DNA from: Parelaphostrongylus tenuis | Lineage: Eukaryota > Nematoda > Chromadorea > Rhabditida > Metastrongylidae | Direction: 5' to 3' | Length of the DNA: 64,000 bases | Assembly (NCBI GenBank): GCA_019055375.1 | Contig: JAHQIW010000101.1 | Coordinates: forward strand, 1-64,000 | Part shown: positions 1-64,000 of the stretch, one piece after another | Numbering within the stretch: position 1 is the stretch's first letter | Layout of the letters: each line of letters opens with the position of its first letter | Notes under the pieces: generated by a model | Seen by the model: the letters and a program-made list of their open reading frames with translations, nothing else | Told to the model about the DNA's origin: nothing | Database searches by the model: none | Program-made: the position numbers and the translations under genes

Positions 1-451
1 CGAGTTTATGAGCGCGATAGTGATTTGTTGCTTGAGAGACGTGTACGTAAAAGATGATGATTTTTACTTCTACAGCATTTCGACAGGTCTTTCTAAGCAA
101 ACAAGTACATTCTTGAACTTTCCAAGATTCGAAGTTTACTACCTTGCAGAAAGTCTAGTGAATTTCCTACTGCAGCAAAAAATCTCCTTTGAAAATCTCT
201 GCCCGACATTAAAAGAGCTGAAAGATTCCTATATTAACAGGAAAAGAAAAGTAAGATATACTACTGCTTAACCTCGAATGACAGCACCGGAGAATAGACA
301 TTGCGTGATTGAAATGACATGAGTGTGTCTAGTTATCAGATTTAGGAATACGCTGTATTAAGCCTCTCCGTTCGATAGCTTTTCCATAGACCTTGCTGAA
401 AGAGTAATAATGTGATAAGAATATAGCATGTTTTGAGATATCAAGCCGCGG

Positions 452-620
452 TGATTTATTGCTCGGCATCAAGTCTTCTATAGAGGAGTATAGCCTCGAG
501 GGATCGGCTGAACCGAATGCAGTGGTACTGATGAGTCCGGTAGGAAGAAACAGGCGCGCCTGCAAGGCTTAGGCCTAATAGCTCAAAACGTGTTCTACCC
601 TTAAGCTGTTCTAAGTTAAT
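452..620 (+). repeat. Dispersed repeat with decayed hammerhead-like core (copy 1)
   Basis: This stretch is missing from the opposite palindrome arm, so it is an insertion. It holds CTGATGA at 528-534, a short GTCC/GGA hairpin, GAAAC at 547-551 and a palindrome CAGGCGCGCCTG just after. That is the order of a hammerhead ribozyme: core box 1, stem II, core box 2, self-complementary stem III. The base closing stem II is A instead of C, and the expected U before the cleavage site is C, so it is probably inactive. Related copies lie near 40128 and 44300. It may be a non-autonomous hammerhead repeat distinct from the 270-bp family. Confidence 0.5.
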
Positions 621-637
621 TTATTTGATGCATCACC

Positions 638-885
638 ACCGTGTTTTTCTTCTTTTTTTTTTCTTCGATGTGCGGATCCCAGTAATTCTAGCATTAAATT
701 GGTTTTTTCTTCTTCTTAAACGGGATACTGGTTAAGCAAGTCTACTTGCGATCTTGAGGATGGCCTTACTGTGCCGTTTTATAAGACGTTATGTTGACTG
801 CTGGTGAGAGGAGGGAGGTGAAGCTCGGATCCGCGCGCGCCGCGATGAGCCTCGCAACTGCTCGGCCACGGCGCTCCCATCAAGT
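638..885 (-). repeat. tRNA-derived SINE, family A
   Basis: Read on the minus strand it starts with a tRNA Leu/Ser-like head: GTGGCCGAG-type A box near 865 and GGATCCGAGC-type B box near 830, ending in pyrimidine-rich sequence (640-700). The same element occurs at 6603-6860 at the mirror position of the other arm, so it predates the inverted duplication. A related copy is at 58225-58420. Confidence 0.65.
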
Positions 886-886
886 T

Positions 887-1125
887 AAATAATGGCAAGA
901 TGTTTTATAATAAGTCTTATGACTGCGTAGCATTAAGTACCACAATCCAGTTTTTGTTCGCTGCCTATTCATTTCATCATAGCTGGGTAGTGTGCGAAAT
1001 CCAGCCATGTTGATGCTGAGATACAGGTAAACGTCAAAACTCACGTTCTGCACTTGTTCAGCTGCACTTGTGCAAAACTTCTCAGCGACTTAACGTCTTG
1101 TTAGAGTGATACGCATTCAATTAAG
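887..1125 (+). repeat. Dispersed repeat U (copy 1)
   Basis: This block resembles 45960-46430 and 48950-49390 (same strand) and 6370-6600 (opposite strand, mirror copy in the palindrome). A shared anchor is the stretch near ATGACTGCNTAGCATCAAGTA. No coding frame survives in all copies. Class unknown. Confidence 0.55.
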
Positions 1126-1719
1126 ATTGTAAATCAGTGTTTGAGTGCACTAATTACATCTCTGCAAGTTTCCCACAGGCAGAATTATTCAAGGTAATCA
1201 TTCCCTCACAAGCAACACTCCTATGCGGTGAGAAATTAATCAGGCACATAAGCTAAGATTTATGAACTAATAAGTGTAGGGAATATATTATATTAGTTGA
1301 CGCTCAACACAATGATTTACGTCTGATTAGTAGCTAATAGAACACAAAAACTACAGCACATGCCGCAAAACCTTTTCAGGACCACAGTTTGGATTGCCAG
1401 GCACAGGGTATTGGGAAAGAGACAGAGAAACGTCACTGTAGCACTTTTACTACACTTGATTTTGAAAATTTTACCAGTGAAAAAATCCAGTATATATCGA
1501 CATAAGCCGCTGATCAACACTATGCTTGAGACTTGATAAAATGCATAATTTGAAGAGCAATTTTTTCCCCCATGCACAGAATCTTGATAAAGTGTGCATT
1601 CCTCAGTACAATCAAAATTGGCTGTATATGAAGAACGATTCATGGTCATTGATTATCCGCATGTGATTATTTTATCCAGAAAGACTAATTTCCGTGCAAT
1701 AATAAACCGATTAGAACAT

Positions 1720-1729
1720 TTCTGAAGTC
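1720..1729. repeat. Target-site duplication, left copy
   Basis: TTCTGAAGTC immediately precedes the hammerhead array and is repeated exactly at 3511-3520 after it. The other palindrome arm has one related copy at the corresponding place (near 5775, reverse strand, TTCTCAAGTC), which serves as the unoccupied site. Confidence 0.85.
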
Positions 1730-1837
1730 AGATCAAAACTATATCAAAAGATCGACTGTTTTGAAACCCCCAAAAAACATTCAATATAGTTCCAAAAAAA
1801 GAATGATTTAAGCTCAAAAAAGGGGTTGGTAAGCCCA

Positions 1838-1885
1838 GGGTCATACACCGGTGTTTCGGAGGTTCGTCCTCCTCATCAGTGACCC
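1838..1885 (-). ncRNA. Hammerhead ribozyme, type I, unit 1
   Basis: On the minus strand: stem I GGGUCA, core CUGAUGA, stem II GGAGG/CCUCC with a 5-nt loop, core GAAA, palindromic stem III CACCGGUG, then UA and the second stem I strand UGACCC. Predicted cleavage is after the A of UA (between 1844 and 1843). All invariant bases are present. Confidence 0.93.
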
Positions 1886-2107
1886 CCGCCCCACATTCAG
1901 CCCTGCATTGAAGCAAGGAGGGTGGCGTATGTGGTGATGGCACAGTGTACTATGACACTGTACCATCACCACCTCTCAGTCGATAGATTTTTGCTGTTAG
2001 ATCAAAACTATATCAAAAGATCGACTGTTTTTGAAACCCCCAAAAAACATTCAATATAATTCCAAAAAAAGAATGATTTAAGCTCAAAAAAGGGGTTGGT
2101 AAGCCCA

Positions 2108-2155
2108 GGGTCATACACCGGTGTTTCGGAGGTTCGTCCTCCTCATCAGTGACCC
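2108..2155 (-). ncRNA. Hammerhead ribozyme, type I, unit 2
   Basis: Identical core and stems to unit 1, 270 bp further on. The self-complementary stem III is only a few pairs with no real loop, so activity may depend on pairing between two ribozymes, as proposed for other short-stem-III hammerheads. Confidence 0.93.
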
Positions 2156-2376
2156 CCGCCCCACATTCAGCCCTGCATTGAAGCAAGGAGGTGGCGTATG
2201 TGGTGATGGCACAGTGTACTATGACACTGTACCATCACCACCTCTCAGTCGATAGATTTTTGCTGTTAGATCAAAACTATATCAAAAGATCGACTGTTTT
2301 TGAAACCCCCAAAAAACATTCAATATAATTCCAAAAAAAGAATGATTTAAGCTCAAAAAAGGGGTTGGTAAGCCCA

Positions 2377-2424
2377 GGGTCATACACCGGTGTTTCGGAG
2401 GTTCGTCCTCCTCATCAGTGACCC
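2377..2424 (-). ncRNA. Hammerhead ribozyme, type I, unit 3
   Basis: Same complete core: stem I GGGUCA/UGACCC, CUGAUGA, stem II, GAAA, CACCGGUG, UA. Predicted cut is between 2383 and 2382. The spacing from unit 2 is 269 because one G is missing near 2190. Confidence 0.93.
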
Positions 2425-2469
2425 CCGCCCCACATTCAGCCCTGCATTGAAGCAAGGAGGGTGGCGTAT

Positions 2470-2511
2470 GTGGTGATGGCACAGTGTACTATGACACTGT
2501 ACCATCACCAC
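2470..2511. other. Long hairpin in each 270-bp unit
   Basis: GTGGTGATGG-C-ACAGTGT pairs with ACACTGT-A-CCATCACCAC around a loop of about 6 nt, with one mismatch in an 18-bp stem. It recurs in every unit at 270-bp spacing and, more degenerate, at 18834-18880. It lies opposite the hammerhead in the unit, so a unit-length RNA would fold into a rod. Confidence 0.8.
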
Positions 2512-2646
2512 CTCTCAGTCGATAGATTTTTGCTGTTAGATCAAAACTATATCAAAAGATCGACTGTTTTTGAAACCCCAAAAAACATTCAATATAATTC
2601 CAAAAAAAAGAATGATTTAAGCTCAAAAAAGGGGTTGGTAAGCCCA

Positions 2647-2694
2647 GGGTCATACACCGGTGTTTCGGAGGTTCGTCCTCCTCATCAGTGACCC
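2647..2694 (-). ncRNA. Hammerhead ribozyme, type I, unit 4
   Basis: Complete and identical to unit 3. Confidence 0.93.
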
Positions 2695-2916
2695 CCGCCC
2701 CACATTCAGCCCTGCATTGAAGCAAGGAGGGTGGCGTATGTGGTGATGGCACAGTGTACTATGACACTGTACCATCACCACCTCTCAGTCGATAGATTTT
2801 TGCTGTTAGATCAAAACTATATCAAAAGATCGACTGTTTTTGAAACCCCCAAAAAACATTCACTATAATTCCAAAAAAAGAATGATTTAAGCTCAAAAAA
2901 GGGGTTGGTAAGCCCA

Positions 2917-2964
2917 GGGTCATACACCGGTGTTTCGGAGGTTCGTCCTCCTCATCAGTGACCC
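2917..2964 (-). ncRNA. Hammerhead ribozyme, type I, unit 5
   Basis: Complete and identical to unit 3. Changes between units fall outside the ribozyme. Confidence 0.93.
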
Positions 2965-3186
2965 CCGCCCCACATTCAGCCCTGCATTGAAGCAAGGAGG
3001 GTGGCGTATGTGGTGATGGCACAGTGTACTATGACACTGTACCATCACCACCTCTCAGTCGATAGATTTTTGCTGTTAGATCAAAACTATATCAAAAGAT
3101 CGACTGTTTTTGAAACCCCCAAAAAACATTCAATATAATTCCAAAAAAAGAATGATTTAAGCTCAAAAAAGGGGTTGGTAAGCCCA

Positions 3187-3234
3187 GGGTCATACACCGG
3201 TGTTTCGGAGGTTCGTCCTCCTCATCAGTGACCC
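3187..3234 (-). ncRNA. Hammerhead ribozyme, type I, unit 6
   Basis: Complete. This is the last full direct unit; in the ribozyme-sense direction it is the first to be transcribed. Confidence 0.93.
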
Positions 3235-3414
3235 CCGCCCCACATTCAGCCCTGCATTGAAGCAAGGAGGGTGGCGTATGTGGTGATGGCACAGTGTACT
3301 ATGACACTGTACCATCACCACCTCTCAGTCGATAGATTTTTGCTGTTAGATCAAAACTATATCAAAAGATCGACTGTTTTTGAAACCCCAAAAAAAAAAA
3401 CCAAAAACGAAAAA

Positions 3415-3460
3415 TGATGAGGAGGACGAACCTCCGAAACACCGGTGTATGACCCTGGGC
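3415..3460 (+). ncRNA. Truncated, inverted hammerhead copy
   Basis: Plus strand: TGATGA, stem II, GAAA, palindromic stem III, UA and UGACCC are present, but the first C of CUGAUGA and the 5' strand of stem I are missing. It therefore cannot fold as a full ribozyme alone. It begins the 96-bp inverted piece (3415-3510) at the right end of the array. Confidence 0.8.
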
Positions 3461-3510
3461 TTACCAACCCCCTTTTTTGAGCTTAAATCATTCTTTTTTT
3501 GGAATTATAT

Positions 3511-3520
3511 TTCTGAAGTC
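3511..3520. repeat. Target-site duplication, right copy
   Basis: Exact repeat of 1720-1729 directly after the array. Confidence 0.85.
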
Positions 3521-3689
3521 GTTTAAAGTAGCATGATTTCAAAAAATGACTTGTAATAGAGATCAGCAAATTTAGTGAAGTTAATTTCTGCTCATTTCAA
3601 AGAAGCTCAAGCGTGAACACTTCTCGCTCAAAGTATGATCGCTTTCAGAGTAGATATTCAATTGAGTCCATAATGATTACACGATGACT

Positions 3690-3890
3690 ATAATTGTTTT
3701 TACCTTTGTCACCACAAATGTCGTTGGGGACAAGAACATAAGGGCCGGGAATATTTACTGCTGCAGATCAGGGGATAGCAATAAAGTATTCAGACAGGGT
3801 AATGCTAAGTGTTATGCTGAAACTCTTTAACGTTACTCTGGAGTCTACCATTGCAAAGGGATTTCTGTTCACAAAGTGAAATATTAGTTT
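3690..3890 (-). pseudogene. Decayed coding-like block, left-arm copy
   Basis: The minus strand reads a frame similar to the open frame at 5407-5622 but contains a stop where the other copy has IPCSAAL (TGA for TGC). Retained words include LKSFSITL, FIAIP and GPYVLVPNDICGD. I do not recognise the family. Better amino-acid than third-base agreement between the arms would support past coding. Confidence 0.35.
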
Positions 3891-3910
3891 TCTCTTCCGT
3901 CTAGGTGCAA

Positions 3911-5380
3911 TTGGTGGGTAATATCAATAAAGATATCAATGACAATATGAAACGCGCCAGTTTTCGTGAGTATCTGGCATTTCCTTTGAAACGCCGGATT
4001 CTAGGAGGAATAATTGGCAAATTGCCTACTACAAATAGCTTTAGAAACCTCTTTTCTTTCAGCTCCGGAAATTTATTATCGATTAAAATCCTTGTAGTGA
4101 CGATAAAATTAGGTCTTTCAGTAGAAGGCTGCCACACCGTGATTATAGGTCTTCGCACTCGTCGTGCGACCATGTCGCGTGCCGCGCCCTGATTTCAACC
4201 TGGTCGCCAAGAGGTTAAGCTCTGAAGAACAAGTGTGTCGTCAGGACGTCAATTATTATGCTTAGTGGATTTTGTCGTTACCAGCCTCTTGATTGTTTTC
4301 TGAGAAATGCTGTGATTTGAAAGAATGCCGATGTTGATAGGTTACCGATTCTGTAACTTATCGTTTGAACGATATCGGCGGTAGGCGAGTTAATCAACTA
4401 GTTGTGTAGATGAACTTTCATTAGGTACACTTATATTAGAATATTTTCGATTAATACATTTGGCTGCATGATGTAGAGAACAATATATAGAACTCTTGTT
4501 CGATAACGTTCTCTTTTCATGAATTTTCATGAGAGAATGCGATCTGAAGCACAATCACATGAATATCAAGATGCGAGCAAAACCTCGGGTCTCAGTTATG
4601 CCTCAAACTTGTGTTTGTTATTTTTGAAGAGTCGAGTGTTAACCACTTTACCTAACGAAGGTCCTCCTGCTGACCTTTTTCTCTTTTTTTATTCGGTGTC
4701 CAATAGTCCCGAAAAAGCTTTGTTGGTTACTCATTCTGGGTCCTACTGCAGTAGAGGGGATAGTGTTAAAAATTTCATCTTTTGATGAAAATACGAATTT
4801 CCGCTAGCCATTGGAAGAGCTAACATTGTGTCATTTATTAAGAAGGAACTCAAATCTAATGGCTTACTTTGCTGCTGATGAGCAGCTCTATGATGCACCT
4901 ACTTAAAATTGCTGAACATTTTTCTGCCTTGTTTTAGAGAAAGGCTTTCAGATAATATTAAGTTTCAGTCTTGAAGTGCATCAAGAACTTCTGCGCGCCT
5001 TTTGAAGCCACAAATATTTCTATGCTGGCCATTGATTTCATCATTCGCAGTTGTTCGATTAAAAACAAACTCGTTCAAAATGCAAAACTTCTTGAGTTTC
5101 AAAGGGTAGAGATTATTCAGAAGCAAGACGTGGATTAATATCAGTGATCAAGATTTCTGGGCGACCGTTGAATCAACGCCCACCTTAACAGATTTGTTTT
5201 TGAATGCATGTGTATGAGAAAGCGTGTAATTAATAAGTTAATGACCGCAAATTAATCAAAATTCCTAAGTACGGAATGACTTGAAAATTATTCCAGCTAT
5301 ATTGATTGCATACCAGCTACATTTTTAGTTCCACCACCTTCACTGCTCACTTCAGGCTGCTAAACATTTTTAACGCATTG
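3911..5380. other. Unique loop of the palindrome
   Basis: About 1.47 kb separating the two arms. It holds open frames on both strands at 3901-4192 (90 residues minus, basic, ends ISLLILPTNCT; 95 residues plus) and at 4519-4785 (88 residues plus). None shows a family motif I recognise and overlapping frames cannot all be real. No RNA gene or repeat was identified. Confidence 0.5.
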
Positions 5381-5406
5381 TTGCACCTAGACTGAAGGTG
5401 TAAATA

Positions 5407-5622
5407 ATGTTTTACTTTGTGAACAAAAATCCCTTTGGAGGGGGAGACATCAGAATAACGTTGAAGAGTTTCAGCATAACACTTACCATTAGCCTGTCTA
5501 AATACTTTATCGCTATTCCCTGCTCTGCAGCACTGAATACTCTCGGCCCTTATGTTCTTGTGCCAAACGACATTTGCGGTGACAACGATAAAACAATAAT
5601 CGTTACCGTGTTGTCATTATGA
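5407..5622 (+). CDS. Unrecognised 71-residue open frame, right-arm copy
   Basis: Open frame starting MFYFVNKNPF and ending VTVLSL. It contains LKSFSITLTISLSKYF, IPCSAALNTLGPYVLVP and NDICGD. A homologous but stop-containing frame lies at the mirror position 3690-3890, so this could be an exon of a duplicated gene. A hydrophobic stretch around residues 24-45 hints at a membrane protein. No family could be named, and splice borders are not convincing. Confidence 0.3.
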   Translation: MFYFVNKNPFGGGDIRITLKSFSITLTISLSKYFIAIPCSAALNTLGPYVLVPNDICGDNDKTIIVTVLSL

Positions 5623-6369
5623 ACTTAGCTTCAATATCTACTCTGAAAACGATCACACTTTGAGCTGCAATTGCTCACGTTTGCGCTTCTTTTAAATGCG
5701 CAGAAATTTACTTCAGTAGATTTGCTGGTTTCCATTACAAGTCATTTTTCAAGAGCACGCTACTTCAAACGACTTGAGAAATTTTCCAACCAATGATCGC
5801 AGGCAGTTTAGTCTTTCTGAATAAAATGATTACATGCCGGATAATCAATTGACCATGAACGTTCTTCTTAAATATCCAATTTTGATTCAACTGAGAAATA
5901 CACACACTATCAAAGATTCTGAGCACGGGGGGAAAAATGGCTTGGCAAATTGTTCATTTTGTCAAGCCTCAGGCACAATTTTTATCAGCGTTTTGTGTTG
6001 ATAGAAACTAGCTTTTTACACTCGTAACCCTTTCAGGTCCAAGTGTGCAAAAGTGGTACACTGGCCTCTCTCTTTCTCTTTCCCAATACCTTGTGCCTGG
6101 CAATTCAAACTGTGGTCCTCATAAGGTTTTACGGCATGTGCTGTAGTTTTTGTGTTCTATTGACTACTAATCGGACCTAAATCATTGTGCTGAGCGTCAA
6201 CAGATATGAGATAATCCCTACACTTTCTGGTTGATAAATCAGAGCTCATGTGTTGGACAAAATTCTCACAACGGAAGAGTACCGCTTATAAGGGGATTGA
6301 TTACCTTGGGTAATTCTGTCTGTGGGAAATATGCAAAGCTGTAATTACTGCCCTTAAACACTGATTTAC

Positions 6370-6600
6370 AACTGTAATTGATAACGTATCACTCCAACAA
6401 GATATTCAGTCATTGAGAAGTTTTGCACAAGTGCAGCTGTAGAACGTAGCTTTGACGTTTGCCTGTATCTCAGTCCATGTGGTTGGAATTCGCACACTAC
6501 CCTGCTATGACAAAATGAATAGGCAGCAAACAAAAGTTGGAATATGGTACTAAATGCTACGCAGCCATGACACTTATAGGAAAATCTTGCCATTAATTGA
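6370..6600 (-). repeat. Dispersed repeat U (mirror copy)
   Basis: Reverse complement of 887-1125 in the other arm, and similar to 45960-46430 and 48950-49390. Confidence 0.55.
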
Positions 6601-6602
6601 CT

Positions 6603-6860
6603 TAGTGGGGCGCTGTGGCCGAATAGTTGCGAGGCTCATCGCGGCGCGCGGGTCCGAGCTTCACCTCCCACCTCTCACCAGCAGTCAAGAATAACGTCCT
6701 ATGGAACACCACAGCAAGGCCAACCTCAAGATTGCAAGTGACTCGCTCAACCAGTATCCTAAGTTGTTCAAGAAGAAGACGAAAAATTATTTTGATGCTA
6801 GAGGTACTGGGATCCCAAGAAGGGAAGAAAATAGAAGAAAAAACTGATGATGATGCATGA
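6603..6860 (+). repeat. tRNA-derived SINE, family A
   Basis: Starts GGCGCTGTGGCCGAATAG (A-box like) with GGGTCCGAGC (B-box like) about 30 bp later, as in tRNA Leu/Ser genes, then an unrelated body ending purine-rich. Mirror partner of 638-885. Confidence 0.65.
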
Positions 6861-7206
6861 CCAGATCACCGTGGCTTAATGGCTCAAACATGTTATAACC
6901 TTATCACATTACTACTGTTTCAGCAGGTTCTCTGAAAAAGCGGTCGAACGGAGAGATTTAATACATTGTGTTTCTACTTCTCATAACTTGACACGCTCAT
7001 GTCATTTCGATCACGTAATGTCTATTCTCAGGTGTTGTCGTTCGAGATTAAGCAGTAATAAATCTTGCATTCCTTTTCCTGTTTATATATGAATCTTTCT
7101 GCTCTTTTCTAATGCCGGACAAACATTTTCAAAGAAAATTTCTTGTATGATTCTTGATTATCTTCTTTGAGCAGAACACGAGGTGTTACATCAAACTTTA
7201 TTCGAT

Positions 7207-7241
7207 AGCTGACGTTTCGGCAGTTCGCCTTCTTCAGAGCC
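7207..7241 (-). ncRNA. PLE hammerhead core, pair 1 minus copy
   Basis: Minus strand: stem I GGCU/AGCU, CUGAAGA, stem II GGC/GCC, GAAA, minimal ACGU stem III, then C. Fits the hammerhead motif known from PLEs; predicted cut is after GUC at 7211/7210. Confidence 0.72.
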
Positions 7242-7443
7242 TGGAAAGGTCAAAATGTTTGCAATACAATCAGTCAAACACCTCTATCACTTCTTTAGAA
7301 AAAATCACCAGATCTAGATTTCAATCGCATCAAGCAAAATCAACACTCCACATACTCACCGCTTTTTATGTGTGTTCCACTGAATGATCCAAGTGGAGAT
7401 CACCGGAAAGAGAGACACATAGGCTCGTAATGCACCCCACCCA

Positions 7444-7932
7444 TCAAAACAACAGTCTTATATACTGGCTCATATCACGAGTGTTTACGAGGCATTCCTC
7501 CCTGCGGTTTATGGTTGGATTGGCCGTATTAATCCAAAATGCTTCCAAGATCTTTCGCGCTGATGTTTTTTGCTCCTGCGCAAGGATGGTGATTTCGATT
7601 TCAAAATCAACTCCGTCGTGCTTCTGTGCTCTATGCGTCCCTAGCGGTGTGTTTCGTCTATTAAGACGCTTGTCAGCTAGGTGTTCTTCTATGCGTGCAT
7701 AGAGCGGCCTACCCGTTTCGCCTATATATTTATCACTACACGCTTTGCAAGAGATTAGGTAGACTGTACCTACGCTCATGCAATTACCGCCTCTGCCGTT
7801 AGGACATATTTTACAATCTTTCGTTATGCAGAGACGGTCATATAAGCGGTTGCGAACTAATTGGCGTTTTAGAGCATTCGGTAGCATTTCTATAATGGCA
7901 CCGATTGCTCTAAACCCGCTCTTTTCAAACAT
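7444..7932 (-). pseudogene. PLE C-terminal region with GIY-YIG endonuclease (pair 1 minus copy)
   Basis: Carries the cysteine cluster (CKICPNGRGGNC), the GIY-YIG signature as VYLISC followed by KYIGETGRPLYARIEEH, and the terminal RREECLV / SQYIRLLF block. It was once continuous with the reverse transcriptase frame at 8064-8762, but small indels near 7930 and 8075 break the frame relative to the plus copy. The enzyme would nick DNA for target-primed integration. About 97% alike to 10600-11158 by eye. Confidence 0.85.
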
Positions 7933-8063
7933 CGTTTTATAGCTGTACTAATCTCATTTGAATAGAACGGGATGATAAACGGGACTTTCCTTTCATTCAA
8001 GTTTTCGTTCGGAGGCGCATTATTTCCTCTAAACTAAGCCGAGGGGTTACAAATTCGTATCCA

Positions 8064-8762
8064 TTATAAAGTGGCTATTTCCCGAGCCAGTTTCACGGAT
8101 TCTACTCTCTGCTCCTCCCCGGTACATACATTGGCTGCTGTTCGAATTATGTTTTTTACTAGCGCCTTTTTCGTATGTGAGGGATGAGATGAGAGATAGT
8201 GAACCAGGATATTCTTATTACTTGGCTTTCGGTACCACTTTGTTATGTAGCCGCTCTCAGTGAAGTTTATTTGCACGTTCAAAAATGGGAGCCAATCGTC
8301 TTTTGGTAACTCACGGGTGAATTTTATATACTCTGACTGTTCATTCAACAATCTAAAACAATTATCTAGCTCCTTTTGAGTGGAACAGATAACCAAACAA
8401 TCATCTATATACCTACAGTAGAGTAACGGCCGGAGATCCATCACTGGTGCTTCCACTTTAGACATAAAGGCAATGGCCAGGCTAGGTGCCAGTCGCTGTC
8501 CCATTGCCAGCCCTCTGGTTTGAGCATAATAATTCCCGGACCATCTGAAGATTGAGCAGTTCAGGCACTCTTTTAGTAGGATCATGAACTGCTCAATCGT
8601 CAAGCCATACATGTTTACAGCTCCCTGGTGTTGTATAAGAAGCTCATGTGTGGCTTGCAATGCGGAGTCATTCGACACGTTGGTATATAAAGCAGTGACG
8701 TCGAATGACTCCATTACGTACGCGTTGTTCGGGTTCGCGTTACGTAGACGATCCAGGAACAT
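8064..8762 (-). pseudogene. PLE reverse transcriptase (pair 1 minus copy)
   Basis: Starts MFLDRLRNANP; motif A SFDVTALYTN, motif B GLAMGQRLAPS and catalytic YIDD are all intact, but one extra A near 8074 shifts the frame after LAREIAT, so the endonuclease part is lost from this reading. It corresponds to residues 1-230 of the plus-strand copy at 9839-11158. Confidence 0.88.
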
Positions 8763-8872
8763 CTGAGTGCTCGTCAGATGGGCTGGAATGTGTCACTAGC
8801 AACTGGGATGTTATTAAAGTCAAGAACCATGCTATCCTATCCGTCGGTCCGCCTACACAACTGATGATAGGT

Positions 8873-9363
8873 CTAACTTTGAAGTATCGATGGATCGTTA
8901 GACATCAGATCATCAGTGGATACTAACTTATGTGTTTTTATAAGCAAGTATAAGACAGGACATGTTGGTGACTGGATTTTTAATTGAGAAATGATAGATG
9001 GTCTTAAGCCTGCCGCTTTTGCCGTACGGACCCACTCACTGTTTAATTTGCGGTTTTGCCTTTTGAATTCCTTTACAGAAGATGATCGGTAAAGCGAGGC
9101 ATCTTCGAGATGCTTGTTCGTTATTGCGATATCTAACTGTCGAGGAATCACAACAAATTCTCCACCCTTATCACTAACTGATAGCCTTATCCTACCTTCG
9201 CTTATCAACTCTCGAACCTCTTTCATGCCACGTTTTTGTAGTTCGGTGAGGTTCGATTGATATCTTTTCCTGCTATAGTGAGTGAGGGTTCTAAAAGTTT
9301 CGTCCGCAAATTTCCGGAATTTTCTATCTACCTCCTCGTTGGGGTCTTGTTGTCTATAGAAAA
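8873..9363 (-). pseudogene. PLE N-terminal part (pair 1 minus copy)
   Basis: Reads QDPNEEVDRKFRKFAD, then KEVRELISEGRIRLSVSD and PRQLDIAI, a conserved PLE block ahead of the RT fingers. It ends at a frame break (SILQS then stop) shared with the plus copy. The open frame extends to 9487 only because it runs through the palindrome centre into the antisense of the other copy; that extension is not PLE protein. It holds 5' sequence absent from the plus copy. Confidence 0.8.
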
Positions 9364-9374
9364 AAAAACGTGGC

Positions 9375-9728
9375 ATGAAAGAGGTTCGAGAGTTGATAAG
9401 CGAAGGTAGGATAAGGCTATCAGTTAGTGATAAGGGTGGAGAATTTGTTGTGATTCCTCGACAGTTAGATATCGCAATAACGAGCAAGCATCTCGAAGAT
9501 GCCTCGCTTTACCGATCATCTTCTGTAAAGGAATTCAAAAGGCAAAACCGCAAATTAAACAGTGAGTGGGTCCGTACGGCAAAAGCGGCAGGCTTAAGAC
9601 CATCTATCATTTCTCAATTAAAAATCCAGTCACCAACATGTCCTGTCTTATACTTGCTTATAAAAACACATAAGTTAGTATCCACTGATGATCTGATGTC
9701 TAACGATCCATCGATACTTCAAAGTTAG
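9375..9728 (+). pseudogene. PLE N-terminal part (pair 1 plus copy)
   Basis: 117 residues beginning MKEVRELISEG and ending SNDPSILQS. A one-base shift at about 9718-9722 separates it from the next block (VRPIISCVGGPTDR), and a second shift near 9815 precedes MFLDRL. The start is a truncation, not a true gene start. Confidence 0.8.
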
Positions 9729-9838
9729 ACCTATCATCAGTTGTGTAGGCGGACCGACGGATAGGATAGCATGGTTCTTGACTTTAATAACATCCCAGTT
9801 GCTAGTGACACATTCCAGCCCATCTGACGAGCACTCAG

Positions 9839-11158
9839 ATGTTCCTGGATCGTCTACGTAACGCGAACCCGAACAACGCGTACGTAATGGAGTCATTCGA
9901 CGTCACTGCTTTATATACCAACGTGTCGAATGACTCCGCATTGCAAGCCACACATGAGCTTCTTATACAACATCAGGGAGCTGTAAACGTGTATGGTTTG
10001 ACGATTGAGCAGTTCATGATCCTACTAAAAGAGTGCCTGAACTGCTCAATCTTCAGATGGTCCGGGAATTATTATGCTCAAACCAGAGGGCTGGCAATGG
10101 GACAGCGACTGGCACCTAGCCTGGCCATTGCCTTTATGTCTAAAGTGGAAGCACCAGTGATGGATCTCCGGCCATTACTCTACTGTAGGTATATAGATGA
10201 TTGTTTGGTTATCTGTTCCACTCAAAAGGAGCTAGATAATTGTTTTAGATTGTTGAATGAACAGTCAGAGTATATAAAATTCACCCGTGAGTTACCAAAA
10301 GACGATTGGCTCCCATTTTTGAACGTGCAAATAAACTTCACTGAGAGCGGCTACATAACAAAGTGGTACCGAAAGCCAAGTAATAAGAATATCCTGGTTC
10401 ACTATCTCTCATCTCATCCCTCACATACGAAAAAGGCGCTAGTAAAAAACATGTTTCGAACAGCAGCCAATGTATGTACCGGGGAGGAGCAGAGAGTAGA
10501 ATCCGTGAAACTGGCTCGGGAAATAGCCACTTATAATGGATACGAATTTGTAACCCCTCGGCTTAGGTTTAGAGGAAATAATGCGCCTCCGAACGAAAAC
10601 TTGAATGAAAGGAAAGTCCCGTTTATCATCCCGTTCTATTCAAATGAGATTAGTACAGCTATAAAACGATGTTTGAAAAGAGCGGGTTTAGAGCAATCGG
10701 TGGCCATTATAGAAATGCTACCGAATGCTCTAAAACGCCAATTAGTTCGCAACCGCTTATATGACCGTCTCTGCATAACGAAAGATTGTAAAATATGTCC
10801 TAACGGCAGAGGCGGTGATTGCATGAGCGTAGGTACAGTCTACCTAATCTCTTGCAAAGCGTGTAGTGATAAATATATAGGCGAAACGGGTAGGCCGCTC
10901 TATGCACGCATAGAAGAACACCTAGCTGACAAGCGTCTTAATAGACGAAACACCCCGCTAGGGACGCATAGAGCACAGAAGCACGACGGAGTTGATTTTG
11001 AAATCGAAGTCACCATCCTTGCGCAGGAGCAAAAAACATCAGCGCGAAAGATCTTGGAAGCATTTTGGATTAATACGACCAATCCAACCATAAACCGCAG
11101 GGAGGAATGCCTTGTAAACACTCGTGATATGAGCCAGTATATAAGACTGTTGTTTTGA
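9839..11158 (+). CDS. PLE reverse transcriptase with GIY-YIG endonuclease
   Basis: 439-residue open frame, the longest in the window. The RT lies at about residues 1-210: motif A SFDVTALYTN (19-28, Asp21), motif B GLAMGQRLAPS (84-94), catalytic YIDD (118-121), then FLNVQI and KWYRKP. A cysteine cluster (C312, C317, C320, C328) leads into the GIY-YIG nuclease (333-420): VYLIS, KYIGETG, Arg357 in YARIEEH and the late EAFW Glu. Product: retrotransposon polymerase that primes on nicked DNA. The first part of the protein is separated by two frame breaks (9729-9838), so the copy is probably defective, although the enzymatic frame itself is intact and may be recent. No own promoter was seen. Confidence 0.93.
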   Translation: MFLDRLRNANPNNAYVMESFDVTALYTNVSNDSALQATHELLIQHQGAVNVYGLTIEQFMILLKECLNCSIFRWSGNYYAQTRGLAMGQRLAPSLAIAFMSKVEAPVMDLRPLLYCRYIDDCLVICSTQKELDNCFRLLNEQSEYIKFTRELPKDDWLPFLNVQINFTESGYITKWYRKPSNKNILVHYLSSHPSHTKKALVKNMFRTAANVCTGEEQRVESVKLAREIATYNGYEFVTPRLRFRGNNAPPNENLNERKVPFIIPFYSNEISTAIKRCLKRAGLEQSVAIIEMLPNALKRQLVRNRLYDRLCITKDCKICPNGRGGDCMSVGTVYLISCKACSDKYIGETGRPLYARIEEHLADKRLNRRNTPLGTHRAQKHDGVDFEIEVTILAQEQKTSARKILEAFWINTTNPTINRREECLVNTRDMSQYIRLLF

Positions 11159-11360
11159 TGGGTAGGGTGCATTACGAGCCTATGTGTCTCTCTTTCCGGT
11201 GATCTCCACTTGGATCATTCAGTGGAACACACATAAAAAGCGGTGAGTATGTTGAGTGTTGATTTTGCTTGATGCGATTGAAATCTAGATCTGGTGATTT
11301 TTTCTAAAGAAGTGATAGAGGTGTTTGACTGATTGTATTGCAAACATTTTGACCTTTCCA

Positions 11361-11395
11361 GGCTCTGAAGAAGGCGAACTGCCGAAACGTCAGCT
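11361..11395 (+). ncRNA. PLE hammerhead core, pair 1 plus copy
   Basis: GGCU, CUGAAGA, GGC/GCC stem II, GAAACGUC, AGCU in order on the plus strand, 200 bp after the RT-GIY-YIG stop codon. Identical to 7207-7241. Confidence 0.72.
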
Positions 11396-12229
11396 ATCGA
11401 ATAAAGTTTATGTAACACCTCGTGTTCTGCTCAAGAAGATAATCAAGAATCATGCTGAAGCATGCCGAGGTTAATAGACAGTCGGTCTTGGGAATTGTTA
11501 GAAAAATTTTTTGTTTTAGTAAGAATTTTTACTAGACCTTTTGCTATGGTAGTAAATCTTGAATCTTGAAATGTCTAGGAATGCACATGTCTGTTTAGAA
11601 AGACCTGTCGAATTGCTGTAGTAGTAGAATTCACCATCTTACACGTACATCGCATATTATCGCCCACATATTTCGGAAGACAGAGTTCCTCCAGCTGACT
11701 ACTAATATTCATTCGAAGATGTAAATATCGAAAATCCAAAATTTTCTATATATTACAAAAATCCTTTCCAGAACACTGCAACAGAGGAGATAAGTCTGTA
11801 TTTTCCAAACGTGTAGTTCATGCAGGACAAGGATTTCACAAACTATCATTATCCATCCGATAGCGCAAATTTCGGCAATTCTAACACTGTATTTGTCTTT
11901 TGAAAGCCGTGTAATTGCACTTGCATCAGAAAAAATTGACCTTGAAACACGTCGCGCACAAATTGTCGACTAGTGTGTGTGACTGATTGTAGATCGATAA
12001 ACCGCGAAGAGCTGGCAATTGCTCACGCAACGCTATTCACGTGTGGCGCACAATTCTTACAACTGAATTTGGGATTTTATTCAACACTGTTAGGAAAAGA
12101 TGGACAAAACGAGTGAGTCTGATACTCCAAGACTTTCTCTACAAACTTTGCTTTTCGCGCATAGGTTTAGATGACTTCCAGTGGTCTCGTAAGCGCTTTC
12201 TCTAGTGTTTCCATGAACGCTGATTTATG

Positions 12230-13065
12230 TGATTTGGTCAGTAGATGTTGAAATTTTCGTTATGGGATTGCTTCAGTATTGAACCTAATAGAATCGGAAA
12301 TCAAACTTGACCCACTCACGATTCTCATTCAATGGTGGTAGTTCAAACTTAGAATGCGATAATATTCCTGCGACTTCCACTTTTTCGACTGAGCATACAT
12401 CTTGTTCTATGAGTTTCAAAAATCACGATGCAGAGTATGCCTTAACCTATTGTAAAACATCTCGGAGCGAATACATCTCCGGAATGGATGGACCACTTTG
12501 CGCCCGCCTAGACGAGTACCTGGTCGGAAACTTGAAACAAAACAAAACGTCTTCTCTTTGCACCTTTGTCTAAATGCCAGAAACCCAAGAATAAATTACA
12601 AGAATGAGTGCCTCATCATCAGATGTGATGTTCCGCCATTTCTTATATCGACTTTTTGATATGAGCCAAGCACAATCCTATTCAATGTGAGACCTTTCTC
12701 GGCTTATCTCTCGTCTCCAGTAGATAATTAAATATATTGAATTATAAAATAATGGAAAATGTAAGTCATAATGAAGACGTAAAAGGAGCAAAACAGTAAG
12801 TGATTTGAAGAAGCCACACACGTTTGAATTTGAAAGATTATCTATCATTTTCCTTTGCTGAGGTTATGAGAATACTTCAACAAATTCATTACGCTTCAGT
12901 TTGACGCTTTCATTCCGAATGCGATACCTCCGAAAGCTGTGCCATAGTTTTATTATACTGTGTTATTTTCAATTGGTTTTGCTGTTAACAATTTTGTATT
13001 TTTCAACAATAAAAAACACTAAATTATACCGAGGTGAATAGATAGTCGTTTCTTATAGTGTGGTC
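12230..13065 (+). mobile_element. Decayed PLE 3' part
   Basis: The plus frame from 12307 retains degenerate GIY-YIG words (GPLCARLDEYLVG for GRPLYARIEEHLAD). A second piece (NPRINYKNECLI, about 12585-12650) matches the PLE C-terminus. The family 3' motif follows at 13027-13060 (ACCGAGGTGAATAGATAGTC). Several frameshifts; no RT part remains. Confidence 0.65.
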
Positions 13066-13069
13066 AATT

Positions 13070-13800
13070 TGGCTTTTGAAATTTAAAGAAGTTTCGTGAC
13101 AGAATGGCTCAGCAAAAGAGAGAGCAAACATCTCTCATTCCACCTGTGTCACGAAGAATCATTAGGTCACCTTTAGCCAACGCTCAAACCCATTATCGCT
13201 TACATGGAAACGTCCTTGTGGTCTAGCCCACCAATGAAGTTGCGATCCTCTATGAAGGGGATTTGAGATCTACCTCATAGATTACTAAAAAACTCCTCAG
13301 ATTAAAAAACGTAGAAACATACAATAAGGAAAGAAAACTAAAAGGGCTTAGCCTTATACCTCAGAAAATAAAGTATTCCATTTATAAGCCAAACGCACAG
13401 AAATGATAGCAATTTTTTGTTTGCATGTTTTTCAGTCTTTTTTCTTTCTTTTGCAAAAGGAGTGATTACACAGTAGTCGACTGTCATTCAATTAATTTAG
13501 TTCAGAACTGACGAATTCTTCAGTTTTTTTGCATTCGGCAAGTTGGTAGCAGATTTACCTGAGTAAACAGATAGCACATCAAATGTGCATTCAAACACCT
13601 CTGATGATGCTTGATAAACTTGATTGCACAGGGCAGCCATCACAGAAAACTTAATTCCAAGACCTTTATTTTTATCTTTACATTATCACAATTCAAAACG
13701 AACTCGATTCCAAGCGTTTTCCAAGAAGTTTACGACGAAATCTCAATAAAGTGATGAGTTTTTATCTTATGTGTTCACATTCGTAGTGCGGCACATATTG
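13070..13800. other. No gene recognised
   Basis: AT-rich sequence with no convincing frame, splice pattern or repeat match within the window. Confidence 0.4.
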
Positions 13801-13817
13801 GTAATGATCTTTGCTTT

Positions 13818-14101
13818 TTGGTTGTTCGGCGCCCCGGGGGTAATTTTCACGTTTTGAAATACCTAAAAAAAAGTGCTCTGGAAACGTACAAGGCAATAAG
13901 ATGGGGTGTTAAGAATCATTGTTACCTAACAGTAATATTGGCGACGGGGATACTTACCGTAGTATGTTTTGTATGCGGTGTTTTCCTACACAGCAGAGAG
14001 AAACGAAAATGGAACAGGATAACGATAAGGCTGCAAAGTACATATATCGCTATGAATTTCTAATCAGCAAGGCAGTTGAGTTACCTACTAATTTCTACTG
14101 A
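13818..14101 (+). CDS. Possible short exon region, unknown product
   Basis: Two overlapping plus frames. One (81 residues) has a membrane-like stretch CYLTVILATGILTVVCFV; the other continues RETKMEQDNDKAAKYIYRY to a stop at 14101. An acceptor-like TTTTCCTACACAG at about 13982-13994 could join them across a very short intron. No family recognised; it may be chance. Confidence 0.2.
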
Positions 14102-16590
14102 AGAAATTATCAAGCGCTAATTACACTTCCGCGAAGATAAAAAGAGTTTTTTTTGCTTCGTTCAGAACGTGAACGAAAACGGTGCCATGCAAAATAATGC
14201 TCCATCTAAATTAAAATTCCATGGCAATTTCAGAATTTCCATCAAGACTTATCTCCAATTCGGTACAAGACTTGTCCGAACGAATAGCAGCGCTAACTTA
14301 ATGCTGCAGTAGAGCACCACGAGCCTACATTTAGATTGAACATAAGCTCATTCATTACTAACTATGCTTAATGAAGTCAAATGCGAGGCATATTCTTCAA
14401 GTGTTGATCAACATTAGGAGCTCTGGCCCTTTATACTGTGAGTTACTACAAACAATTGCTCTATTAATACCGCCTCAGAGATGAATTCCAAAAAAAGTCT
14501 CTAACAACGGTTTGCTGGGTAGAAAATTTTTATTTGATGTGATAAAATGACTTAGAATGAGAAAAAACACTTTTCAAAGCCGAGTCGAGGAGCTGGAAGA
14601 CAGGACATAAAAATGCAGATTTGTCCAGTTCTTTCATGTATATTCACATTTAGATATTCTAAGCCTTTCCCTTTTCATTGAACACCGACTGTAATCAACC
14701 ATTAAGGATTATTGTTGCATAATACTCACCCATCTAGTGCGAAGGACAGCTCCCATAAGAATGCGTCAGTAAAGAAGACAGCCCAATGATTTTCAAAAAG
14801 TGGACGGATGCAATGAGAGCTAACATGTTCAAGAATAAATAACACGTTTTCACTCAATGCCTGTAATCAGTGACATGCAGCATGAAGAAATACGTTCATG
14901 ATATTCTGATAGAAATCATAATGTGACTCAATTCATGATTAATTAAACGTGTACCTGCTTGAAGAAACGGATTTCCACTTTCTGTTTTCTTCGCTGAGCG
15001 GCATCTGTGTGAATGCTATTGTACTTATTACACAGCACTCTCTTAAACCACAATTATATTTAAAAATCACATAAAACACGATATGAGTTTAACATAATAT
15101 ATTTAATAACATGGCCGAGAATTTTGCTATGAATATAAAGGTAAACTGATAAACCGATTTGTGTCACTGTTGTACACTCTGTACCGACTGATGAGACCGT
15201 CAAGGAAGACCACATAACATGTTGGCTCAAATAATAATTACGATATGACAATTCAGCTAGCTTGAGACTCAACAAAGTTTTTTTTTAAGATCGCAAAGCA
15301 CAAAAGCACAGGAGTGATGAAATTAACCCGAAAAAACGACGTATACCAACTGAGGTATACGATAGCTTGAAGGCCCTTCTTGCTAGACAAAACTTCTCTT
15401 TCATACTTTTGGTGAATCATTCGAAAGCTTCACGCTCTGTGATTTCGGCGACATGTTTGATTATCAAAAAAGATTCTTCATCACCCTGTAGTAGCGAGCA
15501 TACAGCACGCATAATCATTTCTGATGAATAACTGATTGTTTCTCAGTCATTACTTACTGTGATGGTATATGTGCCGTGTATAAAACTGGAAAAGATCAAA
15601 ACTAAAGATTTTAATCGTGATATCCCTTGTGCAATTCGATACAGATGATTGATTGCCTAATTCATTATAAATGCGCAGTAAGCCAGCGTTTCTCTCTAGA
15701 CAAGACCCAGATATTTGAACCAAAAGCTCATGATCCACTAGAGAAAATCTTGTTCTACCAAAGCAACAGAAGAATCCAAAAAGTTCTGCAAAATGGAGAA
15801 AAAAAGCTCTTGTCAGGCCACGAAAATCTCGACAGCTGCGCAATCCGCTCTGCGCGCAACGATTACCATAGCCGTCCCTTAGGGGTCAAAATGTCTATTA
15901 CGATGATAACGTGGAAGTCTAAAACAACAACATACGGAACTTTTGTGGCACTTTGGATATATGCAAAAAATTTAAGAATGATTCATAAGGACGAAATGTG
16001 CAATAGGAGTTGGAAATGCAAAGTTTTTTATAAGATATAGTCTCATTATCACGCGAGACATAGCACCTCTTCTTATTTGATCTTCTAACCTGACCTGGTG
16101 CAGTTATAGAAGTCATCGGGTTCCCTCCGTTAGACAGCGATGAATGAATATTCGACTCTCTTCGCTGGACAAGAGCTTACCGTAAGAGTGTTAGTAGTCA
16201 TTCGAAAGCTTAAATCTCGCCAGAGTAGTACGCTGCCGTTTTTTTCAAAGCACCCTTTTGAAGCGCTGTAAATTTCAAAATGAAATTATGTTTACATCGG
16301 CAGTGCAATTCAACTATTGCCTCTTTGGTAGCGAAAAACATATGAACGTGCAGAAGAAATCTTGTATATCAGAGTTATACGCCCTGCTTGCAGTTTCTTT
16401 TAAGACAAAGAAAAAATCCTCACTAAAATGACAGAAATGGCACTTCACATGTGACCCGTTTAAGAACCAATCGCTGGTCGTGCTGAAGTCGCGGCGTCCG
16501 CATTGCTTTCTCACCCTCCCGCAGATTAGACACAAACACAAGGTCTCGTATAGAAATCAATCTCATTGTTCAGGAGACCAGAAAACTTCG
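14102..16590. other. No gene recognised; part shared with 51.1-51.4 kb
   Basis: Contains overlapping open frames on both strands (15550-15843 minus, 15627-16040 plus, 16314-16541 minus) without family motifs. The stretch near 16140-16210 resembles 51305-51375 (GAATATTCGACTC / CATTCGAAA words), so part is a dispersed repeat. Confidence 0.35.
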
Positions 16591-16599
16591 ATCGCATCT

Positions 16600-16805
16600 A
16601 TGAGTGATTTGAAAACATCGTTACCTAAACCGACAATGGAGATTACAACTGGGGCATTGGCGAAAAATAAACGGAAGGTCGCAACATCAAATATTTCCAT
16701 CTGCGATGAACTCAGCTATGTAAGACTCCAAAAAATGGCGTGCGGTCCCTCGGTGCCATCTGTGGCGCCATTTTACAGATTCCCACATCCTTTAACCGCT
16801 TCAGA
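16600..16805 (+). CDS. Possible 5' coding exon, unknown product
   Basis: Open frame from ATG at 16600 (MSDLKTSLPKPTMEITTG) ending in a strong donor, CAGA|GTAAGT, at 16805/16806, phase 2. About 68 residues, basic in the middle (KNKRK), Pro/Ser rich at the end. No following exon could be fixed because a transposase relic on the other strand starts 55 bp later. Not recognised. Confidence 0.3.
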
Positions 16806-16859
16806 GTAAGTACCTGTGTGTGGATCTACAAAGTTGTGAAGCTGGTTCAGCCGTGAAAT

Positions 16860-17482
16860 GCTGGAAACCAGCTTTTTATATATCTTCAGTTATGTACTTT
16901 TCCAGCAATCGGAACAGATTGTAGAACATATGGCAACGTTGTTTTTGATAGCAGCCAGCAAGATTGGTGCTGCCGCTACCGGGAAGATGTTTTGTCCCAC
17001 GACAGACTCCTCCAAAGATCCATTGCTGGGGAGCACACGTCCGGCATTGTTCTTTCTCTTTGTGAGCAATGATTAGCCTATCTCCACAATCTCGCCTTTG
17101 CCCCAAATCTTTTTACCATGGCGTCGAATCAGTTGCTCTGCAACAACTTCACGTAAATGGTTATTCCAGTCCACAACTGCGCCGCTGCTCATACCAAGAT
17201 TTTTCTTGCACCATTTGAGCGAAGTTGACCCTTCACTCCAACGTTGGAAGAAACGGAGAGCAGCAACAAATTGAAAGCAACTGTTCCTAAATTAATTTCC
17301 CACTCTAATACCAACCTTATCGCGACACCTGCGCTTGTGACATCGCAAAGCAATTTCTGAATCGAAGTGAAGTTTAACTGGATGTCCTTCCTTGCACAGA
17401 CGTTTGGATCGTAACACGCCGTGTCTCTGTAGGAGCATGACGGCTTCTTTTCGGTGCTTGGCGAAGCAATAATCCTCATGAT
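16860..17482 (-). mobile_element. Merlin/IS1016-like DNA transposase relic
   Basis: Reading minus with frame changes: LLQRHGVLRSKRLCKEGHP, LRCHKRRCRDKVGIRVGN (zinc-ribbon-like N-terminus), ALRFFQRWSEGSTSLKWC, then VVDWNNHLREVV, GKGEIVEIG and, after a break, QQWIFGGVCRGT. This is the order of ISXO2/IS1016-type (Merlin) transposases; the DDE core is only partly preserved and has at least two frameshifts and a stop. The N-terminal part has a relative at 58020-58166. No terminal repeats were identified. Confidence 0.72.
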
Positions 17483-17489
17483 CGAATGA

Positions 17490-18500
17490 AATCGACTAAT
17501 AACGAAGAACAGTTGAAGGAAATTGACTTGTAATGACTAATTAATGTGGGGAATGCTGAGATAGCTCGTCAGAGAGGAACCAGTATTACGAAATCCCATC
17601 CACACCTGGCAATGCGTGTTGGCCAGCTGACGTCGCTGCATTGCGCGCCCTAACCTATTACAACTCTCTAGGAAGTCCTTTCAAAAAACCAAATTTATCA
17701 CGGAATAAGCAAAACTCAGGTTATTATTGTTCCTCTACAAGTCTGAGCAAAATGCTCTCCCCGACGAAAGTCACGTTCAAACGCCTCAAGTATTAAGCAT
17801 GCTTTCATTTTGGCTTTTATAGCGAACTGAAAGTTTCCTCCAAATCTAAATATATCACTTAAGTTTTCCAGATATGAGCTATTAATTGAGCTAGGAAGCA
17901 ACTTGGAAAAATTGAAAAACCCCCTTGTTTCTGAACGGGTGTGCAAAACAGCAATATCTCAAGTGTTAAACCCACTCCTCTTTGTGAAATGTAGAACTCT
18001 AAGAAGTTCTTTCTGAAGAGCTAGTTTATCTTTTTGATCAAGAAGATTTGCTCTATTTAATGGCTAAAACTTTGCTATAAAAAACTTCCATAAGGCAAAA
18101 AATCTTTGAATGTGAAACAAAATCTCATTTTAACTGACATGGCATTAAAAACAAGCAATGTGAGAAATAAAGTACACTTTAAAAATTCGTTTAATTTGAG
18201 TTATCACATAAATGTACTCTCGTCAGATATCAGCAAAAGTCAAGCTTTTACCAAAGGCCTCAATTGGCGCCGCCATAATAGAACAGTACCAAGAGTTTTT
18301 GTCCAGCGAATGGGTTAGAACTTTCGTTTGCCGCTGTCTAGCGAAAAAATATGAAGGGAATCCGGTAAAACTGACAACATTCACGTGGCAATAAGACTTA
18401 CTCAACTAACAGTCCGTAAGTTCGACCTTTCTAAAACTCCACATGTGTGGTGCAAATATCTTACAAACTCTGCTTTTCTTTGAGAAAAACTTGCTCGATG
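17490..18500. other. No gene recognised
   Basis: Only short frames without motifs. AT-rich; nothing assigned. Confidence 0.4.
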
Positions 18501-18833
18501 TTAGCATTCCCTCCCTCAGATCTGATGGCTAACGTTTCGGCGTTTTCCCTTTGGAGCCCAGGCGTAGTATGCCATGCAGTATTTTTTTTTTGCTAATAAT
18601 TCGTATATGTACTAAAAGGCTGATGTAAAACTCACCCTAGAAGATGAATCTGCGATAAGGTGCCATATTATTTGCTATGTTCAAACCTTCCCTCTTTCCA
18701 CTTATTCTCAAACTCTTGCGGTTTATTCACAAAGCCCTAAGGGCTTTTGGCGCCATTTTTGATTCTCCATGGTATCGACTGATTCTAAAGCCTCGCAATA
18801 AACATTTAATACAAATTTTTCTTTGGTACTGAG

Positions 18834-19040
18834 AAGTGGTGATGGCACAGTGTAATTGTACACGGTTCCCTCACCACATACGCCTCCCTCCTTGCTACAA
18901 CAGTTCTCAATGTGGGGCGTGGGCTACTGACGAGAGGAGCGAGACCTCCGCAACACGCGTGTATAGCCCTGACGCACCAACCTCTGGTAAAGCTTCAAAC
19001 ATTCCTAAAAAAGTGATTCTTGGTCCAAGTTTCTTACTTG
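18834..19040 (+). mobile_element. Diverged single copy of the hammerhead repeat
   Basis: About 200 bp matching the minus-strand consensus of the 270-bp unit: hairpin part (GTGGTGATGGCACAGTGT), CACATACGCC, TGTGGGGCG, hammerhead, then CACCAACC and CATTCCTAAAAAA. It is a lone, older unit inside a PLE relic and not tandem. Confidence 0.78.
18921..18969 (+). ncRNA. Hammerhead ribozyme relic with compensatory stem changes
   Basis: GGGCUA, CUGACGA, stem II region, GCAA in place of GAAA, palindrome CACGCGUG, UA, UAGCCC. Stem I differs from the array copy (GGGUCA/UGACCC) at two positions with both strands changed so pairing is kept. Stem III also changes as a pair while remaining self-complementary. 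The GAAA to GCAA change should impair cleavage. Confidence 0.75.
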
Positions 19041-19399
19041 AACCTCAAACCCGCCACTACTGTATATTTCTGCTCCAAGTGCACCTAAGGGTGTATTTGC
19101 TCAACTTTCTATGTAATTGATTTTCGATAAGGACTCAGAATTGTCTCTTGTTCTCCCAATTTCCCCATTACCACATGTAGTGCAAGAGATCTTGTACAGA
19201 GTGCCTGAATTTGTGCAGTCTTCGTTTCTACCACTAGAGCATAACACACGATCTTTTGTCTTACAAGTGGATCGAAACCAAGCCGCAGCGTAATGTGTTG
19301 GGTGGAGCTTCAATAATTTCTACAGAGTTTCTCAGACCACTCTTTTTAGACACATTTTACTTGCAGCTCTTACCTCAAAAAGAGGTGTCTAAATAACAA

Positions 19400-19900
19400 T
19401 GGTAATGAAAATTCTATAAGAATTTCACAAGTTCTGGGCAAAACATTATCTCACAGCTTTCTTCAGAGCCGCTTGTATGACCGCTTATGTAAGGAAGAGG
19501 AATGCATGATGTGCCCTAATGGTAACGACGGAGTCTGTAGAAGTTCAGGCACATTATGCAAGATCTCTCGTGTGATATGCGGAGATGATAGGCGAAACTG
19601 AAAGAACACTTCGGATCAGCATCAAAAAAACAGCTAGATGGGAAGCCGAATAGTCGGACAAATCATCACATGGGTGCGTATGGGCTAAAAGGCAGTAGTT
19701 GCGAAGGCTTTGACGCGCTGTAAAAATCCTAGGGTAAGAGTCAAAACCGTCGGCGCGGAAAACACCTGAGGTTTGATGGACGAACCGCAAGTGTTCAAGG
19801 ATGAAAGGGCGAACATCCAATAGGGGTTCCTTTCTAATTGTCAGAGTAGTGAATTGACTTCGCATTGAACTTTCATTATGCACACGAAAGGTTAACGGAA
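19400..19900 (+). mobile_element. Decayed PLE, plus half of an old head-to-head pair
   Basis: The plus strand reads QSRLYDRLCKEEECMMCP, NGNDGVCRSSGTLCKIS and, after a shift, a remnant of the IGET motif and SARKT-like words, matching the linker and GIY-YIG part. With the minus relic at 18510-19395 it repeats the head-to-head layout of the younger pairs. Confidence 0.62.
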
Positions 19901-19904
19901 TAAT

Positions 19905-21315
19905 TAGCTATGGTATAATAAATTAAGTCAAGACCATGTCGATGGTAGGATCGCCAAAATGTTGACCATCACATCTGAAGGGAGGCCTAGCAACACCGCG
20001 TGAGGTTTGCTCAAAGCAAAGGATAGTTTATGCGATATTTTCATTAGTCACGCACTGCGAAGTTACAAGAAATTACCCTATCTTCCTTTTATAGATTCAA
20101 AGAAGCTGTTGACTGATACGAGACATAAGCAGTCACAAAGGCCCTGGACGTTTAGGATATTCGTACTGAGTACAGAAAGGATCTTTAAATGCTATACAAA
20201 GGTACCACACCTATAATATCACCGTTTTAATACGTTAATAACGTTGATGTGAAAGATTCTATGTAGCATCAACAAGTCGCTAGATTGCTGCCACTTCTCT
20301 GAACATTGAGCAAAAATTGGTTAGGGCGCCATCGAAGCGAAACTTAATGGTCACTATTTGCAGTACATCTCCTTTGCGAATCATATTGTACTTATGGAAA
20401 CCACTTGCCAGGCAGGACGAATCAACGTTGGTCGATGTCAGTAACGCCTGTAATCTATTAGCCTTGTGCTGAATTTTAGAAACAAAGTAGGTTCATGAGT
20501 TACTAAATGACTTCTCACCTCACATTTACATCCAGCAACAAACAATCTCGATGTCTCAGATACGCCTGTATTGTTTGAAATGACAACATGATAAACGATT
20601 TGCTACAGTGCTGAGCAGAATGAAACAAGCAGTTTGGGAAGCGCTTAAGGCTATCGAGAATGCATGCAATGAAAATAACAAAGAACACTCGTGGTTAAGT
20701 TGTCACCTCGGCAATTCTTTTTTCAGGCTGAAAGCATACATTAGAATCATGATTACTAGGCAACGAGGGAGAAAGTTACTAAGCGTCAACGAACGCACAC
20801 TGAAGATACCCCAAAGCGAGAAGAAAATCAGGTTGTGATGCGCTTCACTAATTAAAATCAAAGGTGCCGCTGCACACGTCAAATAATCGCAGCTGAGGTG
20901 ACTCGGACATCTGATCGTTATATCGAAAATCGACAGGCCAGTGCCTTTGGTGGCTGCATTCTTCCAGATGTTATACACACAGCGTTGAGACGCGAAATTC
21001 TTCACAAAAACGCTTGAAAGGAAATATAAAAATTATTGAATTTCCGCAACGATAAGGCTTCAGTTATTCGCCCCAGCATGCGATATGGATGGAACGACAG
21101 TTTGATAGCTTTTGCTGAAGTCCTTCGACAATCAGCGGAGCAACCGGTAAATCAGTAATGGCATGTGACCTATTAAGCTGAAAAGTGCCAAACCAAATGC
21201 AAACTTTTATTTACTGTGTAATGCATTTTTCGGCGGCGCGCAATAAACAATATGCTCACAAGAATGCTGAAAGACTAAGAGAACTTGAAAATAGACGAGT
21301 TGTAATGGACTCAAA
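19905..21315. other. No gene recognised
   Basis: Short frames only. A plus frame at 20608-20838 has an acceptor-like TTTTTTCAG at about 20719-20727 and ends RGRKLLSVNERTLKIPQ-stop, so it could be a terminal exon, but no family is recognised and no partner exon is visible. Confidence 0.3.
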
Positions 21316-21337
21316 TCATGACTACCATTACCAAGAC
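21316..21337. repeat. Target-site duplication, left copy (PLE pair 2)
   Basis: 22 bp beginning TCATGACTACC and ending CCAAGAC, repeated at 24498-24519 with two mismatches. They enclose the whole head-to-head pair, showing a single insertion event. Confidence 0.82.
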
Positions 21338-21428
21338 CGACTGTCTATTAACCTCGGCATGCTTCAATACAATTTCTTATAGTCTTCTTTAAGCCAAACA
21401 CGAGGTGATACAATAAACTTTATTTGAC

Positions 21429-21463
21429 AGCTGACGTTTCGGCAGTTCGCCTTCTTCAGAGCC
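21429..21463 (-). ncRNA. PLE hammerhead core, pair 2 minus copy
   Basis: GGCU, CUGAAGA, GGC/GCC, GAAACGUC, AGCU; same as pair 1. Confidence 0.72.
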
Positions 21464-21892
21464 TGGAAAGGTCAAATTGTCCGCAATCCAATAAGCCAAA
21501 CACCTCCAACACTCCCTTAGAAAAAATCACCAGACCTATATTTCAATCGCATCAAGCACAAAATCAACTCTCAACATACTCACCGCTTTTTATATGTGTT
21601 CCACTGAATGATTCAAGTGGATACTACCGGAAGGATATCACATAGGCTCGTAATGCACCTTACCCATTCAAAACAACAGTCTTATATACTGACTAAAATC
21701 ACGTGTGATAACGAGGCATTCCTCCCTGCGGTTCATAGTTGGATTGGTGGTATTAATCCAAAGTGCTTCAAGAAGTTTTCGCGCTGATGTTTTTTGTTCC
21801 TGCGCAAGGATGGTGACTTCAATCTCAAAATCAGCTCCGTCGTGTTTCTGTTCTCTATGCTTCCCTAACGGGGTGTTCCGTCTTTTAAGACG

Positions 21893-22837
21893 CTAATCAG
21901 CTAGGTGTTCTTCTATGCGGGCATAGAGCGGCCTACCCGTTTCGCCAATATATTTATCGCTACACGCTTTGCAAGAGATTAGGTAGCCTGTACCTACGCT
22001 CGTGCAATCACCGTCTCTGCCGTTAGGACATATTTTACAATCTTTCATTATACAGAGACGGTCATATAAGCGGTTGCGAACTACTTGGCGTTTTAGAGTA
22101 TTCGGTGGTATTTCAATAATAACCACCGACTGCTCTAAACCCGCTCTTTTCAAACAGCGTTTTATAGCTGCACTAATCGCATTTGAAAAGAACGGGAGGA
22201 TGAACGGGATTTTCCTTTCATTCGAGTTTTCGTTCGGAGGCGTACTATTTCCTTTAAATCTAAGCCGAGGGGCTACAAATTCATATCCATTAGAAGTGGC
22301 TATTTCCCGAGCCAATTTCACGGATTCTACTCTCTGCTCCTTCCCAGTACATACGTTGGCTGCTGTTCGAAACATGTTCTTTATTAGCGCCTTTTTCGTA
22401 TGTGAGGGATGAGAAGAGAGATAGTGAACCAGGATATTTTTACTACTTGGCTTCCGGTACCACTTTGTGATGTAGCCGCTCTCGCTTAAGCTTATTTGCA
22501 CGTTCAAGAATGGAAGCCAATGATCTTTTGGTATCTCACGGGTAAGGTTTATATACTCTGACTGTTCATTCAACAATCTAAAGCAATTGTCTAGCTCCTC
22601 TTGAGTGGAGCAGACAACCAAACAGTCATCTATATACCTAGAGTAGAGTATTGACCGGAGATCCATTACTGGTGCTTCCACTTTAGACATAAAGGCAATC
22701 GCTAGGCTAGGCTCCAGTCGCTGCCCCATTGCCATCCCTCTGGTTTGAGCATAATAATTCCCGGACCATCTGAAGATTGAGCAGTTCAGGCACTCTTTTA
22801 ACAGGACCATGAACTGCTCAATCGACAAGCCATACAT
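21893..22837 (-). pseudogene. PLE RT with GIY-YIG, truncated (pair 2 minus copy)
   Basis: 314 residues from MYGLSIEQFM through motif B GMAMGQRLEPS, YIDD, the cysteine cluster and KYIGETGRPLYARIEEH, stopping at a TAG that replaces the Lys codon after HLAD. RT motif A and everything upstream are missing because the copy is 5'-truncated at the palindrome centre. Motif B has Glu where the other copies have Ala. The remaining C-terminal words (RREECLV) are readable to about 21690. Confidence 0.9.
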
Positions 22838-22879
22838 GTTTACAGCTCCGTGGTGTTGTATAAGAAGACGAACACTTAG

Positions 22880-23974
22880 ATGTTCCTGGATCGTCTACGT
22901 AACGCGAACCCGAACAGCGCGTACGTAATGGAGTCATTCGACGTCACTGTTCTATACACCAACGTATCGAATGACTCCGCATTGCAAGCCACACATGAGC
23001 TTCATATACAACACCAGGGAGCTGTAAACATGTATGGCTTGTCGATTGAGCAGTTCATGGTCCTGTTAAAAGAGTGCCTGAACTGCTCAATCTTCAGATG
23101 GTCCGGGAAGTATTTCGCACAAATCAGAGGGCTGGCAATGGGGCAGCGACTGGCGCCTAGCCTAGCGATTGCCTTTATGTCTAAAGTGGAAGCACCAGTG
23201 ATGGATCTCCGGTCAATACTCTACTCTAGGAATATAGATGACTGTTTGGTTGTCTGCTCCACTCAAGAGGAGCTAGACAATTGCTTTAGATTGTTGAATG
23301 AACAGTCAGAGTATATAAACCTTACCCGTGAGATACCAAAAGATCATTGGCTTCCATTCTTGAACGTGCAAATAAGCTTAAGCGAGAGCGGCTACATCAC
23401 AAAGTGGTACCGGAAGCCAAGTAGTAAAAATATCCTGGTTCACTATCTCTCTTCTCATCCCACACATACGAAAAAGGCGCTAATAAAGAACATGTTTCGA
23501 ACAGCGGCCAACGTATGTACTGGGAGGAGCAGAGAGTAGAATCCGTGAAATTGGCTCGGGAAATAGCCACTTTTAATGGATATGAATTTGTAGCCCCTCG
23601 GCTTAGATTTAGAGGAAATAGTACGCCTCCGAACGAAAACTCGAATGAAAGGAAAATCCCGTTCATCCTCCCGTTCTTTTCAAATGAGATTAGTGCAGCT
23701 ATAAAACGCTGTTTGAAAAGAGCAGGTTTAGAGCAATCGGTGGCTCATTATTGAAATGACACCGAATGCTCTAAAACGCCAATTAGTTCGCAACCGCTTA
23801 TATGACCGTCTCTGTATAATGAAAGATTATAAAATATGTCCTAACGGCAGAGTCGGTGATTGCACGAGCGTAGGTACAGTCTACCTAATCTCTTGCAAAG
23901 CGTGTAGCGATAAATATATTGGCGAAACGGGTAGGCCGCTCTATGCCCGCATAGAAGAACACCTAGCTGATTAG
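22880..23974 (+). pseudogene. PLE RT with GIY-YIG, frameshifted (pair 2 plus copy)
   Basis: Starts MFLDRLRNANP with motif A SFDVTVLYTN, motif B GLAMGQRLAPS and NIDD in place of YIDD. A one-base loss at about 23522 (CTGGGAGGAGC) and an indel near 23745 split it into three frames (22880-23539, 23515-23754, 23756-23974). The last ends at the same TAG as the minus copy. The Tyr to Asn change in the catalytic box plus the shifts mean it is not functional. Confidence 0.9.
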
Positions 23975-24403
23975 CGTCTTAGAAGACGGAACACCCCGCT
24001 AGGGAAGCATAGAGAACAGGAACATGACGGAGCTAATTTTGAGATTGAAGTCACCATCCTTGCGCAGGAACAAAAAACATCAGCGCGAAAACTTCTTGAA
24101 GCACTTTGGATTAATACCACCAATCCAACCATGAACCGCAGGGAGGAATGCCTTGTAATCACACGTGATTTGAGTCAGTATATAAGACTGTTGTTTTGAT
24201 GGGTAAGGTGCATTACGAGCCTATGTGATCTCCTTTCCGGTGATCTCCACTTGGATCATTCAGTGGAACACATATAAAAAGCGGTGAGTATGTTGAGAGT
24301 TGATTTTGTGCTTGATGCGATTGAAATATAGGTCTGGTGATTTTTTCTAAGGGAGTGTTGGAGGTGTTTGGCTTATTGGATTGCGGACAATTTGACCTTT
24401 CCA

Positions 24404-24438
24404 GGCTCTGAAGAAGGCGAACTGCCGAAACGTCAGCT
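24404..24438 (+). ncRNA. PLE hammerhead core, pair 2 plus copy
   Basis: Same motif order as 21429-21463 on the plus strand. Confidence 0.72.
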
Positions 24439-24497
24439 GTCAAATAAAGTTTATTGTATCACCTCGTGTTTGGCTTAAAGAAGACTATAAAAAATTG

Positions 24498-24519
24498 TCA
24501 TGACTGCCATTTCCAAGAC
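24498..24519. repeat. Target-site duplication, right copy (PLE pair 2)
   Basis: Partner of 21316-21337, two mismatches. Confidence 0.82.
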
Positions 24520-24732
24520 ACGCGCAACCGCCCTTTCTTTCATGGCTGAAAAAGGGAAGGGAGAGATCCTTGATAATGTAATTTGAACGTGCACGTTCAT
24601 GAAAAGGATAGACGTGGTTCGATCCCATCGCATGTGCATCAAACTCGTGTTTTGTTCACATGCGAGCATTTTCGCAGTTTTATCAAACGGATTCCAATTA
24701 TGGTTGTGAAAGGCAAATTATTAACTACTAAC

Positions 24733-24905
24733 CGTGCGTTCAATCCTCAAACAGATTAATGTGATGCAGTCTAGTATAAAAATCAGGACCAAAACGCCCA
24801 TTTTGGTATAGAACTCTATAAAGACTTCCATGATATAACCACACGTCGTATTGAGAAACGTCCACTCCCAATTCACTGTATCGAAAACGAGGAAACAGCT
24901 CTCGG
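24733..24905 (-). CDS. srx serpentine receptor gene, exon 4
   Basis: 173 bp, acceptor TTTCTTTCAG before 24905 and donor ACG|GTTAGT after 24733; phase 1 in, phase 0 out. It encodes the extracellular loop and TM5 region typical of Srx receptors: ESCFLVFD, NWEWTFLNTTCG, then a hydrophobic run VLVLIFILDCITLICLR. It joins in frame to exon 3. The next exon, with TM6-7, is not found; the PLE pair 2 insertion lies 235 bp downstream and may sit in the following intron. Confidence 0.72.
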
Positions 24906-25282
24906 CTGAAAGAAAAACAACATTTAATGTAAAAAGGCCAAAATTTTGTGCATACATAACACTGTAACTTGTTTAAATTCTTATATAATGAACATTCCAT
25001 CACTCTAAGAAACTGATTGTGATGAGAGAGAGTCTATCATTTGAGTCGGTTGTATATACTCATATTGATTTTTGTGGAAAACACTCAGCTACTCGATGTA
25101 GTCATGGAAAATTTTTATGTCTGAAAGTACTAAATGCACCTAGATATGAAAGAGCACCTAAACTGCGAGGATGTCCACGTCCGGACCATCGAATAGAGTC
25201 AAGACACAGTTGACAAAATACGGAAAAATAGAAAGATTTATTGACTGAATGGTTTTATGCGGGCGTTATGTCAGCTCAATAA

Positions 25283-25598
25283 TATGGAAATATGCTGGTC
25301 GTGGCGAAATAGTTAGAGGTGCTCTGCGTCGCACACGAAGTCAATGGTCCGATCTCGCGTTCATGCTCACCAAGCCATCCTTCCCACCGGAGTTGGCGAA
25401 TTGGTGCCAGACAGGTCTCACACTTGTCTGAGAGGATAAGCAGCACAACTTAGTTCAGCAGAAGGCCACCGCGAGTCATTGTAATGGCCAGATAGGCATT
25501 CAATCGACTGAATCGAATTTAAAAATTAAAGACGAATGCATGGCGCATCTTTCGAGGATTGATCACCGCCAAGAGCTTCATCTGCTTTACGCAGGTTG
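25283..25598 (+). repeat. tRNA-derived SINE, family B
   Basis: Shares with 56611-56905 the blocks GAGGTGCTCTGCGTCGCAC (tRNA-like head), GCAGCAC, CGAATGCATGGCGC and GATTGATCA-CGCCAAGAG. Lies in intron 3 of the srx gene; it accounts for the false C-terminal extension of the exon 3 frame (MKLLAVINPRKMRHAF). Confidence 0.65.
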
Positions 25599-25661
25599 TT
25601 GCTCTTGAGGTATAATGAGAGTCGGTTATCAAGACTAAGCGACGAAAACATAGAAACTCAC

Positions 25662-25885
25662 TATAAACATTTGGTGCGATATGAACGAAGCCGAGCACCC
25701 AGCAGACGAAAACGGCGAAAGCGGTGTTTTTCACGGTTAATACCAAGGGAGCCCGAAGGGGCAACGTAATTGCGACAACTCTGTTCAGTGCGATGGTGAG
25801 ATGAGAATAGACGCTCACATTCCATAGCACGAGAACCACCAAACCAAACAGTTTACCCATGAACTTCGTAGATAGATCGCTTGCA
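25662..25885 (-). CDS. srx serpentine receptor gene, exon 3
   Basis: 224 bp, acceptor TTTTTGCAG before 25885, donor TATA|GTGAGT after 25662; phase 2 in, phase 1 out. Encodes TM3 to TM4: DLSTKFMGKLFGLVV, the Srx-like LWNVSVYSHLTIALNR (the NR at the end of TM3 is the DRY-equivalent), TLPLRAP, then FVCWVLGFVH. A paralogous exon with the same borders is at 36566-36777. The frame stays open into the intron up to 25519 but that part is SINE. Confidence 0.82.
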
Positions 25886-25999
25886 CTGCAAAAAGTGAGG
25901 CCTTTATTCTTATGCAAGCATGTAAAATCTTATTGAAACCATTTCAATGATCAGACCTATAGTCGCATCTCAGTTCGTACTGGTATACATATTATTATT

Positions 26000-26480
26000 A
26001 GGTTAGGGAAAAAGTTCTTTAACTTTCGCTAGAAATTCGTAGTTTATATAAAAATTTAGATGGAGAAAACTTGGCTAAGAGTTAAAAAACTCCTAGAATA
26101 ACTCTTCAACTTGATGTCAGATGTCTCAAATCGACGTTTACTCAGGAATTGCTCTCTTAAAAGAAAAGACCAGAATCGGACGACGCAGCATCTTCATTGC
26201 AGGCTCAGTGTGGCAAGACCTCGACCGTCAAATTCATTCAGCTTTTCTTAGTATTCTTTGCCTTTTAAAGTTTGGAATTGTCTTGCAAAAACAACACGCG
26301 CTATCGGCGAACTAATATCGGGTACTTTTCCTTCAACGCTTCGTACACTCGGTCCAGCTGTTTGCAGTAGAGTTCGGCATTGTCACATGGCTCACTGCTC
26401 CTTCACCATCTGCATCACACATCTCCTTCGCAGCATCTCTTACCGAAAGTTGCTTCTAGCAGTACCTATCAAAAGTCGAA
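26000..26480 (-). mobile_element. mariner transposase relic
   Basis: Minus strand with stops: CKQLDRVYEALKEKYP, LVRR-stop, RVLFLQDNSKLQKAK, then LPH-Y-CNEDAASSDSGLF. These match the mariner words QLD..EALKEKRP, VLFQQDNARPHTAK and PHPPYSPDLAPSDYHLF, the last two around catalytic Asp residues. A terminal-repeat-like TTAGGTTAGGGAAAAAGTTC starts near 26000. It lies in intron 2 of the srx gene. The other end was not found. Confidence 0.66.
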
Positions 26481-27500
26481 GCTAAATTTCCTCCATCACC
26501 ATCATTTGATATCCAGAGTAAGAGTAAACCAAGATTTTATGCACTATAACTAGCGTCGCTGTGATAAATTCTTGTAAAATACTTCTGAGATATTCCAGCA
26601 GATTTGCAGTAACGAATACTGTTTGAAACAAAACAAAATTTCAAATCTTTGCGAGTGTTAAAAAACATTTTCCTTAATCCAGCGCATTCCATAACAGTTT
26701 TCAGTAGAAAAAAATGAGATATCAGGAGCAAGAATGTTCTAAAGTGAAGCAGCTTTGATTATTTGACTAGATAATACGGTAGATAATTAACTTTACAAAG
26801 TTTCGCCACAAATTCATCAAAGGTCAAATTGCTTATTTTGAAACGACTCCTAGATAAGGCCAACGAAGGACTGATTTATTTCCTCTCAAATTTGAGTTCT
26901 TACAATGACGGTCTTACAATGACAATGACGGTCTTACAATGACAATGTAATACTCGAAACCCTATCTAAAGTTCATGCCTGGTGATTGCACTCTTACATC
27001 TCAAACATTTCTTTTTGATACTTCGAACAAGCAAAGAAAGCTCTTTATTTAAATTTATACCTACGTTCTTTCACCTACAGCACTACTACTAAAAAATGAA
27101 ATATTCTTATTTGAGATATTGTTTTGATTACGAGAAGAGAAAGGAAATTTAAAATGCTTCGTGGGTCCGTAGAATTCGTGAAGACTGACCGTTCAAGTAT
27201 GGAAACATGCAAGTAGTTTGTTATAAAATGGAACTCTTCTCTGTCTTGGAAAATTCGTTTCCGTCATCATATGTCACCTTGTCAAGGCAAAAATTTTCTT
27301 GAATTATGACCCAGTAGTTTTGTTAATGCGTTTCGTGACTCTTTTGGTTTATGAGTGAAATACTGTCCAGTTTTCTTATCGCATTATGCAGAAAAGCAAA
27401 ATTAGAGCAATTACTGAGCGCGCTAAAGAAAAAACTGTGAAGCAATTGACTCTTGGTAACCGTGAAGGATTTTCGGCAACTATAAGCTCTAAAGCCTTAC

Positions 27501-27661
27501 AATAAGGTTACAGGTGCAACCCAGAAGACGAAGACAAGTAGAATACCCCAATTGGCAATGCCGTGAGAGATACATAACAGGCCAAACGAATTCCGCATCG
27601 CCGGATTGCGTAGTACTGCGGATACAGCGGTGCCATTTGAGACCAAACCAAACACTCCTAT
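27501..27661 (-). CDS. srx serpentine receptor gene, exon 2
   Basis: 161 bp, acceptor TTTTTAG before 27661, donor TTATT|GTAAGG after 27501; phase 0 in, phase 2 out. Encodes the end of TM1 and TM2: IGVFGLVSNGTAV, LRNPAMRNSFGLLCISHG, IANWGILLVFVFWVAP, a textbook Srx block (GxxxN in TM1, SFG.LC after the first loop). Same length as exon 2 in copies B (35616-35776) and C (63077-63237). The frame is free of stops here; overlapping frames in other phases are shadows. Confidence 0.85.
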
Positions 27662-27829
27662 CTAAAAACACATGTTTTCTTTTAATACTTAACAAGAACA
27701 AGCCACACTACTTTTTTGACCAAAATACTGAGCAGACAACGTGGTTTTGCATTCCATAAACCGATACACAATACGACTACTGGCAATGATGATACAATTT
27801 CGTTACACGGCTTAGTATGAGGAAACGCC

Positions 27830-27965
27830 GGAAAGAGTGAAATCTGAGTTCGAATCCCGGCTGACGCATACGTTTTTGCACAGTCACATATTGGGTACAC
27901 TAATAACATCATACCACTGCAAGTGGCAGTCAAAATAGAAAGATTTATGTTTCACATTATCGCAC
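27830..27965 (+). repeat. tRNA-like SINE, family C (5'-truncated)
   Basis: TTCGAATCCCGGCTGACGC (T arm plus acceptor) followed by the family tail TTTTTGCACA and CCACTGCAAGTGGCAGTC. Same tail at 51900-51990. Unique to copy A, in srx intron 1. Confidence 0.65.
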
Positions 27966-28099
27966 GGATTTTGTTACTTATTTGAGAATTTTTTCTCCAT
28001 TTTCCACAAAAATCTAGGCTTTTGTAATGTAGTTGTAAAGAAAACTTATTAGCGTTCTAAAGTTTAGACTTAGAATTTTATTTCGTACTGCTAGATAAA

Positions 28100-28150
28100 A
28101 TAGCTATCAAGCCTAAGCCTGAGCCTAAATAGTCTAAGACTAAGCAGAAA
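28100..28150 (-). repeat. Degenerate TTAGGC-like run in srx intron 1
   Basis: Plus strand shows AAGCCTAAGCCTGAGCCTAA and further CTAAG repeats, i.e. TTAGGC-type hexamers on minus, the nematode telomere unit. Equivalent runs occur at 35130-35170 (copy B) and 62590-62640 (copy C). Confidence 0.55.
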
Positions 28151-28938
28151 AAGCATACGATCTTGTAGAGAAAATCTTATAGTATCAGTATTGTAGGTTT
28201 TTTCTGCAGATTCTTCCAAAGGAGAAGAAATTCCATGCTAAGTAATGAAAATTGTGCGCCATTTGCGAGTCTCGCCAACGCTATCGATCGCTATGGATAC
28301 CACTGCCAGTCACACCCAACCACGCCCAGCCCAGCCCAGCACACACATTAAATCATCAAAAAGTGAGCCGCGTATAGCGTAATCTCATTTTCCCTGCTAC
28401 ACTGCATTGGAACGCTAGTGCCAGAAAAATAAGCACAGCGTTGGACTCACTGAAACATACTCTATCGAATGGTTTCTTATAATTCCATGGAACAGCTCTG
28501 CCTTGCGAGATATACACGTATGTAAAATAGAAATGTTTCCTTTCCGCTATATCCTCATAAAAAAGTTTTTTTAAACCGAGCATGTGTAGCGGTAGTCAGA
28601 GATTTGATTTTTCAAATAATTATATATACATATAAACAACAATATTATCAAATTTTTTGTCCAGCAAGAGAAGTCATTTTCCATGACGTGTAGTCTAGCG
28701 GAAAGATCCGCAATGGTTTATAGCTGAATCTTTTATTCCTCATTAAGTCTGTGAAGTTGAGAAGTGTCATGGCCATTAGCAGGGTTGGATAAAAATACGG
28801 TGCATATACATAATCTAATAATCATAATGAAAGCTTTAAAGCGAATTGATTTACAGGTCACTCTCGAAGATTAATCTCTTGAAATTTTCAGGAGATCTAT
28901 CACATTTACAACCCAAAAAACGGTCGCTTAAGACTCAC

Positions 28939-29010
28939 CACGGTCATGATTATCGACACCGCTAAGTTTTCAGAGTGAACACACAGCGAAGTGCACAAGA
29001 AGTTTGCCAT
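28939..29010 (-). CDS. srx serpentine receptor gene, exon 1
   Basis: 72 bp: ATG at 29010, MANFLCTSLCVH then ENLAVSIIMTV, ending ACCGTG|GTGAGT. The ATG directly follows AATTTCCAG, which fits a trans-splice (spliced leader) acceptor. Joined to exon 2 in phase 0 it completes TM1 (NLAVSIIMTV-IGVFGLVSN). Homologous 72-bp exons with the same upstream CAG are at 61721-61792 and 39333-39404. Product: 7TM chemoreceptor-type protein at the plasma membrane of nematode sensory cells (family knowledge). Four exons in compatible phases support a gene that is, or recently was, functional, though the 3' exons are missing. Confidence 0.75.
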
Positions 29011-32000
29011 CTGGAAATTATGCTGGCTTCCTGTTGATGAAAAATTGGATAGTTGGAAAACGAGGCTGAATACTGGTAGAGTAAGGAGACAAACACACGC
29101 TTTTATGGCTATGGCAGCTTGGTTGAAAAATGATTACGAAATTGTCGTAGTAAGCCTCTAACATCACTACTAAATTTTGTTTTGGTAGATCAACTTGCTA
29201 AATATAGAGCATTAGTCACTCATAACTTACAGTACTAACATTTTATACGCCCCAAATTCTAAACTACGAAGTGCCCTCCAGTAGCTCCTACGCTTTCTTA
29301 GATTGTGAACCTGAGAATTGACTGAGAAATATTAGATTCACTTACAGGCATTATCCTAGCAAACAACTACATTTTGTCTTTGCGTAGTCAACAATCCGTA
29401 GCTAAGATATCCCAACAAGCAAAAAATTAAACGACATGGATTTCAGATTTCTATGTTTCCAATGTCATCCAGGCAAAAAGAGTTTGTCAAGCACTCCAAA
29501 ATACGATTTCAGCTTGTTTTATTTGATAGCTTGGCAATTAATGGAGAGATAGTACACGCTAGCTTATCCGTGACAATCTTCTCGGAAGGTCACCTTCTAT
29601 GCATTACATCAAAAAAAGCTCCACTGCTTGTTATTATTTTTGAACCATCCATGTAGTCTGTTATAGACACTTAAACAGAATAATGCTCGTGTTTCGACCT
29701 TACAGCCTCGTCAGTTGCCCACTGCCTTTCGTTTGAGCCAATTATTTTGGAGGAAATCTGCCTACGTACAGAGGTCGCAGACTTACACTTTACACGTACT
29801 ATTAAAGTGAAAGAAATCACTGATTCAGCAGCGTTGTACACTCGATTCCTCTTGGCAGGTATGCGTAAAATATCAAACCGCTCGTTTCAAGTGTTTCCTG
29901 AGACCACAGTCAAAATTCAACATGTCTGATGATTATTTTCGACTCTTTAACTCCCGCCGAAAGAGATCGGCTCAAAGGAAAAGCACTGTTCATATGACGA
30001 GGCTGCAAGGCACTGTATAAATGCTAACAGCAGACCACGCTAGTGGCTCAGAAACAATTACCAGGCGCATTGAAATTTAGGCGCCGTCATACGAAATTAC
30101 TCGAAACGACAAGCTTCTCTCCTTTCAATTCGTACACAATGAATCAACCCTCTTCTGCTGTATCGATTACAGTAATAAATGCCCTGTCAGTTGATATGTG
30201 ATTGCACGCCTGCCACGCGGATTAATTTAACCGAAAATGCAACAAGAACAAATCGCGTAAAGGAAAATAACTTTGAATGAACAGCAATTGCCATAATATT
30301 ACACCCATATCCGTCAACCAATACAACTGACGGATCAACAGACATATCACATAACAATCGCTAAATCAATGTACGCTAGTAGCTCGACTAATAGCAACTT
30401 CGTAACATGAGTAGTATGTCAACCTGGGTCAAATACATGAGGACAAAGAGCGAAAACCGATTGGCAGAATACAAGGAGTATTCTGCTTTGAAGTGTTTGC
30501 AAACCTCAATCAGGAGATGGTGGAGGGGGGAGCGTCAGGGGGCTATCGTGGTTGCCTGAAATGACGAAATCCCGGGCGGTATACCGAGTCGACAAAGTAT
30601 GAGTATGATCGGTCGTATAAGTCATATAAGTCACACACTATATTAGAAATCGTGCTACGAACCCGCCACCTATCGGGGTGAGTCGTCCACGACCCCCATC
30701 ACTGGGCTCGTTTCTCTGTCCTGGCTTTGCGATTAAAATCCTTTGTGCAAAATCGAACAGCCCACTAACAAGCGAGAAGTGGTAAACAACCTTACGTCTT
30801 ATCTGAGTCTTAAGTGGTAAAAAATTACATCTTATGGCTTAAGTCAGAAATCGGTAGACAATGTTTTATTGTTGAATCAACAAAGCTACATGGAGTCGTA
30901 AACATCCCTAAGTCAGTTCGAATAGGTATTAAAGAGAAGAAGAACTTCAAAATATCGATAATTGGAATCAAAGTGGAGCACTGTCCTACGCCTTATATGG
31001 TACAACGTGCAACCACAATAATACCGTGACGTGACGTGCAGACTGAAAACGTGAATCGATACAATTGAGGATTGATAAGTGAACGAGGTGGACTGATAGA
31101 CCGCGGGGCTTGACCAGGAGGTAGACCTGGGGATGCAGTTATGCTTGCTACGAGCAGACCTATACACCGAGGGCGGGAGCCAGTGGGTGATTAAATATGT
31201 GAGAAAGCTTTTCGGGGTCTATATACATGGAACCGAAGCCATCCCCGATGGCGGGTCAAACAGAACCCAAAGGACTTGGTCCACCGCCGTAGTCGCAAGC
31301 TCCGCTCACAGTGTATAAGCATCGCAAATAACACGAACGCTAGAATCAATCGACAAGGTGATCCACGACCATTTACGGCACGATCATTTCATACACAGTA
31401 ACGAGAGAAGAGGCAGAGATTCAGAGTCAAGAACAGAGGCAGTGACCCAAAGACAGGAAGTGTGGCAGAGTAGGGCAAGGGGACATACGACCGACCACAA
31501 AACCAGCACGACTCGAGACTGACCGCCGCCAGCTGAACTGGGCGGAGCAACCATTGGTTAGGTCTCGTAGCGATGCCCTAATCACATGTCTCGTCCACGA
31601 TCGCCATTCAACTGCTCAGAGGAGTAGCATTCGTTCCGTGGAAAGGATGCTACAACATAAGCGAAATAAGTTGAAAAAAGCACATGGCCATGTGGAACAT
31701 ATTTTTATTTGGGATTTTACAGCACTATAGAAGGATGTTTTCAAAAACCGACCATGTAGGGCTTTAGCGAGAGATTCAAGCTTTCAACTGCTGCTAAAAC
31801 TCCTGTGAAAAGTCACTGTCCACTAAATGAGGTCGGTTTATACATTTTTATACATATAAATCACCAGTCGTCCTGTTGATGATCAAGTGACTCGAGCAGG
31901 CCCCCATCTTCAGTACCGTTTTTTTATCGCGTAAAAGAGTTGCCCAGTGGGTTCTCGCTGCTCAAGGATTTGTCAAGCATCATATCTTCCTTCTAGGCTT

Positions 32001-32036
32001 CTCATGAGAAAATCGTGCCATTAGGTCGGTGAATCT

Positions 32037-32315
32037 TCACCTGAAGTGCTTAACATCCCGAAGAATCCAGTCGATGACGACTCTTGTCCATCGGTTGTCA
32101 TCGAAGCGCTTGACGTGTCCGGCCCACCTTATTTTCGATAGCCCGGAGTGTGAAACGGCACTTTCGACTTTCGATCGATTACGTAGGTCAGAACTCAGGA
32201 TGCGAGATATGGGATACTCATAGCATCGACCTATCGAATGCTTGCTCAATAGCTCCATGTGATCTATAATCCTGCTTACGTAGCGGCCAGGTTTCTGCTG
32301 CATATTTTGAGGCAC
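32037..32315 (-). pseudogene. RTE LINE C-terminal fragment
   Basis: Reads AIEQAF / SKHSIGRCYEYPISR, SKIRWAGHVKRFDDNRW, WILRDVKHF: the post-RT domain typical of RTE-clade elements (RWAGHIMRR..DRWT..WIPRD in intact relatives). Paralogue at 42170-42540 on the plus strand. Confidence 0.78.
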
Positions 32316-32961
32316 GGATAACCGTCAAGTCGAAAAGCTGGCTACGAAGTCGGATGTTCTTCGTTTTATTCACTACGCGCTGCTGTTAAACTCTCTCCAA
32401 GTCGATCATCTCCTCCTGCTCAACTCTGGAGCCAGATATCATTCATAGTGCTAACTTCAATAAGTAAATAGGTAACTGATGCATCCGGAGATGTTCATTC
32501 CGTTGTATGAAATAGAGCATTCAAAACCCATCCGTTTCTTATAAACATCGTTTCCGTTAGATTTTAGAGAAAACTGGCGTTGTCGAGATGGGTCAACATT
32601 CATTCTGCCTAGCTAATGCTTGATGTTATAAGGACGATGTCATCATCAAGTAAAGATAATTTAACTGTCCCACCGATTTTCACTCCCATGTCATCCCATT
32701 CTAGTGCTCGTATGACATTTCAGAAATGGCAGTGAATAATTTTGGCGGGTTGTATCACCTTTCAAACCTCTCTTTTTATGCCGCTATTAATGTCATAGAA
32801 TGGAGATATTTTTGCTTTGAAATCTTTATCTAACCCAAGAAGGATCATTATGTACCGAGTAGGGACGTCCTGAATGCCTCTATGCCTCTATGACCGTTTC
32901 TCTTCCACTGGATCGAAGGCTCTGTCAGATCGATAAAAACGAGACAGAGCGATCTTTTGTG

Positions 32962-33177
32962 CTAACGTGAAACTTCAATGAGTCTTGTGACTGTGTGGAT
33001 GTGGCCTATGCTGTTAAATCCTTTTTGGATCCCTGATTGCTCGCATGACTGTCGTTCGTTTAGCGTTCTGTCACTACTGTATAGGAGGACTCGAGTGAAG
33101 AGTTTATAAGCGACTGAGAGCAAGCAAACTGGGTCATAATTGATTATGTCTTGTTGGTCTCCCATTTTGAATAACAC
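32962..33177 (-). pseudogene. RTE LINE reverse transcriptase fragment
   Basis: LFKMGDQQDIINYDPVCLLS, YKLFTRVLLYSSDRTLNERQ, SCEQSGIQKGFNSIGHIHTV, TRLIEVSR: RT fingers and the QAGFRKG-like motif in degenerate form. Homologue at 41395-41590. Confidence 0.82.
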
Positions 33178-33539
33178 GGTCTTACCGGTTTTTCACTGAC
33201 TGGAAACTTTGCATTCTGACAGGTAACGAGTGGAGAACCGTGCCAGGCTGCTGATGAGAAGTGGCGGTAGGTTCTTCAGGGTTTCCGGTATTATCCTGTC
33301 TGCACCAAGTGTTGTTCTATTTTTAAACAACGATGTAGCGTGTCGGATTATGGAATGGAGAAGGAGAGAGTGTCAGAGCGCGACTAATAACAATAGCTGG
33401 TCATTAACATGATTAGTGATCAGTCACGTCAATGTTAATCATGTTAAATGATGATTAAAAATATCTCTATGAGATTTTGTGACGTTCGTACGTATGTGTG
33501 TATGACTGTGTATGTGAATGTGTTAATAACCTTGCTTCT

Positions 33540-36530
33540 CTTTCTTCTTTTCTGTCACACTTCTTGTCTTTGGTTCGCAGCCTCTGTTCTAGACTCTGAA
33601 TCTCTGCCTCTGCTCACGTGAAATGATCGTGCCATAAATGGTCGTAGATCACCTTGTTTATTTTAGCGTTCGTGTCTATTTGCGATGCTCATACATTCAG
33701 AGCGGAGCTTGCGACTACGGTGGTGGACCAAGTCCTTTGGGCTCTGTTTGGCCGGCCACCGAGGAAGGAGGTTCACCGCCTAGTCAAGCCCGCAGTCTCT
33801 CAGTCCACCTCGTTCACTTATCAATCCTCAATTGCATCGATTCACCTTTTCAGCCCGCACATTACGTCACAGTATTATTGTGGTTACACAGTTATACCAC
33901 ACAAGACGTAGGATAGTGCACCACTTCTATCCCGATTACCGACCACTTGACGTTCTTCTTCTCTTATTGCCTAATCGGTCTGACTTAGGGATGTTTATGA
34001 CTCAACGTAGCTTTGTTGATTGAATAATAAAACACTGACTGCCGATTGCTGACTAATGCCATAAGATGTGATTTTGTTTACCACTCAAGGCTCACATAAG
34101 ACGTAAGGATGTTTACCATTTCTCTCTTGGTAGTATACTAGTCGATGTTGCACAAAGGATTGTAACTGCATCCCTAGTCACGGAGAAGAGCCCACTGGTG
34201 GGGGTTGTGGGCGATTCACCCCCGGAGGTGGGTAGCGGGCTCGTAGCGCGCTTTCGAGCATACAGTGTGAGACGTATGTGACTTATACTACCATGATACT
34301 CACACATCGTTGACCCGGCATACCGCCCCGGGGTTTCGTCATTGCGAGGCGACCACGATCGCCCCCTGATGTAGTAGATCTCCTAAACATTCCAAGTGTT
34401 TAATCATTGAGAGTGAACTGTAAATCGTTTTGCTTTAGAGCTTTCATTATGATTATTAGGATACGTATATGTGCCGTATTTTTATCCAAACCTACTAATG
34501 ACCAAACACTTCTCAACTTCTCACACTTAATGAAGAGGAAAGGATTTAGTGAAAAACCATTACGGATCTTTTCGTTAGACTGCACGTCATGGAGAAGCAA
34601 CTTTTCTTGCTGGACAAGAAACTTTCATAATTTTGTTGGTGATTATTCGAATAATCATATCTCTGACTACTGCTACACATGCTCGGTTTAAGAAAACTTT
34701 TCCATGAAGATATAGCGGAAAGGAAACATTTGTATCTTACATACGTGTATTTCTCCCAGGACACAGCTGTTCCCTGGAATTATAAGAAACCATTCGACAG
34801 GGTATGTTTCAGTGATTCCAGCGTTGTGCCTACTCTTCTGAAAGGACCGTTTCAGTGCAGTGTAACAGGGAAAATTAGATTGCGCTCTACATACGCTGCT
34901 CACTTATTGGTGATCTAGTGTGTGTGCTGGGCTGGGCGTGGGTTGGGTGTGTGTTGACAGTGGCATCCACACCGTGATTGATCGATAGCGTTGGCTAGAC
35001 TCGCATCTAGCGTGAAATTTTTATTACTTAATTTGAATTTCTTCTCCATTTTGAAGAATCTCTAAAGAAGACCTATAATTCTGATATTATATGACTTCTT
35101 CTACAAGTTTGTATGCTGTTCGCGCTCACTCTTAAGCTATTCAGGCTGAGGCTTAGGCTTGATAGCTGCTCTATGTAATAGTACGAAATAAAATTCTATA
35201 CGTAAACATTGGAACGCTAAAAAAGTTTTCTTCACAAGTGCACTACAAAAGCCTAGAAATTCTGGGAAATGAAGAAAAAAATCTCAAATAAGTAACAAAA
35301 TCCGTGTGATAATGTGAAACATAATTATCAAATACTGCGCCGCTACGAAAAGTTTTTTTTAGGAAGAGAGTGTGTGCTGTGTAGCCAAAACTTTAAGCTT
35401 CTAGGTGATTACTGAAATTCTTATGCAAAAATTCTGTCCAACGAAAGAGGTCGTTTCCTCATGCTAAGATGTCTAACGAAATTGTATAATCATTGCCAGT
35501 AGTCGTATTGTATCGGTCTATGAAATGCATAATTACGTTGTCTGTCCAGTATTTTGGTCATAAAAGTAGTATAGCCTGTTCTTGTTTAGTACCAAAAGAA
35601 AACGTGTGGCTATAGGTGGAAGTGTTTGGTTTGCTCCCAAATGGCACCGCTGTATCTGCAGTACTACGCAATCCGACGATGCGGAATTCGTTCGGCCTGT
35701 TGTGTATCTCTCACGGCATCGTCAGTTGATGTTTTCTATTTGTCTTCGTCTTCTGGGTTGCACCTGTGACTTTATTGTGAAGCTTTAGAGCTTATAGGTA
35801 CCAAAACTTCTTGACAGTTGCTTACAATCAATTGGTTCACAGGTTTTTTTTTCTGTAACGCGCTCAGTAATTGCTCTAATTTTGCTTTTGTGCATAATAA
35901 GGTAAGAAAGCTAGGCAGTTTTGCAACTCATTAACCTAAAGAGTCATAGACCGCATTAAGAAATCTAGTAGGTTATCAATTAAGGAAACCTTGGCCCTGA
36001 TGAGGTGACAAATGATAACGGAAACGAATTTTCCAAGGAAGTCCCATTCCCAGGGAAAGGAGTCCCATTTCATAACATACCACTTGTATGTTTCGATACT
36101 TGAACGGTCAGTCTTCACGAATTGTACGGACCAACGGAACATTTTAAATTTCCTTCTTCTTATCGTAGTCAAAACAATATCCTGAATAAGATTATTTCAT
36201 TTTCAATAGTAGTGCTGTAGGTAAGAGAGCTTAGGTCTTGATTTTAAATAAAGAGCTTTCCTTGCTTAGTTGAAGTATCAAAAAGAAATGTTTGAGATGT
36301 AAGTGCGCAGTCACTAAGCATGGACTTTATTTAGGGTTTCGAGTATTACAGCGTCTTTTTTGAGAACTCGTATTTGAGGGTAAAAAACAACCCTTCGTTG
36401 GCTTTATCTAGGAGTCGTTTGTAAATAAGCAATTTGACTTTTTGTGAATTTGTGGAGGAACTTTGTAAAATTAATTACCTACCGCATTATTTAATCAGAT
36501 AATCAAAACTGCTTCACTTTGAAACAAATT
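33540..36530 (+). repeat. srx-bearing segmental duplication, copy B
   Basis: 33880-34370 matches C 59735-60200 and 34375-36530 matches C from 61828; the 1.6 kb between, holding srx exon 1, is deleted at 34372. 33540-33900 equals the LINE-associated tail also at 43290-43860. Forms with copy A an inverted repeat around the RTE LINE. Confidence 0.8.
35616..35776 (+). pseudogene. srx exon 2, copy B (stop-containing)
   Basis: Same 161-bp exon with acceptor CTATAG and donor GTGAAG. Reads VEVFGLLPNGTAVSAVLRNP, TMRNSFGLLCISHGI, then TGA where the others have Asn-Trp. No exon 1 (deleted) and no exon 3 in this orientation. Confidence 0.85.
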
Positions 36531-36565
36531 ACCGAACTCATTAACTACATAATAGAAAAGCTTAC

Positions 36566-36777
36566 TCCAAATATACGGTAATGCGTAAATCGCTCCCAGC
36601 ATCCAACACATCAGAATCACGAAAGAGGCGTTTCTCAGAGTCACTTGTAGAGGAAATGTAGTGTCAATGACTCTATTCAGCGATGCAGCGAGGTGAGAGT
36701 AGATTTCCACATTCCATAGCATAATATTAGCCATACCGACCATTTTGTCTATCAGTACAGTTAAAAGCCCACTTCCG
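36566..36777 (-). pseudogene. srx pseudogene 2, exon 3
   Basis: 212 bp, acceptor ATCTTTAG and donor TTGGA|GTAAGC. Open reading GSGLLTVLIDKMVGMANI, MLWNVEIYSHLAASLNR, VILMCWMLGAIYALPYIW, the TM3-TM4 exon of Srx, 4 codons shorter than the gene A exon. The exon itself is intact but its exon 2 is broken. Confidence 0.75.
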
Positions 36778-36839
36778 CTAAAGATCTGTTGATTTGAAAT
36801 TCAAGCTTTCATTAGTTTCTGTCCATTCTAACCCTTTAG

Positions 36840-38480
36840 AGACCACCGCTGATAGGCAGGCGACGCCGCGTCGCGACTGCGTGGCAGTCGGCGCAGTCGG
36901 CGAGTCACTTGAGATTGGAACACGCAATTTTGTGTTGTACTTACTTTTTTCAGTTTTTATTTTTGTATAATGATACAGGCTTAATCGTCACTCAAGATGG
37001 TTTCATCGTAGAAGCTTTAGTTAGGCTATTTTGGGCTGAAACATGCGGAAATAATTACAAAGCAATGCTTATTTGTCAAAAATGATACTGCACATTACAA
37101 CACGACGACATCTGATGTGTAATTTAGAGCTACTTTTTATTATTAGTTTGATATAGAAGTCAGGGCTTTTAGACTTCTGGAATAAAGAACGAAGAGGACG
37201 TCTGGAAAGAAGGTTGGAGAGATTTGTTTTATTGCGACAGTAAGTTCTTTCATTATCCACTTATATTCTCATAAGAACATTATCCATCGCTGCAGTTTTT
37301 GTCATTTCACGTGCTTTATACACTTCTCCTCAGTCCACTATGCTGTCGAAAGAGCTTCTTGTACTTCGTCCAGTGCTCACCTCTACGGATAAGTTCAATG
37401 AGATCACGTGTAGGTGCTTTTAAAACGCCTCTCAATAGGAGAGAACCCCTGGTCTGTCTAATGCTTTCATAGGGATATCATTCTTCAGCACACAGCTGAG
37501 TACCTAAGGGAAAAGTTCTATTTGGTTGAAAAAGGCAGTAGACATGGCAACATTTCACTCGTGTTAATGAACCCCTGAATGATGAGCCATGCAGTGGTCT
37601 GCATTTTTATCTTCGACTGAGTAAAGTGTATGCATATTGGCCTTTTATAACAACTCGCAGTGATCTATCGCCGCATCTAGTCAGTGTCTGTTATCCTTCT
37701 ACAGAACTGTAATATCAGTTTACTGATCCCGAGAGTATGAAGGCTTGGTGAGCCATAAGCACGAGCTCGAACCGTCGAGCTTATATGCAGCGCAGAGAAC
37801 CTATAATCACTGCGATACATGCGCTCTTCTCATCAAATATAGAGCAAACGGCCATTTTCTACTGAAAATTATGTTTTTGAAAGTTTATTGAGAAGGAAAT
37901 TTTATGGAAAATTTTTCGAAAAAGATCACTTTCGAGGTTTTGATATAAGTAGATAGCTAGCGTCATGAAAAGACGCAGGGTGGAATTTCCCTGGTGCTCG
38001 TAGCTTTCAAGGCGATTTATGGCCTAAGGAATTGGCAAAGTGCAAAAATACTTGCGATTTTTGCAATTTCGACAAATGGCTACGACTCGTCGGAAAACGC
38101 CTTGAAGACGCGATTTTAGCCAGTATTAGCCGGAGGTCCTCGCGGTGATCCACAGTCACTTTACAGCCCGGTTTAACGGGCTATCACTCGAGTTGAAGCC
38201 GATGTTAGAGAATGATGCGTTTACGTGTATGTGGATACGGGTGTGAATGTGTGTTTCACGAAGATAAACGCGATTTCAAAGCCGGCTTAAAGCTGAGCCT
38301 AAGTCTAAGCCTAAACTTAAGCCCAGAGCCGGAAGCCTAGGCTTGATCGTAAGCCTAAGCGAAAAGAAAAAGCGAAGTGCAAAAGAAATTGCGGATTTTG
38401 CGAAATAACCAGCCTCACTGGACTTGTTATTATACGACTCCAAAGCTTACCTAGCCAGCTTAATATTGGTTGAAACCAAA
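36840..38480. other. No gene recognised; GC-rich patch and TTAGGC-like run
   Basis: 36840-36910 is a short GC-rich patch (GGCGACGCCGCG and neighbours). 38285-38365 has degenerate GCCTAAG repeats, i.e. TTAGGC-type. This lies in intron 2 of srx pseudogene 2. No coding frame stands out. Confidence 0.45.
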
Positions 38481-38487
38481 AACATTT

Positions 38488-38645
38488 AAGAGTGTAGTTG
38501 GTGTGATCTAAAAGACGAAGCTAAGTAGTACGGCCATACAAGAGATGCTGTATGAGAGACACAGCAAGTCAGAAGAGTTTCACATGGCCGGATTGCAACA
38601 GGCGGCTAGTATAGCAGTATTATTTGAAACCAAACCAATAGTTCC
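38488..38645 (-). pseudogene. srx pseudogene 2, exon 2
   Basis: Reads GTIGLVSNNTAILAACCNP, AM-stop-NSSDLLCLS, VLLSFVF-stop-ITPTTL: the exon 2 block with two stops, 3 bp shorter than the intact one, and both splice signals lost. Confidence 0.75.
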
Positions 38646-39332
38646 AAAGTGGAATTCATTGATTTACGCTTATTTTGGTAGTAACTTTACACCTCTATTT
38701 TTATTACAATTTGAATGTCAGTTTACTATGCTGGTCCAACATTTTAGGATTTCCGAAATCAGTGAATTTCCAACCTGTACCCTGATGCTTCATACCATCT
38801 TACACGAAACTTTATTGCTTAAGATTATATCCTCTAGAGTACGCACATTTTTGCAAATCAGAATTAGTTCAAATTCCTGTCAAGCAAAGCTGTGCACCTT
38901 GAGATTGTAAATAGTTGCCTGAGGCATTTTCAAACTGGACTTGAGTCCTGAACTATTTCTCACACAGAAAGCTGTGGAAAGCGTAAAACTGTAGTTGGTA
39001 GGCAAAAAAACTTGTGAGTGCTGCTGCGGTTACAAAAATTGATAGTCCTGCTCCATCGACCTATGCAGCATCGATAGAGTAATGACTACGTCTTATCATA
39101 CCGAAATATCAAACAAATCATGTGGTCATTTGCGGCTCTTTCCATATCAAGCATTAGCTGGAATGGTTGTCCCCACAGCTTCAATAAAAAAGGAACCCAT
39201 ACTGTCTCTGATTAAATGAATTGCACAGTGCTTTTGAGAAAAACAATTTGAGCGTTCGACACTAAGGCTTAGTTGCGCGTCAAAATCTTAAAAAATGCTT
39301 TCACAATCATAAATTAACAGCTTAATGCTCAC

Positions 39333-39404
39333 CTCGCTAATGATCACAGACACAATACTAATCTCTGGGTGAACATACAACGGAGTGGGCAAGAAGGTTG
39401 GCAT
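39333..39404 (-). pseudogene. srx pseudogene 2, exon 1
   Basis: 72 bp with ATG right after CTTTCAG and donor GAG|GTGAGC: MPTFLPTPLYVHPE then ISIVSVIISE. Same length and borders as gene A exon 1, about 40% alike at protein level by eye. Confidence 0.65.
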
Positions 39405-39409
39405 CTGAA

Positions 39410-41010
39410 AGACGTGTCAGTTTAGGATTGAAATTATTATGCAAAGAGAAAGCGCTGCTTAATAGAGGAGTAAGCAGGAAAATAATGCTGTCATCTTCCC
39501 AGCCACTTCTTTGAAAAACAAGTATGACCTCAGTTAAAATCTGTTGCATCACTTCGACACATTTGCTTAAATTTCCATTTATGCCGAATATAGCTTCAAG
39601 TGCCATATACTGATGAGCTCAAGTCTTATTTTAATTCACATGGTGTTTTTCAGTTATTCTAATTCCTTTCTATAATTGAAGAGTGTATCTAGGTGCTGGT
39701 TATAAAATATCAGGTTTATTATTTATGTTGCAGGCATTTTGTTGGTTGGTTTTTTTTTCGTAGGTTTTTGCAGCCGCAAAACGCATTCATTACTTAATTA
39801 CTAACTTATGCAAACAAATAGTGAGCATGAAAACAGAGACAAAAAGTGAGATGCTTTCAATGCCCTTTTGAGAGCACAACTGTTTAAGCCGCTTCAATAT
39901 GCGACATCACCAGTGATTTCTTGGATTACTCGACAACTAATCAAAATGCGTCTCCATTCAGCCGCCTTTTTATATAGCTCGCTCAAAAACAATGATAGTC
40001 TGATATTGATATAAGATGCTTTGAGCCATTAATTAGGTTTACGTGCTAAACAGGCGTCTATTTCGCCCCTCAGGACTCTCCGTAGCACAGTCCCTGCAAT
40101 GTGAGAGGATACTGTTATCTGGCTTGCTGCTATTTATTACTCATCGTCGATTTCTTTATAGACGAGTATGGCCTCAAGGAATCAGCTGAACTGAGGGAGT
40201 GTGCTATTGAGAAGTCATGAAGGACGCAACATTCTCCTGCCTATCACCTAGAACTAACTAGCGGCTGAAAACATGTCATATTCAATATCAGACTATTAAG
40301 GCTATGGAAGCGTATACACGACAACATTATTCCGCTATTTATACTCAATTTTTCATTTGATGAAAAATGACTCTTCATGAGCGAAATAATGGAAAATGCT
40401 ACGATTGTTGCATGAATGTGTTTTATAAACGCTCGAAAGGAGGCTGAAAATTGCCAGTACAGTAATGGAAGGGGCTACCGTTGTAAAAATGTTATCTCAA
40501 AAAGATCTTGCCAGTATATATGTCTCTAAATGACAAGAGATGTTGTCTACTATCTTCGACAATCAGAAGTAATATTTTAGAGAAAATAACCAACACTATC
40601 CTAGACAAGCTCTGTCGTCTTCAATGTCTTTGTATGAAAGTATCTGAAGAGTAAGTATTTTCGCCAAAATCGCGGCAATCATCGGGTGGTCGACACCGTA
40701 TAAACTTCACGACTTCTCACAACACGTTAAAAACTCAACCATTGAATCGTCAACCGATGAGTGTCATAAAATAAGCATAATCTCAAGCTCAACAACTGCA
40801 CAAAGAGGACAGCGATCACAATTCACCAGTCAACAATACAACAACCATTTTGCCTTTGTAAGCATGGTGATAATAGAGCATCATATTTGTTTGGGAGGTG
40901 TGTAATTACAGAGAAAAAGTGGCTGAGATTACTTCCGCTATTTGCAAAGATTTCTACTTACTCTTCGCAACATCTTACCCAAAACCCCCATAAACACATA
41001 GACAGGCAGG
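39410..41010. other. No gene recognised apart from a repeat at 40128
   Basis: AT-rich with short frames; one dispersed hammerhead-like repeat described separately. Confidence 0.4.
40128..40290 (+). repeat. Dispersed repeat with decayed hammerhead-like core (copy 2)
   Basis: Begins ATTTATTACTCATCG like copy 1 (ATTTATTGCTCGGCATC). It shares CTTTATAGACGAGTATGGCC and TCAGCTGAACTGAGGG. Hammerhead remnants: UUGAGAA for CUGAUGA, GUC/GAC stem II, GCAAC for GAAAC (40206-40231). Inactive. Confidence 0.45.
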
Positions 41011-41019
41011 CAGTCGAGA

Positions 41020-43860
41020 AGGCACAGAGCATACACGGTCATACTCACACACTTGCGTACACACGCCTCATAATTTCTCACAGAGATATTGTTAATCATC
41101 ATTTAAGATGACTAACATTAACATAACTGATCACTAATCATGCTAATGACCTTATGCAGCTATTGTTAGGTTTAAACAATTAGTTGAGCTATGACACTAC
41201 CTCCTTCTCCCATTCCAAAATCCGATACACTACATCACTGGTGAAAGATAGAACAACACTTGATGCAGACAGGATAGGACCGGAAGCCCTAAAAACCTAT
41301 TCGCCGCTTCTCATCAACAACCTGGCACGGCTCTTCACTCGTTATCTGTCAGAATGCAAAGTTTCCAGTTAATGAATAACCGGTAAGACTGTGTTCTTTA
41401 AAATGGGAGACCAACAAAGCATAATCAATTATGACCCAGTCTGCTTGCTCTCAGTCGCTTATAAACTCTTCACTCGGGTCCTCCTATACAGTAGCGGCAG
41501 AACGCTAAACGAACGACAGCCATGCGAACAATCAGGGATTCAAAAGGATTTAGCAACATAGGCCACATCCCACACAATTACAAGACTCACTGAAGTTCAA
41601 CGAAAGCACAAAAGATCGCTGTCTCTCTTTTATCGATCTGAAGAACGCTTTCGATCCAGTGGGAAAAGAACGGTCATAGAGGCATAGAGGCATTCAGGAC
41701 GTTCCTACTCGGTGCATAATGATCCTTAGTGCGTTAGATAAAAATTTTAAAGCAGAAATATTGTCATTTCATAATGATATTGATATCGGCGTAAGAGAAG
41801 AGGTTCGACAAGGTGATACAATCCCGCTAATATTATCCACTGCCACTCTCTAAAACGTCATGCGCGCACTAGAATGGGGATGACGTGGTAGCGAAAATAG
41901 GCAGGACAATGAAATCATCTTCACTTGATTATGGTATCGTCCTTATAACACCGAGCATCAGTCAGGCAGAACGAATGTTGACCGATCTCGACAACGCCAG
42001 TCTTCTCCAAAATCTAACGGAAGCGCTGTTCATAAGGTACGGATGGGTTTTACATGCCTTATTCACGTACAGCGGAATGAACATCTCGAATGCTCCAGTT
42101 ATCTATCTACTCATTGAAGTTAGCACTATGAATGACTATCTAGCTTCAGAGTCGAGCAGAAGGAGATAATCGACTTGGGGAGCGTTTAACAGCAGCGCGT
42201 AGTGAATAAAACGAAGAAAATCCGACTTCGTGGCCACCTTTTCAACCTGACGGTTATCCGTACCCCAAAATATGTGGCAGAAACCTGACCGCTACGTAAA
42301 CAGAATTATAGATCACTTGAAGTTATTGAGCGCGCAGTCGATAGGCCGATGCTAAGAGTATCCCTTATCTCGCATCCTGAGCTCTGGCCTACGTAACCGA
42401 TTGAAAATCGAGGGCTCTGTTCTACACGTCGGGCTATCGAAAACAAGGTGGACCGGACACGTCAAGTGCTTCAACGACAACCGATGAACAAGAGCCGTTA
42501 CCGACTGATTTCTTCGGGATGTCAAGCACTTCACATAAAGTTCATCGACCCTAATAATCTGATTTCCTTATGAGAAGCCTAGAAGGTGATATGAAGCTTG
42601 ACGAATCCGTTGAGCAGCGAGGACTCACTGGGCAACTCGTTCACGCGATAAAAAAAACGGTAGCGAAGCTGGGGGCCTGCTTGAGTCACTTGATGGTGAT
42701 CAGCAGAACTACTGGTGAAACAGGTGATGGAATTATACTGAAGCTAGAGAGCAGGTGCCAACGTTTGTTTGTTTCTCCAACGCATAAGATCACCAATTCT
42801 ACATGAGATTCTAAAACATCACATAATTGCTCAATCACAGTCCTATCAACCCTTTTAGAGTGGTTTTAGCCCTACACCTACTGAGATCTGGTCACATTTG
42901 ATCTTTCTTTTCCTTCTATTCAGCGGTAAATCAGTAAAGTTATTATACTTATTTACTGCACAGATTAAGGACTACGATACTTATACATTACACGACGAAA
43001 AATATATAAACCGATCTTATTCGTGGACAGTGACTTTTCACAGGAGTGTCAGCAGCAACTGAAAGCTTGAATCTCTCGCTAAAGCCCTACATGGTCGGTT
43101 TTTGAAAAAACCCTTCTATAGTGCTGTAAAATCCCAAATAAAAATATGTTCCACATGGCCATGTGCTTTTTTCAACTTATTTCGCTTATGTTGTAGCATC
43201 CTTTCCACGGAACGAATGCTACTCCTCTGAGCAGTTGAATGGCGATCGTGGACGAGACATGTGATTAGGGCATCGCTACGAGACCTAACCAATGGTTGCC
43301 CTGCCCAGTTCAGCCGGCGGCGGTCTGTCTCGAGTCGTGCTGGTTTTGTGGTCGGTCGTATGTCCCCTTGCCTTTCTCTGCCTTTCTTCTTGTCTTTGGT
43401 TCCGTGCCTCTGTTCTTGTCTCCGAGTCTGTGCCTCTGCTCTCGTTACTATGTATGAAAAGATCGTGTCGTAAATGGCCGTGGATCACCTTGTCGATTGA
43501 TTCAATCGTTCGTGTCTATTTGCGATGCTCATACATTGTGAGCGAAGCTTGCAACTACGGCGGTGGACCAAATCCTTTAAATTCTGTTTGGCCCGCCACC
43601 GGGGATGGGTTCGAGTCCATGTACACAGACCCCGTAAGCTTTCCGACATATTAAATCACCCACTGGCTCCCAACCTCGGTGTATAGGTCTGCTCGGGGCC
43701 AGCATAACTTCATCCCGAGGTGCACGGAATAGTCAAGCTCCGCAGTCTATCAGTTCCCTTCCTTCACTTATCAACCCTAGATTATATCGTTTCACCTTTT
43801 TAGTCCGCACGTCATGTCTCATTATTATTGTGATTACACAGTTATACGCAGCTGCTATTA
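41020..43860 (+). mobile_element. RTE-type LINE, decayed, plus strand
   Basis: In order: LDADRIGPEALKTYSPLLIN, LARLFTRYLSECKV (41250-41370), KMGDQQSIINYDPVCLLSVA (41400-41460), FIDLKNAFDP-like (41630-41660), YGIVLITPSISQAERML (motif C region, 41925-41975), post-RT block to 42540, then a 1.3-kb 3' tail including 43290-43860 that also borders the srx segments. Frames are broken at many points. Confidence 0.82.
41885..42169 (+). pseudogene. RTE LINE RT fragment
   Basis: Reads VAKIGRTMKSSSLDYGIVLI, TPSISQAERMLTDLDN, then FTYSGMNISN: the palm region where intact RTEs have FADDI; here LDYGI, so the catalytic pair is lost. Confidence 0.8.
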
Positions 43861-44299
43861 ATGCGTTCTTATTGCATTGTTATTGTACTTATGTTGTACT
43901 TCTAGGTTGTTCTATTATCTTCTATAATGAAACTAATATTCACTCTAGGCGTCAGCATCAGTAGCCGTCATCGGCAACATACTCATCAATCAATCAACAG
44001 GTCAAATCACCGGCAACGGCGGGCCAACCCTGTTGCTATATATGTTTCGCTAGACAAAGCTCTTCCTTAGAGTGCTTGTGTTCATTCGATAGCACAATCT
44101 TCGAAGAACTGAAAAATATGTTTGCTTTTTGGGAAAGCTCTTTTGATGACACAATGGCGAGGAAAAAAATATTTGTGCTTCAAAGAGCTCTTTTTTAGAC
44201 TAACAGTATTCGATAGCGTAAGTTCCAGTGATTCTAACGTTATGTTTATTTTCCAAAAACACCGTTTATCAGAGATGATAGATCGAGTTTCACTTTTTC

Positions 44300-44470
44300 T
44301 ACGACCTTGTTTACCGGCTGAATCACGAACTAGAGGAGTGTCAGGAGATTAACTCAGGTTATCGGCTGAATCAAGGGAGGGTGCTACTGGTGAGTCCCTA
44401 TAGGGAAAAAACAGGAGTTTGCATAGCACTAAACCTATCTGCTGAAAGCTTGTTAAATCCTTATTGATAT
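44300..44470 (+). repeat. Dispersed repeat with hammerhead-like core (copy 3)
   Basis: Best preserved of the three: GTGCTA (44381-44386), CTGGTGA, GTCCC-TATA-GGGA, AAAAC, then TAGCAC (44424-44429), exactly complementary to GTGCTA. Core changes (A to G in CUGAUGA, GAAA to AAAA, and C instead of U before the cut) make activity doubtful. Confidence 0.5.
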
Positions 44471-44474
44471 CCAT

Positions 44475-44830
44475 TCTGTTAAGTATAAATGAGGCATTTG
44501 AAATCAATCCGTTCCTCATAAACATTGCCTTTGTTAGATTTGGTCTGTGAGCAAATTTTTCTCAGGTGTTGTCGAAATCGGTCAACATTAGCCTGACTGA
44601 TGGTTGGTGTTATGAGGCTGATGTCATAAACGAAGCGAAGGTAGTGTACTTGTCGACCGTCGATATCCCATTCTGAAGTTCGCATGACGTTTCCGAGGCT
44701 GGTAGTGAACAATTTGGCAAGATGATATCGCTTTTGCCGAACTCCTTTTCTTACTTCGATTTTAATATCACAGAATGGTGATATTTTGGGTAGCCAAATG
44801 GAATTGCTTTCATTTAACCGATTTTAGAAG
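44475..44830 (-). pseudogene. RTE LINE fragment
   Basis: Reads LGNVMRTSEWDIDGRQVHYL, RFVYDISLITPTISQANVD, a remnant of the LRFADDIVLI motif C region. Third RTE copy. Confidence 0.75.
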
Positions 44831-44995
44831 CGGTTTGATGTTATAAATACTTATTTGACAGTTTTTTAACAGTGTAATGAATGTTATAATATACCCAGTG
44901 ATGTAAAACGATCTGCAAATTTTTCGCGTCAGATGGGAATCAAGCTCTCATCAGATGGATGCGTCTGTCACGTTGAAAAAGTGGTGAATAAAACG

Positions 44996-45120
44996 GGCGC
45001 CAGTAGTACGACGAGTTAGAGCACGCACTTCCGGATAGAGTGAGATCTGTGTTCGAGTCTCGTCTCGAAAGTTTCGCGCATCAATCTACAATGCTAGGTA
45101 TATTTATAACATTATACCAT
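44996..45120 (+). repeat. tRNA-like SINE, family C, copy 1 of a dimer
   Basis: GGCGCCAGTAGTACGACGAG head, GTGTTCGAGTCTCG B-box, then TTTCGCGCATCA tail and ATAACATTATACCATCGC. The same layout repeats about 257 bp later. Confidence 0.6.
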
Positions 45121-45252
45121 CGCTAAATGCGGTGACTGATCTGTCAGTGGAGCTGGGTTCAATATCGATACCGACTACCCGTGCCATACCGTTGAGGTTG
45201 ACAGCTGACAGATCGATGCGTTGTAGCGTAGAAAAAGTGTCAGGTAAAAAGG

Positions 45253-45365
45253 GCGTCAGTAGTGCAACGGGTTAGAACACACTCTCCCGGATAGAATCAG
45301 GTGCGGGTTTGAGTCCCGCCTGACGCGAAAGTTTTGCACATCATTCCACATCACTGGGTAACATT
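45253..45365 (+). repeat. tRNA-like SINE, family C, copy 2 with cloverleaf
   Basis: 45253-45326 is 74 nt with a perfect 7-bp acceptor stem (GCGTCAG/CTGACGC) and a perfect T arm (GCGGG-TTTGAGT-CCCGC) at correct spacing. The D stem has 3 pairs and the anticodon stem one mismatch; the loop reads CCCGGAT, with C at position 33 where U is required, so it is unlikely to be a working tRNA. Followed by the SINE tail. Confidence 0.68.
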
Positions 45366-45369
45366 TGGC

Positions 45370-45955
45370 TGTGAAATTTTTATATAGCTCACAAAAAATC
45401 GTTACGTATTTTGTAGAAACACACGTCTCACTGTTCCTTTATTTAGCTGTTTATTGCGTTCATATGTCAGAATCTACCCTACGATATGCACCTGTTACTG
45501 ATTAGACGTAACGACGTTCGCAGTACTTTCAAATGGTTAGCCATGGCACACATAGCTATAGACACAGCTTATCGCGTAATATACTTATAACATCCAGAAG
45601 ACAACATTTTCGCTATGGGCATTTACACTATGACACATTCATTTGCTCTCAGTCTCATAAAAGTTTTTTGAGCTTTCCATTAAATTTCAACTCGTATTGA
45701 AGATCTTCACAGACTACTCTTCTTCTAGACGGAGGGAAAAGGTAAGCATTGTTATTGCTGGTCATTGTATGGCTTTACAATAACTACATATGAGGGAGCA
45801 TTCACATTCAAACTAAACTGCTTCATATTTTGTAAATAAAAAAGGCTTCCTTTTGGGTAACTCACAAAACAGCGAGCAAATCTGTCGAGGTTAGTTAACC
45901 TTAAGCTCTTCTACCATACTGGAAAAGCTGCAAAACAATAACTAGAAAACGTCTC
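45370..45955. other. No gene recognised
   Basis: AT-rich, no motif seen. Confidence 0.4.
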
Positions 45956-45959
45956 ACTT

Positions 45960-46430
45960 TCCACTATCTGTGTTTTCTAAAAACTTCATCTTAGTTACTG
46001 TGTTCTCTTTACTCTATTTCAAAAAAAGATGTTCATGTTAGACTAACCAAGAGAGAAGAATAATCAAAAAATTTTGACCGACGAGCCCGAGCAAACAGCA
46101 TATCTTGAGTCTGAATGTTATTAAATTATAACGGCGAATGGCGAGTTGAACAATCAGTTGTAGGAGAAATTTGTCTCAGGAAAAATGCATCAAAATATTT
46201 CCGAATAAGGCATATGACTGCCTAGCATCAAGTACAATATCGTTTTGTTTGCTGCCTCTTACTTTTCTCACAGCAGTCATCAAAATCAGTGTACTGTGTG
46301 AAATGGAGTCACAATAATACTAAGATACAGGCAAGACTTGGAATCTAAACCATCATAAGTGCAGCTATACAAAACTTCCCAATGGCTTAAAGTCTTGTTA
46401 GTCTATCTTTCGCTAAATCACGGCCAATCT
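45960..46430 (+). repeat. Dispersed repeat U, directly repeated around a PLE
   Basis: About 450 bp matching 48950-49390 in direct orientation; the single PLE lies between. Both end with a CACGGCCAAT word. Confidence 0.65.
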
Positions 46431-46585
46431 CAAGACCGACTATCTACAAACCTTGGCATAGTTAGATAAATGTGTATTTTCTCCTGTTTAGCAGTTTCGA
46501 GGAGTTAATTATACTGTTTATTGAATAATAACGAAGCATACAACATTACAGATAGTGATACAGCTTTAATATACAATATTCGCGG

Positions 46586-46623
46586 TGGCAAACGTTTCGA
46601 CGGGTCGCCTTCGTCAGAGCTTG
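46586..46623 (-). ncRNA. PLE hammerhead-like core
   Basis: CUGACGA, stem II GGC/GUC, GAAACGUU in the PLE position; stem I is weak. Confidence 0.5.
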
Positions 46624-46924
46624 GAAGGATCACATTGATCCACAATCCACTAAGCTAAAAACCTCCATAACCCTAGCAGAAAACGTCAGAGATGTGCTTT
46701 GGATCGCATAGTAAAAGCTTCATTGTAAAACACTCACCATTTTAGTGTCTGGGTCTATCAATTATCAGTTGAAAACCAGCCGCTTAAGGTCAGTGCATCA
46801 GTGGGCTGTGCCTAACTCGGGCCGGAAAAAATCAGCCTGAGGTATACTTCAAGGTCACGCGTGATTAAGAGGCACTCCTCTTTTCGGTTCATTTTTAAGC
46901 CATTGCTATGTATCCAAAAGGCTT

Positions 46925-47158
46925 CTAAGGTTTTACGCGCAGATGTTTTTGATTCCTGCGCGAGGATCGTGAATTTGACGCCGAACAATCCTCTGCATGT
47001 TTTTGGTTCCTATGCGTGTCTGGTGGCGTTTTTATATCAGAGTTGAGTAACCCAACTAGGTGCTCTTTTGAACGTAGGGATAATGGTCTATCCGTTTCGC
47101 CAATGTACTCACCGCCGCATGCCTCGCGAGAGATTAGGTATATTGTACCCAATCTCAT
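46925..47158 (-). pseudogene. PLE GIY-YIG fragment
   Basis: GTIYLISREACGGEYIGETD, RPLSLRSKEHLVG: the nuclease core with Cys to Arg in the cluster; frames before and after are shifted. Confidence 0.82.
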
Positions 47159-47460
47159 GCAGTCCCCGTTTATGCCGTTTGGACAAACTTTGCCGTCATT
47201 GGCTTTACAGAGGCGGTCATAGAGTCGGTTGCAAACTAATTGGCGCTTTATTGTCTTTGGGGGATTTCAACCAATACTACCGAATAATCTAAACCTGCTC
47301 TTTTTAGGCAGCGTATAATAGCTGTGCTTACTTCGGTAGAGGTAAAAGGCAGCTAGAACGAAATATCATTTTCGCCAGACTTGTCGGTTGGGAGCATAGA
47401 AATTCCTCTAAATCTAACCTGAGAAGCTCCCATCGTATAGCCATTAAAGATGGTTATTTT

Positions 47461-47883
47461 TTAGGACAAGCTTAAGGATTCTACCTCGTGTTCTTTCCGT
47501 GTGCACACATTTGACGCTGCTCGAAACATGTTCTTCACAAGCGCGCGTTTCACGTGTGAATGATGAGCTGATAGGTATTGAACCATGATATCTTTATTGC
47601 TTGGTTTTCGCTGCCATTTCGTATTGTAGGAGCTTTTGGGCAGGTTGACCTGAACATTCAAAAACGAGAGCCCATTTGCTTTCGATTTCTCACAGGTAAA
47701 CCTCATGTACTCTGACTGACTGTTCAGCAACTCAAAGCATTTGTCCATCTCCTCTTGGGCTGAGCAGACGACAAAGCAGTCATCTACGTATCTACAGTAG
47801 AGTAACGGCCGGTAATAGATTATTGAGCTCTCCACTTTAGACATAAAAGCTATAACAATGGTTAGCGCTAGTCGTTGTTCCAT
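47461..47883 (-). pseudogene. PLE reverse transcriptase fragment
   Basis: Starts at motif B (MEQRLALTIVIAFMSKVE), catalytic YVDD in YCRYVDDCFVVC, FLNVQVNLP, KWQRKPSNKDIM, VKNMFRAASNVCT. 140 residues, open. Confidence 0.87.
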
Positions 47884-48219
47884 TGCCAGCCCTCTGATTT
47901 GGGCAAAATAAACCGCGAACCATCTAAATGATTGAACAGTTTACGCACTCTTTTAAGAGCGCCATAACCTGCTGGATGGAGAGGCCATACATGTCTGCGG
48001 TGCTTTCGTGCTCCGTTAGAAGCTCGCATATGGCTTGCATTGCGGACTCATTCGAGCCCGCAGTGCAAGCCTCTTACGCTTGTATAAAGGGCGGTTACTT
48101 CGAAAGATTCCATTATGTACGCGTTGTTGGGGGACGCATTACGTAAATGGGCTAAGAACATTTGAGGTGCTATTGAGATGGGCAGGAATGTATGTTAGTA
48201 ATTGGACTAGTATTAGGTT

Positions 48220-48588
48220 TCAGAACCACATTATCCTATCCGTTGGCCCGCCTACGCAGCTGATGATGGGTCTAACTTTGAAATTTGATGGATTAGTAGA
48301 CAAAAGATTGGCAGCGCATACCAACTTATAAGTTTTAGTAATTAAGTATAAGACGGGACATGGTGGTGGACTGAGTTTTAGTTGAGAGATAACGGAAGGT
48401 TTCAAACTAGCCAAATTTGCTATTTTTACCCATTCTTTGTTCAATTTTCGATATTGTTTTTGGAATTCCTCATCAGATGATGGGCGATAAAGTGTGGTGT
48501 CTCCAAAATGTTTTTTTGTTACCGCAATATCTAATTGATTAGGAATTGCTACAAGTTTAGAAAGTAGTTTTATACGTAGATGGGACAC
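48220..48588 (-). pseudogene. PLE N-terminal / RT fingers fragment
   Basis: NQLDIAVTKKHFGDTTLYRP, KEWVKIANLASLKPSVISQL, CPVLYLITKTYKL, VRPIISCVGGPTDR: here the region that is frame-broken in pair 1 reads through without a shift. Confidence 0.82.
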
Positions 48589-48769
48589 ACTAACGCACTG
48601 AACAGGTCAGATATGCAATCATGCACCTCTAAAGATGCAAGATACAGTCGAATTAAGAGCAATTATTAAGTGATCAACGCCGAACGATGTTCCTTATTCT
48701 ATCCTCTAGCTGTCTATTCATCAAAAAGATTAATCAAGGGCATCAAACCTCCACGAGAAGGAGGGGCGA

Positions 48770-48900
48770 GTGGGATGCTGTGACCGGAATGAGTGGTTAG
48801 TGGTACGCTCACTGAAGAAGCAATATCCTGATTTGAATTCCTCCAGGCACTTTTGTGCAATCACTTGAGAATGCCTTAGGTTAACTAGTCTGAAGGTTGC
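48770..48900 (+). repeat. Possible tRNA-derived SINE
   Basis: GCTGTGACCGGAATGAGTGG resembles an A box and CTGATTTGAATTCC a B box about 45 bp later. Confidence 0.35.
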
Positions 48901-48949
48901 AAAAAGACCTACCCGTCTAATTTTCTATGATATTCACAAAAAAGACAAA

Positions 48950-49390
48950 TTTTTCATGAAGGACGATACATTACGTGAGAGGTTAGAAAGTCTTTGGGAC
49001 ATTGGGCGTAAAAGATGTTCACATATAACTAACCAAGCGAGAAGACTAATTAGAAAATTGTAACCGGCGAATCCCAACAGGCAGCATATTTTGAGTTGAA
49101 TGATAGGCGAGTTAAACCATCTGTTGTAGGGAAAACTTGTATCAGGAAAAATGCAGCAAAATATTTTCGAATAGGACAAGGACATATGACTGCTTAACGT
49201 CAAGTACAATACCCTTTTGTTTGCCGCCTCTTATTTTTCTCATAGCACTCATCAAAATCAGTGCACGGTGTGAAATGGAGCCACAATGATACTAACTTAT
49301 GAGCAAGACTCCGAATCTAAGACATTATAAGTGCAGCTATGCAAGACTTCTCAATGACTCGAACTTGCTAAATCGAAAAGATCACGGCCA
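48950..49390 (+). repeat. Dispersed repeat U, right copy
   Basis: Direct repeat of 45960-46430. Confidence 0.65.
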
Positions 49391-49541
49391 ATATCGAATA
49401 ATGGCTAACCGTAATTGCTTCGATCTCGTTCATTGGGCTCCCTAAGCCGTTCACCGTTTGGGCTCATGAAATTAAATACCATATCTGCTTGAGATGAAAG
49501 ATATGCTGGTAAGATGACATTCAATTACCTTACGATGCGTG

Positions 49542-49681
49542 ATGAAATCGAAAACAGAGCGTTCCTATCCAGGACTTAGCACCCTCAAAATCTTCATTCT
49601 TGTTGTCCTTATCTTTTCAATTTGCAAAGAATTCGACATTGAGATGTGGTCCACAAATCTGAGAGAAAATGTTAGCGAATA
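49542..49681 (+). CDS. Possible first exon, membrane-anchored protein
   Basis: ATG at 49542: MKSKTERSYPGLSTLK, hydrophobic IFILVVLIFSIC, then KEFDIEMWSTNLRENVSE, ending in the donor ATA|GTAAGT, phase 2. Charged N-terminus plus one hydrophobic stretch suggest a type II anchor or signal peptide. No second exon could be fixed; the 74-residue plus frame at 49843-50067 is a weak candidate. Family unknown. Confidence 0.35.
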
Positions 49682-49689
49682 GTAAGTCT

Positions 49690-51825
49690 TTACTTTGCTT
49701 TTTCTGTGCTGTTGCGTCTACTGAGAAATGTTCTATGTACGACTGTTCACCTGTTCAGTCGAGACCTTCACGTTTTACACCATCTGAAGAAAAAAGTGTG
49801 GTAATCTGCTCTAACCTAAATTAGATAAGAACAGTTCAATTTTTGCAAGAAAGGACGGACAAGCGCTCTTTGATTTTGAAAACCAAGCAGCAACAAAGTA
49901 ATAATGACTTAATTTCTATTTTCGGTGTCTGTCTCATCGCTATCGTTATATTTATACCAGTAAAGTCGTTTCCTTTCGAGATTTTTAACATCACAGAGTG
50001 CTTTTCCGATACTATGCAGGATAGTGTAAGAGGAAATGGAATAAAACCTACTAAGAATTATTTATAAGCGAAATTGGGGATAAGAAAGAGATTAGCTGGA
50101 AGCTGCTAAATAAATAAAATTGCCAAAACTGCTAAAATTATTACTAAGTGATATTTTCCTACACAGAAAGGTTTTTTTTCTATAAACCACTAATAGCTAT
50201 GAAATTTTAGGGTTAACGAAAACAAATCACAGTTTAGGAGTCATTGTCACCTGATGTTGATAGGAGCTATGGTTTGTAGGCAATATTTTCATGCCGAAAT
50301 AGGAGAAACGAAAGTGAAGCAAACAGGAGGTGAAGCTGTAAATCACATACCTTCACATATAAATTCGAATCACAAAAGCTGCCTATTTATTTATTACTTT
50401 CCATTAAAAGCAATTTGAAGCGTACATGCAAATCCTGCACAAATAAAGCTATCTTCTTTTGTCTCATTCCGATCTTAGATAAAAACCCTGCGACAACCCC
50501 AAGGCTACAAGCAGATCAAAGATTTTTGACGGAAGCCGCAGTGACACCAATTTTTTGGCTACGTAATATTTAAGTGAATCAAAATGCGTAATTCGATTAC
50601 ATGCCTTGCAATACACATGCCGTTGGTTAGATTCCGGTTTCTGAGCTCACGAATTCTCTCATCTGTGTGAGGTAAAATAATTGACGATGTAATTTTCTGG
50701 ATAGACAACAGCACTGACTATGCACAGCGGCAGACCGCTGCGAACAGTTATATGACCAAGATATGCCTGCGATGACTTCTGGTGATAACGAATAAAGTCG
50801 AGTACATCACGTAATCCGGTCTTAGTGGTTGTTCGGCGTCGGTAACTTTGTTATTTTATCCTATAGGTAAACGAAAACAGTGGACGTGTTAAGCACCGAA
50901 CCGAAAACGGGCTAAGAAACCAATTACTTCGAGTGATTAGACGAAATAGTGTCACTTTAAGTTGCAAAATAGATAAACAAAACACACTTTTGCACGATAA
51001 GTGAAGACTCGGACAACAGTGGACTAACTTGCAAAAATTCATGTTTTGAACGCTCATTTCGTTTATTTGTATCAATGTAATGTTAATCTTTACATGTACC
51101 CATGAACACCAGTTCTAGCTAATCAAAAGGAAGCTGAAGATGTTATAAATATAGCACTCACCTACCCAAAACATGGAAAAATGGACACTGAACTGATTTA
51201 CCAGGTGTTGAAAAGTTTTTAGTGTCCATTTGGAGAAATAAATCTTGAACTTCTCGTAACGCGTGTCTAAGTTATCTAAAGGTTTTCTGGTCCCTTTATT
51301 CATTTAGAGCAAATGAATATTCGACCTCATTCGGTGGTCAAGAATTCTTAATGGGATTGTTAGTATTTATTCGAAAAAGCAAATCTCCGGCTGCAGTGCT
51401 ACGCGGCTATTCTTCGAGCAAACCCTTTTACAACGTTGTAGCTTGCAAGATAATGTTGCTTTTCACACTCGCCGTTCGCCTTCATTTATATCACGCTCAT
51501 AATTTGCTGGAAGCACGGAAAGTATATAGGCATTCAGGCGAAACCTCTTAGTATCTGAATCAATCATGAGTTCCTTTCTAAGCGAAGGAAAATCCTCCGA
51601 CTGAATATCAAGATACACCTCACATATCTGAAGGACAGGGCATAGATCGATCGTTCCACCTCCAGCGTGTAGATTATCCGGTAAACAAACTCGTCGACTA
51701 TGTGAAATCGAAACTATTTTCCCTGATACAATGCAGAGACACCTTCAGAAAGCAAGCATAATGCCGGAATCACTGAAATTTGTGCCTATCGAATGACTAC
51801 GAATACCCAATGTGTGGAGTACTGT
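49690..51825. other. No gene recognised
   Basis: Short frames on both strands without motifs. 51305-51375 resembles 16140-16210. Confidence 0.35.
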
Positions 51826-51837
51826 GCAAAAACGTTT

Positions 51838-51990
51838 GCGTCAGAGTGCTGTGCAAAACGAGCTTCGGTAGTTAGCATACGCTCCCGGAAAGAGTGAGAT
51901 CTGGGTTCGAATGCCGGCTGACGCAAATGTTTTTGCACAGTATTCCACATATTGGATATACTATAAGATCTTACCACTGCAAGTGGCAGT
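51838..51990 (+). repeat. tRNA-like SINE, family C
   Basis: GCGTCAG start and GGCTGACGC end of the tRNA-like head, GGGTTCGAATGCC B box, tail TTTTTGCACAGTATTCCACA and CCACTGCAAGTGGCAGTC. Confidence 0.68.
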
Positions 51991-52021
51991 CAAAAATAGA
52001 AAGAATTTTGACTAAGAATAG

Positions 52022-52405
52022 TTTCCAATACTGACTGTCCATTAACCTCGCCATACTTCAATACAATTTCTTATAGTCTTCTCTAAGCCAAACACGAGGT
52101 GCTACATTAACCTTTATTTGACAGCTGACGTTTCGGCAGTTCGCTTTCTTCAGAGCCTGGAAAGGTCAAACAGTCCGCAATCTAATAAGCCAAACACCTT
52201 CATTACTCCGTTAAATGAAACCACCAGACCTAGATGTCAATGCACAAAATCAACTCTCAACATACTCACTGCTTTTTATATGTATTTCACTCGAATGATT
52301 CAAGTGGAGACCACCGGAAAGAGATCACATAGGCTCGTAATGTACCACCGTAATGCACCCATCAAAACAACAGTCTTATATACTGACTTAGATCACATGT
52401 GACTA
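52022..52405 (-). mobile_element. PLE 3' fragment
   Basis: Same family as pairs 1 and 2: 3' terminus (ACTGTCCATTAACCTCGCC reverse), hammerhead at 52123-52157, and the end of the coding region (CAGTCTTATATACTGAC). Truncated within the last codons of the frame. Confidence 0.82.
52123..52157 (-). ncRNA. PLE hammerhead core (one stem II mismatch)
   Basis: GGCU, CUGAAGA, AGC/GCC (one mispair), GAAACGUC, AGCU. Confidence 0.62.
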
Positions 52406-52758
52406 CAATAGTCTGAAGAAAGACCTTTGTCCGGCGAGAGGTAAAACACTAATCTTTTTTTCCACCTACAGCACCATCTAAAGAGCTTCTCCAGAAAGCA
52501 AACACATTTCTGAGTTCTTCGAGACTTGAGCTATTAAAACAGCGCTAAATGTTTAAAGAATTAGTTATATCCATATCCAGGAAAATAAAAGCGAGATAAG
52601 AAAAAAGAGCTAGGTCGCGTAAAATTATTTTTTAATCTTTGAGAATGAGAAGAAAAGTTTTAGAGAAACTAGTCTCTATTCAAAGCTTCACGAGGTTGGT
52701 CTCTCTTTCCCAATCGATTGTTCTTCTTTCCGGTCGATGGGTTTCCTCGGTTGCTGAT

Positions 52759-52794
52759 GGCTGAAGTTTTGGCAAATACGCCTTCTTCACAGCC
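52759..52794 (-). ncRNA. PLE hammerhead-like core, pair 3 minus copy
   Basis: GGCU, GUGAAGA (first base changed), GGC/GCC, AAAAC, UUC, AGCC. Core substitutions suggest inactivity. Confidence 0.5.
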
Positions 52795-53279
52795 TGAACG
52801 TATTATTCGTTGTAGCTTTATTTATATGACTATATACTTGCGAGAAGAAAAATAAATTGAAATTCTGGGGTGTTGGTAAGCGATAATTGTTTCAGGGAAA
52901 AACCACTCATCCTGCAACCTACTCTAGGAACTACCTATGTTGTTAGCGCCAGGGTGACGTGTGAATCCGCCCTCTCCAGAAACCCGCAAATGAACAAAAA
53001 GGTAGAATGCCTTAACATAACCAACCACATGGCACCTTATCTCAGATTGATTTCCTAGCATGGGTCTCAGCTGACACCTATACATAATTTGACCTAGTGA
53101 CATGGGGGCGGGTTCGTACGTCACCCTGGCGCTAACAACGTAGTAGTTCCTAGAGTAGGTCGCAGGGTGAGTGGTTTTCCCTGAATCAACTATCGCTTAC
53201 CATACCCTAGATTTTTGAATTATTTTTCTTTTCACAGTATAAAGTCATGTAAATAAAGCTACAACGAATAATACGTTCA

Positions 53280-53315
53280 GGCTGTGAAGAAGGCGTATTT
53301 GCCAAAACGTCAGCC
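53280..53315 (+). ncRNA. PLE hammerhead-like core, pair 3 plus copy
   Basis: GGCU, GUGAAGA, GGC-GUAUUU-GCC, AAAACGUC, AGCC. Stem I is a perfect 4 bp (GGCU/AGCC), different from GGCU/AGCU in family 1. Confidence 0.5.
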
Positions 53316-53499
53316 ATTGGCAACCGATAAAACCCATGACCGGAAAAGAAGAACAATCGATTGGGAAAGAGATACCAACCTCGTGAAACTTTAAATAAAG
53401 ATTAGTTTTCTGAACCTTCCTTTCATTCTTAAAGCTTTATATTGTTAATATGCCGAGGTTCCAGGGAAGTCGGTCTTTCGAATTGTTACAAAATGTACC

Positions 53500-54055
53500 A
53501 GCTAAACATTTCCAGCTTATCAGGGACGTCTTATCGCTAAGGCAGAAAATCGTCTTAATTAGGCAGAAGACCTACTTTCTCAGCCGCTGCATGAAAAACA
53601 AAGTCATTCCTAACTTTATAACTATATAGAACATAGGAAGTTACATGAAATGTGCGGCTTACCAAATGATTCGCACCAAATACTGAACATTCACATGCGT
53701 TTATTACGCATTTGTCTACAAAATACACAGAACCAACTGTTCTCACTTCTGGAAAAATGCGTCTATAAAGAACATCACTGTGCTCAGTATTTGGATGAGA
53801 ATCTTTGAAAAAGATTAGTAGATGAGTCCATATCTGTTTGTGACGATGATGTGTCTGAGATAAAACAAAAGTTACGAAAAAAAACTTGAAAATCTACTAC
53901 GGGAGCTAAATTCGAATTCAAATTCAGGCTCAAAATGTTGAAGAAACCCCGCTTCCGGCAAATTTGAAGGGAATCTGAGGTAAAAGACGCGCCAAAACCC
54001 TTCAGAGTTACCATATTAACAGCCATAACCTCAGGATAGTGCACAATCACCATTC
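53500..54055. other. No gene recognised
   Basis: Frames at 53555-53746 and 53784-54053 (minus) show no motif. Confidence 0.4.
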
Positions 54056-54540
54056 AAATTGGGGCCGAGCTTTTCCCCTGCTCAACCACTCTCCAAAACG
54101 TCGCTGCGTGCTATCGCTTGTGATTTGCGCGAAGTTCCAGATCAACTCCTACATAAAGCGAAACAAGAAAGTTAGGTCTAGTACAACGTAAAGAGACAGC
54201 ATTACCAACCTCCATTTCCACGAACGTTCTTCAAACAGCAACAACCTGATAGCGAAATTGACTCAATCTTCCGTATAATTTCGGAAGAACGTTTCCACGT
54301 ACTTAATCGCTACCGACAAAACGAATTCGGCTCAAACCTAACCAAATAACAAAAACATGGCACAAAAGAAGTCCGAGAGCTGATAAATTCAAAAAACATC
54401 CGGTTATCTATTAGCGATAAAGGTGGGAAATTTGTAGTTATTCCTCTTCAGCCGGATGTGATATAACAGAAGAACATCTCCATGATGCTTCTCTCCATCG
54501 ACCTTTCTATGAAAAGGAATATAAATCACAATGCCAAAAA

Positions 54541-54840
54541 TTGAATGAAGAATGGGTCGGAACGGCAAAAGCTGCGGGCTTACAACGATCTCTTATCCGT
54601 CAACTAAAAATTGAATCACCAACTTGCCTCGTGCTCTCCACACTCATTAGAACACATAAACTTTCTACTAATGATTTTTGGTCTACCGATCCTTCTATGT
54701 TCGAAGTTAGACTAATCATTAGCTGTGTAGGCGCGCCGTCAGATAGGATAACATGGTTTCTTGGTCTCATATTGTCGCATATTATTAAAATTCATACCAA
54801 CCCATCTCCCCAACGCCAATATATTTCTAGAACACCTTAA
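54541..54840 (+). pseudogene. PLE fingers/palm fragment (family 2)
   Basis: NEEWVGTAKAAGLQRSLIRQ, LKIESPTCLVLSTLIRTHKL, IISCVGAPSDRITWF. Open for 99 residues, then out of frame with motif A, which is read at 54761-55009 (SFDVTAFYTYV). Confidence 0.8.
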
Positions 54841-56371
54841 AAATGCGTGTCCAAATCATACGTATGTAATGGAGTCGTTTGATGTTACAGCGTTCTATAC
54901 ATACGTCTCAAATGACGTCGCAAACAAGCCACTCATGAACTACTATAGAAAACATAGAAAGCATAAATATGTTTGGCTTGTCTGTCCAATAGCTTATCGC
55001 ACTCCTTGAGTCATGCCTAAGCTGTTCAATATTCAGGTGCTTGGAAAAGATATTACACAAATTAGAGGGTTGGCAATGGGGCAAAGACTAGCACCCAGCT
55101 TAGCCATCGCTTTCATGTCGAAAGTGTAAGCTCCAGTTCTCCATCGGCGTTCAATACTCTACTGTCGATATATAGACAGTTGTTTTGTCATCTGCCTTAA
55201 ACAGGAGAAGATGGATGAATGCTTCGAAATTCTGAACGGACAGTCAGAGTTTATTGAGTAGACTCGAGAACAACAACATTCAGAAGCTGGCTTCCCTTCT
55301 TGAACGTTCAAGTTCAACTGAATGAAAGTGGCTACAATACAAACTGGTATGCAAGCCTAGTAACAAAAACATCTTGGCACATTACCTTTCTTCTCATCCC
55401 TCACATACTAAAAAAGCACTTATCCGAGATATGAATCGAACAGCTGTAAGTGTTTGCACGGGAGACGATGAAAGAAGGGAATCACTAGACTTAGTGCGAA
55501 AAATAGCCATTTATAGTGGATACAAAGAAAGAACAGCAATTAACGTTAGGCCCAAAAGGAGCGAAAAGCCTCACAATGGGAACGACAGGGTGCCACACTA
55601 AACAATAAGGTACCTCTTCGACTACTTTTCATACCAGACGAAGTCAGTACCGCTATTAGAAAGTGTCTAAAAACAGCAGGACTAAAAGATTCTGTAGGAA
55701 TTGTAGAAATTCCTTCTAAAACACTGCGTCGTCAGTTAGTTCGGAACCTCTTATATAACCGTCATGTAATACAAAGGACTGCGTTATTTGTCCCAACGGT
55801 AGAGACGGTGATTGCATGAGCGTAGGTACACTATACCTTATCTCTTGTAAGACATGTGGTGGCGAACATATTGGCGATACAGGCAGACCACTTCACATCC
55901 GCATTAAAGAACACCTAGACGGAGAAAACAAATAAAGACCCAAGTAAGCCTCTAGGTACACACAGGATACAAAGGCACAGCGATAACGACTTCGAGGTAG
56001 TAGTGAAAATCCTAGGGCACTAATCAAAGACATCGGCGCGAAAGACCCTTGAAGAAAATTCCAGAAACCCGTAAATGAACAAAAAGGTAGAGTGTCTTAA
56101 CATAAGCAACCACATGACACCTTATCTCAGATTGATTTTCTAGCATGGGTCTCAGCTAACACCTATCCAACATTTGTCCTAGTGACATGGGGGGAGGGTT
56201 CATACGTCACCCTGGCGCTAACAACATAGGTAGTCCCTAGAGTAGGTTGCACGGTGAGTGGTTTTCCCTGAATCAATTATCGCTTATCAACACCGTGGAT
56301 TTTCAATTAGTTTCTTTTTTTTCTCACAGTATGCAGTCATATAAGTGAAGCTACAATGAATAATACGTTCA

Positions 56372-56407
56372 GGCTCTGTAGAAGGCGTATTTGCCGAAAC
56401 TTCAGCC
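56372..56407 (+). ncRNA. PLE hammerhead-like core (family 2)
   Basis: GGCU, CUGUAGA (one core change), GGC-GUAUUU-GCC, GAAACUUC, AGCC. Confidence 0.55.
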
Positions 56408-56610
56408 ACTAGCAACCGAGAAAACCCATCGACCGATAGAAAGAACGATCGATTGGGAAAAAGATGCAAACTTCGTGAAGCTTCAAATAAAGATTACTTT
56501 TCTCAGCTTTTTCTCATTCTCAGAGTTTTTTATTATTAACATGCCAAGATTTCAAAAAAGTCGGTCTTTCGATTTATTTTTTATTGTGGATTTTGCAGAG
56601 TTATAAAAGG

Positions 56611-56905
56611 GTGAGCGCTTCTGGCGCAGTGGTTGGAGGTGCTCTGCGTCGCACTCAGGTCAATCACTCAATCTTGAGCTCATGACTCCACAAAACCGTC
56701 CAGCCCTCTGGGGTCGATAAATTGATACGAGACTGTTCTCAGACTTGTCCGCGAGGATGTGCAGCACTGACTCAGCTCAGCGGGAGGCCACAGCGAGTTA
56801 ATGGAAAGGCCGGATATCCATTTATTACCTCGAGCGAAATTAAAAATTGAAGGCGAATGCATGGCGCTTCCCTCAAAGATTGATCAACGCCAAGAGATTT
56901 ATCCT
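56611..56905 (+). repeat. tRNA-derived SINE, family B
   Basis: Head TCTGGCGCAGTGGTTGGAGG (good A box), then GTGCTCTGCGTCGCACTC, body ending CGAATGCATGGCGC and GATTGATCAACGCC. Partner of 25283-25598. Confidence 0.7.
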
Positions 56906-56929
56906 TGTCCCGAGTTTCTATAAAAGGGT

Positions 56930-58010
56930 GTTCTGCAAAATTGAGTACGTACCGCGCTACCCGGAGATTCAAGCTTCCAATGATTATGACACTCCGATGA
57001 AAAAAATTTGTGCAGCAAATGAAGTCTAATATTCAGTCGTACTCAGATAGCCGTAGAGAACCGCTATTCTCATTAAGTGCAACAGCAACGATAATGTTAT
57101 GTTTCACAATCAATTTGTTTTGTTTATTTGGCTGCAGTTTGTAGGTGACTTTTTGATGAATTTTTAGTCGTCATTCAATATTCTAATTTTCATAATTTTT
57201 AGTGTCATATTTGCTTTTAAAAAGGTCTGATAAGAGCATTATTAGGGCGGAAAAATTTTACGTTTAGCTTATTCAGCAGCGTGGAACAAGACATAAGTTT
57301 GTGCCTTCACAAGCATTTTCTGCAATTCCCGCACGAAAAAACTGGAGACTTTTCAGAGACGGCGATACAATTTCTAAATCTGAAAATCTGCTAGCCATAC
57401 AAATAATATTGCTCGCTGCGACTTCATTTACCGCCTCGTAAGAGAACATCTTCGGAGAGGCGTGCAATTTTTGTTGTTGATCTAGGAATTTTTTCTCGGT
57501 TTGGAAAATTTCCTAGGTCTTTTGCATTGGAATAGTAAAAGAGGCTCTGTTCTGTCGTTTCATATATACAATCTGTTCTGTATTTTTTCGTTATTTGGTG
57601 TTCAAAATGAACTTGTGTTACATTGTAAAAACTAGAAGAAAACCAGGTTTTGTTAAACTGGATTATTTCCGTTATCCGAACCGTGTTTCGACCCTTCAGA
57701 GATAGCTTATGTTTGGCTGTTCTTGATGTTTAAATAACCATCTCGGCAGCATAAATCTATGGAATTTTTATTATATATTTTGTTTTCAAAACCCTTTATT
57801 ATTTCTCTGAACGAGAAATATAATTTTGTTTCTCATTTGAATATTTCTTGTTAACCAAAGCTTTCCTTCAGGGTTTCACCAACATGCTGATAAGTCAAAT
57901 TTTAACGATTTCCATAATGTGTTTCCTTTTCTGAAAGGACTCCTTTGTGCGCTATATGAGTCAAAAAAGACTGAGTTTCGAACTCGACGCGCAAGGCATG
58001 TCCTAACCGG
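56930..58010. other. No gene recognised
   Basis: AT-rich; minus frame 57273-57467 without a recognised motif. Confidence 0.4.
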
Positions 58011-58019
58011 AAAGGTTAT

Positions 58020-58166
58020 GCTTGTAAAATTGCCGAGAAGTCTGTGGAGCCCACTCAATTTCATTCGATGGCCTTTCTTGCACAGACGTTTGGCTTGCAG
58101 TACGCCATATTTTGGTAGGAACACGAGTGTGCCATTTTCAGTGCTTGCTAAAGCATAAGCTCTCAT
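58020..58166 (-). pseudogene. Merlin-like transposase N-terminal fragment
   Basis: FLPKYGVLQAKRLCKKGHRM aligns with LLQRHGVLRSKRLCKEGHP in the relic at 16860-17482. The following part is out of frame and unrecognisable. Confidence 0.55.
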
Positions 58167-58187
58167 ATTTCAAGGAACTCGATGATA

Positions 58188-58222
58188 TAAATAAATAGGT
58201 AAATAAATAAATAAATAAATGA
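58188..58222. repeat. (AAAT)n microsatellite
   Basis: Eight or so imperfect AAAT units. Confidence 0.85.
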
Positions 58223-58224
58223 AT

Positions 58225-58420
58225 ATGGAGCGCTGTGGCCGACTGGTTGTGATGCTCGAGCCGAGCTCCACCCTCCAACACACTCCGACAGTCAGCAAGA
58301 ACACCTTTTACATCGCTAAAGAAGAAGACGATAACCGAATCTAATGCCACAAGTATTGAGATCCGCTCAATAAGGCTTGTGAAGACACATCGTGTGTAAA
58401 TATAAATGTAAGACAAATTT
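58225..58420 (+). repeat. tRNA-derived SINE, family A
   Basis: GGAGCGCTGTGGCCGACTGG head, GCCGAGCTCCACCC B-box area, as in 6603-6860; shorter middle. Confidence 0.65.
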
Positions 58421-58427
58421 TGTCTAC

Positions 58428-58446
58428 ATATATATATATATATATT
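58428..58446. repeat. (TA)n microsatellite
   Basis: Pure TA run of about nine units. Confidence 0.8.
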
Positions 58447-58449
58447 GAA

Positions 58450-59730
58450 TACATTTTTTTGATTGCTAGAATGTATGCTTTCGTATGAACACTAGAAACT
58501 TTTTTAATATTACTCCTGATTAATTTCTTTGTATTTATTGCTCTATGCCAAAACTTATGAGGAGACCTATTAATCAGGAACAGGTTTGTTGCCTCTGCTA
58601 ACAGCGAGGCTCAACTTCTAGTTTGAGAAAGATAGGCGTTTTCTCGATAAATATTGAGGGAAAATGTTAATCAAGCGGTTTCAATCAATTGATAGGTGCG
58701 ATAGTGATCGCCTGTCTCGACCAAAACAGGATATTTTGTACTAATGCGGTTTTGGTGATTAAGGATATCAACTGGTGGTAAAGAAAATCGAACGATTGTT
58801 ACCAACATTTGTGCAGGGCTACTTAGCTTTTTACCGCCTTTTATTAAGCTCTGTAAGCGCTTGATGCAGTATGCTTGACCTACTATGAACCGAGTCGTTT
58901 CGCAGACAAGTCCTACCTATGGATAAAAATATGAAGCTCAGAACTCTCGGTTTGATTTGATTACTGTGAGAAGCATCACGCGCTCTGCTCCATCAGTCAT
59001 CGTTGAGTATGGCTGATTGCATATTATTTACAATTACTCACAATGAATCACCAATTCATCTAGTCGATACTGCTACGCTTCCACAAAAGTATGGTGCTTA
59101 TCTGTCATCTCTGGAGAGATGGAAGGCATGGTTGCCATCTTGGAACGTAGCATCGGACCAAGGACCACATGTGTGTCATGAAAAACTTCTAACCACTGCG
59201 TTACAAGCAGCCTTAGCGCTTATCAAAGCCATGTTTTTACTTCCTAGTACAGCTTGAAGTCCGGTGCACCTTAGGTCTATTCGATAATCGTCCACGTTGG
59301 AAAATGCTTGGGGCAAAGTATTGAAAAAAGTTCGACGTTACACGCGGGCAACGAGAAGCTCAAAGTGAAGAGACAAATTTGTCTGAGCCACCAGCTGACC
59401 TATGATAGCCTATGTAGCAATTCATGCTACATTCATTGCTATTTTCCTATTATCTCTCTCATTTGAGTGACAACATAACGTGCACGATTTTTAAGGTAAA
59501 CTCTAGAGGGCGAGAGGCGGTGCGTGCGGTACAGGAGGACTGATACGCAGCGGAGACGCGCAGGTAGTGGGTCGACGACGACGGCAGTCGAGCGCCTTCA
59601 ACTGTCCCGTGCGGCCGTCTGGATACTTATCCTCTTCTTAGTCGTTTCCTTCTCCTTTCAGCGTATCGATTGCCAACCATTGTTGTTTAAAACTCGATGT
59701 AGCCTGGTTCAATTGCTGAATACTGACTCA
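58450..59730. other. Mostly unassigned; one 84-residue frame
   Basis: The plus frame 59003-59257 (MSMADCILFTITHNESPIH start, LERWKAWLPSWNVASDQ inside) is open but unrecognised. 59500-59620 is GC-rich (CGACGACGACGG), unlike its surroundings. Confidence 0.3.
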
Positions 59731-61720
59731 AACACATAAGACGTAAGATAGTGCACCACTTCGATCCCGATTATCGACCACTTGACGTTCTTCTTCTCTT
59801 TGCCTAATCGGACTGACTTAGGGATGTTTATGACTCAACGTAGCTTTGTTGATTGAACAATAGAACAGTGACTGCCGACTGCTGACTCACCATAAGATGT
59901 GATTTGGTTTACCACTTAAAACTCACATAAGACGCAAGGTTGTTTGCCACTTCTCGCTTGATAGTCGACTGCTCGATGTTGCACAAAGGACTTTAACTGC
60001 AAACCCACGTCACGGAGACGAGCCCAGTGGTGGGGGTCGTAGGCGATTCACCCCCGGGGATGGGTAGCGGGCTTGTAGGACGATTTTGAACATACGGTGT
60101 GAGACTTATATGACTTATACAGTCATGATACTCACAGTTCGTCGACTCGGCTACCGCCTCGGGGTTTCGTCAATCCGAGGCAACCACGATAGCTCCCTGA
60201 CTCCCCCCCCCCTCCTCTTCCGCCTCCTGATTGAGGTTTGCAAACACTTCAAAGCAGAATGCTCCTTTTATGTTGTCAATCGGTTCTCGCTGTTTTCCTC
60301 ATGTGTTTGACCCAGGTTGACATACTAGTCATGTTACGAAGTTGCTATTATTCGAGCTACTACTGTGTAATGATTTAGCGATTGTTGCGTGATATGCCTG
60401 TTGATCCGTCAATTGTATTTGTTGATGGATATAGATGTATTATTATGCACTTGTTGTTTATTTGAGGTTATTTTTCTTTACGCGATTTTTGGTTGAATTG
60501 ATCCGCTTGTAGGCGTGCAGTCGCATATCAACCGACACGGCATTCACTACTGTAATCGATACAGAAGAAGAGGGTTGAATTATTGTGCCCAAGTTGAAAG
60601 GACAGCAGCTTGTTGTTTAGAGTAACGCCTTATGACGACGCTCAAATTTCAATACGATTGATAATTATTTTTGAGCCACTCGTGTGGTCTGTTGTGAGCA
60701 TCTATACAGTGCCTTGCCGCCTCGTCACATACACAGTGCTTTTCGTCTGAGCTGACCTTTTTTGGTGAGAGTTAGAGAGTCGAAAATAATTACCAGGCAT
60801 GTTGAATTTTGAGTGTGGTCCTAAGAAAACACTTGAAACGAGTGGTATGATATTTCACCGATACCTGCTAAGAGCAATCAAGTGCGCAACGCTGCCATTT
60901 AGTAATTTCTTGCACTTTGATAGCGCGTGTAAAGTGTAAGTCTGCGATTACTGTATGTAGGGAGATTTTCCTCTAAAAGTGTTGGCTCAAACGAAAGGCA
61001 GTGGGCAACTGACGAGGCTGCAAGGCTGAAACACGAGTATTGCACTGTCTAAGTGTTCATAACAGATTACATGAGTGGCTTAAGAATAATTATAAGAAAT
61101 AGTGGAGCTTCTTTTGATGTAATGCATAGCACGTGACCCTCCGAGAAATTTGTCATGGATAAGCTAGCGTGTACTATCCCTCGATTTACTGCCGTGCAAT
61201 CAGAGAACAAGCTGAAATCGCGTATTGGAGCTGCTCAGTAAACTTTCTTTTCCTGGATCACGTTGAAAACATAAGAATCCTAAATCCATGTCGTTTAATT
61301 TTTTGTTTGTTGGAATAGCTTGCCCACAGATTGTTGACTATACAGTGCGGAGACAAAATATAATTGTTTGCTGAGATAATGCCTGGAAGAATCCCATATT
61401 TCTCAGTCAATTCTCAGGTTCACCGTCTAAGAAAGCGTAGAAACTACTGGAGGGCACGGCGTAGTTTAGGATTTAGTGCGTATAAAATGTTAATACTGTA
61501 AGTTACGAATGGCTGATGCGGTATAATTAGCAAAAGTTGATATACCAAAACAGTGATTTCGTAACGATGTTAGAGGCTTATTACCGCAATTTCGTAATCA
61601 TTTTTCAAACAAGCCCCCGTAGCCATAAAAGCGGCTATTTGCCGCTTTACACTACTAGTATTCAGCCTCGTTTTCCAACTATCATATTTTTCATCAACAG
61701 GAAGCCAGCATACTTTCCAG

Positions 61721-61792
61721 ATGGCAAACTTCTTGTGCACTTCATTGTGTGTTCACTCTGGAAACATAGCGGTGTCGATAATCATGGCCGTG
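61721..61792 (+). pseudogene. srx exon 1, copy C (donor lost)
   Basis: 72 bp, ATG after TTTCCAG: MANFLCTSLCVHSGN then IAVSIIMAV. The donor is GTG|ATGAGT, with AT where copy A has GT; a GCC|GTGATG site 3 bp earlier could rescue splicing in frame. Strong match to copy A. Confidence 0.65.
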
Positions 61793-63076
61793 ATGAGTCT
61801 TAAGCCGGCCATTTTGTGGGTTATAAATGTAGTAGATCTCCTAAGCATTCCAAGTGTTTACTCTTTAGGATTGACCTGTAAATCGCTTCGTTTCAGAGTT
61901 TTCATTAAGATTATTAGATTATGTATATGTGCCGTACTTTATCCAACCCTGTTAATGGCCATGACACTTCTCAGCTTCACACTTTTAATGAAGAGAAAAA
62001 GATATAACGATAAATCATTACGGTTCTTTTCGCTAGACTGCACGTCACGGAAAAACAAGTACTCTTGCTGGACGAAAAACTTCCCTAATATTGTTGGCAG
62101 TCATTCAAAAAATCAAATCTCTGACTACCGCCGCGCATGCTCGGCTTGCAAAAAAAACATTTTCATGGCGATATAGCGAAAAGGAAACATTTGTGTCCCA
62201 CGTACGTGTATTTCTCGCAGAACAGAGCTGTTACTGGAATTATAGGAAGCTATTCGATAGGGTATCTCACAGTGATTCCAATGTTGTACTTACTTCTCTG
62301 GAAGGACCGTTTCATTGCAGTGTAGCAGAAAAAATAAGATTACGCTCCACATACGCGGCTCATTTGTTGATGATCTAGTGTGTGTGCTGGGCTGGGTGTG
62401 CGCTTGGATGTGGCTGGCAGTGGCATCCATACCGTGATCGATCGATAACGCTGGCGAGACTCACATCTGCAGTCCAATTCTTGTAACATGATTTAGAATT
62501 TCCTCTCCACTTTGAAGGAATCTCCAGATAAAAACGTATAATTCGATACTATAAGATTTCTTATACACGGTCGTATGCTCTTCGTGCTTAGCCTTAGGCT
62601 ATTTATTCTTAGGCTTAGGCTTGATAGCTATTTTAACTAGCAGTATAAAGTAAAATTTTAAATCTAAACATTAGAACGCGAAAGAAAAGTTTTCTTTACA
62701 GTTACTCTACAAAGCCTAGAAATGCCTGGAAAAAGGCGAAAGAATTCTCAAATAAGTAACAAAATCCGCGTGATAATGTGAAAAATAATCGTCAAATACT
62801 GCGTCTCTACGAAAAGTCTTTTAGGAAGAGATCACATGTTGTGTAGCCAAAACTTTAAGCTTCTGACTGATTACTGAATTTCTTACAAAAAAACCTGTCC
62901 AACGAAAGAGTTCTTCTCCTCATACCATGCCGCCTAACGGAATTGTACCATCATTGTTAGAAGTCGAATTGTATCGGTCTATGGATTGCAAAACCACGTT
63001 GTCTACCCAGTATTATGGTCTGAAGAGTAGTGCAGCTTGTTCTTGTTTAGTAGCAAAGGAAAACGTGTGGTTTCAG

Positions 63077-63237
63077 GTAGGAGTGCTTGGTTTGGTTTCA
63101 AATGGCACCGCTGTATTTGCAGTACTACGCAATCCGGCGATGCGAAATTCGTTTGGCCTGTTGTGCATCTCTCACGGCATCGCCAATTGGGGTATTCTAC
63201 TTGTCTTCGTCTTCTGGGTTGCACCTGTAACCTTATT
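63077..63237 (+). CDS. srx serpentine receptor exon 2, copy C
   Basis: 161 bp, acceptor GGTTTCAG, donor TTATT|GTAAGT (consensus). VGVLGLVSNGTAVFAVLRNP, AMRNSFGLLCISHGIANWG, ILLVFVFWVAP, no stop. The window ends before exon 3, so whether the gene is complete cannot be judged; exon 1 upstream has a damaged donor. Confidence 0.78.
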
Positions 63238-63921
63238 GTAAGTCTTTAGAGCTTATAGTTGCCGAGAATTCTTCACAATTACTTACAGTCAATTGGCTCG
63301 TAGATTTTTTTTCTGTAACGCGCGCAGTAATTGCTGTAATTTTGCTTTTATGCGTAATGCGATAGGAAAGCTGGACAGTTTTACACTTATAAACTAAAGA
63401 GTAATAAAACTCATTAGCAAAACTAGTAGGTTGTCATTCAAGAAAACCTTGGCCCTGATGAGATGACAAATGATGCCGGAAACGAATTTTCTAAGACAGA
63501 GAAGAGTTCCATTCTATAACATACTACTTGCATGTTTTCAGTTTTCACGAATTATGCGGACCCCACAACATTTTAAATTTCCTTCCACTTCTTGTGATCG
63601 AAACGATTTCTCAAATAAGAATATTTAGCTATTGATAGTAGTGCTGTAGGTGAAAGAACTTAAGTACCTATTTTAAATAAAGAGTTTTCTTTGCTTATTC
63701 GAAGTTTTTGGCAGAAATGTTTGAGCTATAAGCGTGCAATCACCAGGCATAGACTTTAGATAGGGTTCCGAGTATTACAGCGTTTTTTTTTTGAAAACTC
63801 AAATCTGAGAAAAAGAAATCAGCCCTTTGTTGGCCTTATCTAGGAATCGTTTGTAAATGAGCAATTTGACTTCTTGTGAATTTGTGGCGAAGCTTTGTAG
63901 AATTAATTACCTACTGTAATT

Positions 63922-64000
63922 CCCAAGATCGACGATCTATTAACCTCGGTATAATTTGAATAAATGAATAGTTTGTTCTGTTTAGCCGTTCCGAGGTGTT
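63922..64000 (-). mobile_element. PLE 3' end, continuing beyond the window
   Basis: Contains the shared 3' motif in reverse (GATCTATTAACCTCGG) and the CTGTTTAGC-GTT-CGAGG words that also follow the motif at 46480-46510. Confidence 0.55.

Follow-up and report, generated by a model that had tools for sequence, protein, structure and literature searches.

A tandem array of hammerhead ribozymes with Penelope-like ends, a probable retrozyme of a strongylid nematode

Hammerhead repeats of animals and the present array

The key papers on the hammerheads of Penelope-like elements (PLEs) are reportedly those of Cervera and de la Pena in 2014 and of Lunse in 2017. Non-LTR retrozymes of Metazoa are described from cnidarians, molluscs, and amphibians (coral, mussel, and axolotl), with rotifers, flatworms, annelids, crustaceans, and insects also named, in the excerpts of PMC7229834 drawn upon here. 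PLEs are proposed there as the partners of retrozymes, on the grounds that the two coexist and that each has type I hammerheads and a tandem arrangement; according to the relevant part of PMC7761336, no conserved motif reveals the autonomous partner of the metazoan retrozymes. The string "nematod" is absent from the main texts of PMC7229834, PMC4918200, PMC7761336, PMC6155905, and PMC3088659. No report of a natural nematode hammerhead or retrozyme was found in the open-access papers searched, as judged by their titles, the beginnings of their abstracts, and selected passages.

The array described here is located in a window of 64 kb, that is, the whole stretch of DNA that was analyzed. As in the metazoan non-LTR retrozymes of the PMC7229834 excerpts (i.e., tandem non-coding units of 150–450 bp with less than 50% GC, a type I hammerhead in each unit, target duplications of more than 4 bp, strong self-pairing of the RNA, and PLEs in the same genome), its units are of 270 bp with 44% GC, all six full units have the ribozyme, the duplication is of 12 bp, the RNA pairs strongly with itself, and PLEs are present. 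This agrees with the preliminary description, which had called the block retrozyme-like, in unit size, GC content, lack of an ORF, ribozyme, and duplication. The differences are the nematode host and the inverted border. Moreover, unlike the retrozymes without a partner-revealing motif in the cited part of PMC7761336, the array carries a stretch similar to the local PLE tails.

With PLEs that have minimal hammerheads, as far as the cited portions describe them (PMC11167929, PMC6155905, and PMC7761336), the array shares a hammerhead upstream of the tail, tailed and tail-less borders, and a duplication, and with the PLEs of this window a head-to-head arrangement. Unlike PLEs, however, its unit has no ORF, and its hammerhead stems of 5–6 bp are longer than the 3–4 bp of those of the elements designated PLE-A. 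The hammerhead satellites of newt, Schistosoma, and cave cricket are also tandem with type I hammerheads, and the weak stem III resembles that of the newt satellite (PMC6155905 and PMC4918200, both cited in part). In contrast to these satellites as described there, the array has inserted at a site whose paralogue is empty and has ends like those of PLEs, and unlike the Schistosoma repeat its unit contains no tRNA detectable by Rfam. Judged by its anatomy in the sequence, the array is a retrozyme of the known kind, with in addition a PLE-type end which is unreported in the parts of the literature examined.

The inserted block and its hammerheads

The tandem repeat at 1730–3396 has a period of 270 bp, 6.2 copies, and 99% matches (TRF). 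The block is composed of six full units (270 bp in four and 269 bp in two), after which a partial unit and an inverted partial unit are separated by a T-rich junction (table 1). With a longest stop-to-stop stretch of 68 aa in a tripled unit, the unit is too short to code, and it has no RT and GIY-YIG ORF of an autonomous PLE. The full units differ at six columns, all of them singletons.

Table 1. Coordinates of the array, its insertion sites, and the PLE features of the window
Feature	Position	Strand	Remarks
Whole inserted block, 1,781 bp	1730..3510	- (sense = minus strand)	
PLE-like tail at sense 3' border (AGTCGATCTT core)	1730..1768	-	tail profile match 1768-1744; stretch repeated in other units
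Type I hammerhead, unit 1 (stem I to stem I)	1838..1885	-	motif-plus-pairing scan and second descriptor
Type I hammerheads, other five units	2108-2155, 2377-2424, 2647-2694, 2917-2964, 3187-3234	-	
Inverted 5'-truncated unit	3415..3510	+	
Left target-site duplication ATTTCTGAAGTC	1718..1729	+	
Right target-site duplication ATTTCTGAAGTC	3509..3520	+	first bases possibly part of unit instead
Empty single-copy site, inverted arm (ATTTCTCAAGTC)	5771..5782	-	one mismatch to duplication
Second, decayed insertion	18774..19004	+	within decayed PLE ORF
PLE-A copy P1	7147..11510	7147-9237 minus, 9364-11505 plus	head-to-head; tail at right border only
PLE-A copy P2	21324..24500		head-to-head pair; tail at left border only
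Minimal PLE hammerhead	11361..11395	+	second descriptor
Identical minimal PLE hammerheads	C3 at 7237, 21459, 24408	-, -, +	second descriptor
PLE-A tail	11436..11514	+	tail profile
Other tail-profile matches	21386-21308, 52080-52003, 46490-46411, 53426-53506, 56517-56597, 63975-63896, 13019-13048		

A motif-plus-pairing scan of both strands revealed on the minus strand six identical and complete type I hammerheads, one per full unit (C3 at 1879, 2149, 2418, 2688, 2958, and 3228). Each consists of CUGAUGA, a 5-bp stem II (GGAGG/CCUCC), GAAA, ACACCGGUGU, and a 6-bp stem I (GGGUCA/UGACCC), with the cut predicted after A17; the conserved core bases and the stems are all present in every full unit. 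In the predicted fold, stem I is also extended imperfectly, and loop II is ACGAA. Stem III is a loopless palindrome. It is absent from the free-energy fold of the ribozyme alone, and two hammerheads cofold into a double hammerhead with a 10-bp stem III.

A second descriptor, with looser stems and tighter loops than the first scan, found 11 sites in the window (six in the array, four in PLEs, and one doubtful); 100 Markov-1 sequences of window length had no site on either strand. The six complete minus-strand hammerheads of a 270-bp repeat, as claimed in the preliminary description, are thus confirmed by TRF and by both motif searches. The covariance-model check that it suggested turned out otherwise: the Rfam hammerhead models match the array site far below their cut-offs. 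At gathering score, hammerheads are absent from the whole window, where a tRNA gene (45253–45327, 38.6 bits) is the only Rfam match, and at E≤10 none is found among the 40 rows listed for 1650–3600. For the 81 bases of 1820–1900, five rows were obtained, and the top two are hammerhead models that coincide in place and strand with the array ribozyme, namely RAGATH-1-hammerhead (15.6 bits, E 1.1, cut-off 56.3) and Hammerhead_3 (14.4 bits, E 0.75, cut-off 48.5), and only the RAGATH-1 alignment reproduces the fold described above. Therefore, the hammerhead assignment rests on anatomy and covariation and not on the model score. A similar Rfam search with the PLE-A hammerhead gave no hammerhead row, and the DNA patterns of the array and PLE-A hammerheads had no match in viral contigs, where nematode DNA is hardly expected.

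The RNA of one unit folds with a z of -5.19, none of 200 shuffles being equally stable. An 18-bp hairpin with one G-U pair is located at 1931–1972 and in every unit, and is partly kept in the diverged copy at 18.8 kb; it may function as dsRNA or bind a protein. Several microRNA models match it at chance level only.

The direct repeats said to bound the array are real, with a length of 12 bp. The claim of a single-copy site on the opposite palindrome arm holds for the site, which exists in one copy with one mismatch; the palindrome is not a perfect one, the arms being paralogues of 80–83% identity. In detail, 628–1729 pairs with 5771–6858 (79.7%) and 3509–3910 with 5381–5782 (83.1%), both in inverted orientation. 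When the flanks of the block are joined, they align to the opposite arm, the 12 bases being free of gaps; a gap of 4 bases lies about 10 bases further left. Insertion of the array into one arm would simply account for this arrangement, the alternative needing a precise loss from the other arm. The whole inverted repeat extends over 42–3910 and 5381–11649 (arms about 80% identical, spacer of 1.5 kb), with the array in one arm and the PLE copy P1 in the other. Its spacer includes a weak tail-like stretch (4313–4341, E 0.56).

The second insertion, at 18.8 kb, is formed by a 41-bp minus-sense piece (18774–18814), which corresponds to unit positions 55–94 with the tail core at its end, head-to-head with a plus-sense ribozyme piece (18828–19004), which is 79% identical to the unit and alignable to unit position 43. 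It has one tailed and one tail-less border, as in the array, with the borders at unit positions of about 43 (tail-less) and 94 (tailed) versus 62 and 114, that is, about 20 nt off. Two pairs of stem I and the innermost pair of stem III are changed on both sides with pairing kept; thus, all three changed pairs of these stems remain paired, which from a single copy is thin evidence of covariation. GCAA replaces GAAA in the core and stem II is shifted, so this ribozyme is probably dead.

The flanks of this insertion were joined in eight ways (four right limits by two left limits) and compared with the PLE protein. Both joins with the right limit 19000 gave a single alignment of 176 or 178 columns, which extends as far as the final residue of the protein (E 2e-19 and 3e-19, for a short subject and with composition correction off; internal stops and 6–8 extra residues at the join), and the remaining six break at residue 407, as a frame-dependent join predicts. 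The likeness TGATTCT...TGGT at the edges is an imperfect duplication at best. The decayed PLE fragment struck by the insertion lies at 19014–19586 and is itself head-to-head (minus 19376–19014, plus 19380–19586).

The movement of the array as a block, which the preliminary description had also put forward, is well supported at the sequence level by the 12-bp target duplication, the empty paralogous site, and this second insertion interrupting a decayed PLE ORF. That description did not include the inverted partial unit, the PLE context, or the diverged copy; the inverted end and the PLE-type tail are the more informative part.

Ends of the array and of the neighboring PLEs

The window contains many PLEs with RT and GIY-YIG. 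RT-coding ORFs are located around 9.8–11.2 kb and 22.9–23.5 kb, and the first of these (ORF 9809–11155) includes both domains according to Pfam. Among the eight ORFs of at least 150 aa, four were submitted to Pfam; two matched RVT_1, that is, PLE, and two had no match. The PLE protein gave 202 matches, and in the 120 that were listed, many of them nameless, every name is that of a strongylid nematode, in agreement with the host proposed in the preliminary description. The best of those listed is nameless, with 74% identity over the whole query, and the nearest named relatives by identity belong to Angiostrongylus, with at most 80% identity across 41% of the query.

The minimal hammerhead is placed upstream of the tail and is identical in four of the five PLE-A 3' regions, the fifth (52 kb) being altered in stem II. 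The hammerheads of PLE-B and PLE-C are recognizable in altered form. P1 and P2 have the tail (GAAGCATGCCGAGGTTAATAGACAGTCGGTCTTGG) on one border, and their other border stops short of it. The site of P1 is empty in the opposite arm (near 176–183), and the duplication of P2 is imperfect (about 20 bp, two mismatches), overlapping the end of the tail. A further pair at 52.6–53.5 kb also has one tailed and one tail-less border, with no readable duplication. Of six head-to-head loci, one of them at 19.0–19.6 kb, the other five were read by eye (the PLE pairs P1, P2, and 52.6–53.5 kb, the array, and the 18.8-kb copy), and in each of these five one border is tailed and the other tail-less. PLE copies in single orientation are found at 46.8, 52.0, and 54.3 kb.

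In the array, the six-unit arm ends exactly at TTTTGATCT. The inverted unit begins within the ribozyme core (TGATGA), passes the cut site, and has its tail-less end at GGAATTATAT(T), and the 5' parts of the two arms meet at the T-rich junction. Since the partial unit at the right end is in opposite orientation, both outer borders are 3' ends of ribozyme-sense RNA. No poly-A was seen by eye at either of them.

For the tails, a profile was built from five tails of PLE copies and one of the 63.9-kb element. No retrozyme was in the training set, and the profile was made post hoc, after the likeness had been noticed by eye, and run over both strands of the window. The matches were ranked as the six training tails, the PLE-B tail, the 13.0-kb match, and directly after them all seven array copies on the sense strand. 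The border copy (1768–1744) has an E of 0.02 and the six others 0.071–0.098, the next match being at 0.56; a second profile with the PLE-B tail added kept the order (0.019, then 0.11–0.14, next 0.9). The array match is short, about 25 nt at an E of 0.02–0.14 per window. With both profiles, one unit scored higher than all of its 3,000 dinucleotide shuffles (8.7 versus at most 7.0 with the first, and, closely, 8.3 versus at most 8.1 with the second). The 18.8-kb piece was not reported by the profile over the window. In pairwise comparisons the best match of the array tail is a PLE-C tail (score 56 versus 23–40.5 for the six others), and low-stringency BLAST of the unit against the PLE copies found only matches of 9–11 bases.

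The distance from the cut site to the tail core is 86 nt in the array versus 88, 90, and 90 nt in PLE-A. The tail-less border lies 62 nt from the cut versus 63 and 65, and the tailed border 114 nt versus 102 and 108, the PLE borders having been read by eye from imperfect duplications. The cut-to-core spacing is longer in PLE-B (149 nt) and PLE-C (155 and 156 nt); hence, the spacing of the array agrees with PLE-A alone, whereas its tail sequence is nearest to PLE-C. With a short match to a post hoc profile and with shifted borders in the 18.8-kb copy, the array fits the cis pattern of the PLEs, in which the tail and the tailed and tail-less borders are downstream of the hammerhead.

An isolated PLE-type tail at 13019–13048 (profile E 4e-4) resembles that of 63.9 kb, and no coding match to the PLE-A protein was found near it. 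The tail at 63975–63896 adjoins a 4.2-kb repeat (59733–63918 and 26775–30999, 80% identical), which is possibly a non-autonomous relative of PLEs; its ORF 61598–62173 has no Pfam family. A hammerhead-like match at 61009 on the plus strand (GCAACTGACGAGGC...) is probably due to chance, because its homologue at 29.7 kb, read by eye, has not kept the stems.

Proposed mobilization and its alternatives

We consider it likely that in this block a strongylid nematode harbors a non-LTR animal retrozyme, which is non-coding and is trans-mobilized by PLEs. Each 270 nt of a minus-strand transcript would include a type I hammerhead, and cleavage would release unit-length RNAs; given the loopless palindrome of stem III, it would probably take place in tandem dimers. 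The double-hammerhead cofold is in line with what the cited parts of PMC6155905 and PMC7761336 report of newt and PLE ribozymes, namely cleavage as dimers. A host ligase may close the unit-length RNA into a circle. The PLE protein would recognize the tail module about 86–114 nt downstream of the cut site and nick both target strands, from both of which reverse transcription would be primed. On one strand, synthesis would start at the tail end and copy more than six turns of the circle or a multimer; on the other, it would start at the tail-less site and stop after about 100 nt. The two cDNAs would join head-to-head, and fill-in would produce the 12-bp duplication.

The PLE protein of Anolis acts on both strands, by cleavage and by extension, and two internal cDNA start sites bound the tail (PMC11167929). 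The ribozyme cut is 26 nt and the start site 111–118 nt into the ORF (PMC11167929), that is, by subtraction, 85–92 nt apart; the array fits a similar rule. Against the proposed mobilization, insertion in vitro persisted in ribozyme mutants of the Anolis PLE, and RNA-seq ends were absent from the cut site (PMC11167929). We lean towards the wider reading that nematode retrozymes are SINE-like parasites of PLEs, the unit having a compact cis module (i.e., the hammerhead and then two reverse-transcription start sites about 60 and 110 nt downstream) which would come from a PLE end or have converged on it. The six-unit arm would then be rolling-circle cDNA off one target strand and the short inverted copy would be primed by the other.

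The template for the same retrozyme and PLE machinery could also have been a long transcript that an older tandem array produced and that stayed uncleaved, with no rolling-circle RNA and no need for the ribozyme to act. The cut site is crossed six times by the array and once by the inverted piece, as such a template would allow, and ribozyme mutants of the Anolis PLE retained insertion in vitro (PMC11167929). On the other hand, no variant is common to any two full units, which speaks rather for one circle copied repeatedly than for a diverged array as template (a weak point at 99% identity), and we regard the uncleaved template as possible but doubtful.

Twin priming by LINEs gives inverted 5' ends and duplications of 10–20 bp, with which the inversion and the duplication length of the array are compatible. 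In addition, the 15-bp duplications of Nematostella repeats have been likened to LINEs in the portion of PMC4918200 cited here. Nevertheless, it is improbable that target-primed reverse transcription with twin priming by a LINE took the place of PLE machinery: PLE-like border positions and a tail likeness would not be expected, and no poly-A was seen by eye at the borders. Least credible of all is an ordinary satellite, either expanded locally through slippage or unequal exchange or acquired as circular DNA, with the ribozyme as a passive relic, for which the 99% identity of the six units and the T-rich junction speak, against the 12-bp duplication with its empty site, a separate second insertion with the same end plan, and six complete ribozymes.

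If the block is a retrozyme mobilized by PLEs, its tail would be a motif that reveals the partner of a retrozyme. The question of which enzyme moves animal retrozymes would become testable through the common tail, the matching start-site positions, the empty site, and a defined RNA and protein. The array would add nematodes to the hosts of retrozymes and would give a cis signal for finding more of them.
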